From positions 1 through 56,941 of the forward strand of contig CAUJGS010000066.1 of the NCBI GenBank assembly GCA_963170185.1: 56,941 bases of DNA, given 5' to 3'. Source of the DNA: Bdellovibrionota bacterium (GTDB lineage Bacteria; Bdellovibrionota; Bdellovibrionia; Bdellovibrionales; JAMPXM01). Positions 1 to 56,941 of this stretch are shown one piece after another. Below the pieces are notes generated by a model that was not told the origin of the DNA, searched no databases, and worked only from the letters and a program-made list of their open reading frames with translations. Each line of letters starts with the position of its first letter. Positions within the stretch are counted from its first letter, which is position 1. The position numbers and the translations under genes are program-made.

Positions 1-954
<954 letters not shown>

Positions 955-1252
955 AAAACTTTGAAACTAGAGTCTTTCGACTTTCGCTTCGAAACTTTTT
1001 AATTCTCTGAAGAATCAGAGCTATATATATGTATTCAAAATTAAAACTCAATTGGCTTCATCACTGGTTCAACAATATCAACAATACCAGAGACGCTTAT
1101 ACAACCTTGTACCGGTTGTTCAGACTCGTCACTTGCTACGGCTCGAGACCCCGTGAGGGATACCCAGAGTTTTCGCATCAGAGTCAGGCCAATTCGAGAC
1201 CCAAACACCATTTTGCTAGCTATTTAGTTTTCAAAGAACGATCGAAATCGGA
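955..1252 (-). other. rRNA operon leader transcript
   Basis: About 300 nt lie between the inferred transcription start (about 1252) and the 16S 5' end. The stretch holds a boxA antitermination element near its start and a perfect 6-bp hairpin (CTCTGA-TTCT-TCAGAG on the minus strand, 1005-1020) close to the mature end. That hairpin could be part of the processing structure. No protein-coding gene is supported here. Confidence 0.75.
1221..1241 (-). promoter_or_regulatory. boxA antitermination element of the rrn leader
   Basis: The minus strand reads GTTCTTTGAAAACTAAATA, which closely matches the rRNA boxA consensus (TGYTCTTTGAAAACT-NAAT form). BoxA recruits the NusB-S10 antitermination complex in well-studied bacteria. 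It sits about 15-30 nt after the inferred start site, between the promoter and the 16S gene, the normal place for it. Confidence 0.8.
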
Positions 1253-1258
1253 GACGCA

Positions 1259-1287
1259 GTTGTACGCGCACCTCCCTCTCACGTCAA
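1259..1287 (-). promoter_or_regulatory. rRNA operon sigma-70 promoter
   Basis: On the minus strand there is TTGACG (1287-1282), a 17-bp spacer and TACAAC (1264-1259). An A/T-rich run just upstream (about 1290-1312) resembles an UP element. Spacing and hexamers are close to consensus, and boxA follows directly downstream. This would drive the 16S gene independently of the tRNA-Ala farther upstream. Confidence 0.8.
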
Positions 1288-1518
1288 TGGCTTTCAAAAA
1301 AAATTTTGATAACCTCGACCGATGTTCGTTTCGTGCCCAAAATGGCATCAGATGTCTTCAAGAAATCTGAACGCGAATGCCCGAAGTCGCATCAACTCGT
1401 GTTTGTTTTGCTGAGTTGGTGAGCATATTTCGAAAAAAACACCCTGAAATGCGCAGTAATTATCCACCTTTGCTTTTTGAGAACAGCTTTCAATATTTTG
1501 CCGAGTTCTGATTCTCAC

Positions 1519-1544
1519 GAAAGAAAAGCGGCCTCCGAAGCCGC
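1519..1544 (-). terminator. Intrinsic terminator upstream of the rrn promoter
   Basis: The minus strand has a GCGGC-TTCGGAG-GCCGC hairpin (1544-1528) followed at once by TTTTCTTTC (1527-1519), the pattern of a rho-independent terminator. It would stop transcripts arriving from the tRNA-Ala side about 230 bp before the rRNA promoter, so tRNA-Ala and 16S appear to be separate units. Confidence 0.6.
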
Positions 1545-1647
1545 GCTCGAGCCCTCCAAACCAGATCCACCGGACATTTCGAGGAACTTTGGCGAGCCCA
1601 CGCCGACGGTTTTCTAGATTCGACGGATATTCACTCAAGGCAAAGAC

Positions 1648-1679
1648 GAGCCTTGGGCGAGAGCGGCCTGGCTCTTTTT
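1648..1679 (+). terminator. Terminator-like hairpin, plus orientation
   Basis: GAGCC (1648-1652) can pair with GGCTC (1670-1674), which is followed by TTTTT on the plus strand. On the minus strand the flanking AAAGA/TCTTT could extend the stem, so it might work in both directions. No plus-strand gene is visible just before it; its role is unclear. Confidence 0.4.
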
Positions 1680-1680
1680 G

Positions 1681-1750
1681 AATGAAGTTTTATTGATTAG
1701 ATATTTTTTGATTATGACTAGGTAATTTTAGATTATTTTTCTGTATTCAA
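1681..1750. other. A/T-rich island (about 19% G+C)
   Basis: Seventy bases with only about 13 G or C stand out sharply from the rest of the window. No protein is encoded. Such tracts can hold promoters or bind nucleoid proteins. Weak -35/-10-like pairs occur on the plus strand, but none is convincing. The remaining sequence up to 2070 holds nothing I can identify. Confidence 0.4.
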
Positions 1751-1997
1751 CCCCACTCTCTAGCACCGGAACACGATACTTGCGGCGTGTGCCGTCTTGG
1801 CAAAACAGCCGAACCAGAGAGAAGAGTCTTCGAGTGATGATGATCGGACGCGAAGATATAGTTTTAGCTGCGCTTTATTTCCTGAGGCCTCTGCCCCCGC
1901 GCCCGTACCCTCTCTTAAATCCGACAAGTCTTGATTCCGGACCCAAGCTCAAGTTCCGAAGACTTTGCCGAAGATGTGGCACGAGAGCGCTTAGCTG

Positions 1998-2040
1998 AGC
2001 CCGTGAGGTTGGGATTTTTAGACTGGGGCTTTTTTCTTTT
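1998..2040 (+). terminator. Possible weak plus-strand terminator
   Basis: AGCCC (1998-2002) and GGGCT (2026-2030) could form a 5-bp stem around a large 23-nt loop, followed by a T-rich run (2031-2040). The large loop makes it doubtful. If real, it would end a short plus-strand RNA beginning somewhere after the A/T-rich island; no gene for such an RNA is recognised. Confidence 0.2.
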
Positions 2041-2073
2041 GATAACTCGTAGCGAGCATCTTCTTGGATGCTT

Positions 2074-2100
2074 GGGATACAAACCTCGGGATACAAACCT
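2074..2100. repeat. Tandem 14-bp direct repeat
   Basis: The 13-base unit GGGATACAAACCT occurs twice, separated by a single C (2074-2086 and 2088-2100), in the non-coding stretch between tRNA-Ala and the rRNA promoter. It is followed ten bases later by a perfect inverted repeat. Function unknown. Confidence 0.6.
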
Positions 2101-2109
2101 AGATAGACG

Positions 2110-2130
2110 GTCTAGGCAGACAGCCTAGAC
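2110..2130. repeat. Perfect 8-bp inverted repeat with 5-nt loop
   Basis: GTCTAGGC (2110-2117), AGACA, GCCTAGAC (2123-2130). It lies about 90 bp downstream of tRNA-Ala on the minus strand. No immediate T-run follows on the minus strand, so it is not a typical terminator for the tRNA. It may be a processing hairpin or a protein-binding site. Confidence 0.5.
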
Positions 2131-2216
2131 TGACGGTTTTTGATCGGGCTGAGTTTTTGTCGGGTATTGGATCTTTGGAAACTTCTAGAACCGTTTGTGA
2201 ACCGACTGAAGAAAAT

Positions 2217-2292
<76 letters not shown>

Positions 2293-2417
2293 ACGCGAAA
2301 GTCGGACATAGCGAATCTCATTGAGCCTGAGACAAGTCAAGCTCCGCCTTCTAAGAATTCGTGTTTAGCACAAAAGGGAGGCATATTTAGGCTGTTCGAA
2401 TGACGAATGCCGATGCT

Positions 2418-2951
2418 TTAAGCGTTTGCCCGCAATCCCGGGCAGGCGTTCATGTAGGGAAGTAGCCAGGCTTTTTCCTTCTGAACATCAAAACCCGCGC
2501 GCTCAGCTCCACGAAGAATGGAATCAAAGAGTTCTCTTAGTACACTGAGGTCGCGATCCGCGGAATCTGCCGCGTCTTCCATGGCCTCTAGGACCGAGAC
2601 CAAATCTGGCGTGGTCACCACTCGGGGCAGCTTCGACGCAGCAGCCGTATTGGGTGGCGGCGCTGCCTTTCTAGCGACGGGTTTAAACCCTATCAGGCGT
2701 TCCGTGATGAGGATCTTAAGACCGTCTTGAAAGTTCACTTGCACGAAAGAACGGCCATCGGCATCGGCTCGCATCAGCACATCCTGCAAGCGCGCCGCGC
2801 GGATATGAAGAGTGTGGCCATCAATCCGTTGGCGAATACGAACTTGATCAGGTGCAAACTGCTCGGCTTCCAGTTCATGAGCATTCCCCATGAAATCGAG
2901 GATCGATTGCAGAAGCTCGAGTTGTTTTGTCGTTGCGGTCGAAAATTCCAA
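2418..2951 (-). CDS. Hypothetical protein, 177 aa
   Basis: I do not recognise a family. The protein is soluble, with no signal peptide or membrane segment. An N-terminal alpha/beta part (about 1-90) contains alternating hydrophobic strands such as VRIRQRIDGHTLHIRAARL. It is followed by an Ala/Pro-rich linker (about 93-107) and a helical, acidic C-terminal half (about 108-177). The start is TTG at 2951, chosen because AGGAGG lies 6 nt upstream; the nearby ATG is out of frame. The gene stands alone between tRNA-Ala and the divergent cupin gene. The upstream gap (2952-3137) holds no convincing promoter. Confidence 0.7.
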   Translation of the reverse strand: MEFSTATTKQLELLQSILDFMGNAHELEAEQFAPDQVRIRQRIDGHTLHIRAARLQDVLMRADADGRSFVQVNFQDGLKILITERLIGFKPVARKAAPPPNTAAASKLPRVVTTPDLVSVLEAMEDAADSADRDLSVLRELFDSILRGAERAGFDVQKEKAWLLPYMNACPGLRANA

Positions 2952-3137
2952 ACATGTCCTCCTGCCACCTCGTGTAGCGCGGGGGGCGTCATGCCACAGT
3001 CCTCCCCGCTATCGTCCTCTCAATTCAGGTACTTAAGGGGCAAGAGACACTCGTCTCAAAGCGAGGCTGAAATCTCGACTTAGGAAAAGACGCCGCTGTA
3101 TCGACCCGAGACGACACCCCAGCAAGGAGCGCGGCAC

Positions 3138-3479
3138 GTGACAATGCCGAGCGGAGCATCTAGAAGTAAGTGCATGTTGATCAATCGATGGACCGGCCAA
3201 TCTCTTCCTTCTCCGCAACAGCTAAAGATGCTCTTGGTGAACGAAGGCCTACAGCCCGAATTAGAGACCTTGGCCGCGCACTCTTCGATTAAAGAGCATC
3301 GTCATCCGTTTGATGAAGTGCGAATCATTCTCGAAGGCAATCTCATCATCGACGTCAACGGTAACCAGCTACTCTTGCGCCCCGGTGACAGAATCGACGT
3401 CCCCGCCAATACCCGCCACTCGAAGATGGTCCATGGCGGCGGAGCCTGCATCTCGATCATTGCAAAACGCACGTTTTAA
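3138..3479 (+). CDS. Small single-domain cupin protein
   Basis: The 113-aa product ends in a compact cupin barrel (about 45-113). Cupin motif 1 is visible as EHRHPFDEVRIILEG, with the His pair and Glu that usually bind a metal, and motif 2 as PGDRIDVPANTRH. Cupins of this size are often sugar-binding, metal-dependent or regulatory proteins, and the substrate cannot be told from sequence. The start is taken as GTG at 3138 because AAGGAG (3124-3129) is 8 nt upstream; ATG at 3144 is an alternative. It is one of few plus-strand genes, divergent from the preceding hypothetical gene and convergent with rarA, with only about 29 nt between stops. Confidence 0.8.
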   Translation: MTMPSGASRSKCMLINRWTGQSLPSPQQLKMLLVNEGLQPELETLAAHSSIKEHRHPFDEVRIILEGNLIIDVNGNQLLLRPGDRIDVPANTRHSKMVHGGGACISIIAKRTF

Positions 3480-3508
3480 GCGCGACCCCAACATCAAGGT
3501 TTAAACCC

Positions 3509-4873
3509 TCAGGTCTCGGTAACTTTGACTTCCTTTTCGCCGGAGGTCTCTTCGCTGGCCTTCTCGCCGCGGATCCAGGCTTGATACTGCTTCATGGTCT
3601 TTTCGAACCCACGGCCAGTTAACTCAAGGAGCTTCGTGGTCTCAAGCCCTTCTGGAAGGAAGTTCTGCGAAACGAATCCGCGCTCACCGTCGTGCGAATA
3701 GCGATAGCCCTTGCCGTACCCCAGCGACTTGGAAAGCTTGGTCTTTGAGGAGCGCAATGAAAGCGGGATCGGAAGCGAACCCGTACGGTCTACCAACTCG
3801 AGGGCGGCCTGGTAGGCGGCGTAGGAGGCGTTGGATTTTGGCGCGCAGGCGAGGTACACGACCGTTTGCGCGAAGACGATACCCGCTTCCGGCCACCCCA
3901 CCCTCGTGACGGCATCGTGACAAGACGTCGCCACCTGAAGCCCTCGCGGATCCGCATTGCCCACATCCTCTGAAGCGAGAATCATGAGGCGCCTAGCAAG
4001 AAAGGCCACGTCTTCTTGAGCGCGAGCCAAGCGCGCGAGATAGTAAAGAGCCGCATCGGCGTCGGAGCCGCGAATGGATTTAATGAGTGCGGAAATCGTA
4101 TCGTAATGCGCATCGCCGGCGCGGTCGAACTTCAGCGTCAGCTCGCCAATCCGTTCTTGCACCTGCTGACCGTCCAGCGGCTCTTTCGGTGCCCCGGCCG
4201 GCTCGCTTGCAACCAACCACTCGACCGAATTGAGAAGCTTGCGGCCGTCGCCATCGGAGATCGCGACAAAGCGCTGCCAGCCATCTTCCGACAGCCATGC
4301 CGTCATATCAGACTTGCTTTCGGCAAACCCTCGCCGCGCGAGTTCGCGGAGATCCTCGTCGCTCAGAGGCTCAAAGGCCAGCACCTGGCACCTGGAGATC
4401 AAAGCCGGATTGAGAGTGTGGGAGGGGTTCTCCGTTGTGGCTCCGAGAAGGCTCACATCCCCGGACTCGAGCGATGCCAATAAAACGTCTTGCTGCGCAC
4501 GATTGAGGCGATGGATCTCGTCGACAAAGACGATTGTGCGCTTGCGATCTGTCAGACGTCGCATGCGTGCACGATCACAAACTTCTTTGAGAATCTTCGC
4601 GCCGGTTTCGATGGCCGGGCAGTTTTCGGTTACGATCTCTGGGCCTGCCGAAATAATTCGAGCGAGCGTTGTTTTGCCGCAACCTGGAGGGCCGAAGAGG
4701 ATGAAACTCGGGACTCGCCCACCCTTCATGCTGTTTTCGAGCTGACGACGCCACTGCGCCTGGCCGCTTAAGAGACGCGGCTGTCCCACCATGTCGTCTA
4801 GGGACTTGGGACGAAGCCGCTCGGCAAGAGGGCGATCGGTAGATTGAGCGAGAGCAGACTCAAAGAGATCCAT
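3509..4873 (-). CDS. rarA: Replication-associated recombination ATPase RarA (MgsA)
   Basis: A 454-aa AAA+ ATPase of the RarA/WRNIP1 family, related to clamp-loader subunits. It acts at stalled replication forks with the clamp and SSB. Visible motifs are Walker A FGPPGCGKTT (near 60-69), Walker B VFVDEIHR (near 115-122), sensor region GATTENPS and the C-terminal tetramerisation part with HDAVTRVGWPEA and GYRYSHDGERGFVSQNFLPE. Length fits the family. The start at 4873 has no strong Shine-Dalgarno. It lies 36 nt downstream of the lipoprotein gene that follows pilQ and may be co-transcribed with it. Confidence 0.95.
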   Translation of the reverse strand: MDLFESALAQSTDRPLAERLRPKSLDDMVGQPRLLSGQAQWRRQLENSMKGGRVPSFILFGPPGCGKTTLARIISAGPEIVTENCPAIETGAKILKEVCDRARMRRLTDRKRTIVFVDEIHRLNRAQQDVLLASLESGDVSLLGATTENPSHTLNPALISRCQVLAFEPLSDEDLRELARRGFAESKSDMTAWLSEDGWQRFVAISDGDGRKLLNSVEWLVASEPAGAPKEPLDGQQVQERIGELTLKFDRAGDAHYDTISALIKSIRGSDADAALYYLARLARAQEDVAFLARRLMILASEDVGNADPRGLQVATSCHDAVTRVGWPEAGIVFAQTVVYLACAPKSNASYAAYQAALELVDRTGSLPIPLSLRSSKTKLSKSLGYGKGYRYSHDGERGFVSQNFLPEGLETTKLLELTGRGFEKTMKQYQAWIRGEKASEETSGEKEVKVTET

Positions 4874-4909
4874 GCGCCCGGTCTACCGCAGACACGGTCA
4901 AAGCGACAC

Positions 4910-5566
4910 TTACAACTTCTCTGCACGCACCGTGGTAGATTGCCGAATCGGCTTTTGATTGCCCTGTTTGTCTGTCGCGTAACCGCGCAGAGTGACTTTA
5001 ATAGAGATGGCACCAGAGTTTACCTCGGGCTTTGTCGCAATTCCGGAGATATGCAACCCGCACGGCGCATAGGGATCCGCCGGGCCTTTACGGCGAGTCG
5101 AGTTTGACTCAAGATTGTAAGCCGTACTCGCCGAGCGATTGTCATCTTGTTCGATCGTAAGGTCTGCCAAACCAGTTAAGGCGCGAATCTCTTCTTCACT
5201 GAGGGCAAGCTCCTGCCCCTCTTCGGAGGCCAAAGCAGATCCTTTCATTTCGATGACGAACTCGGAAATCGTCAGCGCATCCGGTGAGCGCCATTGCAAC
5301 GTGAAGTTTTGGAAGTAAGCACGATCGGCGTTTAGGTCACGCGCGACAATTTCAGTTCCATCAATCTTGGCCGCTGCATATGCGACACAGCTAGATCCTG
5401 TCCCAGGAACGATAAAAACTTTGTTCGGCGTAATACCGATTGCGATATCGGCCGACGGTCCCCCTGTCTCGCCACAACCGGAAATAGCAAGCAAGACTCC
5501 TAGGAACAGCACAACTGCTCCCTTATTCAAACTCTTAAAAATGGACCGTCGAGGAGTCATTGCCAT
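4910..5566 (-). CDS. Putative lipoprotein downstream of pilQ
   Basis: The product of about 218 aa has a lipoprotein signal: basic start, hydrophobic segment VVLFLGVLLAIS and a lipobox ending at GC (Cys about 31), so it is likely anchored in a membrane facing the periplasm. The mature part has beta-strand character and no family I recognise. The start at 5566 is chosen over the upstream ATG at 5572 because AGGAG lies 6 nt before it. Its start is only 9 nt after the pilQ stop, so it is probably the last gene of the pilMNOPQ unit. It could be a pilotin-like helper of the secretin, but that is only inference from position. Confidence 0.7.
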   Translation of the reverse strand: MAMTPRRSIFKSLNKGAVVLFLGVLLAISGCGETGGPSADIAIGITPNKVFIVPGTGSSCVAYAAAKIDGTEIVARDLNADRAYFQNFTLQWRSPDALTISEFVIEMKGSALASEEGQELALSEEEIRALTGLADLTIEQDDNRSASTAYNLESNSTRRKGPADPYAPCGLHISGIATKPEVNSGAISIKVTLRGYATDKQGNQKPIRQSTTVRAEKL

Positions 5567-5575
5567 ATACATCTC

Positions 5576-7834
5576 CTATTCTAACGATCTCCCCTTCGGG
5601 AGGGTACGGTCGGCATTCAAAATTCTCGGTGTGATAAACACCAAAAGCTCGTTTCTGAGGCTTGTTTTATCCGTGGACTTAAACAGCCATCCCAGAATCG
5701 GTATATTTCTCAGATAAGGCGTTCCGGTTTCGCCTTCCGTCGTATCAGACTGGTACACGCCGCCAATCACCGCTGTCTGGCCATTCTTCACCATGACATT
5801 GGTTTGCACATTTCTAGACTCGATCGGCGCGTTGTCGCCATCCGCCGCACCTAGGAATTCTCTGCGGAAGTTCACCTGCATCAGAATATCGCCACCCGAA
5901 GTAATCTGCGGTGTCACTGTCAGTGTGGTCGGAACTGGGCGATACGTGACAGAGACCAGCGGCTGCGTCGTCGCAGCTCCCCCAGTCGCCGCAGCTTGGG
6001 TGAGGACGGGAATCTGAATAGATTGGTCAATTGTGGCCTGCTGGGCGTTCATGGTGACGACACGTGGAGAAGAGATGATCTTCGCCATAGATTGACGCTC
6101 AAACAATGCAAGCTTGGCATCGAGATCACCAAAGAAGCTCAATGTTCCGAGGCGGAAATCAAGAGATGTCGCAGCAGACGGCAGCCTCGGTGAAACTCGT
6201 CCACTTTGTCCAAACGTCAAACCTCCGAGCGGAACATCTTGTCCCGTGTAACCCCAGTTGATACCGAAGTTTCGCCCCATGTCCTCTTTTGCTTCGACGA
6301 TCTTACCCTCGATCATCACCTGCAGCGGAGCCGTATCGAGAGCGCGAACGAGTTGCTCGATACGCTGAATGTTTTCTTCCGTATCAGTAACGATGATCGA
6401 GCTAGAACGAGAGTCCGCCTCGATACGGCCTCGGCCAGTTGGCGCGGCTTGCTGCTGCCCGCCGAGGCCTGTCGACGAAGTCGCCTGGAGCGTGTTGCGA
6501 ATCTGCCCAGCAAGGGTTCCGACGTTTGCGAAACTGACCGGAATCACCTTCACTCGCAAAGGCAGAGTGGCTTCCTGCGCCTCGAGAATACGCCGAGCAT
6601 CCTCTGCTTCGCTCTGAAGCTGGCGGATTGGAGCGATACGCAAGACGCTTCCCTGCCGAACGTAACCGAGCCCGCGTGTTTTCATGATAATCGAAAGCGC
6701 TTGATCCCAAGGAACCTGACGAAGCTTGATGGTGATGCTTCCATTGATGTCGTCCGACATAATGATATTGGCACCGCTCTGATCCGCGATCAAAGTGATC
6801 ACGTCACGTACCGGAGTGTCTCGCACTTCGATGGAGATAGGGCGCCCGTAAAAGCGTGTGGCGCCCAAGTTCTCCTCTTGAAGCGAACTCGTTCCCATAA
6901 TTCTAGCGGAGCTACTGGACGATGCAGGAGGTGCTGCGACTCGACTCGCCGTTCGCGGTGAGTCGCTGCCGCTTGATGATGGGGTAAACTCTTCTGTACC
7001 AGGGTCCTCGCCACCGTACTCATCCCCCGCTTCGGCACCCGCGGCACTGGAGTCTGCGACCTCAGAGCCCGCGTCGGCGAAATCCTCCGCAGAAGAGGAC
7101 GCCGCTTGTTGCTTCTGAGCAGATTGGGCATTGCCGGCGACGATCGCCAAGACACGATCACTTTGCTTCACGTCGACCGAACGTGGTTGCCGATACTGAA
7201 GAACGATGCGGGCCGTGTTTGAGCCTGGCTCTTGGTAGGCGTTAATCGAGACAGTCGCTTGTTTGAAATCCTTCGTATTGAAAGGACGCTTGAGCTTGTC
7301 GGGAAGTTTCGCATTTGCGATTTCGATGATCACCTGATTCTGGCTGGGCACCTCGCGAGTGCGATAGGTCGCCGGACTTGAGGTTGTCACCACGACGGTG
7401 CCGCCGGCTTGCTTGGAGTCGTATTGGATATCCGTGATTTGGATCTCTTCACCCAAAGCCGTCGGCTGAGCAGGAACAGGCTCCGGCGAAAGTGGAGCCG
7501 CCTCTCCAGCGAAATCTCCGCCGCCACCGCCGCCGAGGTCCGCGTCGAGATCTGACTCGAGGTCGTTTTCCAACTCCGACTCAAGATCCGACTCGAGATC
7601 ATTTTGCGCCAAATAGCGGACACGACCAGAAGTCGATGCCGACATGCGCTTTTTCTTGGAGTTCTTCTTTGAACTTTTCTTCGCCTTCGCCGTCGCCGTC
7701 GAACGATTAGCGCGCGAGTTAGTCACTCCTTCGCGAGCCTCGGCGACAAACGGGCTACCGACAAGTAAACCGCCTAATGCAACGGCGAGCGAAAGAGACG
7801 CAACAGATGCGTGATGTAAGAGTCGTTTCACCAT
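5576..7834 (-). CDS. pilQ: Type IV pilus secretin PilQ
   Basis: The outer-membrane secretin through which the pilus passes. From the ATG at 7834 (GGAGGG 7 nt upstream) the protein is 752 aa. It has a signal peptide ending near 33, a Lys-rich stretch (50-63) and an acidic leucine repeat (79-100). An AMIN domain follows (about 125-230, ITDIQYD onwards), then an STN/N0 domain (ISIEVRDTPVRDVITLIADQ), a secretin N1 domain and the C-terminal beta-barrel (VEAKEDMGRNFGINWGYTG to ELLVFITPRIL). It is the last pil gene of pilMNOPQ, with a 128-bp gap after pilP that is longer than other gaps in the operon. The charged N-terminal insert is unusual. Confidence 0.96.
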   Translation of the reverse strand: MVKRLLHHASVASLSLAVALGGLLVGSPFVAEAREGVTNSRANRSTATAKAKKSSKKNSKKKRMSASTSGRVRYLAQNDLESDLESELENDLESDLDADLGGGGGGDFAGEAAPLSPEPVPAQPTALGEEIQITDIQYDSKQAGGTVVVTTSSPATYRTREVPSQNQVIIEIANAKLPDKLKRPFNTKDFKQATVSINAYQEPGSNTARIVLQYRQPRSVDVKQSDRVLAIVAGNAQSAQKQQAASSSAEDFADAGSEVADSSAAGAEAGDEYGGEDPGTEEFTPSSSGSDSPRTASRVAAPPASSSSSARIMGTSSLQEENLGATRFYGRPISIEVRDTPVRDVITLIADQSGANIIMSDDINGSITIKLRQVPWDQALSIIMKTRGLGYVRQGSVLRIAPIRQLQSEAEDARRILEAQEATLPLRVKVIPVSFANVGTLAGQIRNTLQATSSTGLGGQQQAAPTGRGRIEADSRSSSIIVTDTEENIQRIEQLVRALDTAPLQVMIEGKIVEAKEDMGRNFGINWGYTGQDVPLGGLTFGQSGRVSPRLPSAATSLDFRLGTLSFFGDLDAKLALFERQSMAKIISSPRVVTMNAQQATIDQSIQIPVLTQAAATGGAATTQPLVSVTYRPVPTTLTVTPQITSGGDILMQVNFRREFLGAADGDNAPIESRNVQTNVMVKNGQTAVIGGVYQSDTTEGETGTPYLRNIPILGWLFKSTDKTSLRNELLVFITPRILNADRTLPKGRSLE

Positions 7835-7962
7835 TCGGGTGCCCTCCGTGGATCCCAACATGAGAAGTATGACATGGCTTCTCGCCAGACGCGACCTCTC
7901 GACAGGTCCAGTCCAGGTCTAGGTTCGATAAGAATTTGGCGAATGATTTTATACCGAGAGAA

Positions 7963-8526
7963 CTATTTGGCGAGCTTCACGACCTGAGCCGTCGTTGTCA
8001 GGCGACCAGCATCACCTTCCATCGTCTCAACGACGACGATTTCACCTTCGCGAATGACCGCGATGTATCCATTGCGCAGGCCAATTTTTGCATTCGGACC
8101 TACAACATGAACCTTCCCAAGCGGATCGGAGATCATCGCTCGAGGTCGTTTGACGTCCCATACGATACCAATGAGCTTCAGCGCACTGAGATCAAACTTT
8201 TGCAGTCCAACCAGAGGTCCGTGACGAGCTCCCATTGGAACTGGCTGATCCAACACTGGAGGAAAGAAGGGATCACGACGCTGACGAGGTTTATAATCAA
8301 ACGCGTCCATCAATCCCTGCAAAAACAGCTCGTCCGACAGCGTCTCAAGTTGCTTGGTGGCTTCTTTCGGATCAATGGCTCCGCCATCGGCCGCGGCATC
8401 GCCTGCGGCGGCTGGTGCCGCTGGCGGATCCTGCGCAAAAGCCGGCGTTGTCCCGATCAGGGAAAGCAGAAACATCCAGCGAACAACATTGGAGGCAGAC
8501 GTTGGAAGAAACTTACGGACTTCCAC
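7963..8526 (-). CDS. pilP: Type IV pilus assembly protein PilP
   Basis: A periplasmic protein linking the inner-membrane PilN/PilO complex to PilQ. It has a hydrophobic N-terminal segment (WMFLLSLIGTTPAFA) and the PilP core with QKFDLSALKLIGIVWD, a GLR-type turn and GEIVVVE strands. PilP is often a lipoprotein, but here no lipobox Cys is visible and the segment looks like a cleaved signal peptide. The start is GTG at 8526 with GGGAGG 5 nt upstream; it overlaps the end of pilO by 14 nt. The GTG at 8532 is an alternative. Confidence 0.92.
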   Translation of the reverse strand: MEVRKFLPTSASNVVRWMFLLSLIGTTPAFAQDPPAAPAAAGDAAADGGAIDPKEATKQLETLSDELFLQGLMDAFDYKPRQRRDPFFPPVLDQPVPMGARHGPLVGLQKFDLSALKLIGIVWDVKRPRAMISDPLGKVHVVGPNAKIGLRNGYIAVIREGEIVVVETMEGDAGRLTTTAQVVKLAK

Positions 8527-9136
8527 TCGCACCTCCCACAGCCGTATCGACCGACAGATCTTGAAGATATCGATACGCGACCAGCGTACCTCTCATTTCG
8601 ATCATTGGCGCTTCTTCGATGTCCGTTCCGCCTACACCGGAGTTGACGACTTCGATCTCGTCAAATGTGAGAAGTTTTGGCACCGCCGAGAGTGACGAGA
8701 GGAATGTCACGAGCTGCTCAAACCGGCCGGTGATGGCGAACTCCAATCGAATGACCTCGTAGAAGTCTTTCTTCTCCACTTCGAGTTTCGGCTTCGTGGA
8801 ATTGACCTTAGCACCGGCCTCACTCGCCATGCGGCTCACCATTTGAGTGAGCTCGTTGGCATTCATGTCGGCCGGCATGTACTCTTTCACCTTTTCGAAC
8901 TGCTTTTCGTTGTTGCTGACTTCTTTTTCGAACTTCACGGTGTCGGCCATGGCCTGTTTCGTGTCCGCAAGATTCTTTTCTGCCTCAGAAAGCTGCGCCT
9001 GAAGACTGCGAATGGTCGTCTCGACGCCACTGCCATCGTCATAATACAGGAACCAATAGGCCGCCAAAGCCACCATACCAAAAACGACGACCTTGCTCCA
9101 AGTGAGTTCTCCGAGCTGAAGGATATATTTCTCCAT
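8513..9136 (-). CDS. pilO: Type IV pilus assembly protein PilO
   Basis: An inner-membrane protein of 207 aa that pairs with PilN in the pilus alignment complex. It has a short cytoplasmic start, one membrane segment (VVVFGMVALAAYWFLYY, about 17-33), a periplasmic coiled coil (about 40-90) and a ferredoxin-like domain (MVSRMASEAGAKVNSTKP to the end). The start codon overlaps the pilN stop (TGATG), a sign of translational coupling. Length and order match PilO in other pilMNOPQ operons. Confidence 0.94.
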   Translation of the reverse strand: MEKYILQLGELTWSKVVVFGMVALAAYWFLYYDDGSGVETTIRSLQAQLSEAEKNLADTKQAMADTVKFEKEVSNNEKQFEKVKEYMPADMNANELTQMVSRMASEAGAKVNSTKPKLEVEKKDFYEVIRLEFAITGRFEQLVTFLSSLSAVPKLLTFDEIEVVNSGVGGTDIEEAPMIEMRGTLVAYRYLQDLSVDTAVGGASGSP

Positions 9137-9753
9137 CAGAGTTCCTCCGCCTTGCCGATGCTCAATTCTATGCTGAATCGCTGGATCTGACCCAAAGTTG
9201 GATGAGTCTCAAGCGTTGTCGCTTTTGTTTCGGGCTGTTTGAAGTATCCGTTTGAATCGAATTCCTGAAGCAGGTTTCCGAAGTCCGTGGCTGACAGCGA
9301 ATACCCGTCAATCATGACCTTGCTATCGGAAATTTTGAGGCTGCTCATCCACGACTTGTCCGAAGACATGATCGTCTGAAGCTGATCAAGTGCTTTCACC
9401 TCGCGAAGACGATTGCGCGCGATCTCGCGGATGATCTTGATCTCTTTTTGCATCTTTTCTTTCAAACGGTTTGCCTTCTCAACTCGGGGCGCCGTCGAGC
9501 CAAATGATGCTTTTTCTGTTTCCACAGCAGAGACTCTTTGTTGCAACACAGTCTGCTCGTCTTTAAGAGCATTGAGACGAATTTTCTCCCATAAAAAGAG
9601 CATAATCGGAAAAAGCAGGACCACTGCGCCTTTGATGGCCGCCTGACGACGGACATCAACCGAGACAATCTCGCCTCCGGTGGACGCGGATGTTCCGATG
9701 TTGGTTCCAACACCGGCTACTCCCATTGTTCTCAGCAGGTTTATCCGAATCAT
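9136..9753 (-). CDS. pilN: Type IV pilus assembly protein PilN
   Basis: A 205-aa inner-membrane protein that starts MIRINLLR, the conserved PilN N-terminus that binds the groove of PilM. A membrane segment (about 36-55, GAVVLLFPIMLFLWEKI), a coiled coil (about 58-115) and a ferredoxin-like periplasmic domain follow. Overlaps pilM by 4 nt. An insert of Gly/Ser/Thr between the PilM-binding motif and the membrane segment (about 12-30) is longer than usual. Confidence 0.94.
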   Translation of the reverse strand: MIRINLLRTMGVAGVGTNIGTSASTGGEIVSVDVRRQAAIKGAVVLLFPIMLFLWEKIRLNALKDEQTVLQQRVSAVETEKASFGSTAPRVEKANRLKEKMQKEIKIIREIARNRLREVKALDQLQTIMSSDKSWMSSLKISDSKVMIDGYSLSATDFGNLLQEFDSNGYFKQPETKATTLETHPTLGQIQRFSIELSIGKAEEL

Positions 9754-10805
9754 ACTTCTTTCATATCCCGCATCGCGAGACCAATAGCCACCGGACTAAT
9801 CGATTGAATCTGCTGAATATAGTCCGACGTCAGAGCTTTTTCGTCGTAAGTCACTTGCTGGAAAGGGTTCAAAACCTCAAACGCAACGCCGATCGCAGAC
9901 GATATCTCTTCAACCAGCTTAGGAATAAAAATACTACCGCCCGTGACATATATCCGATTGACCCGGCCGCCACCGCCCGTCGCGATGAAGAATTCAAAGG
10001 CGTTTCGAATTTCATCGACAACTTGCTCAGTCGTGGAGGAAATCACGGAGTTCACCTCAGGCGGGACCTCTTGACCAACAGAGGCACTGATTTTCAGCGA
10101 TTCGGCTTCCGGAATGGAGACCCCCATCGCCTTGTGAAGCTCGTTGGTATAGGTCGAACCCCCAACCATCGAATCGCGACTAAAGATCACTTCGCCTTTT
10201 TCAACAATGACGAGATTCGTAACGCCCGCGCCGATATTGAGAATCGCAGTGAGGCCTTCAGGCTTTCCGTAATTGGCTTCAAAGCAATTCGCCAAGGCAA
10301 ATCCCGAGACATCCAAGATCGAACATTTCAAATTTGCTGACTCGACGGTCTCAATGAAGCGAAACACAAATTCCTGTTTGGCACCGACGAGGATGATATC
10401 GAGGTTGTCCGCGGGGTTTCGGTTCTCTTTGCCGATAATATGGTAGTCGATCGCGGCTTCCGAAATATCAAACGGGATATACTGCTCGGCCTCCCACTTG
10501 ATCGCCTCCGCAATGAGGTTTTCCTCGATAGGAGCCATCGAGATTCTTTTTACGATCACACCGTTGCCAAAGATTCCCGTCGAAACGTTTTTGCGTTTGC
10601 ACTTTACCGAAGAAACCAGAGTTTTTAGTGTCTCCGCCACACTCTGCGGTTCCAGGATCTCACCGTCCTTGACCCAACCTTGGTTGAGCGTCACGACGCC
10701 AAACTTTTTCAGCTCCCACCCTTTGCGGCCGCCATCCATCTCGGCCAGCTTGATACTGCTGGTGCCGATATCGACTGCTACAATTTTTTTCCCGCCAAAG
10801 AACAT
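9750..10805 (-). CDS. pilM: Type IV pilus actin-like ATPase PilM
   Basis: A cytoplasmic, actin-fold protein (351 aa) that binds PilN and connects the pilus motor to the alignment complex. The phosphate-1 motif VAVDIGTSSIKLAEM is at 9-23, ILNIGAGVTNLVIVEKG holds the second phosphate loop and YVTGGSIFIPKL the adenosine motif. The start at 10805 has AAGGTGG 4 nt upstream. It is the first gene after the promoter at 10840-10869 and overlaps pilN. Confidence 0.96.
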   Translation of the reverse strand: MFFGGKKIVAVDIGTSSIKLAEMDGGRKGWELKKFGVVTLNQGWVKDGEILEPQSVAETLKTLVSSVKCKRKNVSTGIFGNGVIVKRISMAPIEENLIAEAIKWEAEQYIPFDISEAAIDYHIIGKENRNPADNLDIILVGAKQEFVFRFIETVESANLKCSILDVSGFALANCFEANYGKPEGLTAILNIGAGVTNLVIVEKGEVIFSRDSMVGGSTYTNELHKAMGVSIPEAESLKISASVGQEVPPEVNSVISSTTEQVVDEIRNAFEFFIATGGGGRVNRIYVTGGSIFIPKLVEEISSAIGVAFEVLNPFQQVTYDEKALTSDYIQQIQSISPVAIGLAMRDMKEV

Positions 10806-10839
10806 GGAACCACCTTAAGACTAGACCAGTCCTGGATAA

Positions 10840-10869
10840 ATTAGACCGAAAGCAGGGACCCCGTGTCAA
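10840..10869 (-). promoter_or_regulatory. Sigma-70 promoter of pilMNOPQ
   Basis: Minus strand TTGACA (10869-10864), an 18-bp spacer and TCTAAT (10845-10840): a perfect -35 and a five-of-six -10. The start site would be near 10833, giving a 28-nt leader with a good ribosome-binding site before pilM. It lies in the 117-bp gap between pilD and pilM, so the pilMNOPQ genes can be transcribed apart from the upstream pilD unit. Confidence 0.75.
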
Positions 10870-10922
10870 ACCAGCGTTGCAGGAAGCCCACGGAAAACTC
10901 AGGACCTAGACCAAGGGGGAGA

Positions 10923-11777
10923 TCAGAGTTGATGAAGTTCGAGGTACCACTCGATAAGTCGCTGCCCGTCCGCCAGGAGATAAACGAGTGCTGCGCCCGC
11001 CAAAAAAGGCCCGAACGGAATCGCAAATGTGCCCACTCCCTCTTCCGCGTCGGCGCTTGCGGGGCTTTCGGCGCCAGTATCCGTGGCCAGGGAAGGCTTC
11101 CGCCTTGATGCCCACAGCATCGTCGCGACCCCGACCACGCTGCCAAAAAGGCTTGCGACCAAAATCACGAAGGGTACCGACTGCCAACCGAGCACGGCCC
11201 CGATCCAGGCAAGCAGCTTGATATCTCCGCCCCCCATACCCTCTCGTTTGCGAATCACGGCATAGAGATAGGCGATGGCCCAAAGAAAGCCGCCGCCCAA
11301 AAGCACTCCATAAAGAGCCGGAAGGAACTGACGTTCCGGATTCAAGACGGCTCCCAGGAGACCAATGACGATGCCGGGCAAAGTAAACTTGTCTGGTAGA
11401 ATCATGTGATCAAGGTCAATGAAGCTGACTGTCACCAGACCGAAAATAAAAATCAGGGCCTCAAGCAGCGTCCATGACCAACCAAACCGATACAAGGCCG
11501 CCGCAAAGAGCGCACTCATGAGAATCTCAACAGCCGGGTAACGAAAAGAGTACGGCGTCTTACAGTTGGCGCATTTTCCACCAAGCCAAAACCAACCCAA
11601 GATCGGGAAATTGTGGCGAAACTTAATCGGCGTTTTGCAGCTCCAGCAGAAGCTTCCGGGGCGAACCACGCTCAAACCCGCCGGCAGACGAAAGATCACG
11701 ACATTGGCGAAGCTTCCCAAACAAGCACCCAAGACGACGACGTATACCCATAAGACCCATTCCGGTGACTCAAACAA
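10923..11777 (-). CDS. pilD: Prepilin peptidase PilD (A24 family)
   Basis: An inner-membrane aspartyl protease (284 aa) that cleaves and N-methylates type IV prepilins. The N-terminal part has ACLGSFANVVIFRLP and two CxxC pairs (CWSCKTP near 42, CANCKTP near 67) expected to bind zinc. Catalytic aspartates sit in FIDLDHMILPD and in GMGGGDIKLLAWIGA (the GxGD motif). About eight membrane segments are seen. It overlaps the preceding ABC permease gene by 8 nt and is the last gene of the pilH-pilI-pilD unit. Confidence 0.95.
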   Translation of the reverse strand: MFESPEWVLWVYVVVLGACLGSFANVVIFRLPAGLSVVRPGSFCWSCKTPIKFRHNFPILGWFWLGGKCANCKTPYSFRYPAVEILMSALFAAALYRFGWSWTLLEALIFIFGLVTVSFIDLDHMILPDKFTLPGIVIGLLGAVLNPERQFLPALYGVLLGGGFLWAIAYLYAVIRKREGMGGGDIKLLAWIGAVLGWQSVPFVILVASLFGSVVGVATMLWASRRKPSLATDTGAESPASADAEEGVGTFAIPFGPFLAGAALVYLLADGQRLIEWYLELHQL

Positions 11778-12537
11778 AGTCGCGTCTCCTGAAAATCAAA
11801 ACCGTGAGCGCAATAAGAATCAAAACCCAACCCGTCGACGCCCCAACCGCTGCAACGATCTGCCCCGATGGGATATCGATGGCGTAAACAGGAGCCGAAC
11901 GCCAGTTAAAGGCCTCAAGATCGGGCACCAAATACGTGATCGCGGTCCCGCCAATTTTAAAGAAATCGCTTTCCGATTTCTTGATGAAGAAATGAAGCGA
12001 CTCCACCCAATGCCCCAACAAAAACACCGCGATCGTGTACACGACCGTCATCATCGGCCGGGCGAAAGAGCCGAAAAACAGAGCCAGTGCCAACAAGACC
12101 GCCGCCTCAAGCCAAACTCCAAAGACCGCCGTGAGATAATGCGGAGTAAATTTAAAGCCCAGGAATAAAAGGAAGGCCGAGAGAATAAGAGCCAGCCCCG
12201 TGGCGACGACCGCAAGAACTGCCGTCAAGCCCAGTGACTTCCCGAGAATGAACTGTGCTCGCGAGATTGGCCTCGCCAGCAGCGTCAAGATCGTCTGCTT
12301 GTCGATCTCTTTGGAAACCAATGTGCTGCCGACAAAAACCGCAAGAACAACGACCGCGATATGAATTCCCGTGAACCCGAAGTTCGCCGAGAGTCGAATG
12401 TTCTCGTCAAACGACAACTGCCCTAATGCGAGCGACAAAAAGAGCAGCATGATCGCAAATACGATCAATCCGTAAAGAATGCGGTCACGGATGACTTCGC
12501 GAAATGTATTGCCGGCGATTACGAGGACGGATCTCAT
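11770..12537 (-). CDS. ABC-2 type permease, PilI-like
   Basis: A 255-aa membrane protein with about six membrane segments (first near 25-43), of the ABC-2 export permease type. The motif STLVSKEIDKQTILTLLARP is typical of this group. It overlaps the ATPase gene by 4 nt and pilD by 8 nt. In Myxococcus xanthus the genes pilG-pilH-pilI-pilD-pilM-N-O-P-Q occur in this order and pilI encodes the permease needed for pilus formation. The assignment here is by family plus position, so no symbol is given as certain. Confidence 0.8.
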   Translation of the reverse strand: MRSVLVIAGNTFREVIRDRILYGLIVFAIMLLFLSLALGQLSFDENIRLSANFGFTGIHIAVVVLAVFVGSTLVSKEIDKQTILTLLARPISRAQFILGKSLGLTAVLAVVATGLALILSAFLLFLGFKFTPHYLTAVFGVWLEAAVLLALALFFGSFARPMMTVVYTIAVFLLGHWVESLHFFIKKSESDFFKIGGTAITYLVPDLEAFNWRSAPVYAIDIPSGQIVAAVGASTGWVLILIALTVLIFRRRDFV

Positions 12538-13469
12538 GGCTGCGCCTCCGGAGATTGCTTTTTATCGAAAGCCATTTTCACAAAAATCTCTTCCAACGAA
12601 ACTCGCTGCGGACTGACTTCGACAATCGACCCACCGGATGCGCGAATTTTGTCGATACACGTCTGCATCTCCGCGATATCCGCAACAGTCTGGGCCTCTG
12701 AAACACCGCCCGGACGCGCCTGATGAACGACTCTCCAACTAGACGCCATTTGATTCATCAAAGCATCCGTTCGCCCGTGATAAATCAGTTCGCCTTTTTT
12801 TAGAATCACGAGGTGCTCGCAGAGCGTCTCGGCGTCGGGCAGCAAGTGACTCGAGAAAAACACGGCGGTCCCCTGGTTTGCGACCTCGCGAATGATCTCT
12901 CTCACTTCATGGCGACCGTCGGGGTCAAGCCCGGTCATCGGTTCATCCAAGATAATAAACTCCGGTCGATGAATGAGAGCCTGAGCGATCCCAATTCTCT
13001 GCAGCATCCCTTTAGAATACCCCCTCAAAGGGCGATCGCCGGCATGCGAGAGGCCCACTCGCTCCAAAAGCTGGGTGATTCTACTTGAAAGCTCATGCCG
13101 GGCGACACGGCCTGAAATAGAAGCATAGAACTTCAGGAACTCTCGGCCCGTGAGATAGTCGTAAAAATAAGGGCGCTCCGGCAAAAAGCCGATCTTGGCC
13201 TTGGCTTCGTTGCTAAGGCCTTTTTTTCCGAAGTAAACCACCTCACCCGCATCGGCGAATGCTAGCTCGAGCAAACATTTGATCGTCGTGGTTTTCCCGG
13301 CGCCATTTGCTCCCAAAAAACCGGTGATCGTGCCCGGTTCAATTTCGAAACTGATGCCCTTTAGAGCCTCGAGTTTTTTTCGGGTCAATGGGTTGCGATA
13401 CGACTTCCTCAAGCCCACGACTTCCAAGACTGGTGACGAACTCGAAGCTGAAGTCGGTTTTGAACTCAT
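12534..13469 (-). CDS. ABC transporter ATP-binding protein, PilH-like
   Basis: A 311-aa ABC ATPase. Walker A GANGAGKTTT lies near 53-62, the signature region is LRGYSKGMLQRIGIAQAL (YSKGM in place of LSGGQ), and Walker B FIILDEPMTGLDP is followed by the switch His in FFSSHLLPDAE. The type is that of export ATPases paired with ABC-2 permeases. Start at 13469 overlaps the PhnD-like gene by 4 nt. By position it corresponds to PilH of M. xanthus. Confidence 0.85.
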   Translation of the reverse strand: MSSKPTSASSSSPVLEVVGLRKSYRNPLTRKKLEALKGISFEIEPGTITGFLGANGAGKTTTIKCLLELAFADAGEVVYFGKKGLSNEAKAKIGFLPERPYFYDYLTGREFLKFYASISGRVARHELSSRITQLLERVGLSHAGDRPLRGYSKGMLQRIGIAQALIHRPEFIILDEPMTGLDPDGRHEVREIIREVANQGTAVFFSSHLLPDAETLCEHLVILKKGELIYHGRTDALMNQMASSWRVVHQARPGGVSEAQTVADIAEMQTCIDKIRASGGSIVEVSPQRVSLEEIFVKMAFDKKQSPEAQP

Positions 13470-14395
13470 AGATCTTCTCCTGGAAGCGAGATATTTTTCA
13501 GTTCTCGCTGCATCTCGCGAACGGGCTCATATTGTTGAGATGTGGCCGTCATCAACGATTTCACACCTAACAAACGACGAAAGTTCTCTCCGACTTTGGC
13601 GTCATCGTTGAGCTCGATCAAACCAAACATAAAGTCGTGCGTAAGCTTCGGTTGAGTTTCGTAGAAGTCCGATCTCACGCATAGCGGATCATTCGGAATC
13701 GCCGAACTCGCCCATAAAACTCGAACATCCTTCAAAAGACCTCCGTGCTGCGTCCACGCGGAATCTTTTCCTTTGGCATCGTTGGAAAAAATCGCGATTG
13801 CATCCACCGCCCCAGTTTTAAGTGCGTGAACGGACTGATTGTGGCTACCGGTATAGATAACGGCTTTGAAGTCTGTCGGGACTTTCAGTTTCGCCCGGCT
13901 AAGAGCCATGATCGGATACATCGCACCCGAGCCAGACTTCTGATCAACAAGACCAATCCGCTTTCCTTTAAGGTCCGAAATTTTACGAATGCCGGAGTCC
14001 GCGCGTACAAGCAGCACGCTGTAATAGAACCCTTTGTCCCACACCTTCTTTAGCAAAACCTTGAGGTCCACCTTGGATTCCGCTTCGACATAAGAAAGCG
14101 CACTAAGAAAAGCGAAGTCGACTTCCCGCTTGGCGACCTTATCAATTAAGTCGCTGTAGCTAGAACCGACATAAGGTACAACTCGAATCCCTGTTTTGGA
14201 TTCGATCAGCTTGGCGAGTTCATCGGAACTCTTTTGCAACTCTATTTTGCCATCGCCCGGAATGAATCCGAGCCGGATCATTGGTGCAAGCCCAGTAGAA
14301 CGTGCCGTCTGAGCCTGAGCTTGGCTCACCATCGAAAGCAGTCCGATGCTCCAGCAGCAGACCGCCACACTAAAGATAACATTCCGTATTTTCAT
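13466..14395 (-). CDS. PhnD-family solute-binding protein in the pilG position
   Basis: The product (about 309 aa) has a cleavable signal peptide (SVAVCCWSIGLLSMVSQAQA). It shows a phosphonate/phosphite-type binding-protein fold: LGFIPGDGKIELQKSSDELA, VDFAFLSALSYVEAE, LKGKRIGLVDQKSGSGAMYP. Such proteins normally serve PhnCE-type importers, yet here the adjacent ATPase and permease are export type. The start is taken at ATG 14395 (GGTGGG 7 nt upstream); ATG 14410 is also in frame. It overlaps the ATPase gene by 4 nt. In M. xanthus this slot is held by pilG; whether this protein is its counterpart is uncertain. Confidence 0.8.
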   Translation of the reverse strand: MKIRNVIFSVAVCCWSIGLLSMVSQAQAQTARSTGLAPMIRLGFIPGDGKIELQKSSDELAKLIESKTGIRVVPYVGSSYSDLIDKVAKREVDFAFLSALSYVEAESKVDLKVLLKKVWDKGFYYSVLLVRADSGIRKISDLKGKRIGLVDQKSGSGAMYPIMALSRAKLKVPTDFKAVIYTGSHNQSVHALKTGAVDAIAIFSNDAKGKDSAWTQHGGLLKDVRVLWASSAIPNDPLCVRSDFYETQPKLTHDFMFGLIELNDDAKVGENFRRLLGVKSLMTATSQQYEPVREMQRELKNISLPGEDL

Positions 14396-14420
14396 ATAAG
14401 CGCCCACCATGGCGCTTATA
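14395..14420. repeat. Perfect 10-bp inverted repeat between carB and the PhnD-like gene
   Basis: TATAAGCGCC (14395-14404), a 6-nt loop, GGCGCTTATA (14411-14420). It fills nearly the whole gap between the carB stop and the chosen ATG. On the mRNA the hairpin would overlap the likely ribosome-binding site (GGTGGG) and touch the start codon. No T-run follows, so it is not a simple terminator; a translational switch or operator is possible. Confidence 0.6.
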
Positions 14421-14422
14421 GG

Positions 14423-17400
14423 CTAAATCATTTTATCTTGAGCGAGAACTGTAAATTCCCTCGACCGGTGCTTCTTCAGCGCAGTCAACAACGCCTCGGC
14501 GGCATGACTTTCGGTGATACAAGGAATCGAAAAGTCGATGCAGCTTCGACGGATATCAAAGCTCGCCTCGACCGCTCTCCGGCCCGAAGTCGTGTTGACG
14601 ACAAGCGCGACCTGCCCTGAGCGAATCCGATCCACGCAGTTGGGTCGGCCTTCGTGGACCTTCTTCACTGGAACGCAGTCGATTCCCTCATTGAAGAGGA
14701 ACTTGGCGGTGCCCGACGTTGCAGAAAGACGATACCCCATCCCGACCAAAGAACGGGCCAAGCCCAACATGAGCTCTTTGTCTTGGTCTCTCAGAGAGAG
14801 AAACACCTCACCCGTGGGCGGAATATTGATGTGGCTTGCGATCGATGCTTTCAACAGGGCTTCGGCGTAGTCTCCACCTCGTCCCATGCTCTCGCCCGTC
14901 GACTTCATCTCTGGGCCCAGAATCGAGTCCGATTCTGGGAACTTCTTAAACGGAAACACAACACCCTTCACGCTGACATGAGGGCCCGAGTCCCATTGAT
15001 ATTTCGTCGGCTGAACTTCCATTGCACGCTTGCCTAAGCTCGCAAGAACTCCGAGATCGATCATCGGAATTCGTGTCGCTTTGCTGACAAACGGCACCGA
15101 ACGTGAACTTCTCGGATTCGCCTCGAGAATGAAGACCTGGTCGTCTTTGACCGCCAGCTGGAGATTGAGATGCCCGATCGTCCCGATGCGCTCGGCAAGC
15201 TGCCGCGAAATCTCTTCGATCATCTCACATGTCGAACTCTTGAGTCGCTGCGGCGGGAGTACGCCCATCGAATCGCCCGAGTGCACCCCGGCGGCTTCGA
15301 TATGCTCCACGATCCCACCAATCACCGTCCAATCTGAGCCACGCACAAGATCGACATCGACCTCAAGCGCACCTTCGAGGAACTGATCCATCAGGCATGG
15401 TTCTTCCGGCGAGATGTAGTCACCATGTCGACCAAAGTAGCTGTCGAGTTCATCTTCATTCTCGACCACTTCCATTCGACGACCGCCAAGAACATAGCTC
15501 GGACGACAAATGATCGGATAACCGATGCGTCGGGCGATTTCGCGAGACTCCTCGAGATCACCAGCCATGCCGGATGAAGGAATACGAATCGCTGGAAGCT
15601 TCACGCCAAGCTCCAAGCAGATCTTGGCGAAACGTCCACGATCTTCCGCAAGATCGATCGCCTCAAGCGAAGACCCCAGAAGCTTGTGACCGGCCTCGAC
15701 AAGGCGCTTAGCCAAATTGATCGGCGTTTGACCGCCTAGCTGCGCGACAAAACCCTCAGGCTTCAGACGATCCAAGATCTCGATCACCGACTCTTCGGTG
15801 AGTGGCTCAAAGTAGAGTTCGTCGCTCGTATCGTAGTCTGTCGAAACCGTCTCCGGATTCGAATTGACCATCACGACGTGGCGTCCTTCTTGTTGGAAGC
15901 GCTTCACGCCGCGTACACAAGAGTAGTCAAACTCAATTCCCTGTCCGATCCGGTTTGGACCGCTCCCCAAGATCACCACCCGTGGCTTGGTTGTCGCAAC
16001 CGGTGCTGTGACCTTCGACCAATAGGTCGAGTAATAGTAAGGGGTTTCCGATCGGAACTCACCCGCGCAGGTGTCGACCTGTGAAAAGCCGGGGCGAATA
16101 CCGAGTTCGTGACGAAGTTTTCGAATATTCTGAGTGGGTACTGCTTTCAAACGAGCAATCGCCGCATCCGAAAAACCAAGACGTTTCGTTTTCAACAAAA
16201 ACTCGGCCGTCAGTTCGGCCTCAGCCACATCTTGCTCGTGTCGGACGACTTGTTCCATCTGCTCCAGGAACCATGGCGTGATGTGCGTCACTTCCGCCAC
16301 TTGCTGAACCGTCCACCCGTCACGAAATGCCTGAGCAATGTGAAACAAACGCTGGCTATTTGGGTGCGCCAGCATTTTTTCGGAGAACGTCACTGTTTGC
16401 AGTCCATCCACCCGATTCTCCAAAGAAGAAACCGCCTTCATGAGCGACTCTTTGAAGGTTCGTCCGATTCCCATGACTTCACCGACGGACTTCATCTGCG
16501 TCGTCAGCACATCTTGCGAGCCTGGGAACTTCTCGAAGGCAAATCGTGGGATTTTCGTTACGACGTAGTCCAATGCCGGTTCGTAACAAGACGGAGTGGT
16601 TTTAGTGATATCGTTGCGGATTTCCTCGAGCTGATACCCCACCGCGAGAAGGGCCGCGATTTTCGCAATCGGGAAGCCTGTCGCCTTGGAAGCCAAGGCC
16701 GACGAGCGTGAAACGCGAGGATTCATTTCAATCACCACGCGCTCGCCTGTTTGCGGGTTCACCGCAAACTGAATGTTTGCTCCGCCCGTCGCCAGCCCCA
16801 CCTCTTCGATGATCTTGCGTGCTTCATCGCGCATCGCTTGGTACTCACGATCCGTTAGAGTCTGTTGAGGCGCTACCGTGATCGAGTCGCCCGTGTGCAC
16901 GCCACATGGATCGAAGTTTTCGATCGAACAAATGATCACGAAGGTGCCCGACTTATCGCGCATCACCTCGAGCTCGAACTCTTTCCAACCAAGAATGCTC
17001 TCTTCAACCTGGACTTCGGAGGTCGGGCTCTCCTTAAGAGCCTTGGTGATCATGCGTTCATACTCGTCAGGCGTGTAGGCAACACCGCCTCCACCGCCAC
17101 CCAACGTGTAATTCGGCCGCAGAATCAACGGGTAGCCAAGCTTGTCAGCCACTTCCATCGCCTGCTGGTAAGTTCGCACCATCTCGCTTTTGGGGTAGCG
17201 CGCTCCGACCTTGTCGAGAATTTTTCGGAAGATCTCGCGATCCTCGGCCGCACGAATAACCTCTGGGTCCGCGCCAAGAAGACGCACACCGTACTTTTTC
17301 AAAACACCCTGATCCGCCAACTGTAGCGCAAGGTTCAACGCCGTCTGTCCGCCAAGAGTTGGGATCACCGCATCCGGACGCTCGCGTTCAATGATTTTTT

Positions 17401-17623
17401 CGACGAACGGAACCGTCAGCGGCTCGATATAGACCCTTGTCGAGATCTCCGGATCTGTCATGATCGTCGCCGGATTGGAGTTCACCAGGATCACCTCAAG
17501 CCCCTCACGCATCAGCGCTTTGCAAGCTTGTGTTCCCGAGTAGTCGAACTCGCAGGCCTGACCGATCACAATCGGTCCACTACCAAGAATCAGTACCTTT
17601 TTAACATCAGATAATCTTGGCAC
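14423..17623 (-). CDS. carB: Carbamoyl-phosphate synthase large subunit
   Basis: A 1066-aa enzyme making carbamoyl phosphate from ammonia (channelled from CarA), bicarbonate and two ATP, for pyrimidines and arginine. Two homologous ATP-grasp halves are clear. The first starts [23 protein letters not shown], with [16 protein letters not shown]-type and [17 protein letters not shown] motifs. The second has [20 protein letters not shown] and [18 protein letters not shown]. The C-terminal MGS-like allosteric domain runs from about 930. Length is normal. It starts directly after the stop of the unknown 232-aa gene, pointing to strong coupling. Confidence 0.98.
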
Positions 17624-18322
17624 TTAGAACCTCACCTTTTTCTCGTTCGAATAAATGAATTCCAGCTTGAGGTGGCGGAACTGCTCGTACTTGTAGCGCA
17701 TCTTCATCAGACGCAGCATCAGCTCTTCGAAAGCCCTAAGGCTTTCTTCTTCGTTTTCGATCATCTGAACCTTTTCGAGCTCGGACTTGATGAAACCGCT
17801 GGCTTCCGCTGGGTGAAAGCAGAACGCGCGCGCGAAGATGAAGTCTTCGCCATAAGGAATCAGTCGCGCATCAAACACCTCACCGCGCGTGAAACCGATA
17901 TTCACTTGGGACTCGCGAATCGTGATCTCTTTTTCGATCATCAGATCTTGGACCGCGATGTCCTTGCCACGAAGACGTAGGTACTCAAATAGGCCATGCT
18001 TGGTTTCGGCCAGGCATTCAAAATAAATGCGCTCGTCAGGCGTCATCGAAAAGTCGTCGATCTCAAGGGCGAACTGAGCAGGCGTGACCGTCCGCCCCTC
18101 TAAACGGCGCGTGAAGAGGTACCAGTCCAAGAACTGCGTCATTCGCATTTCAAAATGATCCGACCTTTCGTCCATGATGCCTGCATCCTGAAAGAACTCT
18201 TTCTTCGCCGTCGCGACTTCCGCGCGCCATGCATCTGACGTGAAGTGCAGAATCAAACGGTCGATCAGCGGTTCGAAATCCACGATCTCTGGAGCGGTCG
18301 AAGGAATGGCTTCGGTGGTCAT
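17624..18322 (-). CDS. Unknown 232-aa protein encoded between carA and carB
   Basis: I do not recognise a family. It is soluble and acidic, mostly helical, with a Phe- and Glu-rich sequence and no signal peptide or membrane segment. The middle (about 90-165) has strand-like parts, VNIGFTRGEVFDARLIPYG and FIFARAFCFHPAEASG; the last 60 residues look like a long helix ending in a strand (LKLEFIYSNEKKVRF). Its ATG overlaps the carA stop (ATGA) and its stop abuts the carB start, so it is translated with the two synthase subunits. A role in regulating or assembling the synthase is plausible but only inferred. Confidence 0.8.
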   Translation of the reverse strand: MTTEAIPSTAPEIVDFEPLIDRLILHFTSDAWRAEVATAKKEFFQDAGIMDERSDHFEMRMTQFLDWYLFTRRLEGRTVTPAQFALEIDDFSMTPDERIYFECLAETKHGLFEYLRLRGKDIAVQDLMIEKEITIRESQVNIGFTRGEVFDARLIPYGEDFIFARAFCFHPAEASGFIKSELEKVQMIENEEESLRAFEELMLRLMKMRYKYEQFRHLKLEFIYSNEKKVRF

Positions 18323-19389
18323 CGTTGAATCCTTTCTACGAAGTAGTCGAACAGTCGAACAGCTTCGTGCGGACCTGGGTGACTTTCCGGGTGATACTGC
18401 ACGCTAAAGCAGAGCTTGCTCGGGCACTCGACCCCTTCTACCGATCCGTCGTTGAGATTCACATGCGTCACGCGCGCGTCCGCCGGTAGCGAGTTCGCAT
18501 CGACGGCATAACCGTGGTTCTGCGACGTCACATACACCATGTTCAATAACTCGTCGCGAACCGGGTGGTTGCTTCCACGATGGCCAAACGGAAGTTTGTA
18601 AGTCTTCGCTCCAAGAGCCAGCGACAAAATCTGATGCCCCATGCAGATACCGAACACAGGCTTCCAACCGAGAAGCGACCGCACTGTCTCGGGAGCTCCG
18701 ACAACAGCGCTTGGGTCTCCAGGTCCGTTGGAAAGCATAATGCCATCCGGGTTCCACGCACGGATTTCGTCGGCGGTGGCACGAGAAGGAAAAATCGCAA
18801 CCTCCGATGCCCGCGAGCAAAGTTCGCGCACGATGTTCTCCTTGGCACCAAAATCCATCATCGCAATGCGTGGCCCACCGCTTTTCTGACCAGGTCGTAC
18901 TTCCATGCTCTTTCGCGACACCGCGTGCACCCAGTCCGCTTCGCCCTGTTTTTTCTTGGTGATCAGCTCCATAGCAAGCTTCCGGGCCTGCTCTTCATTT
19001 TCCGCCTTCACGATCGCGCCCCAAGGTGTTCCACCTTCACGAAGCCGCAGTACGATCTCACGCGTATCGAGATCCGAGAGAACCGGAATCCCGTTTTCAG
19101 CAAGTTGCCGGCGCCAAGAGGAGTCCCGCTCCGATTGTTGAATCTCGACGCTGATGAACCCTTCGATCCACATTTTGCGAGACTCCCAAACCGCGCGATC
19201 AACCGCGTAGTTCCCTTGCATCGGAGCCGTCATCACCATGATCTGCCCGTAGTATGACGGGTCGGTGGCAATCTCTTCGTAACCAGAGTGCGAGGTATTA
19301 AAAACCACTTCTCCCGCATTCGAATCGCCGCCGCGAAACTCTCCTTGGTAGGCCTCACCTGTCTCCAAAATCAAAAAACCGCGACTCAT
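18319..19389 (-). CDS. carA: Carbamoyl-phosphate synthase small subunit (glutaminase)
   Basis: This 356-aa subunit releases ammonia from glutamine for CarB. An N-terminal CPSase domain (GFLILETGEAYQGE onward, VFNTSHSGYEEIATDPSY) is followed by a class I glutaminase domain. The nucleophile Cys lies in FGICMGHQILSLALGA, the His-Glu pair in VQYHPESHPGP. The start is ATG at 19389, 7 nt after the pyrB stop, with a Gly-rich Shine-Dalgarno-like AAGGTAGG; the longer GTG frame from 19419 would overlap pyrB. It overlaps the next gene by 4 nt. Confidence 0.96.
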   Translation of the reverse strand: MSRGFLILETGEAYQGEFRGGDSNAGEVVFNTSHSGYEEIATDPSYYGQIMVMTAPMQGNYAVDRAVWESRKMWIEGFISVEIQQSERDSSWRRQLAENGIPVLSDLDTREIVLRLREGGTPWGAIVKAENEEQARKLAMELITKKKQGEADWVHAVSRKSMEVRPGQKSGGPRIAMMDFGAKENIVRELCSRASEVAIFPSRATADEIRAWNPDGIMLSNGPGDPSAVVGAPETVRSLLGWKPVFGICMGHQILSLALGAKTYKLPFGHRGSNHPVRDELLNMVYVTSQNHGYAVDANSLPADARVTHVNLNDGSVEGVECPSKLCFSVQYHPESHPGPHEAVRLFDYFVERIQR

Positions 19390-19396
19390 CAGCTGC

Positions 19397-20371
19397 CTAC
19401 CTTTCTCCACCGATACCAAGTCCCAAAATCAAATCCAAAAGCGCGGCTCGCACGGTTACGCCATTGGTAACCTGCGCCAATACGCGACTGCGCCCATCCC
19501 GCACCACGCCCGCGGCAAACTCGACACCGTGATTGATTGGCCCAGGGTGCAGAATCACCGCACCTGGCCTCATCATATCCATGCGCTTTTCGTTCAGGCC
19601 GTAGCGGTCGTGGTAATCGCTCGCAAACTCAAGATCGAGTTCCCGAGCCTCATGCCGTTCAAGCTGCACACGAAGCCCCATCACGGCATCCGCCCAAGGC
19701 AGTCCCTCATCAAGAGACTCAAAAAACTGAAGACCGAATTCGCTCGCCAGAGCATCGCGCTGCGGCCCCTGCGGCATCATTTTCTCCGGTCCTGTTACGC
19801 CGATGCTTGCCCCGAGTTTGGTCAAGACATCAAAACCCGAACGCGCCACGCGACTGTGCAGCACATCGCCGAAGATCAAAACCTTTTTCCCCTTCAGAGT
19901 TTCCCACTCCGAACGAAGCGTGTAGGCATCCAGCAAACCTTGTGTCGGATGGGCCATTGTTCCGCTGCCCGCATTGATCACAGGAATATCCAACGTCGGG
20001 AGCAACTCATCGAGTTCTCGCGAGTTGCCGTAGCGAACAACTAAAATGTCCGGTTTCATGGCGGCAAAGTTCAAAACGGTGTCCGTCAATGTTTCGCCCT
20101 TGGAGAGCGACGAGCCCGCAGAAAGCTCCATGGTCAGCACTTGGCAACCAAGGCGATAGGCCGCCATCTGAAAACTCATCCGCGTTCTCGTGCTGGGTTC
20201 GAAGAAGAGACAGCACACCACCGGTTGTCGCATCGGCAAACCCGCCTGACGCATTTCGGGACGCGCCGGATTTACCAATGGCGCGAGCGCATCGGCTTTC
20301 AAAAAGATTTCGTCGATGTCGTTTCTAGTGAGTGTGCGGGTATCGAGAAGGGATCGACCCAAAATCGGCAT
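19397..20371 (-). CDS. pyrB: Aspartate carbamoyltransferase catalytic subunit
   Basis: Joins carbamoyl phosphate and aspartate, the first committed step of pyrimidine synthesis. The 324-aa sequence has the carbamoyl-phosphate motif FFEPSTRTRMSF (near 56-67), the conserved SLSKGETLTDT loop and HPGPINHGVEF near the C-terminus. No pyrI gene is visible nearby. It is the first gene of pyrB-carA-unknown-carB. The ATG at 20371 has no Shine-Dalgarno and lies 8 nt after a -10 element, suggesting a nearly leaderless mRNA. Confidence 0.97.
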   Translation of the reverse strand: MPILGRSLLDTRTLTRNDIDEIFLKADALAPLVNPARPEMRQAGLPMRQPVVCCLFFEPSTRTRMSFQMAAYRLGCQVLTMELSAGSSLSKGETLTDTVLNFAAMKPDILVVRYGNSRELDELLPTLDIPVINAGSGTMAHPTQGLLDAYTLRSEWETLKGKKVLIFGDVLHSRVARSGFDVLTKLGASIGVTGPEKMMPQGPQRDALASEFGLQFFESLDEGLPWADAVMGLRVQLERHEARELDLEFASDYHDRYGLNEKRMDMMRPGAVILHPGPINHGVEFAAGVVRDGRSRVLAQVTNGVTVRAALLDLILGLGIGGER

Positions 20372-20379
20372 TAGGCTGG

Positions 20380-20409
20380 ATGGTAGAACCCGAGACTCGC
20401 TGGGGTCAA
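20380..20409 (-). promoter_or_regulatory. Promoter of pyrB, positioned for a leaderless mRNA
   Basis: Minus strand TTGACC (20409-20404), an 18-bp spacer and TACCAT (20385-20380). The expected start site, about seven bases on, is only one or two bases before the pyrB ATG. No Shine-Dalgarno is present there, which supports leaderless initiation. Confidence 0.5.
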
Positions 20410-20446
20410 GGTTTCCGGGGCTCTTGAGTAAGGACTCTGAAATACT

Positions 20447-21274
20447 TTATCGAACCCTGTGAAAGAGTCGATTCCAGCGGAACTTTCCGACAGGCTTCAA
20501 GGCCGCCTCCTCAATGGGCATCGGAGGAGCCGAACTGGTCTTTTTCAATGTGTGCAGAGAAAGGGCCACCCAGGCGATTCGACTTTCGATCGCAGAGACC
20601 GGGATTGCTCCCCACTGCCGAGAATCCACACTTTCTGAACGAAAATCACCCATCAAAAACACTTCGCCGGGCGGCACAATCTGAGGGGCCAGAAAATCGG
20701 CCTCAAAAGCATCCTTTCGCCTTATGACAATATGAGTCGAAGGCGCCCCGCTCTCGTCGACCACCTGTGCCTTGGCTTCCAACTGCACGTCGAGCCCATC
20801 AAGGGCCGGCATTCCATCGAGCCCGACACGGCTAGACTCCGGAACGGCACTGAGCTCCATCGGGTCCGACGTCACACTGGCCTCGTTGATCGAAACCTTT
20901 CCGTTCTCAACAGAAACACGGTCCCCAGGAAGCGCGATCACCCGTTTCACATAAAGAGCCGCATCGCCAGGTATCCGAAAAGCCACGACATCACCGCGTT
21001 TCGGAAGGCGCTCGCCCCATGTCTGATCCGTAAACGGCACACGAACCCCATAAGATGTCTTCCAGCCCAAAATGAAATCACCCGGAATCAGGGCCGGAGC
21101 CATCGAGTCCGTTGGCACTCGGTAAACCGCCACAAAAAAAACGCGCAAGACTACGGCAACCAAAACCGCCGCTAAGATCGCCTCAGTAAACTCACCCAAA
21201 AAAGCACGTCGATATTTTTTTAGCAGTGAATGCTCACGTGCCGCCCGCTCCTGGGGCCTCTCGTTACTCGCCAT
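20447..21274 (-). CDS. lepB: Signal peptidase I, third of three tandem copies
   Basis: A membrane-bound Ser-Lys protease of 275 aa that removes signal peptides of exported proteins. One N-terminal membrane segment (about 32-50, ILAAVLVAVVLRVFFVAVY), the catalytic Ser in VPTDSMAPAL and the Lys in YVKRVIALPGD are present. Box E reads GDFRSESVDSRQWG, a little divergent from GDNR. A longer insert between the Lys box and box E distinguishes this copy. Overlaps the second copy by 11 nt; last gene of the lepA unit. Confidence 0.93.
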   Translation of the reverse strand: MASNERPQERAAREHSLLKKYRRAFLGEFTEAILAAVLVAVVLRVFFVAVYRVPTDSMAPALIPGDFILGWKTSYGVRVPFTDQTWGERLPKRGDVVAFRIPGDAALYVKRVIALPGDRVSVENGKVSINEASVTSDPMELSAVPESSRVGLDGMPALDGLDVQLEAKAQVVDESGAPSTHIVIRRKDAFEADFLAPQIVPPGEVFLMGDFRSESVDSRQWGAIPVSAIESRIAWVALSLHTLKKTSSAPPMPIEEAALKPVGKFRWNRLFHRVR

Positions 21275-22058
21275 GGCTGGCCTCGCTCACGGTCTTTTTG
21301 TCGAAATCTCCAAACATTCGCGCCCAACGAATTGAAGTTGGATCGCACACACGCGGCAGTCCCGAAATCGAAGACTCGCAGCTCAGCCAAATCCCCTGCG
21401 CTCGTCCCAAAAGCTCATCGCGACGGAGCGTCCCCCACTCACGCGTGTCGGCGGACTCGTGGCGATTGTCGCCAAAAAGGGCAAGCTCCCCGTCCGGAAC
21501 CGTGACCGCGAAAACCACCGGGTCGATATTCAAACTATCCCCCAGATCATCATAGATACGCGATGTCTGAATAATATGCGCCGATGCCGATTGCCCCATA
21601 CCTTCTGGGCAAGCCTCCTCGAGGACATGATAGCGTTCGGATTCACCAAGCTTGCGGGTCGCCAAAACCTCGTCGTTCACACGAACCCGGCCGCTTTCCA
21701 GTAGCTCCACCGTATCGCCGGGAAGGCCGATAACTCGCTTGATAACAAATTGCCCCGCGTGGGTTTTGGAGCGAAAGACAACCACATCACAACGCTTCGG
21801 CAGGTCTCGCTTCCAGATCCACTGACTGCTAAATGGCAAACGCACACCGTAGGCGAACTTGTTCACGTAAATGTAGTCGAGAATCTTAAGCGTCGGCAGC
21901 ATGCTGCCCGAAGGGATCACGTAGGGTTCAAACAACGCCCACCGGAAGGCCAATAAAACGACCACCGACAAGAAGAACGAAACAAGAGCTTGAGTCCATG
22001 TGCCTTGCTGATTTTGTTTCGCATCGGCCTGCTTGTCTGATCCGCTTGCTTCCGTCAT
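21264..22058 (-). CDS. lepB: Signal peptidase I, second of three tandem copies
   Basis: 264 aa, one membrane segment (about 24-42), catalytic Ser in VIPSGSMLPTL, catalytic Lys in FVIKRVIGLPGD and box E GDNRHESADTREWG. All active-site parts are present, so it should be functional. It lies 17 nt after the first copy and overlaps the third. Sequence differs clearly from both neighbours outside the motifs, so the three are old duplicates rather than a recent amplification. Confidence 0.94.
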   Translation of the reverse strand: MTEASGSDKQADAKQNQQGTWTQALVSFFLSVVVLLAFRWALFEPYVIPSGSMLPTLKILDYIYVNKFAYGVRLPFSSQWIWKRDLPKRCDVVVFRSKTHAGQFVIKRVIGLPGDTVELLESGRVRVNDEVLATRKLGESERYHVLEEACPEGMGQSASAHIIQTSRIYDDLGDSLNIDPVVFAVTVPDGELALFGDNRHESADTREWGTLRRDELLGRAQGIWLSCESSISGLPRVCDPTSIRWARMFGDFDKKTVSEASHGE

Positions 22059-22075
22059 GCCCTTAAGCCCTATCC

Positions 22076-22915
22076 CTAGTTCACCGAATGAAACAATCGG
22101 CGCCAGCGAATACTAGAAGGTGAACAGAGAAAGCGGGCGCTTTCCATCGTGCGGTCGCACGAGAGCCACACAAACATCGCTCGTCCGAGAATGTTCTCCA
22201 TCGGTAAAAACGGTGACGACTGCCAACGACGGCTATCATGCGAGTTGTCCCGGTTGTCGCCCATCACGAAGAGATGCCCCTCTGGTACCACCCAAGGCCC
22301 GGCCGAACGCCCGTAGCCGCCGTCTTTTCGCAACAAGACCGAGTGTGTCTTCTCGCCAAGTCTCTCGGCAAAGTGATCGTAGTTTTCCTTGGAGTCCGTG
22401 GCGTATAGCGGATTTTGAAAATCCTCTTGGCCGAAGTTCGACGGCGAGAGCATCTCCCAGTCGTCTTGGTCTCCGGGTTGAGTCATCTCGACAGCTTGGT
22501 CGTTGATATAAAGTCGTCCGTTTTCGTACAGAATGCGATCTCCGGGAAGACCGACGATTCGCTTGATGAAAAACGTCTCTTTGTTCTCGGGATACTTAAA
22601 GACGATGACTTCACCACGTGCCGGCTGTTTGAACTGCCAGAGCCACTTTTCGGTAAACGGAACTCGCACACCGTAGACGAGTTTATTCACAAAAATGTGG
22701 TCGTGAATCAAAAGCGACGGCAGCATCGAGGCCGACGGAATCACGTATGCTTCGATCAGCCCCCAACGAATCACCAGTGCCAAAAGGATGGCAAAAATGA
22801 ACGAGCCCCCACCCTCCGTGAACTCGCGAAATCGCGAGCGAGGAGCGGGCGCCATCTCGTTTTCTGGTGTGACAGGTTGGGATGCTTGATTCTCGTCGCC
22901 AGTATCTTTCGCCAT
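22076..22915 (-). CDS. lepB: Signal peptidase I, first of three tandem copies
   Basis: 279 aa with a Pro/charged N-terminus, a membrane segment (about 36-54, FIFAILLALVIRWGLIEAY), catalytic Ser in VIPSASMLPSL, catalytic Lys in FFIKRIVGLPGD and box E GDNRDNSHDSRRWQ. It starts 3 nt after the lepA stop, the classical lepA-lepB pair, and is therefore the likely housekeeping copy. Confidence 0.95.
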   Translation of the reverse strand: MAKDTGDENQASQPVTPENEMAPAPRSRFREFTEGGGSFIFAILLALVIRWGLIEAYVIPSASMLPSLLIHDHIFVNKLVYGVRVPFTEKWLWQFKQPARGEVIVFKYPENKETFFIKRIVGLPGDRILYENGRLYINDQAVEMTQPGDQDDWEMLSPSNFGQEDFQNPLYATDSKENYDHFAERLGEKTHSVLLRKDGGYGRSAGPWVVPEGHLFVMGDNRDNSHDSRRWQSSPFLPMENILGRAMFVWLSCDRTMESARFLCSPSSIRWRRLFHSVN

Positions 22916-22918
22916 CGA

Positions 22919-24721
22919 CTAATCTTCCACTTTCAAAATTGCGAGGAAGGCTTCCTGCGGAAGCTCGACCGAACCGATCTGCTTCATGCGCTTTTTCCCT
23001 TCCTTCTGTTTCTCAAGAAGCTTTCGCTTACGCGAGATATCGCCACCGTAACACTTCGCCGTCACGTCCTTGCGAAGCGCACTCAGCGTTTCCCGAGCCA
23101 CGATTTTGGAACCGATCGCAGCCTGAATCGCGACTTGGTACTGTTGACGCGGAATCAGTTCGCGCATCTTTTCAACCAACGCACGACCACGGGTTTGCGC
23201 TTTGGAGCGATGAACGATCAACGAAAGCGCGTCGACCGGTTCGCTGTTGATAAGAACATCCAGCTTCACAAGGTCCGATTCTTCAAAACCGACGACCTCG
23301 TACTCCATCGAAGCGTAGCCCTTGGTGACTGATTTCAAACGGTCATAAAAGTCCATGACGATTTCATTCATCGGGATTCGGTACTCGATCATCACCTTTT
23401 TCTCAGTGACGTAGTCCATCTTCACCTGCACACCGCGCTTGTCTTCGCAGAGCTTTAAGATGTTCCCGATGAATTCGCTCGGCGTGTGTACAACAACTCG
23501 CACGATCGGCTCTTCGGTGCGGATGATCTTGGTCGGATCCGGCATGTGGGCCGGGTTCTCAAGATCTCTGGTGATCTCGTCTGTGGTCGTGATCTTGTAA
23601 ACAACTGTCGGCGCCGTCGTGATGAGATTTAAACCAAACTCACGCTCAAGCCGCTCTTGCACGATCTCCATATGCAAAAGTCCCAAGAAACCGCAGCGAT
23701 AACCAAATCCCAGAGCGGCCGATTTTTCCACTTCATAGGTCAGCGAGGAGTCGTTGAGGACGAGTTTTTCGAGCGCGTCCTTCAACTGCTCGTAATCGCT
23801 GGCGACAACTGGAAAGATTCCCGAAAAGACCATCGGCGTGACGCGTTTGAAACCAGCCAACGGTGCCGTCGCAGGTTTCTTTGCCGTCGTAACCGTATCG
23901 CCGACTTTGACGTCGCGAATGTCCTTGATTCCGCAAATGATGAAACCCACCTCGCCAGCGCCAAGAGCAGCGCTCTCAAGCGGAAACGGCGCGTACACAC
24001 CAAGTTTGAGAACTTCGTATTCACGGTCTGTCGCCATGAACTTGATACGGTCACCCTTGCGAAGTGTTCCTTCCATCACGCGCACCAAAATGACGACGCC
24101 TTGGTACGAGTCAAACCACGAATCAAAAATCAACGACCGAAGCGCGCCCTCGCGCTCACCCTTAGGTGGCGGAACTTTTTTGATGATCGCTTCCAAGATC
24201 TCTTTGATCCCGATCTTTTCCTTCGCGCTCGCCATGACGGCTTCACTGGCGTCGAGTCCGATGGTCTCTTCGATCTGTTTTTTGACTCCGTCCGGATCGG
24301 CCGACGGAAGATCGATCTTATTTAAAACCGGTACGATCTCGAGATTGTTCTCGAGCGCCAAATACACGTTCGCCAGCGTCTGCGCCTCGACACCTTGAGC
24401 CGCATCGACCACCAAGATCGCACCCTCACAAGCCGCGAGACTGCGCGAAACTTCGTAGCTGAAGTCGACGTGCCCGGGAGTGTCGATCAAATTGATCTGG
24501 TACACTTTCCCATCATCCGCCTTGTACATCAGACGAACCGTCTGCGCCTTGATCGTGATCCCACGTTCGCGCTCAAGCTCCATATTGTCGAGAAACTGCG
24601 CCTTCATTTCGCGGTCAGAAAGTGAGCCCGTATAATGAAGAAGGCCATCGGCCAACGTCGACTTGCCGTGGTCGATATGAGCGATGATCGAGAAATTACG
24701 AATGAGGGATTGATCGTGCAT
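22919..24721 (-). CDS. lepA: Elongation factor 4 (LepA) GTPase
   Basis: A ribosome-associated GTPase of about 600 aa that affects initiation and back-translocation. GTP motifs are AHIDHGKST (G1), DTPGHVDF (G3) and [10 protein letters not shown] (G4). The C-terminal LepA-specific domain ends with [22 protein letters not shown]. The start is taken at the ATG at 24721 ([15 protein letters not shown]); the TTG at 24730 is less likely. It follows the RHH gene by 16 nt and heads the lepA-lepB-lepB-lepB run. Confidence 0.97.
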
Positions 24722-24737
24722 AATGTCCAAGTAGTTT

Positions 24738-25055
24738 CTATCTCATTTTGTTCAATTGCGAGGAATCATTTAAAAAGCCAAGCTGTCCCGGGAGAACGGA
24801 TGCGTGCTTCTCGAGCACGAGATCAATCCCCTCGCGAATGAACTCCGCAATCGGCACGCGCGTGCGACGGTTGAGTTCTTTCAACAGATTCTGTTGCTCT
24901 TCCGTGATGTACACCGTGGTCGCGATTTTTTTTGAACGATTGGCTGGTTCGCGACTGATAGCCTCGCGATGGGCCGACCCGTTGCGGGCGTCTGCTATCG
25001 CGCCCGCTGTCGAGCCAGTCGGCGAGCCCGTTATCGCGTCCGACATTGTGTCCAT
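24738..25055 (-). CDS. Ribbon-helix-helix (CopG/Arc-type) DNA-binding protein
   Basis: About 105 aa. Residues from about 45 ([16 protein letters not shown], then [19 protein letters not shown]) match a ribbon-helix-helix fold, with TTVYI as the DNA-contacting strand. The N-terminal 40 residues are low in complexity and the C-terminus is short. ATG at 25055 is chosen because GAGGGGGG lies 7 nt upstream. It lies between metK and lepA. A 13-bp-arm palindrome just upstream (25114-25144) is the obvious candidate operator, suggesting autoregulation. No toxin gene is adjacent, so an antitoxin role is not supported. Confidence 0.85.
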
Positions 25056-25113
25056 TGTGAATCCCCCCTCATTTAAGTCCAAATGAACCCCGGAGGAGGA
25101 GTAGTCGACCTTC

Positions 25114-25144
25114 CGATATATGGCAACCGTATGTTGCCATATAT
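25114..25144. promoter_or_regulatory. Perfect palindrome, likely operator of the RHH gene
   Basis: GATATATGGCAAC (25114-25126), loop CGTAT, GTTGCCATATATC (25132-25144): two perfect 13-bp arms about 60-90 bp upstream of the RHH start and 31 bp after the metK stop. There is no T-run, so a terminator is unlikely. RHH proteins bind short repeats symmetrically, and autorepression is common in the family; direct binding is inferred. Confidence 0.65.
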
Positions 25145-25174
25145 CCGTGGCACTCAGTTCAACTAAGCAGCAGA

Positions 25175-26347
25175 CTATCGCGTCAGTGTCTTAACAACAT
25201 CTTTCAGCGCGTCGACCTGATCCACCTTTTCCCATGTAAACTGAGCATCCGAACGGCCGAAGTGACCGTAGGCAGCCGTTTTCAGGTAACGAGGCTTTAA
25301 GAGATCGTAACGCTCGACAATCGCCGCTGGTTTGAGGCTCCAAATCTCGCGGACTGCTTTTGCCAGCAGCTCACCGCCGACTTGGCTTGTGCCGTAGTCA
25401 TTGACCATCAAAGAAACCGGCTCAGCAAGACCGATTGCATACGCCACCTGCACCAGGCAACGCTCAGCAAGGCCCGCGGCCACGATATTCTTTGCGATGT
25501 GACGAGCGGCATAGGCGGCCGAACGGTCGACCTTCGAAGGGTCTTTTCCAGAGAACGCGCCACCGCCGTGAGCCCCGTGACCGCCGTACGTGTCGACGAT
25601 GATCTTGCGACCCGTGAGACCACAGTCACCGTGCGGGCCACCGACAACGAATCGGCCCGTGGGGTTGATGTGGAACTTTGTTTTCGCGTCGAGCCAGTTT
25701 GCAGGAATCGTTTTACGAATAACTTCGTCGATCACGTAAGAGCGAAGCGTTTCGTTTTTCACATCGGGCGTATGCTGAGTTGAGACAACAACCGCATCAA
25801 CACGCTTCACCTTGCCGTCGGCGTACTCGACAGTGACCTGGCTCTTGGCATCCGGCCATAGAAAGTCGACCTTCTTCGATTTTCTCGCCGTTGCGAGGTT
25901 CTCAAGAATCTTGTGCGACATCGCAATCGAAAGCGGCATGAACTCCGGCGTTTCGTTGACCGCATAACCAAACATCAAGCCTTGATCGCCAGCGCCCTGC
26001 TCGCCTGCGAGCGAAGTGTCCGCGTTGACTCCTTGAGCGATATCAGGCGACTGCTTCCCAAGCGTCACCATGACCGCGCACGAGTTGCCATCAAAACCCT
26101 TTTCACCGCTATCGTAGCCGATATCTTTCACGACCTTGCGAACAACGTCCGGAACGTTCACCTGAGCCGTGGTGGTGACTTCTCCTGCGACAACCGCGAC
26201 ACCTGTCGTGACCAAAGTTTCACAGGCGACGCGTGCCTTTGGGTCCTGAGCAAGCATGGCATCGAGAACCGCATCGCTGATCTGATCGGCGACTTTATCG
26301 GGGTGACCTTCGGAAACAGATTCACTGGTGAACAGATAGTTTTTCAT
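25175..26347 (-). CDS. metK: S-adenosylmethionine synthetase
   Basis: Makes SAM from methionine and ATP. 390 aa with [21 protein letters not shown] at the N-terminus (split motif His and Asp), [12 protein letters not shown] (signature hexapeptide region) and [19 protein letters not shown]. Length is normal. The ATG at 26347 lies 7 nt after a possible -10 element with no usable Shine-Dalgarno, like pyrB. It is preceded by the hpf terminator and followed by the RHH gene. Confidence 0.97.
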
Positions 26348-26354
26348 GCCCCAA

Positions 26355-26384
26355 GTGCTATCAGAGCCGAGCGAGCAGGGTCAA
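26355..26384 (-). promoter_or_regulatory. Possible metK promoter, nearly leaderless layout
   Basis: Minus strand TTGACC (26384-26379), an 18-bp spacer and TAGCAC (26360-26355), overlapping GATAGC, which could be the -10 with a 16-bp spacer. Either way transcription would begin within about two bases of the ATG. The -10 is weak, so confidence is modest. No SAM riboswitch is recognisable in this short gap. Confidence 0.4.
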
Positions 26385-26421
26385 ACGAAACGACCGACCG
26401 GGGGATCCCCACGGTCGGTCG
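26382..26421 (-). terminator. Intrinsic terminator after hpf
   Basis: Minus strand CGACCGACCG (26421-26412) pairs perfectly with CGGTCGGTCG (26400-26391) around a GGGGATCCCC-containing loop, followed by TTTCGTTT (26390-26383). It ends the hpf transcript 32 nt after its stop and separates it from metK. Confidence 0.75.
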
Positions 26422-26453
26422 CCTAAGCGGATTGGAAGCCGGGTGCCAAAACA

Positions 26454-26837
26454 CTACCCCGCCTTCTTGTACTCCTTCGTGTAGTCCACTTCGAGCTGAG
26501 GATTGAGCTGAGCAAGCTTCCCTTCGGCCGACTTCTCAGGCCGTCTATGGTTGATGTCGTGCTGGCGTCGGCGCTCTTTTGAAAGCTGGCGCTGCAGCTT
26601 ATTCACGCACATTTCGACCGAACGGTAGAAGTCGTCGGAAACAGAGTTGGCCTTGTACTTCCTTCGCCCCTCTTGGAGCGTCACCTCGATTGAACACTCG
26701 TGACGCACCATTGATACCACCACGTGGACTCCCATCGGATTCATCTCAAAACGCTCGAGTTTTTCGAGCCTCTCTCGCATGTAGATCATCAACAAGTCCG
26801 AGGAGTCTACGTTGCGAAACGCGAAGTCGACCTTCAT
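26454..26837 (-). CDS. hpf: Ribosome hibernation-promoting factor (HPF/RaiA family)
   Basis: 127 aa, with the beta-alpha-beta-beta-beta-alpha core of the family (MKVDFAFRNVDSSDLLMIYMRERLEKLERF to the helix VEMCVNKLQRQLSKERRRQHD). It binds the decoding centre and stabilises inactive ribosomes in stationary phase. It lacks the large C-terminal dimerisation domain of long HPF but has a 20-residue charged tail. It lies downstream of rpoN and rny, keeping the rpoN-hpf association known in Proteobacteria. The 122-bp gap upstream to rny shows no convincing promoter. Confidence 0.9.
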   Translation of the reverse strand: MKVDFAFRNVDSSDLLMIYMRERLEKLERFEMNPMGVHVVVSMVRHECSIEVTLQEGRRKYKANSVSDDFYRSVEMCVNKLQRQLSKERRRQHDINHRRPEKSAEGKLAQLNPQLEVDYTKEYKKAG

Positions 26838-26959
26838 GTCCTGATTCCTTTCTTCATTAATCGTCTGCCTTTCTCATCGGACAAACGACCAGAAAACTGG
26901 ACCTCGGACTTGAGCGCGGATACGGAATCTCAAAATGAGACACCAAACTGATGGAATTA

Positions 26960-28519
26960 TTAGCGGGCTGTTGCGGAAGCCGAAGTCTCACGAACGACAA
27001 CGACCTTGATTTGACCAGGATACTGACACTCTTCCTCGATTTTGTCCGCGATCTGGCGGCAAAGAACGAGGGCTTTACTGTCGTTGACCTTGCGCGCGTC
27101 CACAGTCACACGAACCTCACGGCCCGCATTGAAGATGAACGTGCGCAGCACTCCTGGGAAACCTTCCGCGATCCCCGAGAGCACTTCGATCTTTTGATTG
27201 TAGACACTCACTGTCGATCGACGAGCACCCGGACGAGCACCCGATACCGCGTCGGCCGCGATCACGAGGTAACAAAGATCCGACGACGGCTGCTCTTCGT
27301 AATGGTGGGCTTTGACGGCATGCACGACCTCGGCCGACTCCCCGAGTTTCGAAATGAAGTCCGCACCGATAACCGCGTGACCACCCTCTATCGCGTGATC
27401 CATGGATTTACCGACATCGTGCAAAAGTCCGGCACGTTTAGCCATAGTACGATCGGTTCCGCCGAGTTCGCTGGCCAGAATTCCACAGAGCCAGCCCACT
27501 TCCGCGACATGGAAATGTTGGTTTTGCGCAAAACTATAACGGTAGCGAAGCTGGCCGAGTCGTTTTTTGATCTCCGGATTCAAATCGCGAGCGCCTAATT
27601 CCGCCGCGATCTTATTGCCGTCGTTGTCGATTCGCCGCGAGACCTCGCCAGAGGTTTTTTCGTGAAGACGCTGAACCGTTTCAACAGTCGGCGCCTTTTC
27701 ATGCAGAAGCTTCTCAAGAGTTCGCGTCGTGATCTCGCGCGCAACCGGGTCGTAACTTGCCAGTTGGAACGTGTCTTTTTCTGTAATGGTAAGCCCAACA
27801 CCCGTCAGGCGTTCGAGTTCACGAATGTTGGATTCGTTTTCGCCCAACATGCGCTTCTTCACATCCGGATTGGGAATCTCAACGACACCAATTCCACGCT
27901 CTGTAGGAGCCGCGCGAGGAAAGCGACTGAGCGCCGTACAGAGCAGTTTCTTGGCGATTTGCTCCGAATTGAGTTTGATTTCTTCTTCAAACGAGGTCGC
28001 CTTGCGCTGCGCTTCGATATTTGCGTCCGTGAGCGCTTTTTCAACAAGCCCCGCCTTGAGCGACGGAATATCTAACTCCGCAACAGACTTAAGCCTCTCG
28101 CGAAACTCAAGGCCCAGTTTCTGCGTCGTTTCTTTGATCTTGCGAACTTTTCCTTCGCGTTCGCGAACCAGAGCCTCGGAGGCCTCGAGCCCTTGTTGGC
28201 TCTGATCGACTTCGCGGCGATCCGTATTGTACTCGCGATCCACCTGACTGCGGCGCGCTCGCACTTTCTCGTCCAGATTTTTTACGCGTGTTTCAAGATC
28301 CGCGAGTTCCGCTTCGTGCCGCGACCAGATCTCTTCGCGCACTTCTTCGCCCTGAAGCTCGGCTTCTTCTTTTAAACTTTCCGCCGTCGCACGCGCCTCT
28401 TCAAGCAGAGCTGTCGCTTCAGCCTGCGCCTCACGGAGCAGACTGTTTTTTTGCAAACGAGAAATCAGAATAACGCAGAGAACGCCCGCCAAGACGCCTG
28501 CGAGAGCCGCAATGATCAT
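26960..28519 (-). CDS. rny: Ribonuclease Y
   Basis: An endoribonuclease of 519 aa that starts mRNA decay and is tethered to the membrane. It has an N-terminal membrane segment (1-20, MIIAALAGVLAGVLCVILIS), a long charged coiled coil (about 25-200), a KH domain (IGVVEIPNPDVKKRMLGENESNIREL), then an HD domain (LLHDVGKSMDHAIEGGHAVIG). Best known in Gram-positive bacteria. It starts 4 nt after the rpoN stop, so it is inserted between rpoN and hpf in an otherwise conserved neighbourhood. Confidence 0.96.
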   Translation of the reverse strand: MIIAALAGVLAGVLCVILISRLQKNSLLREAQAEATALLEEARATAESLKEEAELQGEEVREEIWSRHEAELADLETRVKNLDEKVRARRSQVDREYNTDRREVDQSQQGLEASEALVREREGKVRKIKETTQKLGLEFRERLKSVAELDIPSLKAGLVEKALTDANIEAQRKATSFEEEIKLNSEQIAKKLLCTALSRFPRAAPTERGIGVVEIPNPDVKKRMLGENESNIRELERLTGVGLTITEKDTFQLASYDPVAREITTRTLEKLLHEKAPTVETVQRLHEKTSGEVSRRIDNDGNKIAAELGARDLNPEIKKRLGQLRYRYSFAQNQHFHVAEVGWLCGILASELGGTDRTMAKRAGLLHDVGKSMDHAIEGGHAVIGADFISKLGESAEVVHAVKAHHYEEQPSSDLCYLVIAADAVSGARPGARRSTVSVYNQKIEVLSGIAEGFPGVLRTFIFNAGREVRVTVDARKVNDSKALVLCRQIADKIEEECQYPGQIKVVVVRETSASATAR

Positions 28520-28523
28520 CGAC

Positions 28524-29957
28524 TCAGAAATACTTCTTTCTTCGGCTCGACGGGAGGATTTTGAGACTTTCCCGATACTTAGCTACGGTGCGTCGGGCGA
28601 TATTGATGCCCTCTTTTTTAAGCATTTCCACGATTTGCTGATCCGAAAGTGGGTCTTTCGAGTCCTCGGCCGTGATCAGCTCCTTGATCTTCACTTTGAC
28701 CGACTCGCTCGCAAGAGCTTCGCCGTCGTCGGTGCCGATACCGGAGTTGAAGAAGTGCTTAAGCTCGAAAATCCCCTGCGGCGTGTGCATGTACTTGGCT
28801 GTCGTGACACGACTCACCGTCGATTCATGCATACCGATATCATCGGCAACGTCGCGAAGAATCATCGGCCGCAAAAACGAAGGACCTTTATCGAAAAATT
28901 CGCGCTGTCGCTTCACGATCGACTCGGCCACTTTGTAGATCGTGCGCTGTCGCTGGTGAATCGATTTGATCAACCAAACCGCGCTCTGCAGCTTCTTGGT
29001 GACGAAATCCTGGGTCTCACCTTTTTGACTCTTTTCGGCCAAAAGGTTGCGATAGAAATTCGAGATGCGAAGACGCGGAAGCCCATCTTCGTTCAGAGAA
29101 ACCATGTACTCGTCGCCGACCTTGTAAACAAAAACGTCGGGCTGAACATAGTGCGTATCCGGTTGAATGAACGCGCGACCCGGTTTTGGATCCATCGAGT
29201 AAATGAGTTTGGCCATTTCGGCCACATCTTCGATCGACGTGTTTAGCGCTTTTGCGATTCCCGCGAAATTTCGTTTCTCAAGATCTTTGAAGTGATTCTT
29301 GATGAGGCTTACGACGTCCTTCGTGTCCTCTTGAACGTGACGGGCCTGAATGATCAAACATTCCTGCAGATCGCGTGCGCCGATCCCGGGCGGATCAAAC
29401 TCCTGAACGTAAGGCAAAACGCTTTCCAGGTTCTCGGCGTCCACGCCTTCTTCCTCGGCGATCTGACTGATAGGAACCGTGATGTATCCGTCGTCGTCGA
29501 CATAGCCGATCAGGATTCCAGCAAGCGTCTGTTCTTCCTCTGAAAAACCAGAGTTTCTCATCTGCCACATCAGATGGTCGTAAAGACTCTGAGGTGTCGT
29601 GATGAGGTTTTCATAATTCATGATCTCTTCGTTGCCACCCGACACATTCGGCATCGGTTTATAAGTGGCATCGAAATATTCGTCCCAGTTGATCTCGTCT
29701 TGTTTTTGCGGATCTTGCTGTTCGGCCGACTGCTCGGTGTTTTCGTTGGCGTCGGCTTGAACACCAGGATTCGTCAGCTCGTCTGGACCATCGGCGAACT
29801 CTTCGAGTACCGGGTTGTCCTCGAGCTCCTTTCGGACCTCTTGTTCAAGTTCAAGGCGCGAGAGCTGAAGAAGTTTGATGGCCTGCTGCAACTGCGGCGT
29901 CATCCGCAGCTGCATGCCAAGCCCCATCTTCAAGCCCATCTTTTGACTCATCGCCAT
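28524..29957 (-). CDS. rpoN: RNA polymerase sigma-54 factor
   Basis: 477 aa. The Gln/Leu-rich region I that binds activators is at the N-terminus (LRMTPQLQQAIKLLQLSRLELEQEV), followed by an acidic linker (about 60-100), a core-binding domain, an HTH (DIGMHESTVSRVTTAKYM) and the RpoN box (ARRTVAKYRESL). It works with enhancer-binding activators such as the FHA-type one in this window. It follows lptB by 21 nt, the usual lptB-rpoN order. Confidence 0.97.
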   Translation of the reverse strand: MAMSQKMGLKMGLGMQLRMTPQLQQAIKLLQLSRLELEQEVRKELEDNPVLEEFADGPDELTNPGVQADANENTEQSAEQQDPQKQDEINWDEYFDATYKPMPNVSGGNEEIMNYENLITTPQSLYDHLMWQMRNSGFSEEEQTLAGILIGYVDDDGYITVPISQIAEEEGVDAENLESVLPYVQEFDPPGIGARDLQECLIIQARHVQEDTKDVVSLIKNHFKDLEKRNFAGIAKALNTSIEDVAEMAKLIYSMDPKPGRAFIQPDTHYVQPDVFVYKVGDEYMVSLNEDGLPRLRISNFYRNLLAEKSQKGETQDFVTKKLQSAVWLIKSIHQRQRTIYKVAESIVKRQREFFDKGPSFLRPMILRDVADDIGMHESTVSRVTTAKYMHTPQGIFELKHFFNSGIGTDDGEALASESVKVKIKELITAEDSKDPLSDQQIVEMLKKEGINIARRTVAKYRESLKILPSSRRKKYF

Positions 29958-29978
29958 TCAAACACCTCGAAACCAATC

Positions 29979-30701
29979 CTAAAGCCTAAAGTTCTCGCCC
30001 AGATAAAACTTCCGCGCGAGCTCCGAGCTTGCGATCTCGTTCGCCTCGCCCTCAACCTGAACGCGTCCGTCTTTCATTATATAGGCATAATCGCAGATCC
30101 CTAAAGTCTCTCGAACGTTATGGTCTGTGATCAGGACCCCGATCCCGCGTCCTTTTAATTGTCGGATAATTTCTTGGATATCGGCGACCGCAATCGGATC
30201 AATCCCGGCGAAAGGCTCGTCCAGAAGAATGAACTTCGGCTCTCCGGCCAATGCACGTGCGATTTCGACACGACGACGTTCACCACCCGAGAGCGCGTAG
30301 CCATAGCTATCGCGAATGTGTTTCACATTGAAATCCGAAAGCAGCTCTTCTAGCTTTTCCAGTTTCGCGTTGCCAACCACGCCCTGTGCTTCAAGAGCGA
30401 CCAGAATATTCTCTCGCACTGTGAGGCGGCGAAAAATCGAGGCTTCCTGAGGCAAATAACTGAGTCCGATTCGCGCGCGCTGGTACATCGGAAGCTGCGA
30501 GATCGATTGATCGCCAAGCAGGATCTCGCCCGCATCCGGTGCGACCAGACCTACGACCATATAGAAACTTGTCGTTTTACCGGCACCGTTGGGCCCAAGC
30601 AGACCAACAACGCGCCCCGCTTGCACCTGAAACGAAACACCGTCGACAACTTTACGGCTTTTAAAGGACTTCGCGATGCCGCGAACCGTGAGCTCAATCA
30701 T
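29979..30701 (-). CDS. lptB: LPS export ABC transporter ATP-binding protein LptB
   Basis: 240 aa cytoplasmic ATPase powering extraction of LPS by LptF/LptG. Walker [14 protein letters not shown] (near 36), [15 protein letters not shown] signature, Walker [17 protein letters not shown] and the switch His in ITDHNVRET. Its start overlaps the LptC-LptA fusion gene by 4 nt, fitting a single LPS-export unit ahead of rpoN. Confidence 0.97.
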
Positions 30702-31810
30702 TGCTTCTTTCCACCAGTCGAACCTTTGCCCGCAGAGCCATTGCCAGTTTCGGCCCGTGCCGGATCCACTTGCGCACGCGCATTTATCACCTGAACCTGC
30801 TTCCCGCCTTGCAGGAAAACAATCTCGTCGCCCATCAGCTCGTCGTCGTTTTGACGAACGCGCGGTGAACCGCGAAACACATAGCGATCTTCTTTGAAGT
30901 TAACGGAAAGCGTACCGCTTGTCGCGAATTTGTCTTGATCCGTGACTTTGACGCCGCCAGCTACCATCACTGACTCCAAGCTGTCTCGGCCTGGGTCGTA
31001 GACAAAGCGCGCCTCTGGCCCCGTGATGCGCATGGATTCGACATCGATCACGACTCCACCCATGAAGGCCGCCAAATTGCTCGCTCCAGAAAACAGCGCA
31101 TGGTTCGATTGAATCTGTGCACTTCGAGCCGCGTTGACACGTTTTGAAGCCTTGACCCTGCGTCCGATTTTGATTTCGTTGGTGTTGAGATCCGCCGTCA
31201 TCTCAACGCCTGTCAATTCAAGACGGCTTCCCTCCGCATCCTTGGGGCCGATCATCTCGACAGAATCCGGCGCGAGAATGCGTTTGAGCTTCGAATTGTA
31301 ACTCACCGCCGGAGACTCAAAGCGATATCCATTCGATGAAAGCGTCACGACATCGCCCTTGATCCACAAGTCGTACGTCGCCGGGTTCACGCCTCCGCGC
31401 TTGCCGGTCACGACGTAGGAAACCCCATTGGAGGCGTAAAACTTCACTCGAACAGCTTCTATACTCCACTCACCAGAATCTTTTGGGCGAACACCTTTTT
31501 CCGCCCAAAGCTCCCAACCTTTGCCGTCCGCGTTCACCTCAACCGAATGCACACCGCGAATGACTTGCCCGGAACTCGTGTCCGTTGCGAGTCCGCCCAT
31601 GGGCTGTTTACTTGCTTTCGTGTCGAGACGACGTTTCTTCTTGGCACGATTCGCGGCCTCTTCCGCCACTGGTCCTTTGTCTTGAAGCTCCAAGTCGTTT
31701 GGCAACAACACGACCAGCTGAATCACGACGATCACGAAAAGCAGCGACGAAATAACCAAGTTTCGGCGATGAAAAACAGCTTTCAATCGATCAGAGAAGC
31801 TTTGAGTCAT
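30698..31810 (-). CDS. LptC-LptA fusion: membrane-anchored LPS transport bridge protein
   Basis: About 370 aa from ATG 31810 (AGGA 10 nt upstream; the longer GTG frame to 31861 is less likely). A single membrane segment (about 17-38, [20 protein letters not shown]) is followed by an LptC-like domain (about 70-205: [37 protein letters not shown]). An OstA/LptA-like jelly-roll domain follows (about 215-345: [38 protein letters not shown]). LptC and LptA are normally separate neighbours; here they appear fused. The C-terminal 25 residues are Gly/Lys-rich. Confidence 0.8.
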
Positions 31811-31867
31811 TCTGTTGGTATCCTCGCACAAAGCACCAGCATGTGATTTCCAGACTATCACAGGCTT

Positions 31868-31893
31868 TAGAAAATCTCAGTCCCAGCCGATAG
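31868..31893 (+). promoter_or_regulatory. Sigma-28 (FliA)-like promoter element before the GYF-PilZ gene
   Basis: GCCGATAG (31886-31893) matches seven of eight bases of the FliA -10 consensus GCCGATAA. TAGA (31868-31871) is a partial -35 with a 14-bp instead of 15-bp gap. A weak sigma-70 reading (TTTAGA-17-GATAGC) is also possible. Start would be close to the ATG at 31901, again with no Shine-Dalgarno. Confidence 0.3.
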
Positions 31894-31900
31894 CGTCACT

Positions 31901-32611
31901 ATGAAGACTCTGTGGTTTGTTCATCGCGACGGGTCCGTGCTCGGCCCTTTCTCATCAGACGAGGTCGAGACGAATATTTCTAACGGTTCATTCGGACCAG
32001 ATTGCCTCGTTTGGGCTCGTGGCACAAACGAATGGTCACCTATTTCTCAGTGGAAAAACCTCGCACAGAAACTCACCGCTAGCCAAAAAGCCGCCGACAA
32101 TCGTGTCTGGTACTGCGACTCGGGCTCCGGCCATCCAGCCGGTCCATTGACGCAAAATGAATTGGCCGATCACCTGCGCGGCCTAAATCGTTGGGACATC
32201 GTGACCATCTGGGGAACCGGACTTCTTAAATGGCTTCCACTTTTTGAAGTTCCCGAAGTGATGGATCTCGTCGGCATCAGCCGCCGAGAAAATCCGCGCG
32301 CTCCGCTACTTGGTCAAGTCGCACTGACAACCGTCGGCAGCCAAACACCCGCTCAGGTGCTCCCAGCTTTGACAATTAGCATCGGTGGGTTCGGTGTAAA
32401 AAACGGAGGCGGTTTCAATCGCGGCGACAAAGTTCAAATCGCGATCAAGAGCCGTGAGATCGCCGGAACTATTCACGCCCTAGGAGAAGTGCTCTACGTA
32501 TCCCGCATGGGCGACGCAGGCGTACGGTTCATCGACATTTCTTCGGAAGACAAGGCTCTCATCATAGAGCACGTAAAACGCTTCCACGCCGGCGGCTCGA
32601 TCGCCGCCTAA
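31901..32611 (+). CDS. GYF-GYF-PilZ domain protein
   Basis: 236 aa, soluble. Two GYF_2-type repeats are seen at about 3-50 (WFVHRDGSVLGPF, then VWARGTNEWSP) and 67-115 (WYCDSGSGHPAGPLTQNE, then WGTGLLKWLPL). A PilZ domain follows from about 126: RRENPR gives the RxxxR motif, TISIGG replaces the usual [DN]xSxxG, and VRFIDIS ends the barrel. PilZ domains often bind cyclic di-GMP. The gene is opposite and convergent to the ExbD-like genes of the gliding-type cluster, so a signalling link is plausible. Start ATG 31901 without Shine-Dalgarno. Confidence 0.8.
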   Translation: MKTLWFVHRDGSVLGPFSSDEVETNISNGSFGPDCLVWARGTNEWSPISQWKNLAQKLTASQKAADNRVWYCDSGSGHPAGPLTQNELADHLRGLNRWDIVTIWGTGLLKWLPLFEVPEVMDLVGISRRENPRAPLLGQVALTTVGSQTPAQVLPALTISIGGFGVKNGGGFNRGDKVQIAIKSREIAGTIHALGEVLYVSRMGDAGVRFIDISSEDKALIIEHVKRFHAGGSIAA

Positions 32612-32617
32612 AAAAAC

Positions 32618-33202
32618 TTACTGCGTTGTGCGCTCGTCGCGAAGAACCGCGAAGTTGATCTCGGAAGCTCCCGCTTCCGTCAGCGTGTACATGACCTTCT
32701 TAACCGTACCGGCGTCAATGACCTTGTCGGCCTGGACCGTCACACGGCGGAAGTCCTCAGGGTTCGCCGGCTCTTGTCCACGCCCCTGCGCCACGGCTGT
32801 TCGAATTTGCGAAAGTCCGGCGACACGGTTTTTCTCCTCGAGAACTCGAAAGGCATCCTGCACTCGAGCCTGAAGACTTGGAACAACCGTCACTTCTTCA
32901 AATTGCCGAACCTCTTCCAGAGTGGCGACCTGTACTTTGTCGACCATGACTTTGCCTTTGGAAATCACAACGACCGTCGCCGGCTTTAACTCGCGCACTT
33001 TCGCCGCTTTCGGAAGCACGACCTCATCCGAGAGCTCGATCACATCGCCCGTCGTCTGATAGTTCTGCAAAAGGAACACGGCAAGAACCGTGAACATGTC
33101 GACCATCGCGGTAAGACTGAGCATCGCCACGATCTTGCGACCACCCTTGCCGGAGAGTGGTCGGTTATGTCTGTTGCGACGGCCGGGAACGTAGATTGCC
33201 AT
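32618..33202 (-). CDS. ExbD/TolR-type motor protein (AglS/AglQ-like), second copy
   Basis: 194 aa with a cytoplasmic basic start (GRRNRHNRPLSGKGGRK), one membrane helix bearing the proton-channel Asp (MVDMFTVLAVFLLQN, about 32-46) and a periplasmic domain (VVLPKAAKV through the C-terminus). Ion-driven ExbB-ExbD complexes of this kind power TonB, Tol and the Agl gliding motor. Last gene of the cluster, 15 nt after the other ExbD-type gene; longer than usual because of a helical insert (about 105-145). Confidence 0.88.
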   Translation of the reverse strand: MAIYVPGRRNRHNRPLSGKGGRKIVAMLSLTAMVDMFTVLAVFLLQNYQTTGDVIELSDEVVLPKAAKVRELKPATVVVISKGKVMVDKVQVATLEEVRQFEEVTVVPSLQARVQDAFRVLEEKNRVAGLSQIRTAVAQGRGQEPANPEDFRRVTVQADKVIDAGTVKKVMYTLTEAGASEINFAVLRDERTTQ

Positions 33203-33217
33203 AACGCCTCTTAACGC

Positions 33218-33688
33218 CTATTCCGATTCGACGGTCGCGATGCTGATCGAGATAAAATTCTCCGCCAGCAGCGCGTCCATTCCGAGAATCAACTTTTCAT
33301 AGGGCACTTCGTTGTCGACGGTGATCGTCGCATCCGACTTATCCGGATACATCTGACGAACAACTGCCAATCGCTCGGCTAACTCAGCCGTCGACCACTC
33401 GCCACTTTTCTTTTCAAACGTGTACTTGTCCTGGCCGACGACCAAACGGAATCCAAAATCCTTCACATCCAATCGCAGGGGGATATCGGCGATTGGCGGC
33501 GGAGGTGTAATCTGATCGGACGTCTTTTTACCGTAGATAGAGCTTCCGAGCTGGATCATCGAAACCTGAGTCCAAACCGCCGTGATCAGAAGAAACGTGA
33601 TAAGAACGCTCATCAAATCGATGAACGGAATCAGGTTAACTTCGACATTGGCGCTTCGACCGCCGCTATTATCTTCGGTTTGTGCCAT
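33218..33688 (-). CDS. ExbD/TolR-type motor protein (AglQ/AglS-like), first copy
   Basis: 156 aa. NLIPFIDLMSVLITFLLIT (about 18-36) is the membrane helix with the key Asp. The periplasmic part has the ExbD strand-helix pattern (LRLDVKDFGFRLVVGQDKYTF, LAVVRQMYPDKSDATITVD). It lies 10 nt after the ExbB-type gene. Two different ExbD-type proteins with one ExbB-type protein match the composition of the M. xanthus AglR-AglQ-AglS motor. Confidence 0.9.
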   Translation of the reverse strand: MAQTEDNSGGRSANVEVNLIPFIDLMSVLITFLLITAVWTQVSMIQLGSSIYGKKTSDQITPPPPIADIPLRLDVKDFGFRLVVGQDKYTFEKKSGEWSTAELAERLAVVRQMYPDKSDATITVDNEVPYEKLILGMDALLAENFISISIATVESE

Positions 33689-33698
33689 ATCTCACTTC

Positions 33699-34385
33699 TT
33701 ATTCTTTAACTTTATCGCGGTTTGCTACGACCAAGTTCATCATCGACATGCTCGACTCTTGCATATCGTTGATGATGCGACCGATGCGAACTTGGAAATA
33801 TCCGTAAGCCAAGATCGCGATGACCGCAACCATCAGACCCGCTGCCGTACAGTGAAGGGCTTCCGAGATACCTTCCGAGAGAAGCTGCGCTTTCTCTGCG
33901 GCTCCCGCCTGCGAAACACCGGCGAACGATTTGATCATACCCAGGATGGTTCCGACGAGACCAACAAGAGTCGCCAAGTTACCAAAGACCGCCAGGAATG
34001 CTGCCCAGCCTTCGATGCGCGGAGTTTCACGAAGCACAGCCGCGTCCATCGCGACTTGAATCTCTTCATCAGGACGCTGGTTCATCACCTGAATCAGGCC
34101 GGCCTTCAGAGTGTTCGTCAACGGAGCCGACTTTGAATCGCAGTACGTAATCGCTTGGCGAATATCGCCGCGCAAAACCATACCAAAAAGGTGTTCGTTG
34201 AAATCATTCTTGTCGACTGTGAGGCCTTTCAACGCCCACAAGCGTTCGATCAAGAGCATGATTGTCAAAGCTCCGATCGCCGCGATGACAATCATCGCCG
34301 GTCCACCAACCTTGAAGGCGGTGATAAAGAAGTTTCCTGATTCGTAAGCCGTTGCCATATTGGCGGCTGCTGCTGTCGGTTCCAC
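33699..34385 (-). CDS. ExbB/TolQ-type motor protein (AglR-like)
   Basis: 228 aa with three membrane segments: about 27-50 (VGGPAMIVIAAIGALTIML), 128-155 (WAAFLAVFGNLATLVGLVGT) and 170-200 (ALHCTAAGLMVAVIAILAYG). The conserved GLVGTILGMIKSF and the polar TxxGL stretch identify the MotA/TolQ/ExbB family. It would form the ion channel with the two ExbD-type proteins that follow, and sits directly downstream of the FHA/TonB-like gene. Confidence 0.92.
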   Translation of the reverse strand: MEPTAAAANMATAYESGNFFITAFKVGGPAMIVIAAIGALTIMLLIERLWALKGLTVDKNDFNEHLFGMVLRGDIRQAITYCDSKSAPLTNTLKAGLIQVMNQRPDEEIQVAMDAAVLRETPRIEGWAAFLAVFGNLATLVGLVGTILGMIKSFAGVSQAGAAEKAQLLSEGISEALHCTAAGLMVAVIAILAYGYFQVRIGRIINDMQESSMSMMNLVVANRDKVKE

Positions 34386-34422
34386 TGTTTCCCCCTGTAA
34401 CTAAACGACCCTATCTCATTAA

Positions 34423-36609
34423 TTAATTCGAGAAGACAAACGGATACGCGACGGTGACGATCTCATTCGTCGGCGGCTCCGGAAATCTCCACATCTTCAA
34501 TCGCGCCATCAAACATTCAGCAACCGCACGATTGCCGAGTTCGTTCTTCTGCACAGCCGTGCGAAGAACAGCCCCTTTTTCACCGATATCCCATTCGATC
34601 ACGAGCTTACCAACGAGATCAGGTGTTCGATTCAATTCACGCTCGTAACACGCCTTGATCACTCGTGTGTTTGCCAAGATCACGCGACGAATAGCCTCGC
34701 GATCGATGGTGCCGGAGAACGCTTCACCTTCTCCACCGGGGACGACTTTCACACCTGTGCGACCGCCGAGACCGCCGGTTCCATAGCCCGTGTTTCCACC
34801 GCCACGCCCTTCGGTTCTGATTCCGCCCGCGATGCCATCGAGAGCTTTTCCGGTTCCACCTTGCCCGGTATCTTTCACCCGCGAGCCCAAACCTTCACCC
34901 GGACGATCTTCGTTGAATCCACTTCGGCCGGTCGCCGTTGCCGACATACCCGCAAGTTCACCGGATCCCGTGGTTTGTCCCGAAACCGAGTTCTGCGCAC
35001 CGCCACCACCGAACGTCGAAAAGATGCCGGCTTTCGAAACGTCTTTCGACTTCGACTGCATCTGCGAAGCCTTTTGATCTGTCGTCTTAATCGCCCCACC
35101 CTGCTTGACGGATGTCTGCTGACGGGGCCCCGTCTTATTGCGGTTCGGAACAGGGTTGGCCGCAGTTCCAGGATCCTTCTTCGCGGTCAAACTCTGTGCC
35201 TGAGCCTGCTTTTGTTTCACTTCTTGCTTCACCGGCGACGGCGTCGAACGCACGATTTGCGGTGGCGGAGTGGCAGCCGGAGTTGGCGCTGGTTCCGTCA
35301 CACGAACCGGCTCTGGTGGAGGCGGCGGCGGAATCGGCGTCGGTTTAACAACGATCACCGCCGTACGAAGCGGCTCATCAAGGCCTGCCTCCGGTGGCAA
35401 CTCTTTCGTCGGCGAATAGAGATACATATAAAGACTGAGCAGCGCGACCAACGCCATCGAGAGGATAATGCCGGTCACTTCGCTCGTCGTGAGATCAAAC
35501 ATCGGCGCCATCAAAGGCTTGGGCGCTTCACTGACATAACGGACGATGATCGAAATTCCTTCGCCCACATCCATCTTAACCAGCTCACCTTGTTCTAGAA
35601 CAAGTGTGGCTAGCTCACTTTCACGACCAATTCGTCCGGTACGACTTAACTCCGCAAAAGGCTGTGAGCTCTGACCGCGGACCAACTCGCCTGTCGACTC
35701 CGGCAAGATATAAACTGTCGCCGGTTGATCGATTTTCACGATCGGCGCCGAGCGAAGGCGCGAACCCATAACAGGAACCGGCACGTCACACGAAGCCTTG
35801 CTTCCGATCGTAATGATCTTCTTTTCCGAAAATGAATAGGTCGCGATCACACGCTCGCGCCATGCCACCATGACCTCAACAACCGAGCCCTTGGTGGGTT
35901 TCACAAACTCTTTTACGTTTTGATAGCGGCTCGGCGGCGCGAAAGTTTTGCGATGGCGTTTTTTGTGGCTCGAAGCCGGTCGAACCGAGGGCCGAATCGG
36001 ACGAGCCGCGACTGTTTCAAGCGCTCCGCCACCGGCGATGATATCAACGGTCGGACGCTCCACCGGACGCGAAAAATCACTCACTTTCCCTGTCGTGGGC
36101 GGAGTGTCTTGTTTTGGTGGCGGCACAGTGATCGGATTCGGCGGAGTCATGAGGTCGATCGTCGGCACAACCGGAGCTGCGGGCTTCGGTGCCTCTGGTT
36201 TTACAGCTTCAATCGGTGGTGGCGCTTGAGGCGGCGTGATCGGTGGTGGCGTCACCTGAGGTGGCGGCGCAACTTCCGGAGGCGCTATTTTGGGTTTCGG
36301 AATTCCGATGTAGAATTCGATCTTGTAATCACCGATTTCGATCGTGTCACCGGACAGAATGGCGCTATCGAGTACGACCTCACCGTTCTTTTTTGTTCCA
36401 CTCTGCGAGCCGAGATCTGCGATATACCAAGCTTCGTCGCGACTTTCGAGCGTACAGTGAATAATCGCGACAGCGTCACCCTCTAAAGGCAGCTGCAAAT
36501 CCGCCTGGCGACCGATGACGATCTGACTTTCCGTGAACTGTTTAACGCCGACGAGCGATCCGTTTTTGTGAATGCGTAGAACTACTGGCTGTTTCACGTT
36601 CGAACTCAT
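34423..36609 (-). CDS. FHA and AgmX/TonB-type transmembrane protein of the gliding-like cluster (GltG/GltJ-like)
   Basis: 728 aa. An N-terminal FHA domain (about 20-100: VIGRQADLQLP, IADLGSQSGTKKNG) faces the cytoplasm. Then come a Pro-rich linker (100-215), a second degenerate FHA-like part (about 240-355: ITIGSKASCDVPVPV), one membrane helix (about 378-398) and a Pro-rich then Gly-rich periplasmic stretch. The C-terminal AgmX/PglI TonB-like domain ends the protein (about 635-728: IKACYERELNRTPDLVGKLVIEW). In M. xanthus GltG and GltJ have this plan and connect the Agl motor to the periplasmic Glt proteins. The start overlaps the neighbour's stop by 4 nt. Confidence 0.85.
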   Translation of the reverse strand: MSSNVKQPVVLRIHKNGSLVGVKQFTESQIVIGRQADLQLPLEGDAVAIIHCTLESRDEAWYIADLGSQSGTKKNGEVVLDSAILSGDTIEIGDYKIEFYIGIPKPKIAPPEVAPPPQVTPPPITPPQAPPPIEAVKPEAPKPAAPVVPTIDLMTPPNPITVPPPKQDTPPTTGKVSDFSRPVERPTVDIIAGGGALETVAARPIRPSVRPASSHKKRHRKTFAPPSRYQNVKEFVKPTKGSVVEVMVAWRERVIATYSFSEKKIITIGSKASCDVPVPVMGSRLRSAPIVKIDQPATVYILPESTGELVRGQSSQPFAELSRTGRIGRESELATLVLEQGELVKMDVGEGISIIVRYVSEAPKPLMAPMFDLTTSEVTGIILSMALVALLSLYMYLYSPTKELPPEAGLDEPLRTAVIVVKPTPIPPPPPPEPVRVTEPAPTPAATPPPQIVRSTPSPVKQEVKQKQAQAQSLTAKKDPGTAANPVPNRNKTGPRQQTSVKQGGAIKTTDQKASQMQSKSKDVSKAGIFSTFGGGGAQNSVSGQTTGSGELAGMSATATGRSGFNEDRPGEGLGSRVKDTGQGGTGKALDGIAGGIRTEGRGGGNTGYGTGGLGGRTGVKVVPGGEGEAFSGTIDREAIRRVILANTRVIKACYERELNRTPDLVGKLVIEWDIGEKGAVLRTAVQKNELGNRAVAECLMARLKMWRFPEPPTNEIVTVAYPFVFSN

Positions 36610-36956
36610 TTCGCAGGCTCCGCACTTCCGCGCACATTGGACTCGGCACGCCCGACGTCCTCGGCCGTTTTTCGCATTTCAGGAAGAAAGTTTTCACGAA
36701 GTTTAAAAAGGCGACGCGAGTTGTTCATTCGGTTTTGCAACAGGACAAAAAGCTCAGGCTTTTGCGTGCGCCCTTCGATCAATTGGTCTTCGAAGTTGAT
36801 CGTGGTTCGTTTCGAACCTTTCTTCTGCGCGCCCGCTGCACCCTCTTGCGCATGAGCCGTCGTCACTCCAAGCATCAACATCGCCGCAGCCAGCGTCATC
36901 GACACGGCCGCAACGCTTTGAGTTTTTTTTGCACATCTCGAGATGAAATCAAACAC
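36606..36956 (-). CDS. Small exported protein in the gliding-like cluster
   Basis: 116 aa. A signal peptide (VAAVSMTLAAAMLMLGVTTAHA, cut near 36) is followed by about 80 mostly helical residues rich in Arg, Lys and Glu (FVLLQNRMNNSRRLFKLRENF). No family is recognised. The start is GTG at 36956. It overlaps the FHA/TonB-like gene by 4 nt and follows the TPR lipoprotein by 17 nt, so it is very probably a periplasmic component of the same machine. Confidence 0.75.
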   Translation of the reverse strand: MFDFISRCAKKTQSVAAVSMTLAAAMLMLGVTTAHAQEGAAGAQKKGSKRTTINFEDQLIEGRTQKPELFVLLQNRMNNSRRLFKLRENFLPEMRKTAEDVGRAESNVRGSAEPAK

Positions 36957-36973
36957 GATGCTCGCCCCAATTA

Positions 36974-37825
36974 TTAAGGTGTCGACGTACCGGTCGCCTT
37001 CCGCTCAAGAGCGGTCGCGCGATTCAAAACGTCCTTCCTTTCAGTCTCAAGGAACTTTACGCGGTAAACAAGCGGCAGCCCTTCCTTAGGCCTGCCGAGA
37101 GTTTCAATCAGCAGAGCCGCGTAGTTCAAAAGAAGGATCGGATCTTTATTGTTACGTTTCGAAGCTTCATCAAAAATCTGTCGCGCTTTTTCATGTTCAC
37201 CTTCGCCCTTCAGCGAAAGTGCGTAGTTGTTCGCGATCGGCGTGTCCTGCCGACCCGCTCTCCAAGCGCGTTCCAAGCGAGGCAGCGCCTTTTTCCAATC
37301 GCCACCTTTTGCGTAGTGCGAGCCGAGGTTGGCGTTGGCTTCAGCATGACCTTCGTCGAGACGCAAAGCACGTTTGAACTGCTCAGCCGCAGCCAGCTCG
37401 TCCCCTTCGGAAAGCAACATGAGACCAAAATTATTGAGAATAGTCGCGTTCGGCTGCCCCTTTTCAATCGCCCTGGAAAGCAAGAGCTTCGCGGCGCCCA
37501 CTTTTTTCTGACGATAGTTCCACATAGCCAACGCGTTTAAGGCCACCACATCGTCCGGATTGGCGACAAGAATACGCGCCGCTTCGTCTTGCACGTTCAA
37601 TGTCTTACTTCCGCGCAACGCCTCGGACAGTTTTGCATAACGCTCGGACTTTGGATTCACCGGTCCGCCACTGACCTCAGCACCACCGCTGCTGGGATCG
37701 GTCGGAAGCGGAACCGTCGAGCCCGATTTCGGACCCGCGCCTGTCACAACAGGCTCAGATTTTTGCGAAGATCCGCACGCGTTTAAGAGAAGCGCACAGC
37801 CCGTGACCAACAAGAGTTTCTTCAT
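36974..37825 (-). CDS. TPR lipoprotein of the gliding-like cluster (GltE/AglT-like)
   Basis: About 283 aa from ATG 37825, which overlaps the preceding stop by 4 nt. The lipobox LLNACG near 17 marks a lipoprotein. The mature part has several TPR units (ALAMWNYRQKKVGAAKLLLSRAIE, ILNNFGLMLLSEGDELAAAEQFKRAL, NANLGSHYAKGGDWKKALPRLE). In M. xanthus AglT/GltE is a periplasmic TPR protein of the gliding complex. Equivalence here is by domain and neighbourhood. Confidence 0.8.
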   Translation of the reverse strand: MKKLLLVTGCALLLNACGSSQKSEPVVTGAGPKSGSTVPLPTDPSSGGAEVSGGPVNPKSERYAKLSEALRGSKTLNVQDEAARILVANPDDVVALNALAMWNYRQKKVGAAKLLLSRAIEKGQPNATILNNFGLMLLSEGDELAAAEQFKRALRLDEGHAEANANLGSHYAKGGDWKKALPRLERAWRAGRQDTPIANNYALSLKGEGEHEKARQIFDEASKRNNKDPILLLNYAALLIETLGRPKEGLPLVYRVKFLETERKDVLNRATALERKATGTSTP

Positions 37826-40800
37826 AGTCCCATCCAATCACCCGCATTGGCATCGACGGCGAGATCTCCGACATCGGAATATTTCGGATCATAAACCGAA
37901 AGCCCGATACGAGCAGCTTTGGTCCACGGTCCATAGGTTTCAAACTCCAAGGAACGATCTACCGCCGCCTGATAAGATGTTTTCGCTTCGTTTCTAAACT
38001 TCGAAGCTTCCACCTTGATCAACTCGCGGTACTTGTTGGCGTCTTCACCAGAAAGACCGGCGGGAGTCGGGATCTTTTCAAACTTGTCTGCTACAAGATC
38101 GTACACCTGGCCCGTGCTAGCGAGCGCCGCCACGATCATCGGCCCGTAGTCGAGTCGAATGATTTCCTTCATCGCCTCCAGATACTTTTTAATACCGGCC
38201 TGAACCTGTGCGGCCGCAGCTCCTTGCGACTTGTCCGTTGTACCAAAGCGAATGCCAGCCATGTCGTTTCGAATCGGCTGTGCGATTTCAAATCGCGCCT
38301 CAGCCAAGAAACGGACCGTCGCTTCTCGCGCCAATGGTGAGCCGTTTTTATGCATGCTTAAGACCGAGCTATATCCCTTCATCGATTTCGTAAACTGTCC
38401 GCTCTTACGAGCGTAGTCGGCGATTCGGAAGGTCGCTTCAATGCGCTTGGCTTCGTCACGTCCGCCGTTATCCAGATAGAGCTGGTAAAACTGGACGGCT
38501 CGTTTTTCCAGATTACGACGACGCCACATCTCGGCTTCTAGCCAAAATGTATCGACGCGATCCGCACGTTTCGAATACTTCCGGTAAAGCTCGTAGTTCG
38601 AACTTGCCTCACCAGTATTTCCGAGGCCATCCCAGATCACGGCGGCGTTAAAGAATCCGTTAATCGCCTTTTGGTCCTTGGCATTTGCATCTGCGTAAGC
38701 CGCAAACTGCTTGGCCGCCAGATCCAACTGACCTGTTTGTTGATAAATTTTAGCAAGCGCATTTCGCGCATCATTGTGAAGCGTCTTCGTGCGTGCGTCA
38801 GTTCCCGGAGTCGCAAGAACCAGCTGATAGTTTTTCGCCGCTCCCGCTAGTTCTCCCGCCTTCTCGTAACTCGCCGCCGCCTTAAAACGCGCCGCCAATG
38901 CGAGTTCAGCATTTTTCGTGATGCCGATGAAGTTCTCAAACTCCTTGGCGGCCTTCACGTGATCGCCTCCCGTCGCAAACTTTTCGGCTTTCGCGTAGTT
39001 CGCCTTCTCCATAAGAAGCCGTACTTGAGCACCGAACTTCGTTCGCATGATGGCGGGATTGGCCATAAATTGAGCGCCCTTATCGGCGAACCCAACCATG
39101 TCGTCTTTCAACTTATAAATATCGAGAATCAAGTTCCCCGCGATTTCCGCGTTCGCCGAACCAGGGTTGCCGTACAAAGTCTTTTCGAAAATGGGAACCG
39201 CTTCGTCAAAGTAGTTGTAGCTGTAGTAAATCACACCGAGACGACGTTCGATATCGCTGACCTTCTCGCCTTTTGGATAAGCCGAGATATAACGTGTCGC
39301 CGCCTTAACAAACTGCTCCACCGGCGGGTCCAACGGAATCTTCTCAAGCGACTTGCCGCGCTTGGCTTCGATCTCTTGATCCGATGGCAACGTCTTCTCG
39401 AACGCTAAAACCGCGTTCAACAAAGCTCGTTCGCGATATTGGCTTTTTGCGTCTTTATCCGCGGAATAGAGATACAGACGTGCCGCATCGTTGTAGCGCG
39501 CCATATCGAACAACAGTTCGGCATGGAAGAACTGCATCTCGGCAATCTGAGGGGAATCCGAGAAGTGCTTCACATAGAGATTGTAGGCGCCATGCGCTGT
39601 TTCCTGAGAGAATCGAGCGCGAGAGTTTTGCGCCGTTTGGTGCAACTGAAGAACGTGGTTACGAAGTGTCGTCTCTTGCAAACGAGCGACATCTTCCACC
39701 AACTTCTGATTCTTTTTGTTCTCTTGCGCCCAGAGCGATGCCGGTCCGAAATTTTCAAGCCAGAGCTCAAGCTGCTTTCTAAACTCGCGTGGGTCATGCG
39801 TCGCGTACGTGAGAACGATCTGATACTGGTACTCAGCCGCACGTTCGCCTGTGACGTTGAAACTGATCAACTGACGGAAGATTTTCGCGGCGACAATACG
39901 GTTCCCTTGATCAGCCGTCAAATAAGCGAGCTTTTCCAACATCTGAAGTGCCGCGCGCTCATCACCCGAAACACGCAAGAAGTCATCATACGCGCCGTCG
40001 AAGTTGCCGACTTCGGCATAAAACGGAACGTAGTCTTTTAGGGCCTCAATCGCCAAACGAATGCGATTGACCGAACGACGACCCGGAACATTCGACGCGG
40101 CCTCCGAGGCTTTGCTCATACGAATGACACGTTCCAAATACTTCAGGGCATCTGTCGTACGATTTAGACGATACAAACACCACGCCGCTTTATAGTAAGC
40201 AAACGAAGCCAATCGCGCGCGCCGTGCCTGAATAACCTTCTGATAATTGTCGAAAGCCTGACGCCAGCCTTCGTTTTCGAAGTAAAACTCACCCAACGCG
40301 AAGTGAGATTCGGTCACATAGACACTTTCAGGATATCGACTAACTAGCTGCCGATAAAACTCTTCACCTTGTTTGGTATTTCCAAGTTCAAAGTGATTGT
40401 ATCCGAGAAAGAACAACGCCTGGTCAATTTTTGGATCATTCGGAAAGTCGCGTACAAACCAATCGTAAAGCTGAATCGCCTTTTTGTTGTAATCACGCGT
40501 GACAGTCAGATCTAGCCGAGGTTTTACCCGAGTCTTTTTCTCGACAAAGGCTTTTACCTTTCTGTCATATTCTGACTGTTCACGAAACTCCACGAGACGC
40601 GCCTTTTCGACATAACGCTCGGCAAGCCGCAACCAGATTTCGCCTCTCTGAGGACTACGACGAGCCTTCTGCGAGGCCGCGAAAAGCGCACGAATCTCTC
40701 GATCCAGCAGCTTTTCGTATTCAGCTTCCTTGGTTCCGGTGTCATAAAAGGAGTTCGAACGAGGCGGTTTCACCGCTCCCATACTGCGAGGCGCTTGCGG

Positions 40801-41121
40801 TTTCGGGCTTTGCAGCGCTCGCGATTGCGGCAGCGCCGATCTCTTTAAACTGCCGCCGATCGAGCCACGTGAGGAGGCCGCTTGTTGGCTAGGAGCCGGA
40901 GCCGCCTTTTTTGCAGGCTTCGCACGTTTGCGCCGGTTCTGACTCGTGTTAGCTGGCGCGCGACTACCGACAGCCCCCGAATCAATCGCCGGCACCGAGT
41001 CACGATTTACAGTATCAAAGCCCGCGTCCGTAGAAGCGACGGCTTGATTGAGTACGCTTGCCACCGATACCGAGGCCAAGCCTGAAACGAAGACATTGAG
41101 CCAAACTTTCGAATTCATCAT
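37822..41121 (-). CDS. Large periplasmic TPR protein of the gliding-like cluster (GltD/AgmU-like)
   Basis: About 1099 aa. It has a signal peptide (WLNVFVSGLASVSVASVLNQAVA), a basic Ala/Pro/Ser linker (about 50-125), then TPR-like repeats almost to the end, e.g. AIQLYDWFVRDFPNDPKIDQALFFLGY and FYRQLVSRYPESVYVTESHFALGEFYF. Domain plan and size resemble AgmU/GltD of M. xanthus (a periplasmic scaffold of over 1200 aa). The start ATG 41121 overlaps the upstream stop (ATGA). Confidence 0.8.
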   Translation of the reverse strand: MMNSKVWLNVFVSGLASVSVASVLNQAVASTDAGFDTVNRDSVPAIDSGAVGSRAPANTSQNRRKRAKPAKKAAPAPSQQAASSRGSIGGSLKRSALPQSRALQSPKPQAPRSMGAVKPPRSNSFYDTGTKEAEYEKLLDREIRALFAASQKARRSPQRGEIWLRLAERYVEKARLVEFREQSEYDRKVKAFVEKKTRVKPRLDLTVTRDYNKKAIQLYDWFVRDFPNDPKIDQALFFLGYNHFELGNTKQGEEFYRQLVSRYPESVYVTESHFALGEFYFENEGWRQAFDNYQKVIQARRARLASFAYYKAAWCLYRLNRTTDALKYLERVIRMSKASEAASNVPGRRSVNRIRLAIEALKDYVPFYAEVGNFDGAYDDFLRVSGDERAALQMLEKLAYLTADQGNRIVAAKIFRQLISFNVTGERAAEYQYQIVLTYATHDPREFRKQLELWLENFGPASLWAQENKKNQKLVEDVARLQETTLRNHVLQLHQTAQNSRARFSQETAHGAYNLYVKHFSDSPQIAEMQFFHAELLFDMARYNDAARLYLYSADKDAKSQYRERALLNAVLAFEKTLPSDQEIEAKRGKSLEKIPLDPPVEQFVKAATRYISAYPKGEKVSDIERRLGVIYYSYNYFDEAVPIFEKTLYGNPGSANAEIAGNLILDIYKLKDDMVGFADKGAQFMANPAIMRTKFGAQVRLLMEKANYAKAEKFATGGDHVKAAKEFENFIGITKNAELALAARFKAAASYEKAGELAGAAKNYQLVLATPGTDARTKTLHNDARNALAKIYQQTGQLDLAAKQFAAYADANAKDQKAINGFFNAAVIWDGLGNTGEASSNYELYRKYSKRADRVDTFWLEAEMWRRRNLEKRAVQFYQLYLDNGGRDEAKRIEATFRIADYARKSGQFTKSMKGYSSVLSMHKNGSPLAREATVRFLAEARFEIAQPIRNDMAGIRFGTTDKSQGAAAAQVQAGIKKYLEAMKEIIRLDYGPMIVAALASTGQVYDLVADKFEKIPTPAGLSGEDANKYRELIKVEASKFRNEAKTSYQAAVDRSLEFETYGPWTKAARIGLSVYDPKYSDVGDLAVDANAGDWMGL

Positions 41122-43064
41122 TCGCACGCCTTTACGCCCAGGTAGTGATAGTTCCCGATTTCATCGAGCCAGTACTCGCCTTTAAAGGGCCAGAAATCGT
41201 AGCCGTTTTGAATGTAGAAGCTGCGATCTTGTTTCTCGTCGACTGAGTCACGAACAAGTCCCTTGCCCGCGATCTCTTTTTTCACGGCTTCTTTTTTACC
41301 GGACAACATGTCCAGACGGATGAGGCTCGCTTGTTCAAAATGACCTGCGAGCTCGACTTGGATCTTCTCCAAATGTCGACGGATCAAACGGCCTGTCGCC
41401 GTTTGCGTCGCAACCAAACGACGCTCGACAACACGTCGTGCGTAGCGACCGACACGAGACTCCCTCCAAGGAGCCGGCGCTTGCTCGATACGCTTTTTCT
41501 CAGCCTCGAGGTTTCGGATGTAGGATAAGTTACGCCGAACATCGCCCTCTCGGAGAACCTGACGAGCCACCAAGAAAGGAACCTGAATCTGCATCGTCGA
41601 ACGACGTTTGGCATTGGTCGCTTTTTTGATCTCTTCGTACTGTTCGTCGATCTTTCGCACTTCGCGATACAACGAAACCGCCGAACTCGGCGAAGTCGAC
41701 ATCAGCGTTGCCCGCAGTTCTTTTTGCACCGGCCCGTAAACCTTTTCAAAAAGACGAAGTGTCGTTTCCATCTCGTCGTATCGACAGATGTAGTGATAAA
41801 CGATGGCGCGAAGCAAAAGCGATTCCGGCTGGTAGAAATCGTCATAAAACGGCGAGTGCAACGAGTGGAAGTTTGACAGTGCCGATCGGAATCTTCCGTC
41901 CTGCAAAAGCGCCCACGTCGATTCAAACAAAGCGTCGTGCCACTGCTCGGTATCGCGAGGAATTTCGCGGTAGGCATCGATCGCCTCTGCAAAAAGTTTT
42001 CTTTGATACAGCGTTCGCGCCTTACCCATCATGGCGTTGACCCGAACCTTATTGGTCACTCCGGCATCCGAGTTCACTTCGGCCAGCGCGCCAAACACAT
42101 TTTCCGCACGCTCCAACTGCCCAGCTTCCACCATGCTCAACGCGATCTGATAGCGCGCGCGATTGTAGAAGATCGAAGTGCTGCGGACACGGTTGAATTC
42201 CTTCACGGCTTCCGCGAAATCTCCGTCACGATAACGTACCTCACCACGGCGGAAAAACAGCATATCGCGGTTGGACGCCGGGAAATCCTCTTCATTGATC
42301 TGTTTAACGGCGTAGTTCAAGAGGATGTCGCTCTCAAGCGCGTCAGCCGCAACCGTCAAGCGTTCAAGTGCTTGCCGAACGTATTTGTTCTTCGGATTGC
42401 TCTTACCTTCCGAACGAATGATTTCGTAATATGGGAAGGCCGCCACCTGGTGAAGCTTCAACTCTTGAAGCGTGCGACCAAGAATAAAGCGAATTTGCAG
42501 AAGTCGAATCGGGTTTTTCTCGCGTTCAAGAAGACCGAAAAATATCTTCGAAGCTTCGAAATAGTCACCGCGTCGCACGGCTTGACGCCCACGATCCTCT
42601 TCTCGCTTGATCAATGTGGCCCGTGGGTCCTGCACACGACGTGGCGCCGCCGTTCGGCTTCGCGTCGCCGAGTTCTGCTGCGCGCGAGGAGCCTGCGTAC
42701 GAGTCGTGGTGGTTTTCTTGGTCGTCGAACGTTTCGCTTTTCGTGTCGTGTTGCCAGCTTGCGCCACGATCTCTACCAATTCGTCATCGAGCTCGTCAGG
42801 CGACGCCATCGCTTCGCCGGCATCCGTGTATTCCATTGGAAGGCGCACAAGTTCATCGATCTCATTTAAGATCGAGAGATTGCGCTCGATCTGCTCTGAG
42901 TCCTGCCCCTCCGGCTGAAGAAGCCCCGCCGCTTGCGGCGACAACACCGGAATCGCAGCCTGAACAACGTTCGAAGAAGAGACCGCTCCGATGAACGACC
43001 CGGCAACGGTGGCCGTGGCAATCGCGAAAACACAAGCCGGATGCTTAAGTATAAGGTGTTTCAT
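41118..43064 (-). CDS. Periplasmic TPR protein of the gliding-like cluster (GltC-like)
   Basis: 648 aa with a signal peptide (VFAIATATVAGSFIGAVSSS), a basic linker rich in Thr/Arg/Lys (about 112-150) and TPR-like repeats (DYFEASKIFFGLLEREKNPIR, GEVRYRDGDFAEAVKEFNRV, LFAEAIDAYREIPRD). The last third (about 440-648) has a coiled coil and a Trp/Tyr-rich end that lacks TPR character. Overlaps both neighbours by 4 nt. Size resembles GltC of M. xanthus (about 670 aa); similarity at sequence level cannot be judged here. Confidence 0.78.
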   Translation of the reverse strand: MKHLILKHPACVFAIATATVAGSFIGAVSSSNVVQAAIPVLSPQAAGLLQPEGQDSEQIERNLSILNEIDELVRLPMEYTDAGEAMASPDELDDELVEIVAQAGNTTRKAKRSTTKKTTTTRTQAPRAQQNSATRSRTAAPRRVQDPRATLIKREEDRGRQAVRRGDYFEASKIFFGLLEREKNPIRLLQIRFILGRTLQELKLHQVAAFPYYEIIRSEGKSNPKNKYVRQALERLTVAADALESDILLNYAVKQINEEDFPASNRDMLFFRRGEVRYRDGDFAEAVKEFNRVRSTSIFYNRARYQIALSMVEAGQLERAENVFGALAEVNSDAGVTNKVRVNAMMGKARTLYQRKLFAEAIDAYREIPRDTEQWHDALFESTWALLQDGRFRSALSNFHSLHSPFYDDFYQPESLLLRAIVYHYICRYDEMETTLRLFEKVYGPVQKELRATLMSTSPSSAVSLYREVRKIDEQYEEIKKATNAKRRSTMQIQVPFLVARQVLREGDVRRNLSYIRNLEAEKKRIEQAPAPWRESRVGRYARRVVERRLVATQTATGRLIRRHLEKIQVELAGHFEQASLIRLDMLSGKKEAVKKEIAGKGLVRDSVDEKQDRSFYIQNGYDFWPFKGEYWLDEIGNYHYLGVKACE

Positions 43065-43960
43065 CGGTAAGTCGCCTCCGGGAAGAAGAAGCTAGCGCCA
43101 AGCGTGAGGAACAAGTTGTTGTAGAGCGAGTTCGCTCCTGCTCCCGCTACACCGGAGCGTGCGTTATAGAAGTTCCAAGAGAAGTCCCAGCGAAAGGCCG
43201 CCGATTTGGTGATGGCGAAGATCTGCCCCGTGCCTAAGTGGATCGTCGGCTCGGATCCGCCTTGATTGGTATTGGTCATGCCCGCGCCAGCGGAAAAGTA
43301 GAGATCAAAGGTCGTGATTTTTTTATTGAGAAAACCCATCTTTCCGTAAACAGGCGTCCATCGGAAGTCGACCCCATAGTAGTTCTGCGGAGAAACGAAG
43401 TTCGTCGTCTTCACGCCGCGACGTTCACGAAGGTTTTTCGTCACATCACGCTCGCCCGTCGCAAGCACCATCACCATAAGTTCGATGCCCAGACGCTCGG
43501 TGAACGAATAGCCCAACCGGCCATTGACTCCGATACTTGAAAAAAACTTGTCGTTAAGAATCCCGTTTAAACCGCCGAACGCTTCAAAACGCTGAGTCTT
43601 AGGCAGATAGCGCTTTTGAATAACTGCGATGTCCTTGAACTCAGAAAGCGAAGAGAGGTCGGACACGCCTTTGATCTCAGTTTCATTCTTGGGTGCCGTC
43701 AGCGCCTTTTGTTTGCCGTCGTCGATGACTTCCGTCGATCGACGTCCCGGATCTTCTGCGTACAACTGTTCGATGGCATCCATTTCCCCAGGCACCGAGG
43801 ACATCACATCTTCAGACTGAACATCCTGAAGTGTCGCCTGGGCATAGGCACCACTTTGAAAAAGAAAGCTTGTCAGTAGAACCATCGAGCCGATCAACAG
43901 ACCAGATCCTCGGTCGGAAACTCCGTAGCGATTACTCGCGGTTTTGTTTGAAACTCTCAT
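43061..43960 (-). CDS. Outer-membrane beta-barrel protein of the gliding-like cluster (GltB/GltA-like)
   Basis: 299 aa. After a signal peptide (MVLLTSFLFQSGAYA) comes a soluble stretch (about 45-115), then amphipathic strands typical of an 8-stranded barrel (GRLGYSFTERLGIELMVMVL, DLYFSAGAGMTNTN, AAFRWDFSWNFYN). The chain ends in an aromatic-rich FLTLGASFFFPEATYR. In M. xanthus GltA and GltB are outer-membrane barrels of the same complex. It lies 57 nt after the other barrel gene. Confidence 0.82.
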   Translation of the reverse strand: MRVSNKTASNRYGVSDRGSGLLIGSMVLLTSFLFQSGAYAQATLQDVQSEDVMSSVPGEMDAIEQLYAEDPGRRSTEVIDDGKQKALTAPKNETEIKGVSDLSSLSEFKDIAVIQKRYLPKTQRFEAFGGLNGILNDKFFSSIGVNGRLGYSFTERLGIELMVMVLATGERDVTKNLRERRGVKTTNFVSPQNYYGVDFRWTPVYGKMGFLNKKITTFDLYFSAGAGMTNTNQGGSEPTIHLGTGQIFAITKSAAFRWDFSWNFYNARSGVAGAGANSLYNNLFLTLGASFFFPEATYR

Positions 43961-44017
43961 CTCGTCTGCCTTTCAAGCTGCCTATTCAAACCTATTCCTG
44001 CGCACCTGACTCACGAA

Positions 44018-44758
44018 TCAGAGCGCCGGAAGCGTGTAGCTGATCCCTACGTTCAAAAGTCCTTCAAGCATAAATCTGTCATCAAAGGCGCTGGTCGGCT
44101 GCGGTCCCGTCTTGTTGTCCAAGCGAATGGACGTCGGGTCCGGCCCCATGTAGGCCAACGCGCGAAGATCAAACCGTAAAGAGAACGAAGGCGAAAAGTG
44201 GAACTTCTGCCCAAGGCCCGCCGAAACAACAGGTTTCGACGCATCTCCAACGCCATACATGCCGGCACCCAAAAGACCATAGAGGTGAAGGTTCATGACG
44301 TAGTCTTTGGTGAACGAAAGTTTTCCGTAGTAGGCGGAGTACTGCCAGCTTGCGATCAAGAGATATTTCGGAATAGGGCCGTATTGAAGATTGGCATTCA
44401 CCGGTGGACTCGTCCCCGGAATCGGATTCAACTGCGCCGCTTCGCTAGAAAGCCCGGTGAGAAATGTCGAACCAAAAATATTGATCCCGTGGTCTTCATT
44501 GATGTGATAGCTGAGCGTCCCGCCAAACTGCAACGGATTGTAAAACGGCTCCGTGAGCGCATACCCCATGAGAACACCCAGCTCAAAGCGACGGCTGAGT
44601 TCGACGACTCGGTTACGCACGACTGTCGGCTGATCAAAAACCGGCAAGACTGATTCAGTCGCAAGTTCTTCAGTCGGAAATTGGATCGTTTCGGATTGAG
44701 CCAAATCTGGCTGAAACAATCCGAGGAGGAAAATTCCACCCACCAAAAGACGACGCAT
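44018..44758 (-). CDS. Outer-membrane beta-barrel protein, first gene of the gliding-like cluster (GltA/GltB-like)
   Basis: About 246 aa from ATG 44758 (GGGAG 5 nt upstream). Signal peptide MRRLLVGGIFLLGLFQPDLAQS is followed by barrel strands (RRFELGVLMGYALTEPFYN, GTLSYHINEDHGINIFGSTF, FSLRFDLRALAYMG) and an end strand LLNVGISYTLPAL. A paralogue of the next gene by fold. The 143-bp gap upstream to kdsD carries no clear sigma-70 promoter that I can point to, so the cluster's promoter remains undefined. Confidence 0.82.
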   Translation of the reverse strand: MRRLLVGGIFLLGLFQPDLAQSETIQFPTEELATESVLPVFDQPTVVRNRVVELSRRFELGVLMGYALTEPFYNPLQFGGTLSYHINEDHGINIFGSTFLTGLSSEAAQLNPIPGTSPPVNANLQYGPIPKYLLIASWQYSAYYGKLSFTKDYVMNLHLYGLLGAGMYGVGDASKPVVSAGLGQKFHFSPSFSLRFDLRALAYMGPDPTSIRLDNKTGPQPTSAFDDRFMLEGLLNVGISYTLPAL

Positions 44759-44901
44759 GAGGACTCCCACCTTCCCGAGAAGCTGTCACAGGACCTACGA
44801 GAACAGTGTGGACCGAGGTTAACTCATTGAAAAGAAAGAGAAGCCCGGCGACTATCCCAACGTCGAGAAATCGCCAGACATATTCGGTTTGTATAACGTA
44901 A

Positions 44902-45894
44902 TTAGCGAAGCTTCGCCTGCAAGAGGTCCTGCAAATGGAGGAGCCCGACTGGACGTCCAGGTTCTTTTGACTCGCGATCGACGACAAAGAGGGTCTGAAT
45001 TTTGAACTGTTCCATCATAAACAAGGCGCGCTCTGCGAGTTCGTGAACGTCGACTGTTTTCGGTGCGCGTGACATCAGATCGCGGGCTTTGTCCTCAAGC
45101 GGATTCAAACTCTTTTCCAACCGACGACGCAAATCTCCATCCGTCACGATTCCAACGAGAAGGTTGTTTTCGTCGATCACACCCGCGACGCCGCGAACTT
45201 CTTTTTGCGTCATAGCGGAAAGCACTTCGCGCATCGGTGTATCGAGCTTCACTACCGGTAGCGCTTCTCCACGATGCATGACATCGCCGACGCGCGTGAG
45301 CAGACGACGGCCAAGCGAACCACCTGGGTGATACTCCGCGAAATCTTCCGGCTTAAAGCCCTTTCGATTCAGAGTCGCGACCGCCAAAGCATCGCCAAGA
45401 GCCAGCGTCGCCGTCGTCGAAGCGGTGGGCGCCAGCCCCATGGGACAGGCCTCCTCTTGCACGCCGACATCCAAAACAACAGTCCCGGCTTTACCCAGCG
45501 TGCTTCCGACCTTCCCGGTCACCGCAATCAAGGCGATGTTCTTGCGAGCGACGTAGCGCAAAAGCGCTTCGAGTTCGGGAACTTCTCCACTGTAACTGAT
45601 GGCGATCACGACGTCGTCGGATGCGACCATGCCGAGATCACCATGCGAACTCTCAGCTGGGTGCAAGAAAAACGACGGACTGCCTGTCGAAGCCAACGTC
45701 GCCGCGATTTTGCGACCGATCAACCCAGACTTCCCCATCCCGGCGACGATCACTTTGCCTTTGCAGGCCGCGACCAAGTTCACCGCCTCAATGAAAGCCT
45801 TCGACTGTGGCTCGTTCTGTAAACGCTCGCGCATACGATCCAAAGCACGCGCTTCGATCTCCAGAACTCGGGTCGCGTCCTCAAGCTCGCGCAT
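44902..45894 (-). CDS. kdsD: Arabinose-5-phosphate isomerase
   Basis: Converts ribulose 5-phosphate to arabinose 5-phosphate, the precursor of Kdo in LPS. From ATG 45894 (CGGAG 6 nt upstream) the protein is 330 aa. A SIS domain comes first (about 35-170: [30 protein letters not shown]), then two CBS repeats (about 200-260 and 270-330). It overlaps the end of pyrG by 14 nt. Close relatives (KpsF, GutQ) differ only subtly, but the kdsB-pyrG context favours KdsD. Confidence 0.93.
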
Positions 45895-47680
45895 TGCGAG
45901 CTCCGACTGCGGCCGCACGACGTGTTTTCGCCGCCGTCTCGGTCTTTTTCACCGCTCCACGTTTTGCGCCCTGAGTGTGACGCTTTTTATGATGCAAAAG
46001 AGCCGCTTCAACAAAGCTGCTGAACAGCGGGTGAGGAGCCGTCGGCCGAGATTTAAACTCGGGGTGGAACTGAACACCGACAAACCAAGGATGCGTCCCG
46101 AGTTCGATAATTTCGACAAGATCGCGATCCTCGCAAACGCCAGCCAAAGTCATGCCGTTCTTTTTAAAGAGCGGACGATACTTGTTGTTGAACTCGTAGC
46201 GATGGCGGTGGCGCTCATAGATCAGAGGTTTGCCGTAAGCACGGCGAACGACCGAACCTTCTTCCAACGAACACGGATAAGAGCCCAAGCGCATAGTCCC
46301 GCCCTTGTCCTTGATCGTGCGCTGCTCTTCCATGATATCGATCACGAAGTTACGGGCTCCCGAACGTTTTTCACCCGTGAACTCACGCGACGTCGCATCG
46401 GAAATACCGCAAACGTTTCTAGCAAACTCGATCGCGGCAAGCTGCATCCCAAAGCATATCCCGAAAAACGGAATCTGTTTTACTCGTGCGTACTGGATCG
46501 CCACGATCTTGCCCTCAGCTCCACGCTCACCAAAGCCACCGGGAACCAGGACCGCATCCACGTCTTTCAACGCTTTTTCGACATTGGTTTCCGTCAAAGT
46601 TTCGGAATCCACCCATGCCAACTCGACACGCGTCTTGTTCGCGATCCCGCCGTGGACAATTGCCTCGTTCAACGACTTATAACTTTCTTTGAGGTCGACA
46701 TATTTTCCGACAACGCCGATTTTCACGGTCTTGCTCGGGTGCTTAAGAGTCTGCACGATCTCTTCCCAAGCGCCGATCTCTGGCTGTTCGACATCAACAC
46801 CCTGATCAAACCCAAGTCGTTCAACAACGCTCAAGTCAAAACCTTGGTCATGAAGCATCAACGGCACTTCGTAAATCGTCGAGCAGTCGTAAGCCCCGAT
46901 CACGTTTTCCGGACGAACCGAGCAGAATAGACCGATCTTCGCCTTCACATCCTTCGGAATCACTCGCTCGCTTCGACAGATGAGAAAGTCCGGCTGAATC
47001 CCGATCTCACGAAGCTCTTTCACCGAGTGCTGCGTGGGTTTCGACTTCAATTCGCCAGCGGCCGCGATGTACGGCACGTAAGTCACATGAATAAAGAGCG
47101 AGTTTTCGTGCCCGAGATCAGTTCGCATCTGACGAATCGCTTCAAGAAACGGAAGACTTTCGATATCGCCCACCGTACCGCCGATTTCGACGATCGCGAC
47201 TTCGGCTCCCTGAGCCGCCTCGAACATTCGCGACTTAATTTCGTCGGTGATATGGGGAATAACTTGCACCGTGCCGCCAAGGTAGTCACCCCGACGCTCA
47301 CGTGCGATCACGGCTTCATAAATCTGACCGGTCGAAACGGAGTTCGCACGTTGCACCGTGATCGATGTGAAGCGCTCGTAATGGCCCAAGTCCAAATCCG
47401 TTTCGGCGCCGTCATCGGTGACAAACACCTCGCCGTGCTGAAGCGGCGACATCGTACCAGGATCGACGTTTAGGTACGGGTCAAACTTCATCAGAGTGAC
47501 TTTCAAACCACGCGCCTCAAGCAATGTTCCAAGCGACGCAGCCGTCAACCCCTTACCGATCGAAGAGACAACTCCACCGGTAACGAAGATGAATTTTTGC
47601 TCCAACTTTTTCGCCGACTTCGCTGTGGTTTTTTTGAGAAGAGATTTTTTGGACGTTTTAGACGGCTTGGCTCGAGACAC
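45881..47680 (-). CDS. pyrG: CTP synthase
   Basis: Makes CTP from UTP with glutamine. 599 aa: synthetase domain ([43 protein letters not shown]) and glutaminase domain ([19 protein letters not shown] with the nucleophile Cys; [11 protein letters not shown] with His-Glu). It is longer than the usual 535-550 aa through a Lys/Ser-rich N-terminal extension of about 28 residues and a basic Ala/Lys/Arg C-terminal tail of about 35. It lies between kdsB and kdsD, where CTP feeds CMP-Kdo formation. Confidence 0.97.
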
Positions 47681-47682
47681 AG

Positions 47683-48486
47683 CTAGCTCCTTCGATTTAG
47701 CATCTTCTCAATCTTTTCCACGTCCTCAGGGGTGTCAACACCCCAGCTCTCATGGTGCGTACGAACTACATGGATTTCCGCCCCCAGGCTAAGAGCACGC
47801 AATTGCTCAAGTCCCTCGAAGAGCTCAAGCTCACATGGCGGAGCAGCGCAGAAGCGTTCAAGAAAACGAGGCCGATAGGCGTAGATGCCGACGTGCTTCA
47901 ATACGGCCTTTGGAACGCGGATTTCTTGACTGCCCGAGGTTTTCAAAGCATCGCTGGCCGTTCTTGGCCTCACCCTCGAAAAGGGGATGGCAAAACGGCT
48001 GAAGTAAAGTGCTCGATCAGCTTCATCCAAGACGATTTTTGCCGTCGTAACGGCCTCTAGAGCTTGAAGTCCCTCTGGCGTGGAAAGATCCATTTCGCGG
48101 CCCAACGTCGCCATATCCACTTGTGGACGCCCGTCAAACGCCTGCACCAACGCATCCAGTGGCTCCGCCTGAATCAAAGGTTCGTCACCTTGAATGTTCA
48201 CCGCCACGTCGACATTCGTAAGCCCCGCTCCTTGAAGCGCGGCCCAAACTCGATCCGTTCCCGTCGGCAAATTCGGATCCGTCATGACGACTCGGGCTCC
48301 GGCCTTTTTCGCCAACGCCGCGATTTCTTCATGATCCGTCGCCACCAAAATCTCGGAGAGCTTCTTCGATTTTTGCGCTCCCAAAATCACGTGTTCCAGC
48401 AGCGGACGACCAGCGATCTTCGCTAGAGGTTTACCGGGAAACCGCGTGGATGCATACCTCGAAGGAATTACGCCGACGGAAACCAT
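47683..48486 (-). CDS. kdsB: CMP-Kdo synthetase (3-deoxy-manno-octulosonate cytidylyltransferase)
   Basis: Activates Kdo with CTP for attachment to lipid A. 267 aa with the nucleotide-binding start [31 protein letters not shown] (metal site) and [15 protein letters not shown] near the C-terminal half. It overlaps the small membrane-protein gene and ends 2 nt before pyrG. kdsA, often between pyrG and kdsD, is not in the window. Confidence 0.96.
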
Positions 48487-48701
48487 CCATCACCTTTCAG
48501 CCTGGAAATCGAAAACCAAACACCAAGCGCAAACATCAACAAAAACAAGAGCGTCGCCAAAACCGCACTCAGCATCGCATGATTCCACGCGCGCCGCCCC
48601 GACTCCGATTGCTCAGCGACACCCAACAAACGGTTCCAGACAAAGAAGGTCGCAAACACCAGCGCAAACCCAGCCAGGAGAACCAGCAAAAGCGCGCTCA
48701 C
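48468..48701 (-). CDS. Small two-helix membrane protein between engB and kdsB
   Basis: 77 aa from GTG 48701, which overlaps the engB stop (GTGA) with GGAG 8 nt upstream; a longer version from TTG 48731 is possible. Two membrane segments are evident: about 2-22 (SALLLVLLAGFALVFATFFVWN) and about 45-66 (VLATLLFLLMFALGVWFSI), separated by a polar loop. Family unknown. Its tight overlap with both neighbours argues that it is real. Confidence 0.7.
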   Translation of the reverse strand: MSALLLVLLAGFALVFATFFVWNRLLGVAEQSESGRRAWNHAMLSAVLATLLFLLMFALGVWFSISRLKGDGWFPSA

Positions 48702-49288
48702 TCCTCGGTCTCCGAGTTTGGTGAAATCCAAGCCTTGTACACACCTTCTTCCAATTCCTTGATACCCGTGCGCTTGAGGCTGCTGACAAAGTAGATCGCA
48801 GTCACGCCCGGAAGCTTCAAAAACTTTTGTCGAATCTTGGCCTCTTCCGCTCGGTTGAGCTTATCGGCCTTGGTCAAAACAGCGGCAACGGGACGACGAA
48901 TCTTTTGCAGAAAGCGCACGAGAAGAGTTTCGTCCTCCGTCCACTCGCGGCGACAATCCATCACGATCAAAGCTCCAACCAAGTTTCCCCGCGAAGCCAG
49001 AAAAGACTCAATCATCCCCGCCCAGCTCGCCTGCTCATGACCAGATCGCGACGAATATCCATATCCGGGAAAGTCGACCAAGCGGTACTTGGCACCTTGA
49101 AAGAAGTTAATCAGTCGCGTTTTTCCCGGCGCACTGCTGGTTTTGGCGAGCTGCGAACCCGCCCACGCGTTGATCAGCGAACTCTTTCCCGCATTCGAGC
49201 GGCCCAGCACCGCGATTTCGGGAAACATATCATTGGGGCTCTCTGAAACTTGAGTTGCCGAAGTGAGAAACTGAAACCGTCCTGCCAT
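48698..49288 (-). CDS. engB: Ribosome-biogenesis GTPase EngB (YsxC/YihA)
   Basis: 196 aa GTPase needed for large-subunit assembly. Motifs are G1 GRSNAGKSS (near 30), G3 DFPGYG and G4 TKADKLN, with the VSSLKRTGIKEL helix as G5 region. ATG 49288 matches where family members begin; AGGG sits directly against it, too close for a good Shine-Dalgarno. First gene of engB-small membrane gene-kdsB-pyrG-kdsD. Confidence 0.95.
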   Translation of the reverse strand: MAGRFQFLTSATQVSESPNDMFPEIAVLGRSNAGKSSLINAWAGSQLAKTSSAPGKTRLINFFQGAKYRLVDFPGYGYSSRSGHEQASWAGMIESFLASRGNLVGALIVMDCRREWTEDETLLVRFLQKIRRPVAAVLTKADKLNRAEEAKIRQKFLKLPGVTAIYFVSSLKRTGIKELEEGVYKAWISPNSETEE

Positions 49289-49489
49289 CCCTAAGACCTA
49301 GCACAGGTTGGCGGCGTCCGGAATCTCAGACCGCGGATTTCGACTCTTGGATCCGGCGACGAAAACTCGCGTCATCTCGATTTTAGAGGGCAATGACGAC
49401 GATTCTGGTCCGATTCGGACGGATTCACGACTTGCAATCCGGAACCTCCGAAACCACGAGCGCACGACGCTTTTACGAAAGGAAAACAC

Positions 49490-50872
49490 ATGTCGACCAC
49501 CACACACCAGATCCCTGTCCTGCCTGATTCCGAGCACAATCCAAAAGCTGCCGGCACACAAAAGCCAGCTTTCTTGATCTCTCTCACTCGAACGGGAGTC
49601 CGCCAAGTTTCCCCCGTCTCCACGATGATGGTCATCGGCTCAGACACTGGGGCCGGTCTTCGTCTTCAAGACCCAACCGTGAACCCTCGCCACGCCCGCT
49701 TGGAACTTCGCGGGCAACAATGGATGATTCGCGATCTGCAATCGTCACAAGGAATTTGGGTCAACGACACACGCATTTCCGAGGCCCCGCTTCAAGACCT
49801 CGATCGCATTCGCATCGGCGAAGTGGTTTTGCAATTCCGCCTAGGTCTTGACGACGAACAGGGCCTCACTTCAAAAAATGAAGCTTGGAATCGTCAGCTC
49901 GGCCGCCTTCCCTCGTTCGCCCACACCGACTTTCCGGTTTTGATGCTCGGCCCTTCCGGTGCCGGTAAAGAAATCCTCGCACGCGCCATTCACCGTATGT
50001 CGCGACGAAAAGACGGTCCCTTTGTTTCCATCAACTGCGGAGCACTTTCCGAAAGCCTCATCGAAAGCGAACTCTTCGGGCATCTCAAAGGTTCGTTCAC
50101 CGGCGCCTCGCACGACCGCAAGGGGGCGTTTGAAGCCGCACGTGGTGGCACCCTGGTTTTGGACGAAGTCGGCGACCTTCCTTTGGCTCTGCAAGCAAAA
50201 CTCCTACGTGCGCTTGAGAACAAAGAAATTCGTCCCGTCGGAAGCGACCGAACCATCGAGACCGATGTACGCATTCTCGCCTCAACTCACAAAGATCTCG
50301 CCTTGCTCGTGTCCCAAGGGCGTTTTCGCGAGGATCTCTACTGGCGATTGAATGTTTGCAAGATCCAACCGCCCGCCCTCCGCGACCGCATGGAGGACTT
50401 CGTCGATCTCGTTTATGTTTTCTGCAAAGAGATGCGCGTGCGCTTAAGCTTCAACGCTATCGAGCAGCTTAAGACCCACACGTGGCCCGGCAATATCCGT
50501 GAGCTCCGAAACGTGATCGCACGGGCAGCAGCTTACTTTCCAGGCCATTACATCCAACCCGAGGATCTCGAGGTGATTCTCGACATTCACCAGCTTCCAA
50601 CACGCGCCACGAGCCTGCAGGGAACAAGCGAAGCTCTACAAACCGCGCTCGAAAGAAACGGCATCAATAAAAATATTCCGTCGAGTGCCTTGAATGTCGG
50701 CGGCAGTGTGATGCGAGAAATCGAGCGCGAAATGATTATCCGACGTTTGGTTGCAAACCAAGGCAATCAACGAAAAACCGCGCTGGATCTGGGTATGCCA
50801 AAAAGCACTCTTCATGATCGCCTCAAGGCTTACTCGATTGATCTAGAGGAAATCAAAGGCGCGGCGGTCTAA
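49490..50872 (+). CDS. FHA-domain sigma-54-dependent transcriptional activator
   Basis: 460 aa. An N-terminal FHA domain (about 28-118: VIGSDTGAGLRLQD, ARLELRG, SSQGIWVND) takes the place of a receiver, suggesting control by Ser/Thr phosphorylation. The AAA+ domain (about 138-365) has Walker A GPSGAGKE (154-161), the loop GSFTGA (201-206) and Walker B TLVLDEVGDLP. A Fis-type HTH ends the protein (about 415-452: RKTALDLGMPKSTLHDRLKAY). GSFTGA differs from GAFTGA by Ala to Ser. The start has AAAGGA about 7 nt upstream. Divergent from engB; target genes are not evident. Confidence 0.93.
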   Translation: MSTTTHQIPVLPDSEHNPKAAGTQKPAFLISLTRTGVRQVSPVSTMMVIGSDTGAGLRLQDPTVNPRHARLELRGQQWMIRDLQSSQGIWVNDTRISEAPLQDLDRIRIGEVVLQFRLGLDDEQGLTSKNEAWNRQLGRLPSFAHTDFPVLMLGPSGAGKEILARAIHRMSRRKDGPFVSINCGALSESLIESELFGHLKGSFTGASHDRKGAFEAARGGTLVLDEVGDLPLALQAKLLRALENKEIRPVGSDRTIETDVRILASTHKDLALLVSQGRFREDLYWRLNVCKIQPPALRDRMEDFVDLVYVFCKEMRVRLSFNAIEQLKTHTWPGNIRELRNVIARAAAYFPGHYIQPEDLEVILDIHQLPTRATSLQGTSEALQTALERNGINKNIPSSALNVGGSVMREIEREMIIRRLVANQGNQRKTALDLGMPKSTLHDRLKAYSIDLEEIKGAAV

Positions 50873-50889
50873 CACCATCGGCTCGAAAA

Positions 50890-50930
50890 CGTGATTCGGA
50901 TACGTGGTTCAGTAGCGTGATTCGGATACG
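50890..50930. repeat. 15-bp direct repeat in a convergent gap
   Basis: CGTGATTCGGATACG occurs at 50890-50904 and 50916-50930 between the converging ends of the FHA activator gene and the FliL-like gene. No hairpin or T-run is associated. Role unknown. Confidence 0.6.
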
Positions 50931-50944
50931 CCCTTTAGGTTTCG

Positions 50945-52174
50945 TTACTCGGGGTTGAGTACGATGGTTTTAAAATAGACTCGTCGGACTCGCCCCTTGG
51001 TCATAATTTCGTTGAGCTGCTTACGCAAAACGAGCTTCAACCTCGCCTTTCCGTCATCCGTGGCCAGTTCCGGATAGGTCATTTGTTCGACGGCTCTTGC
51101 TATCTGATCGCGAATTTCGACGTTGCGATCTTTCACTTCGATCGCGCCGATTTGACTGTCAGATTGGATGAAAAACTCGAATGCCGCCATCGGATTGGAG
51201 TTGCTTTCCGCCTCTGGCGTGCGCCGCAAGTTTACAACCACGCGCTCGATCGCAACAACAAACTCCGGATGCAAGATCGGGTCGTTGAAATCCTCGGTCG
51301 GCTCGGTGGCCTCGTACTGGAAAACACCATCAGCCTGCTCGGCGAAATTGGCGATCCACTCTCGCTTCGTCTCCGGCAGCAACGTGCCTTTTGCCATACG
51401 ATAGGCGACACCGCCCGCCAACCCCGCCGTCATGAGCGCCGCGAAGATCGATAGCTTCTGTCCTAGAGTGCGCGACGCGAACCACTTCCATCCGATCCCA
51501 AGCTGGGTTTTGCGATTGATATACGACGTGCGTAAACTGACCTTTGCGCCTGCGACAATCTCAAGCAACAGGCCTTTTGAGTCGCGCACCATTCGCAGAA
51601 AGAACGTCTTCACGCCGGCAACCAACGCCAAGATTTTTAAGAGCACCACATTGAGATGCCGCCGCACACGTGTCCAAAGACCGACTTCGCCTTGTACACT
51701 CAAGACATCGTCGATCTCGTCCGTCGAATCACTTCCTTCCAACGGAGTTTTTGCGACTTCACGAATCGCGGAGACCTCTTCTGCCAACTCCGGCGACTCC
51801 GTGATAAGAATCGCCTCTAGCTCCTCTTCGCTGAGGTCGGCGTTTTCCGGGACTCCCAAAAGAGCCTCCGTTGAAACTTCAGGAGCGGCTTCAGCCACCG
51901 GTTTTTCTTCTGCACTTTTGTCTAGCCGAGCCGGTTCTTTGACCGGAGAGGCTGTCAGCTCTTCGCCCAAGGCGGACTCTTGGCTTGTCTCCGCCGAAGT
52001 ACTTGGCGGCTCCGCGGATGGTCCGGTTGACTCTTCGTCGACGGCGGCAAGACGGCTCTCCGCCGGCTCCGGCTCGGCTGCAACCGGAGCAGGCGCGGCT
52101 TTTCCCTCGGGCGCGTCGATATCGCGCACCAAGTTTTCGAGATCGATCAGCCCGTCGTTGCCATCGGATGCCAT
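50945..52174 (-). CDS. Orphan FliL-like protein with a long acidic cytoplasmic region
   Basis: 409 aa. Residues 1-160 are acidic and Ala/Pro/Glu-rich (SEEELEAILITESPE). A basic amphipathic part follows (about 165-240), then one membrane helix (about 243-262, KLSIFAALMTAGLAGGVAYR). The periplasmic end (about 295-409) has the FliL pattern: VVAIERVVVNLRRTPEAES, EIRDQIARAVEQMTYPELATDDGKARLKLVLRKQLNEIM (cited in parts) and VRRVYFKTIVLN. FliL assists flagellar stators; this copy is not beside flagellar genes and may serve another ion-driven motor. Confidence 0.75.
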   Translation of the reverse strand: MASDGNDGLIDLENLVRDIDAPEGKAAPAPVAAEPEPAESRLAAVDEESTGPSAEPPSTSAETSQESALGEELTASPVKEPARLDKSAEEKPVAEAAPEVSTEALLGVPENADLSEEELEAILITESPELAEEVSAIREVAKTPLEGSDSTDEIDDVLSVQGEVGLWTRVRRHLNVVLLKILALVAGVKTFFLRMVRDSKGLLLEIVAGAKVSLRTSYINRKTQLGIGWKWFASRTLGQKLSIFAALMTAGLAGGVAYRMAKGTLLPETKREWIANFAEQADGVFQYEATEPTEDFNDPILHPEFVVAIERVVVNLRRTPEAESNSNPMAAFEFFIQSDSQIGAIEVKDRNVEIRDQIARAVEQMTYPELATDDGKARLKLVLRKQLNEIMTKGRVRRVYFKTIVLNPE

Positions 52175-52195
52175 AGCGCCATCTTGCCATGGTGA

Positions 52196-52224
52196 ATCGC
52201 AGGACTCTATTCAATTTGAGTCAA
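52196..52224 (-). promoter_or_regulatory. Possible sigma-70 promoter of the FliL-like gene
   Basis: Minus strand TTGACT (52224-52219), a 17-bp spacer and TGCGAT (52201-52196), a weak -10. The start site would be near 52189, giving a leader of about 15 nt. It overlaps the opposing element before the lipoprotein gene, so the two could interfere. Confidence 0.35.
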
Positions 52225-52237
52225 AATCTTCCGATAG
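52211..52237 (+). promoter_or_regulatory. Sigma-28 (FliA)-like promoter element before the lipoprotein gene
   Basis: TCAA (52211-52214), 15 bp, TCCGATAG (52230-52237) matches nine of twelve positions of TAAA-N15-GCCGATAA. A sigma-70 reading (TTCAAT-17-GATAGA) is also possible. The leader then carries AGGAGG (52257-52262). Confidence 0.3.
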
Positions 52238-52266
52238 AGAGAGCGAATCTAACGATAGGAGGTCTG

Positions 52267-52908
52267 ATGGAACAGACCAAGGTCAAGATGACGATCACGC
52301 CGTGGCTTGCGGTTCTCGCGCTCGCTCTTCTCACGATGGGATGTGCTGGCTTGCAACGCTCTCCTTCCTCTGGCTATGCCTATGGCTACGGCGGAAGCGG
52401 AGTCTCCGCCGCCGATGATCGCGCCGCTTACGAGCGCGAAGTCGCCAAGCATGAACTCGGCGTGCTTGGTACCGAAGATGCGATCCAAACCCGAAAGCTC
52501 TTAAAGCGCTACGAATCCGGGCTTGAGGGAAAATCGGAACGAGAGCAGTACTACCAAGCCAAGCCTCTGCTTCGCTCGGACGCCGAACGCATCCGATTTC
52601 TTTCGATGGATTCTACGGGAAAACGCGATCAATATTTGGAATCGCGAGGGCTTGCCAGCGAAAACTTTCAGCACCCACCGCTCGTGCAACAACTGGTCGA
52701 TGAAAACGACATCGCCGCTGGCATGACCAAACAAGCCGTAAAAGACTCATGGGGTGTACCGGATGAAGTTCTGGTCGCGGGCAACCCAATGTATGGAAAC
52801 GAACAATGGACCTATCGCGAACAGGTTACGTCGAGCGAAGGCTATATGACGGAAACACGAACTGTGTATTTCGAAGGTGGCATCGTCACCGGCTGGTCCA
52901 CCAAATAA
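52267..52908 (+). CDS. Lipoprotein with a BamE/SmpA-like C-terminal region
   Basis: About 213 aa from ATG 52267, chosen for AGGAGG 4 nt upstream and because the signal then begins correctly; a longer frame to 52189 is unlikely. Signal segment WLAVLALALLTMGC has its lipobox Cys near 26. A Tyr/Gly/Ser spacer follows, then a helical charged part. The C-terminal stretch (about 150-213) has GMTKQAVKDSWGVPDEVLVAG and QWTYRE followed by VYFEGGIVTGWS, the pattern of BamE/SmpA-OmlA folds. Divergent from the FliL-like gene. Confidence 0.72.
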   Translation: MEQTKVKMTITPWLAVLALALLTMGCAGLQRSPSSGYAYGYGGSGVSAADDRAAYEREVAKHELGVLGTEDAIQTRKLLKRYESGLEGKSEREQYYQAKPLLRSDAERIRFLSMDSTGKRDQYLESRGLASENFQHPPLVQQLVDENDIAAGMTKQAVKDSWGVPDEVLVAGNPMYGNEQWTYREQVTSSEGYMTETRTVYFEGGIVTGWSTK

Positions 52909-52936
52909 ACCAGGAGCCGGAAACGACGCCCTAAAT

Positions 52937-52982
52937 CTTTCCGTGCCCCTGCACGGAAAGCAGTTCCGGCCAGAGGCCGGAA
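52937..52982. terminator. Twin hairpins between convergent genes
   Basis: CTTTCCGTGC-CCCT-GCACGGAAAG (52937-52960) and TTCCGGCC-AGA-GGCCGGAA (52964-52982) are both perfect. They lie between the stops of the lipoprotein gene and polA, so a bidirectional terminator or mRNA 3' end stabiliser is likely, though T-runs are lacking. GACGCCCTAA is repeated on both sides (about 52925 and 52984). Confidence 0.5.
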
Positions 52983-52989
52983 CGACGCC

Positions 52990-55590
52990 CTAATGAGCGT
53001 CTTGCCACGATGGGCCCTGCCCGATATTGGCGACCAGAGGCACCTTGAAGTTTGCAGCCCCCTGCATAAGCTCACGAACCTGTTGAAGCTTCGACGCCGC
53101 AAGGCCTTCATCTGCTTCAAAAACCAATTCGTCGTGAACCTGGAGTAGCATCTCAAGCCCCGAACCCTCGCCCGTCACGCGTTCGACGTCGATCATCGCC
53201 TTCTTCACCAAATCGCTGGCGGTACCCTGAATCGGCGCATTGATCGCGGCACGCTCGCCGAACTTGCGAATGGCGGCATTCTTCGATTCAAATTCTGTCA
53301 GATAGCGACGGCGCCCAAACAAAGTCTCCACGTATCCGACCTTCTTCGCGTTCTCGACAGTGTCGGTCATGTACTCCTTCACTTTCGCAAATCGCGTGAA
53401 GTACCGAAGGATAATCGCCTGAGCCTCGGCACGCGGAACACCAAGAGTCTCCGCCAAACCGTAGACACCTTGTCCATAGGCAAGACCGAAGTTCACGGCC
53501 TTGGCTTGGCGGCGCATTTCGGAAGTCACGTCGGAAAGTGGAACTTCAAAGATTTCAGCCGCGGTCGCCGCATGGATATCGTGTCCTTGCTCAAAGGCCC
53601 GGACCAACCCCGGGTCTTCTGTGATCTCAGCCAAGATGCGGAGTTCGATCTGGCTATAATCCGCACTCACCAGCATACGCCCCTTCGGAGCGATAAAGCT
53701 TTTTCGAATATGCGCTCCACGCTCGGTACGAATCGGAATGTTTTGCAGGTTCGGATTGACGCTAGAGAGTCGCCCCGTCGCCGTGTGCGCTTGGTTGAAT
53801 GTGGTGTGTACGCGACCACCGGCATCTGCAAGCTGCGGAATTGCATCGACATAAGTCGACTTCAGCTTCGTGACCTCACGCCAGTTCAAGATCATTTTAG
53901 CAACCGGATGATCGATCGCCTCAAGCACTTCGTTGTCAGTCGAAAATCCTGTCTTCGTCTTCTTGCCCGAAGGAAGTCCCATCTTGCCGAAAAGAATCTG
54001 GCCAAGCTGTTTGGGGCTTCCGATATTAAATACTTCGCCACACTCTTTGTGAATCTGAGCTTCAAAGCTTTGAATATCCGTCGCGAGTTCGCGCGAGAAC
54101 CCAGTAAGCAGCTCGACATCGATCAAGATCCCGCGTTTTTCCATTCGATAAAGAACGGGCACCAAGGGCTGATCGAGTTCTTTCAAAACTTTCATACCGT
54201 TGGACTTTTCAAGTCGGCTCTCGATTGCCCGTCGAAGCGCGAAGTTCCAAGCAAGCCACTGACTCGCCGACGCGAGGTCCGGAAGGGCTAGGCCAAGGTA
54301 TTTTGTGAAAAGATCGTGAATCGACTCCACCGAGCCTGCGTGCTCAACATAGGCCCCAAGACGAGCGTCCCATTCGACTTCAAACTTCCCGAGACTATAG
54401 CGATGTGCAAAGTCTTTGATGTCATAGCCAGAAAGGCGACGGCCTTCGAGAGCTCGACCGAGATCTTCGGGAGAGCCGGCCAGCTGATAAGCCGTGCCGT
54501 CGAACCCAGCCACAACCCCACGCTCCGAGTGAAGCACCCAGATTTCTTTCGATGGATCACGAGTCGCGAGCAGCTTTTGAAGCTCCGAAATTTCGAGTCG
54601 AGACTCCGCCCAGTAGGGACCAGGCTTAAGAGGCGACTCAGAAGCGCCGGCTCCCGCTTCTGCGCTAGCCGATGCTCCCGAAGCCACAGCGGACTCGGTG
54701 GGTGTGGCTGCGCCAGCCTCTGCCGGATTGCTCACGCCGAAAAGCTGGCGCGAGAGACTCTTAAATCCGAGTTCCTCGAAAAGCGGCAAAACCTTTTCAC
54801 GCTCAATCGGATGCAACTGCATCTCTGCGAGCGAACAATCCAATGGAACATCTTGCACGATCGTCACGAGACGCTTGGACAAAAAGGCCTCATCACGACT
54901 CGCTTCTAGTTTCTTACGTGTGCCGTCCGGTTTTACCGACGGTAGCTTTTCATAAATCTCTTCCAGCGAGGCATACTCCGCCAAAAGCTTTTGCGCGCCC
55001 TTAGGCCCGATTCCAGCAACACCCGCGACGTTGTCGGAGGAATCCCCCACCAACGCCAGGTAGTCGATCATCTTCTCCGGAGGCACTCCCCACTTTTCCA
55101 ACGCCAAAGTGGGATCGTAGCGCACATCCTTCATCGTGTCGTACAGCGTGACACTTGAGTTGATCAGCTGAGCGAAGTCCTTATCGCCGCTGACGATCAC
55201 GACATCGAGACCTTCTTTTTGCCCAAGCTTAGTGAGCGTTCCGATGAGATCGTCGGCCTCAAATCCGAGCTTATCGAAGCACTTCACGCCCAGTGCTTCA
55301 GAAAGCTTTCGAAACCAAGGCATTTGCGGCACGAGGTCTTCTGGCATCTCGGTGCGATTGGCTTTGTAGCGTTGATCAATATCTTTGCGAAAGCTTGGTT
55401 CAGGACGGTCGAAACAAAACGCGATATAGTCGGGACGGATCTCTCGCAAGAGTTTGATCGTCATCGTCAGGAAACCGTAGATGGCATTTACCGGAAGTCC
55501 TGAGGGACTCGACAGTGGACGAACTGCATAAAAAGCCCGAAAGAACATCGAGCTGACATCGACCAGGTACAGAGACTTTTTTTTATTCAT
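52990..55590 (-). CDS. polA: DNA polymerase I
   Basis: 866 aa replication-repair polymerase. The 5'-3' exonuclease domain (1-about 290) begins SLYLVDVSSMFFRAFYAVRP, with VSGDKDFAQL and GVAGIGPKGAQKLL. A reduced middle domain lacks the DxE motif of the 3'-5' proofreading site (about 325-470). The polymerase part has motif A DYSQIELRILAEI, motif B RRQAKAVNFGLAYG and motif C VHDELVFE. Proofreading is therefore probably absent, as in Taq-type enzymes. The ATG overlaps the stop of the HTH gene by one base. Confidence 0.96.
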   Translation of the reverse strand: MNKKKSLYLVDVSSMFFRAFYAVRPLSSPSGLPVNAIYGFLTMTIKLLREIRPDYIAFCFDRPEPSFRKDIDQRYKANRTEMPEDLVPQMPWFRKLSEALGVKCFDKLGFEADDLIGTLTKLGQKEGLDVVIVSGDKDFAQLINSSVTLYDTMKDVRYDPTLALEKWGVPPEKMIDYLALVGDSSDNVAGVAGIGPKGAQKLLAEYASLEEIYEKLPSVKPDGTRKKLEASRDEAFLSKRLVTIVQDVPLDCSLAEMQLHPIEREKVLPLFEELGFKSLSRQLFGVSNPAEAGAATPTESAVASGASASAEAGAGASESPLKPGPYWAESRLEISELQKLLATRDPSKEIWVLHSERGVVAGFDGTAYQLAGSPEDLGRALEGRRLSGYDIKDFAHRYSLGKFEVEWDARLGAYVEHAGSVESIHDLFTKYLGLALPDLASASQWLAWNFALRRAIESRLEKSNGMKVLKELDQPLVPVLYRMEKRGILIDVELLTGFSRELATDIQSFEAQIHKECGEVFNIGSPKQLGQILFGKMGLPSGKKTKTGFSTDNEVLEAIDHPVAKMILNWREVTKLKSTYVDAIPQLADAGGRVHTTFNQAHTATGRLSSVNPNLQNIPIRTERGAHIRKSFIAPKGRMLVSADYSQIELRILAEITEDPGLVRAFEQGHDIHAATAAEIFEVPLSDVTSEMRRQAKAVNFGLAYGQGVYGLAETLGVPRAEAQAIILRYFTRFAKVKEYMTDTVENAKKVGYVETLFGRRRYLTEFESKNAAIRKFGERAAINAPIQGTASDLVKKAMIDVERVTGEGSGLEMLLQVHDELVFEADEGLAASKLQQVRELMQGAANFKVPLVANIGQGPSWQDAH

Positions 55591-55916
55591 CAGTTTGTTG
55601 CCGACGAACGAGGCGAGCCGGTGCTTAGACGAGATTGAGATTCCACGACGACCTCTTCTGAATGAATCTGAGAAAGATGTCGTTCACGCAGCTCAACTTC
55701 CATCGCTGGGCGAAGCGCTGTTCGCTCGGCATAGGCTTCGGATTGTTGCTGGAGACGAATCATCGTAGCCATTTGCTTGGGAGTCGGCTGCGTCGCACCA
55801 GTTTCCCAGTCGAAAACCGTCTGCAAATCGACACTCATCGCGCGAGCGAAGTCCGCACGACTTTGACCAAGACTATAGCGAAGCGACGAGATTTTGAGAT
55901 CGAATATGTGTTCCAT
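55590..55916 (-). CDS. Small XRE-type helix-turn-helix protein
   Basis: 108 aa from ATG 55916, with GAGGGG 5 nt upstream (ATG 55949 in frame is less likely). The HTH lies at about 15-45: SLGQSRADFARAMSVDLQTVFDWETGATQPTPKQ (given in parts, SRADFARAM and VFDWETG). The C-terminal half is charged and helical. Its stop overlaps the polA start, so it may be translated with polA. A regulatory role is assumed from the fold; its targets are unknown. Confidence 0.75.
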   Translation of the reverse strand: MEHIFDLKISSLRYSLGQSRADFARAMSVDLQTVFDWETGATQPTPKQMATMIRLQQQSEAYAERTALRPAMEVELRERHLSQIHSEEVVVESQSRLSTGSPRSSATN

Positions 55917-55993
55917 ATAAACCCCTCGTAAAAACCTACGGGTAGACAAAACTAGCCGGGTTCTTGTCTAGAGGCAAATCGGCCGCATGGATT

Positions 55994-56365
55994 TCAACGC
56001 GAGGCTCTGACCGAACGTGCAGGCTCTTTTACGGGGTTTGCAGCCATCTCGTCGTCGCCGGAGTCGGAAAAAATAAAAACAAGATCGCCATCACGAACCA
56101 GATCCAACTGTTCGCGAGCCTGACGCTCGATAAATTCCGGGCGATTGGACTCCGCCAGTTTATCTTCTTTGTAGCGAATGGACTGCTTCAATGACTCGAT
56201 TCGCTCAACCAAACGATCGCGATCGCGATCCAGACTCCAAAGCCTAAAGAGCGTGCCGTCTAAGAGCACTGCTACAAACGCCAACGACCCCACCAGCAGC
56301 AAAACTCTAGCGGGATGCTGTAGCCATTCTCGAAAAACACGGGCCCAGATGGTGAGGTTCTTCAT
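55994..56365 (-). CDS. ftsB: Cell-division protein FtsB/DivIC family
   Basis: About 123 aa. One membrane segment (about 22-42, VLLLVGSLAFVAVLLDGTLF) is followed by a coiled coil (about 48-72, DRDRDRLVERIESLKQSI) and the conserved end of the family (FIERQAREQLDLVRDGDLVFIF). It bridges FtsL and FtsQ in the divisome. The AAGGGG directly abuts ATG 56365, so the start could instead be TTG 56374. It follows eno by about 60 bp, the frequent eno-ftsB arrangement. Confidence 0.9.
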   Translation of the reverse strand: MKNLTIWARVFREWLQHPARVLLLVGSLAFVAVLLDGTLFRLWSLDRDRDRLVERIESLKQSIRYKEDKLAESNRPEFIERQAREQLDLVRDGDLVFIFSDSGDDEMAANPVKEPARSVRASR

Positions 56366-56430
56366 CCCCTTCAAGTCTGAGCCGCTCTTAGACGCTTGTC
56401 ACCTGAATTGCCCGCCCTTGGTCCCGTCCT

Positions 56431-56941
<511 letters not shown>

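Follow-up and report, generated by a model that had tools for sequence, protein, structure and literature searches.

The window, a stretch of 56,941 nucleotides from a genome of the order Bdellovibrionales, contains ten adjacent minus-strand genes at 32618-44758 that encode an AglRQS-type motor and homologues of GltA to GltG. On sequence evidence, the block is the Bdellovibrionales orthologue of the known cluster Bd0828-Bd0838 of Bdellovibrio bacteriovorus HD100. Its novelty is low in itself. The products very probably form a trans-envelope complex that applies proton-driven force to gliding and firm prey attachment. Two features are less known than the block itself: a neighboring gene for a possible second-messenger sensor, and the repeated fusion, in relatives, of two scaffold genes of the block.

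Gene content and setting of the block

An earlier note on this DNA had listed a pair of outer-membrane barrels, three TPR proteins, one small exported protein, an FHA/TonB-like transmembrane protein, and an ExbB-ExbD-ExbD motor. All ten open reading frames were found at the place, strand, and order given there, and domain searches returned the same protein makeup. Pfam models detected MotA/ExbB, two ExbD, FHA, and TPR repeats among the block proteins. The description of most genes as overlapping or nearly touching also held. Measured from gltA to aglS with the most likely starts, the distances are 57, -4, -4, -4, 17, -4, 37, 10, and 15 bases, with four 4-base overlaps and remaining gaps of 10 to 57 bases. 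The likely starts of gltE (37825) and gltD (41121) were revised, and both lie in ATGA overlaps.

The first two genes encode outer-membrane barrels, which are named GltA and GltB as gene-order labels and not as proven assignments. gltA (44018-44758, with an alternative GTG start at 44770) also encodes a signal peptide. It matches TIGR04565 (OMP_myx_plus) at 2.7e-24, over the cut-off. gltB (43061-43960) matches the same model at 6.9e-34, also over the cut-off. The AlphaFold2 model of GltB has 8 barrel strands, and Foldseek matched it to OmpW, OmpA, and OprG.

The next four genes encode the three TPR proteins and the small exported protein. gltC (41118-43064) encodes an exported TPR protein that matches NF033756 (gliding_GltC) at 9.5e-50, under the equivalog cut-off. 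gltD (37822-41121, with an alternative GTG start at 41127) encodes a large exported TPR scaffold with TPR/YbgF repeats. gltE (36974-37825) encodes a TPR lipoprotein with the lipobox LLNAC and matches NF033758 (gliding_GltE) at 5.8e-16. The gene at 36606-36956 encodes a small exported protein that matches NF033764 (CglF) at 8.7e-10. CglF and GltF are one protein (PMC4488436), so the small exported protein of the block is GltF.

gltG (34423-36609) encodes, in order, an FHA domain, a proline-rich cytoplasmic linker, one transmembrane segment (residues ~378-396), a proline-rich periplasmic linker, and an AgmX/PglI C-terminal domain. It matches NF033760 (gliding_GltG) at 1.5e-67, NF033768 (AgmX/PglI C-terminal domain) at 2.9e-29, and PF00498 (FHA) at 2e-10. 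The profile searches thus agree with the proposed equivalence to the M. xanthus Glt parts for GltC, GltE, GltG, CglF/GltF, and the OMP_myx_plus barrels. The NCBIfam matches of GltC, GltE, GltG, and GltF are all under the strict M. xanthus equivalog cut-offs, which is expected since the host belongs to another phylum.

The last three genes encode the motor. aglR (33699-34385) encodes an ExbB/TolQ-type channel subunit (PF01618, 4.7e-29). aglQ (33218-33688; PF02472, 2.9e-15) and aglS (32618-33202; PF02472, 9.5e-10) encode ExbD/TolR-type subunits. Each has a transmembrane aspartate, which is kept in all aligned orthologues of both.

The block lies within a Kdo/LPS-transport locus that is largely conserved through the order (26960-49288: engB-kdsB-pyrG-kdsD, glt/agl, and lptCA-lptB-rpoN-rny). 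In most genomes, it stands between kdsB-pyrG-kdsD(-kdsC) and lptCA-lptB-rpoN; HD100 has the downstream half of this setting. In most of the approximately 20 genomes with the block, one flank also has kdsD, pyrG, kdsB, engB, and a sigma-54 activator with an FHA domain. In the window, this FHA-domain activator is at 49490-50872, next to engB, and rpoN is on the other side of the block. The activator is conserved in most relatives. About 22 kb from the gliding block, the window also encodes a secretin with an AMIN domain and, separated from it by three small genes, a PilM protein (5576-10805). This group is apparently a type IV pilus assembly operon.

Orthology, motor phylogeny, and comparison with M. 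xanthus

GltC-family proteins were present in 133 of the 144 genomes sampled across the phylum. The gene-order comparison proposed in the earlier note recovered the ten genes, identically arranged, from about 20 genomes of Bdellovibrionales. Since the same genes recur in the same order in these genomes, the block is not a chance arrangement. One of them is the HD100-like genome G073, which we take to be B. bacteriovorus HD100. Its Agl sets at 0.40, 0.78, 1.40, and 2.28 Mb fit Bd0412-0420, Bd0828-0838, Bd1473-1483, and Bd2368-2377, and the set in the window is the counterpart of the one at 0.78 Mb (Bd0828-0838). Both have the same genes in the same order with lptCA-lptB-rpoN beyond aglS, and the AglR proteins are 58% identical. 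However, HD100 has neither a GYF-PilZ gene here nor kdsD directly upstream of gltA. G073 also contains a second gltB-gltC-gltF-gltA group (L048, 3.49 Mb). This group is close kin of the main set and has no motor genes.

The motor was placed in an ML tree of 42 ExbB-family proteins. AglR of the window falls inside a 35-row Agl clade, apart from E. coli TolQ and ExbB and apart from the TolQ-like proteins of this genome (ownC25) and HD100 (HD0.17). Support for the clade is 100/99; this value covers the whole clade, not the branching of the window AglR against myxococcal AglR, and the clade has a long branch at its base that drew a warning from the tool. The window AglR is 40-43% identical to the best myxococcal stand-alone AglR copies. 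Further Agl/Glt sets of this genome are on contigs C40, C51, C134, C108, and C100. Apart from the window set, the Agl sets of this genome belong to other subclades, and among them the motor of C134 lies closest to the AglR group.

The block resembles the M. xanthus A-motility machine (AglRQS-GltA-K) in its AglRQS-type motor, its barrels, the relative order of GltC to GltG as in Myxococcota, and the presence of MglA. It differs in that the genes form three clusters in M. xanthus and one here. Profiles built from orthologues of the order retrieved gltC-D-E-F-G in the same order from several myxococcal genomes, with aglRQS standing separately. In Myxococcota, the GltD profile hit the gene flanked by gltC and gltE, at 1e-56 to 1e-193; the identity of GltD rests on this cross-phylum profile and on position. 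GltF homologues were found between gltE and gltG in Myxococcota at ~1e-8 to 1e-15.

Of the GltG/J-type link that the earlier note had proposed, the GltG part is clear (1.5e-67), but profile search found no full-length GltJ over the cut-off in 15 genomes. What the GltJ profile did match in these genomes was the C-terminal domain that GltJ has in common with GltG, GYF domains on their own, and some weakly scoring partial stretches. The adhesin CglB had no match in this genome or HD100, and the same model also found nothing over the cut-off in two myxococcal genomes, which limits what its negative result can say. The term "complete" for the machine is therefore unsupported. With neither full-length GltJ nor CglB found, the adhesin and cytoplasmic hub may differ from those of M. 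xanthus. HD100 has been reported without GltH, GltI, and GltK (PMC3169522). A 167-aa gene adjoining gltA in several relatives was considered as a GltK candidate (GltK has 170 aa in M. xanthus) and rejected; by eye, its sequence reads as a KdsC-type phosphatase.

This genome encodes MglA (L135), which is 61% identical to M. xanthus MglA. It has Ser at position 21, as does Bdellovibrio MglA. The Ras Pfam model retrieved only other GTPases from this genome and did not pick up MglA. At the mglA locus (G000:C25:2594-5681, L139), no mglB-like gene was seen beside mglA, and a 451-aa GYF_2 protein is encoded two genes downstream.

In seven relatives (L052, L053, L054, L056, L057, L058, and L083), gltD and gltE are fused. 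The fused gltD encodes 1255-1299 aa, there is no separate gltE, and the GltE profile covers the C-terminal part with 202 to 313 bits. No signal peptide was seen at the junction. Mapped onto a phylogeny built from four concatenated Glt proteins, the fusion trait changed at least four times, so fusion, or fusion and splitting, recurred. The fusion supports the inference that GltD and GltE act as one periplasmic unit. Lipidation of GltE may be dispensable in the fused relatives.

Function of the machine

The block is best read as a force-generating machine across the envelope that serves surface gliding, prey attachment, or both. By analogy with the genetics of M. xanthus and B. bacteriovorus, GltG would be driven by protons that pass through AglR and the transmembrane aspartates of AglQ and AglS. 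It would hand force across the periplasm by way of GltC, GltD, GltE, and GltF to the two barrels. With an adhesin outside the identified set, the barrels would move or assemble adhesion complexes at the cell surface. The GYF-GYF-PilZ neighbor, as we propose, may tune the machine in response to a cyclic dinucleotide. An AglR-GltG interaction and a role in gliding are reported for M. xanthus (PMC3169522).

The earlier note was right that Bdellovibrio clusters of this kind are known (Bd0828-Bd0838). The Bdellovibrio cluster has been studied more closely than its remark on a little-understood role suggests (PMC3169522, PMC6561027). Luciano et al. in 2011 named Bd0828-0838 the best candidate gliding machine, nearest to M. 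xanthus aglRQS by phylogeny and with many glt homologues (PMC3169522). Duncan et al. in 2019 reported that an insertion in the aglS gene Bd0838 gave no attachment, killing, or rounding (PMC6561027). This phenotype is what an attachment and invasion machine would give, and the block may serve these alone, with gliding left to a paralogous set of, for example, the Bd1473-Bd1483 type. We give this a real chance, though well short of an even one. The aglQ gene of that other set, bd1480, is induced on surfaces and lowered in bd0367 mutants (PMC9140294), and insertions in Bd1481 and Bd1483 impair biofilm predation (PMC2277423). This genome also contains several Agl sets, and the motor of C40, C51, C134, or C108 could be the gliding one. 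Against attachment only, Bd0828-0838 is the set nearest to M. xanthus aglRQS with its many glt homologues, and the window set scores well with gliding profiles. Since other Agl sets may glide (PMC9140294, PMC2277423), the main use of the block may be either gliding or prey attachment.

Two further readings would take the block away from adhesion. The conserved embedding between kdsB-pyrG-kdsD(-kdsC) and lptCA-lptB-rpoN would be explained if the block powered envelope or LPS-related transport, and a related complex acts in M. xanthus sporulation (PMC3169522). We regard this as improbable. It draws on gene neighborhood, which may be just an old insertion, whereas the aglS phenotype is in prey attachment and none of the Pfam domains found among the ten proteins is one for LPS export. 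An ordinary Tol-Pal or TonB energizer with unrelated neighbors is more improbable still, to the point of being negligible. The PF01618 and PF02472 domains would fit it, and the best NCBIfam motor model for AglR is TolQ, although at 82.7 bits against a cut-off of 221. The ML tree, however, groups the motor with Agl and away from Tol/TonB, in agreement with the AglRQS type given in the earlier note, and separate TolQ-like proteins are present in this genome and HD100. A trans-envelope machine for gliding and prey attachment is the reading we keep.

The GYF-GYF-PilZ gene beside aglS

A plus-strand gene at 31901-32611 is convergent with aglS and ends 6 bp from the aglS end. It encodes two GYF_2 domains and a PilZ domain (PF14237, 1.6e-16; PF07238, 4.1e-8). 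The AlphaFold2 model contains two GYF domains and one PilZ domain, with a pLDDT of 88 and a pTM of 0.48. In Foldseek, the model matched, among others, c-di-GMP-bound Alg44, MotI, YcgR, and the GYF domain of M. xanthus GltJ (7z3c). The only solved chain that matches by sequence is this GltJ/AgmX GYF domain (7z3c, 9e-7), and the GltJ GYF domain is also the nearest solved structure to the first GYF domain. All nine sequences compared have the arginines of the PilZ RxxxR motif. In most of them, the second PilZ motif is kept as xxSxxG, without its leading D/N.

Eight other genomes of the order have an orthologue of the gene next to aglS or close by. In the Bd0828-0838 set of HD100, aglS has no such neighbor. 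A second GYF/PilZ-type gene is upstream of aglR in a different kind of Agl set, represented by set C40, a G100 set, and HD100 set Bd1473-1483. Genes of this second type are at L067:11336-12184, L049:19127-19747, and L147:7281-8249. In HD100, that set contains the PilZ gene Bd1482, which Hobley et al. in 2012 had already suggested as a c-di-GMP receptor for gliding (PMC3271064). That set and the one in the window both have an Agl motor that adjoins a GYF/PilZ gene. They differ in that the Bd1473-Bd1483 set belongs to another Agl subclade, and its GYF/PilZ gene is upstream of aglR on the same strand, whereas the gene in the window is convergent and beside aglS. This genome contains five GYF_2-domain genes, and two of them adjoin Agl motors. 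Chance placement of two of the five is unlikely, at ~1e-4 by a rough estimate with ~10 motor-flanking places and ~3,300 genes. The PP count of the GltG cytoplasmic part was compared with the presence of GYF-PilZ. It was 0-13 with the gene and 0-5 without it, in few genomes and with strong overlap, and is not counted as evidence.

We propose the protein as a candidate cyclic-dinucleotide adaptor that may tune the machine. YcgR and MotI/YpfA are PilZ proteins that act on the flagellar stator. The window protein shares the PilZ fold with them, and AglR lies within the MotA/TolQ family. It differs in that GYF domains replace the partner domain. More doubtfully, it may stand in functionally, as a detached protein, for the part of GltJ that lies in the cytoplasm. 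In that reading, the GYF domains would dock on the motor or on the proline-rich linker that GltG has in the cytoplasm. The PilZ domain, once it has bound c-di-GMP or cGAMP, would engage or release the Agl stator in the way that YcgR and MotI act on MotA. A literature search on the GYF domain together with PilZ found no paper.

As of 2026, Bdellovibrio gliding was still described as having an unidentified motor and force path (PMC13104615). The locus presents the proposed machine in compact form, as a single block, in a further family of the order. It puts the name GltF on the small protein, and the natural GltD-GltE fusions of its relatives would be useful for biochemistry. It also points to GYF-PilZ as a signal adaptor that can be tested, beside a machine with apparently no GltJ. 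If the protein is a stand-in for GltJ, it would be the missing effector that links a second messenger to gliding or prey attachment, common to two different Agl sets.
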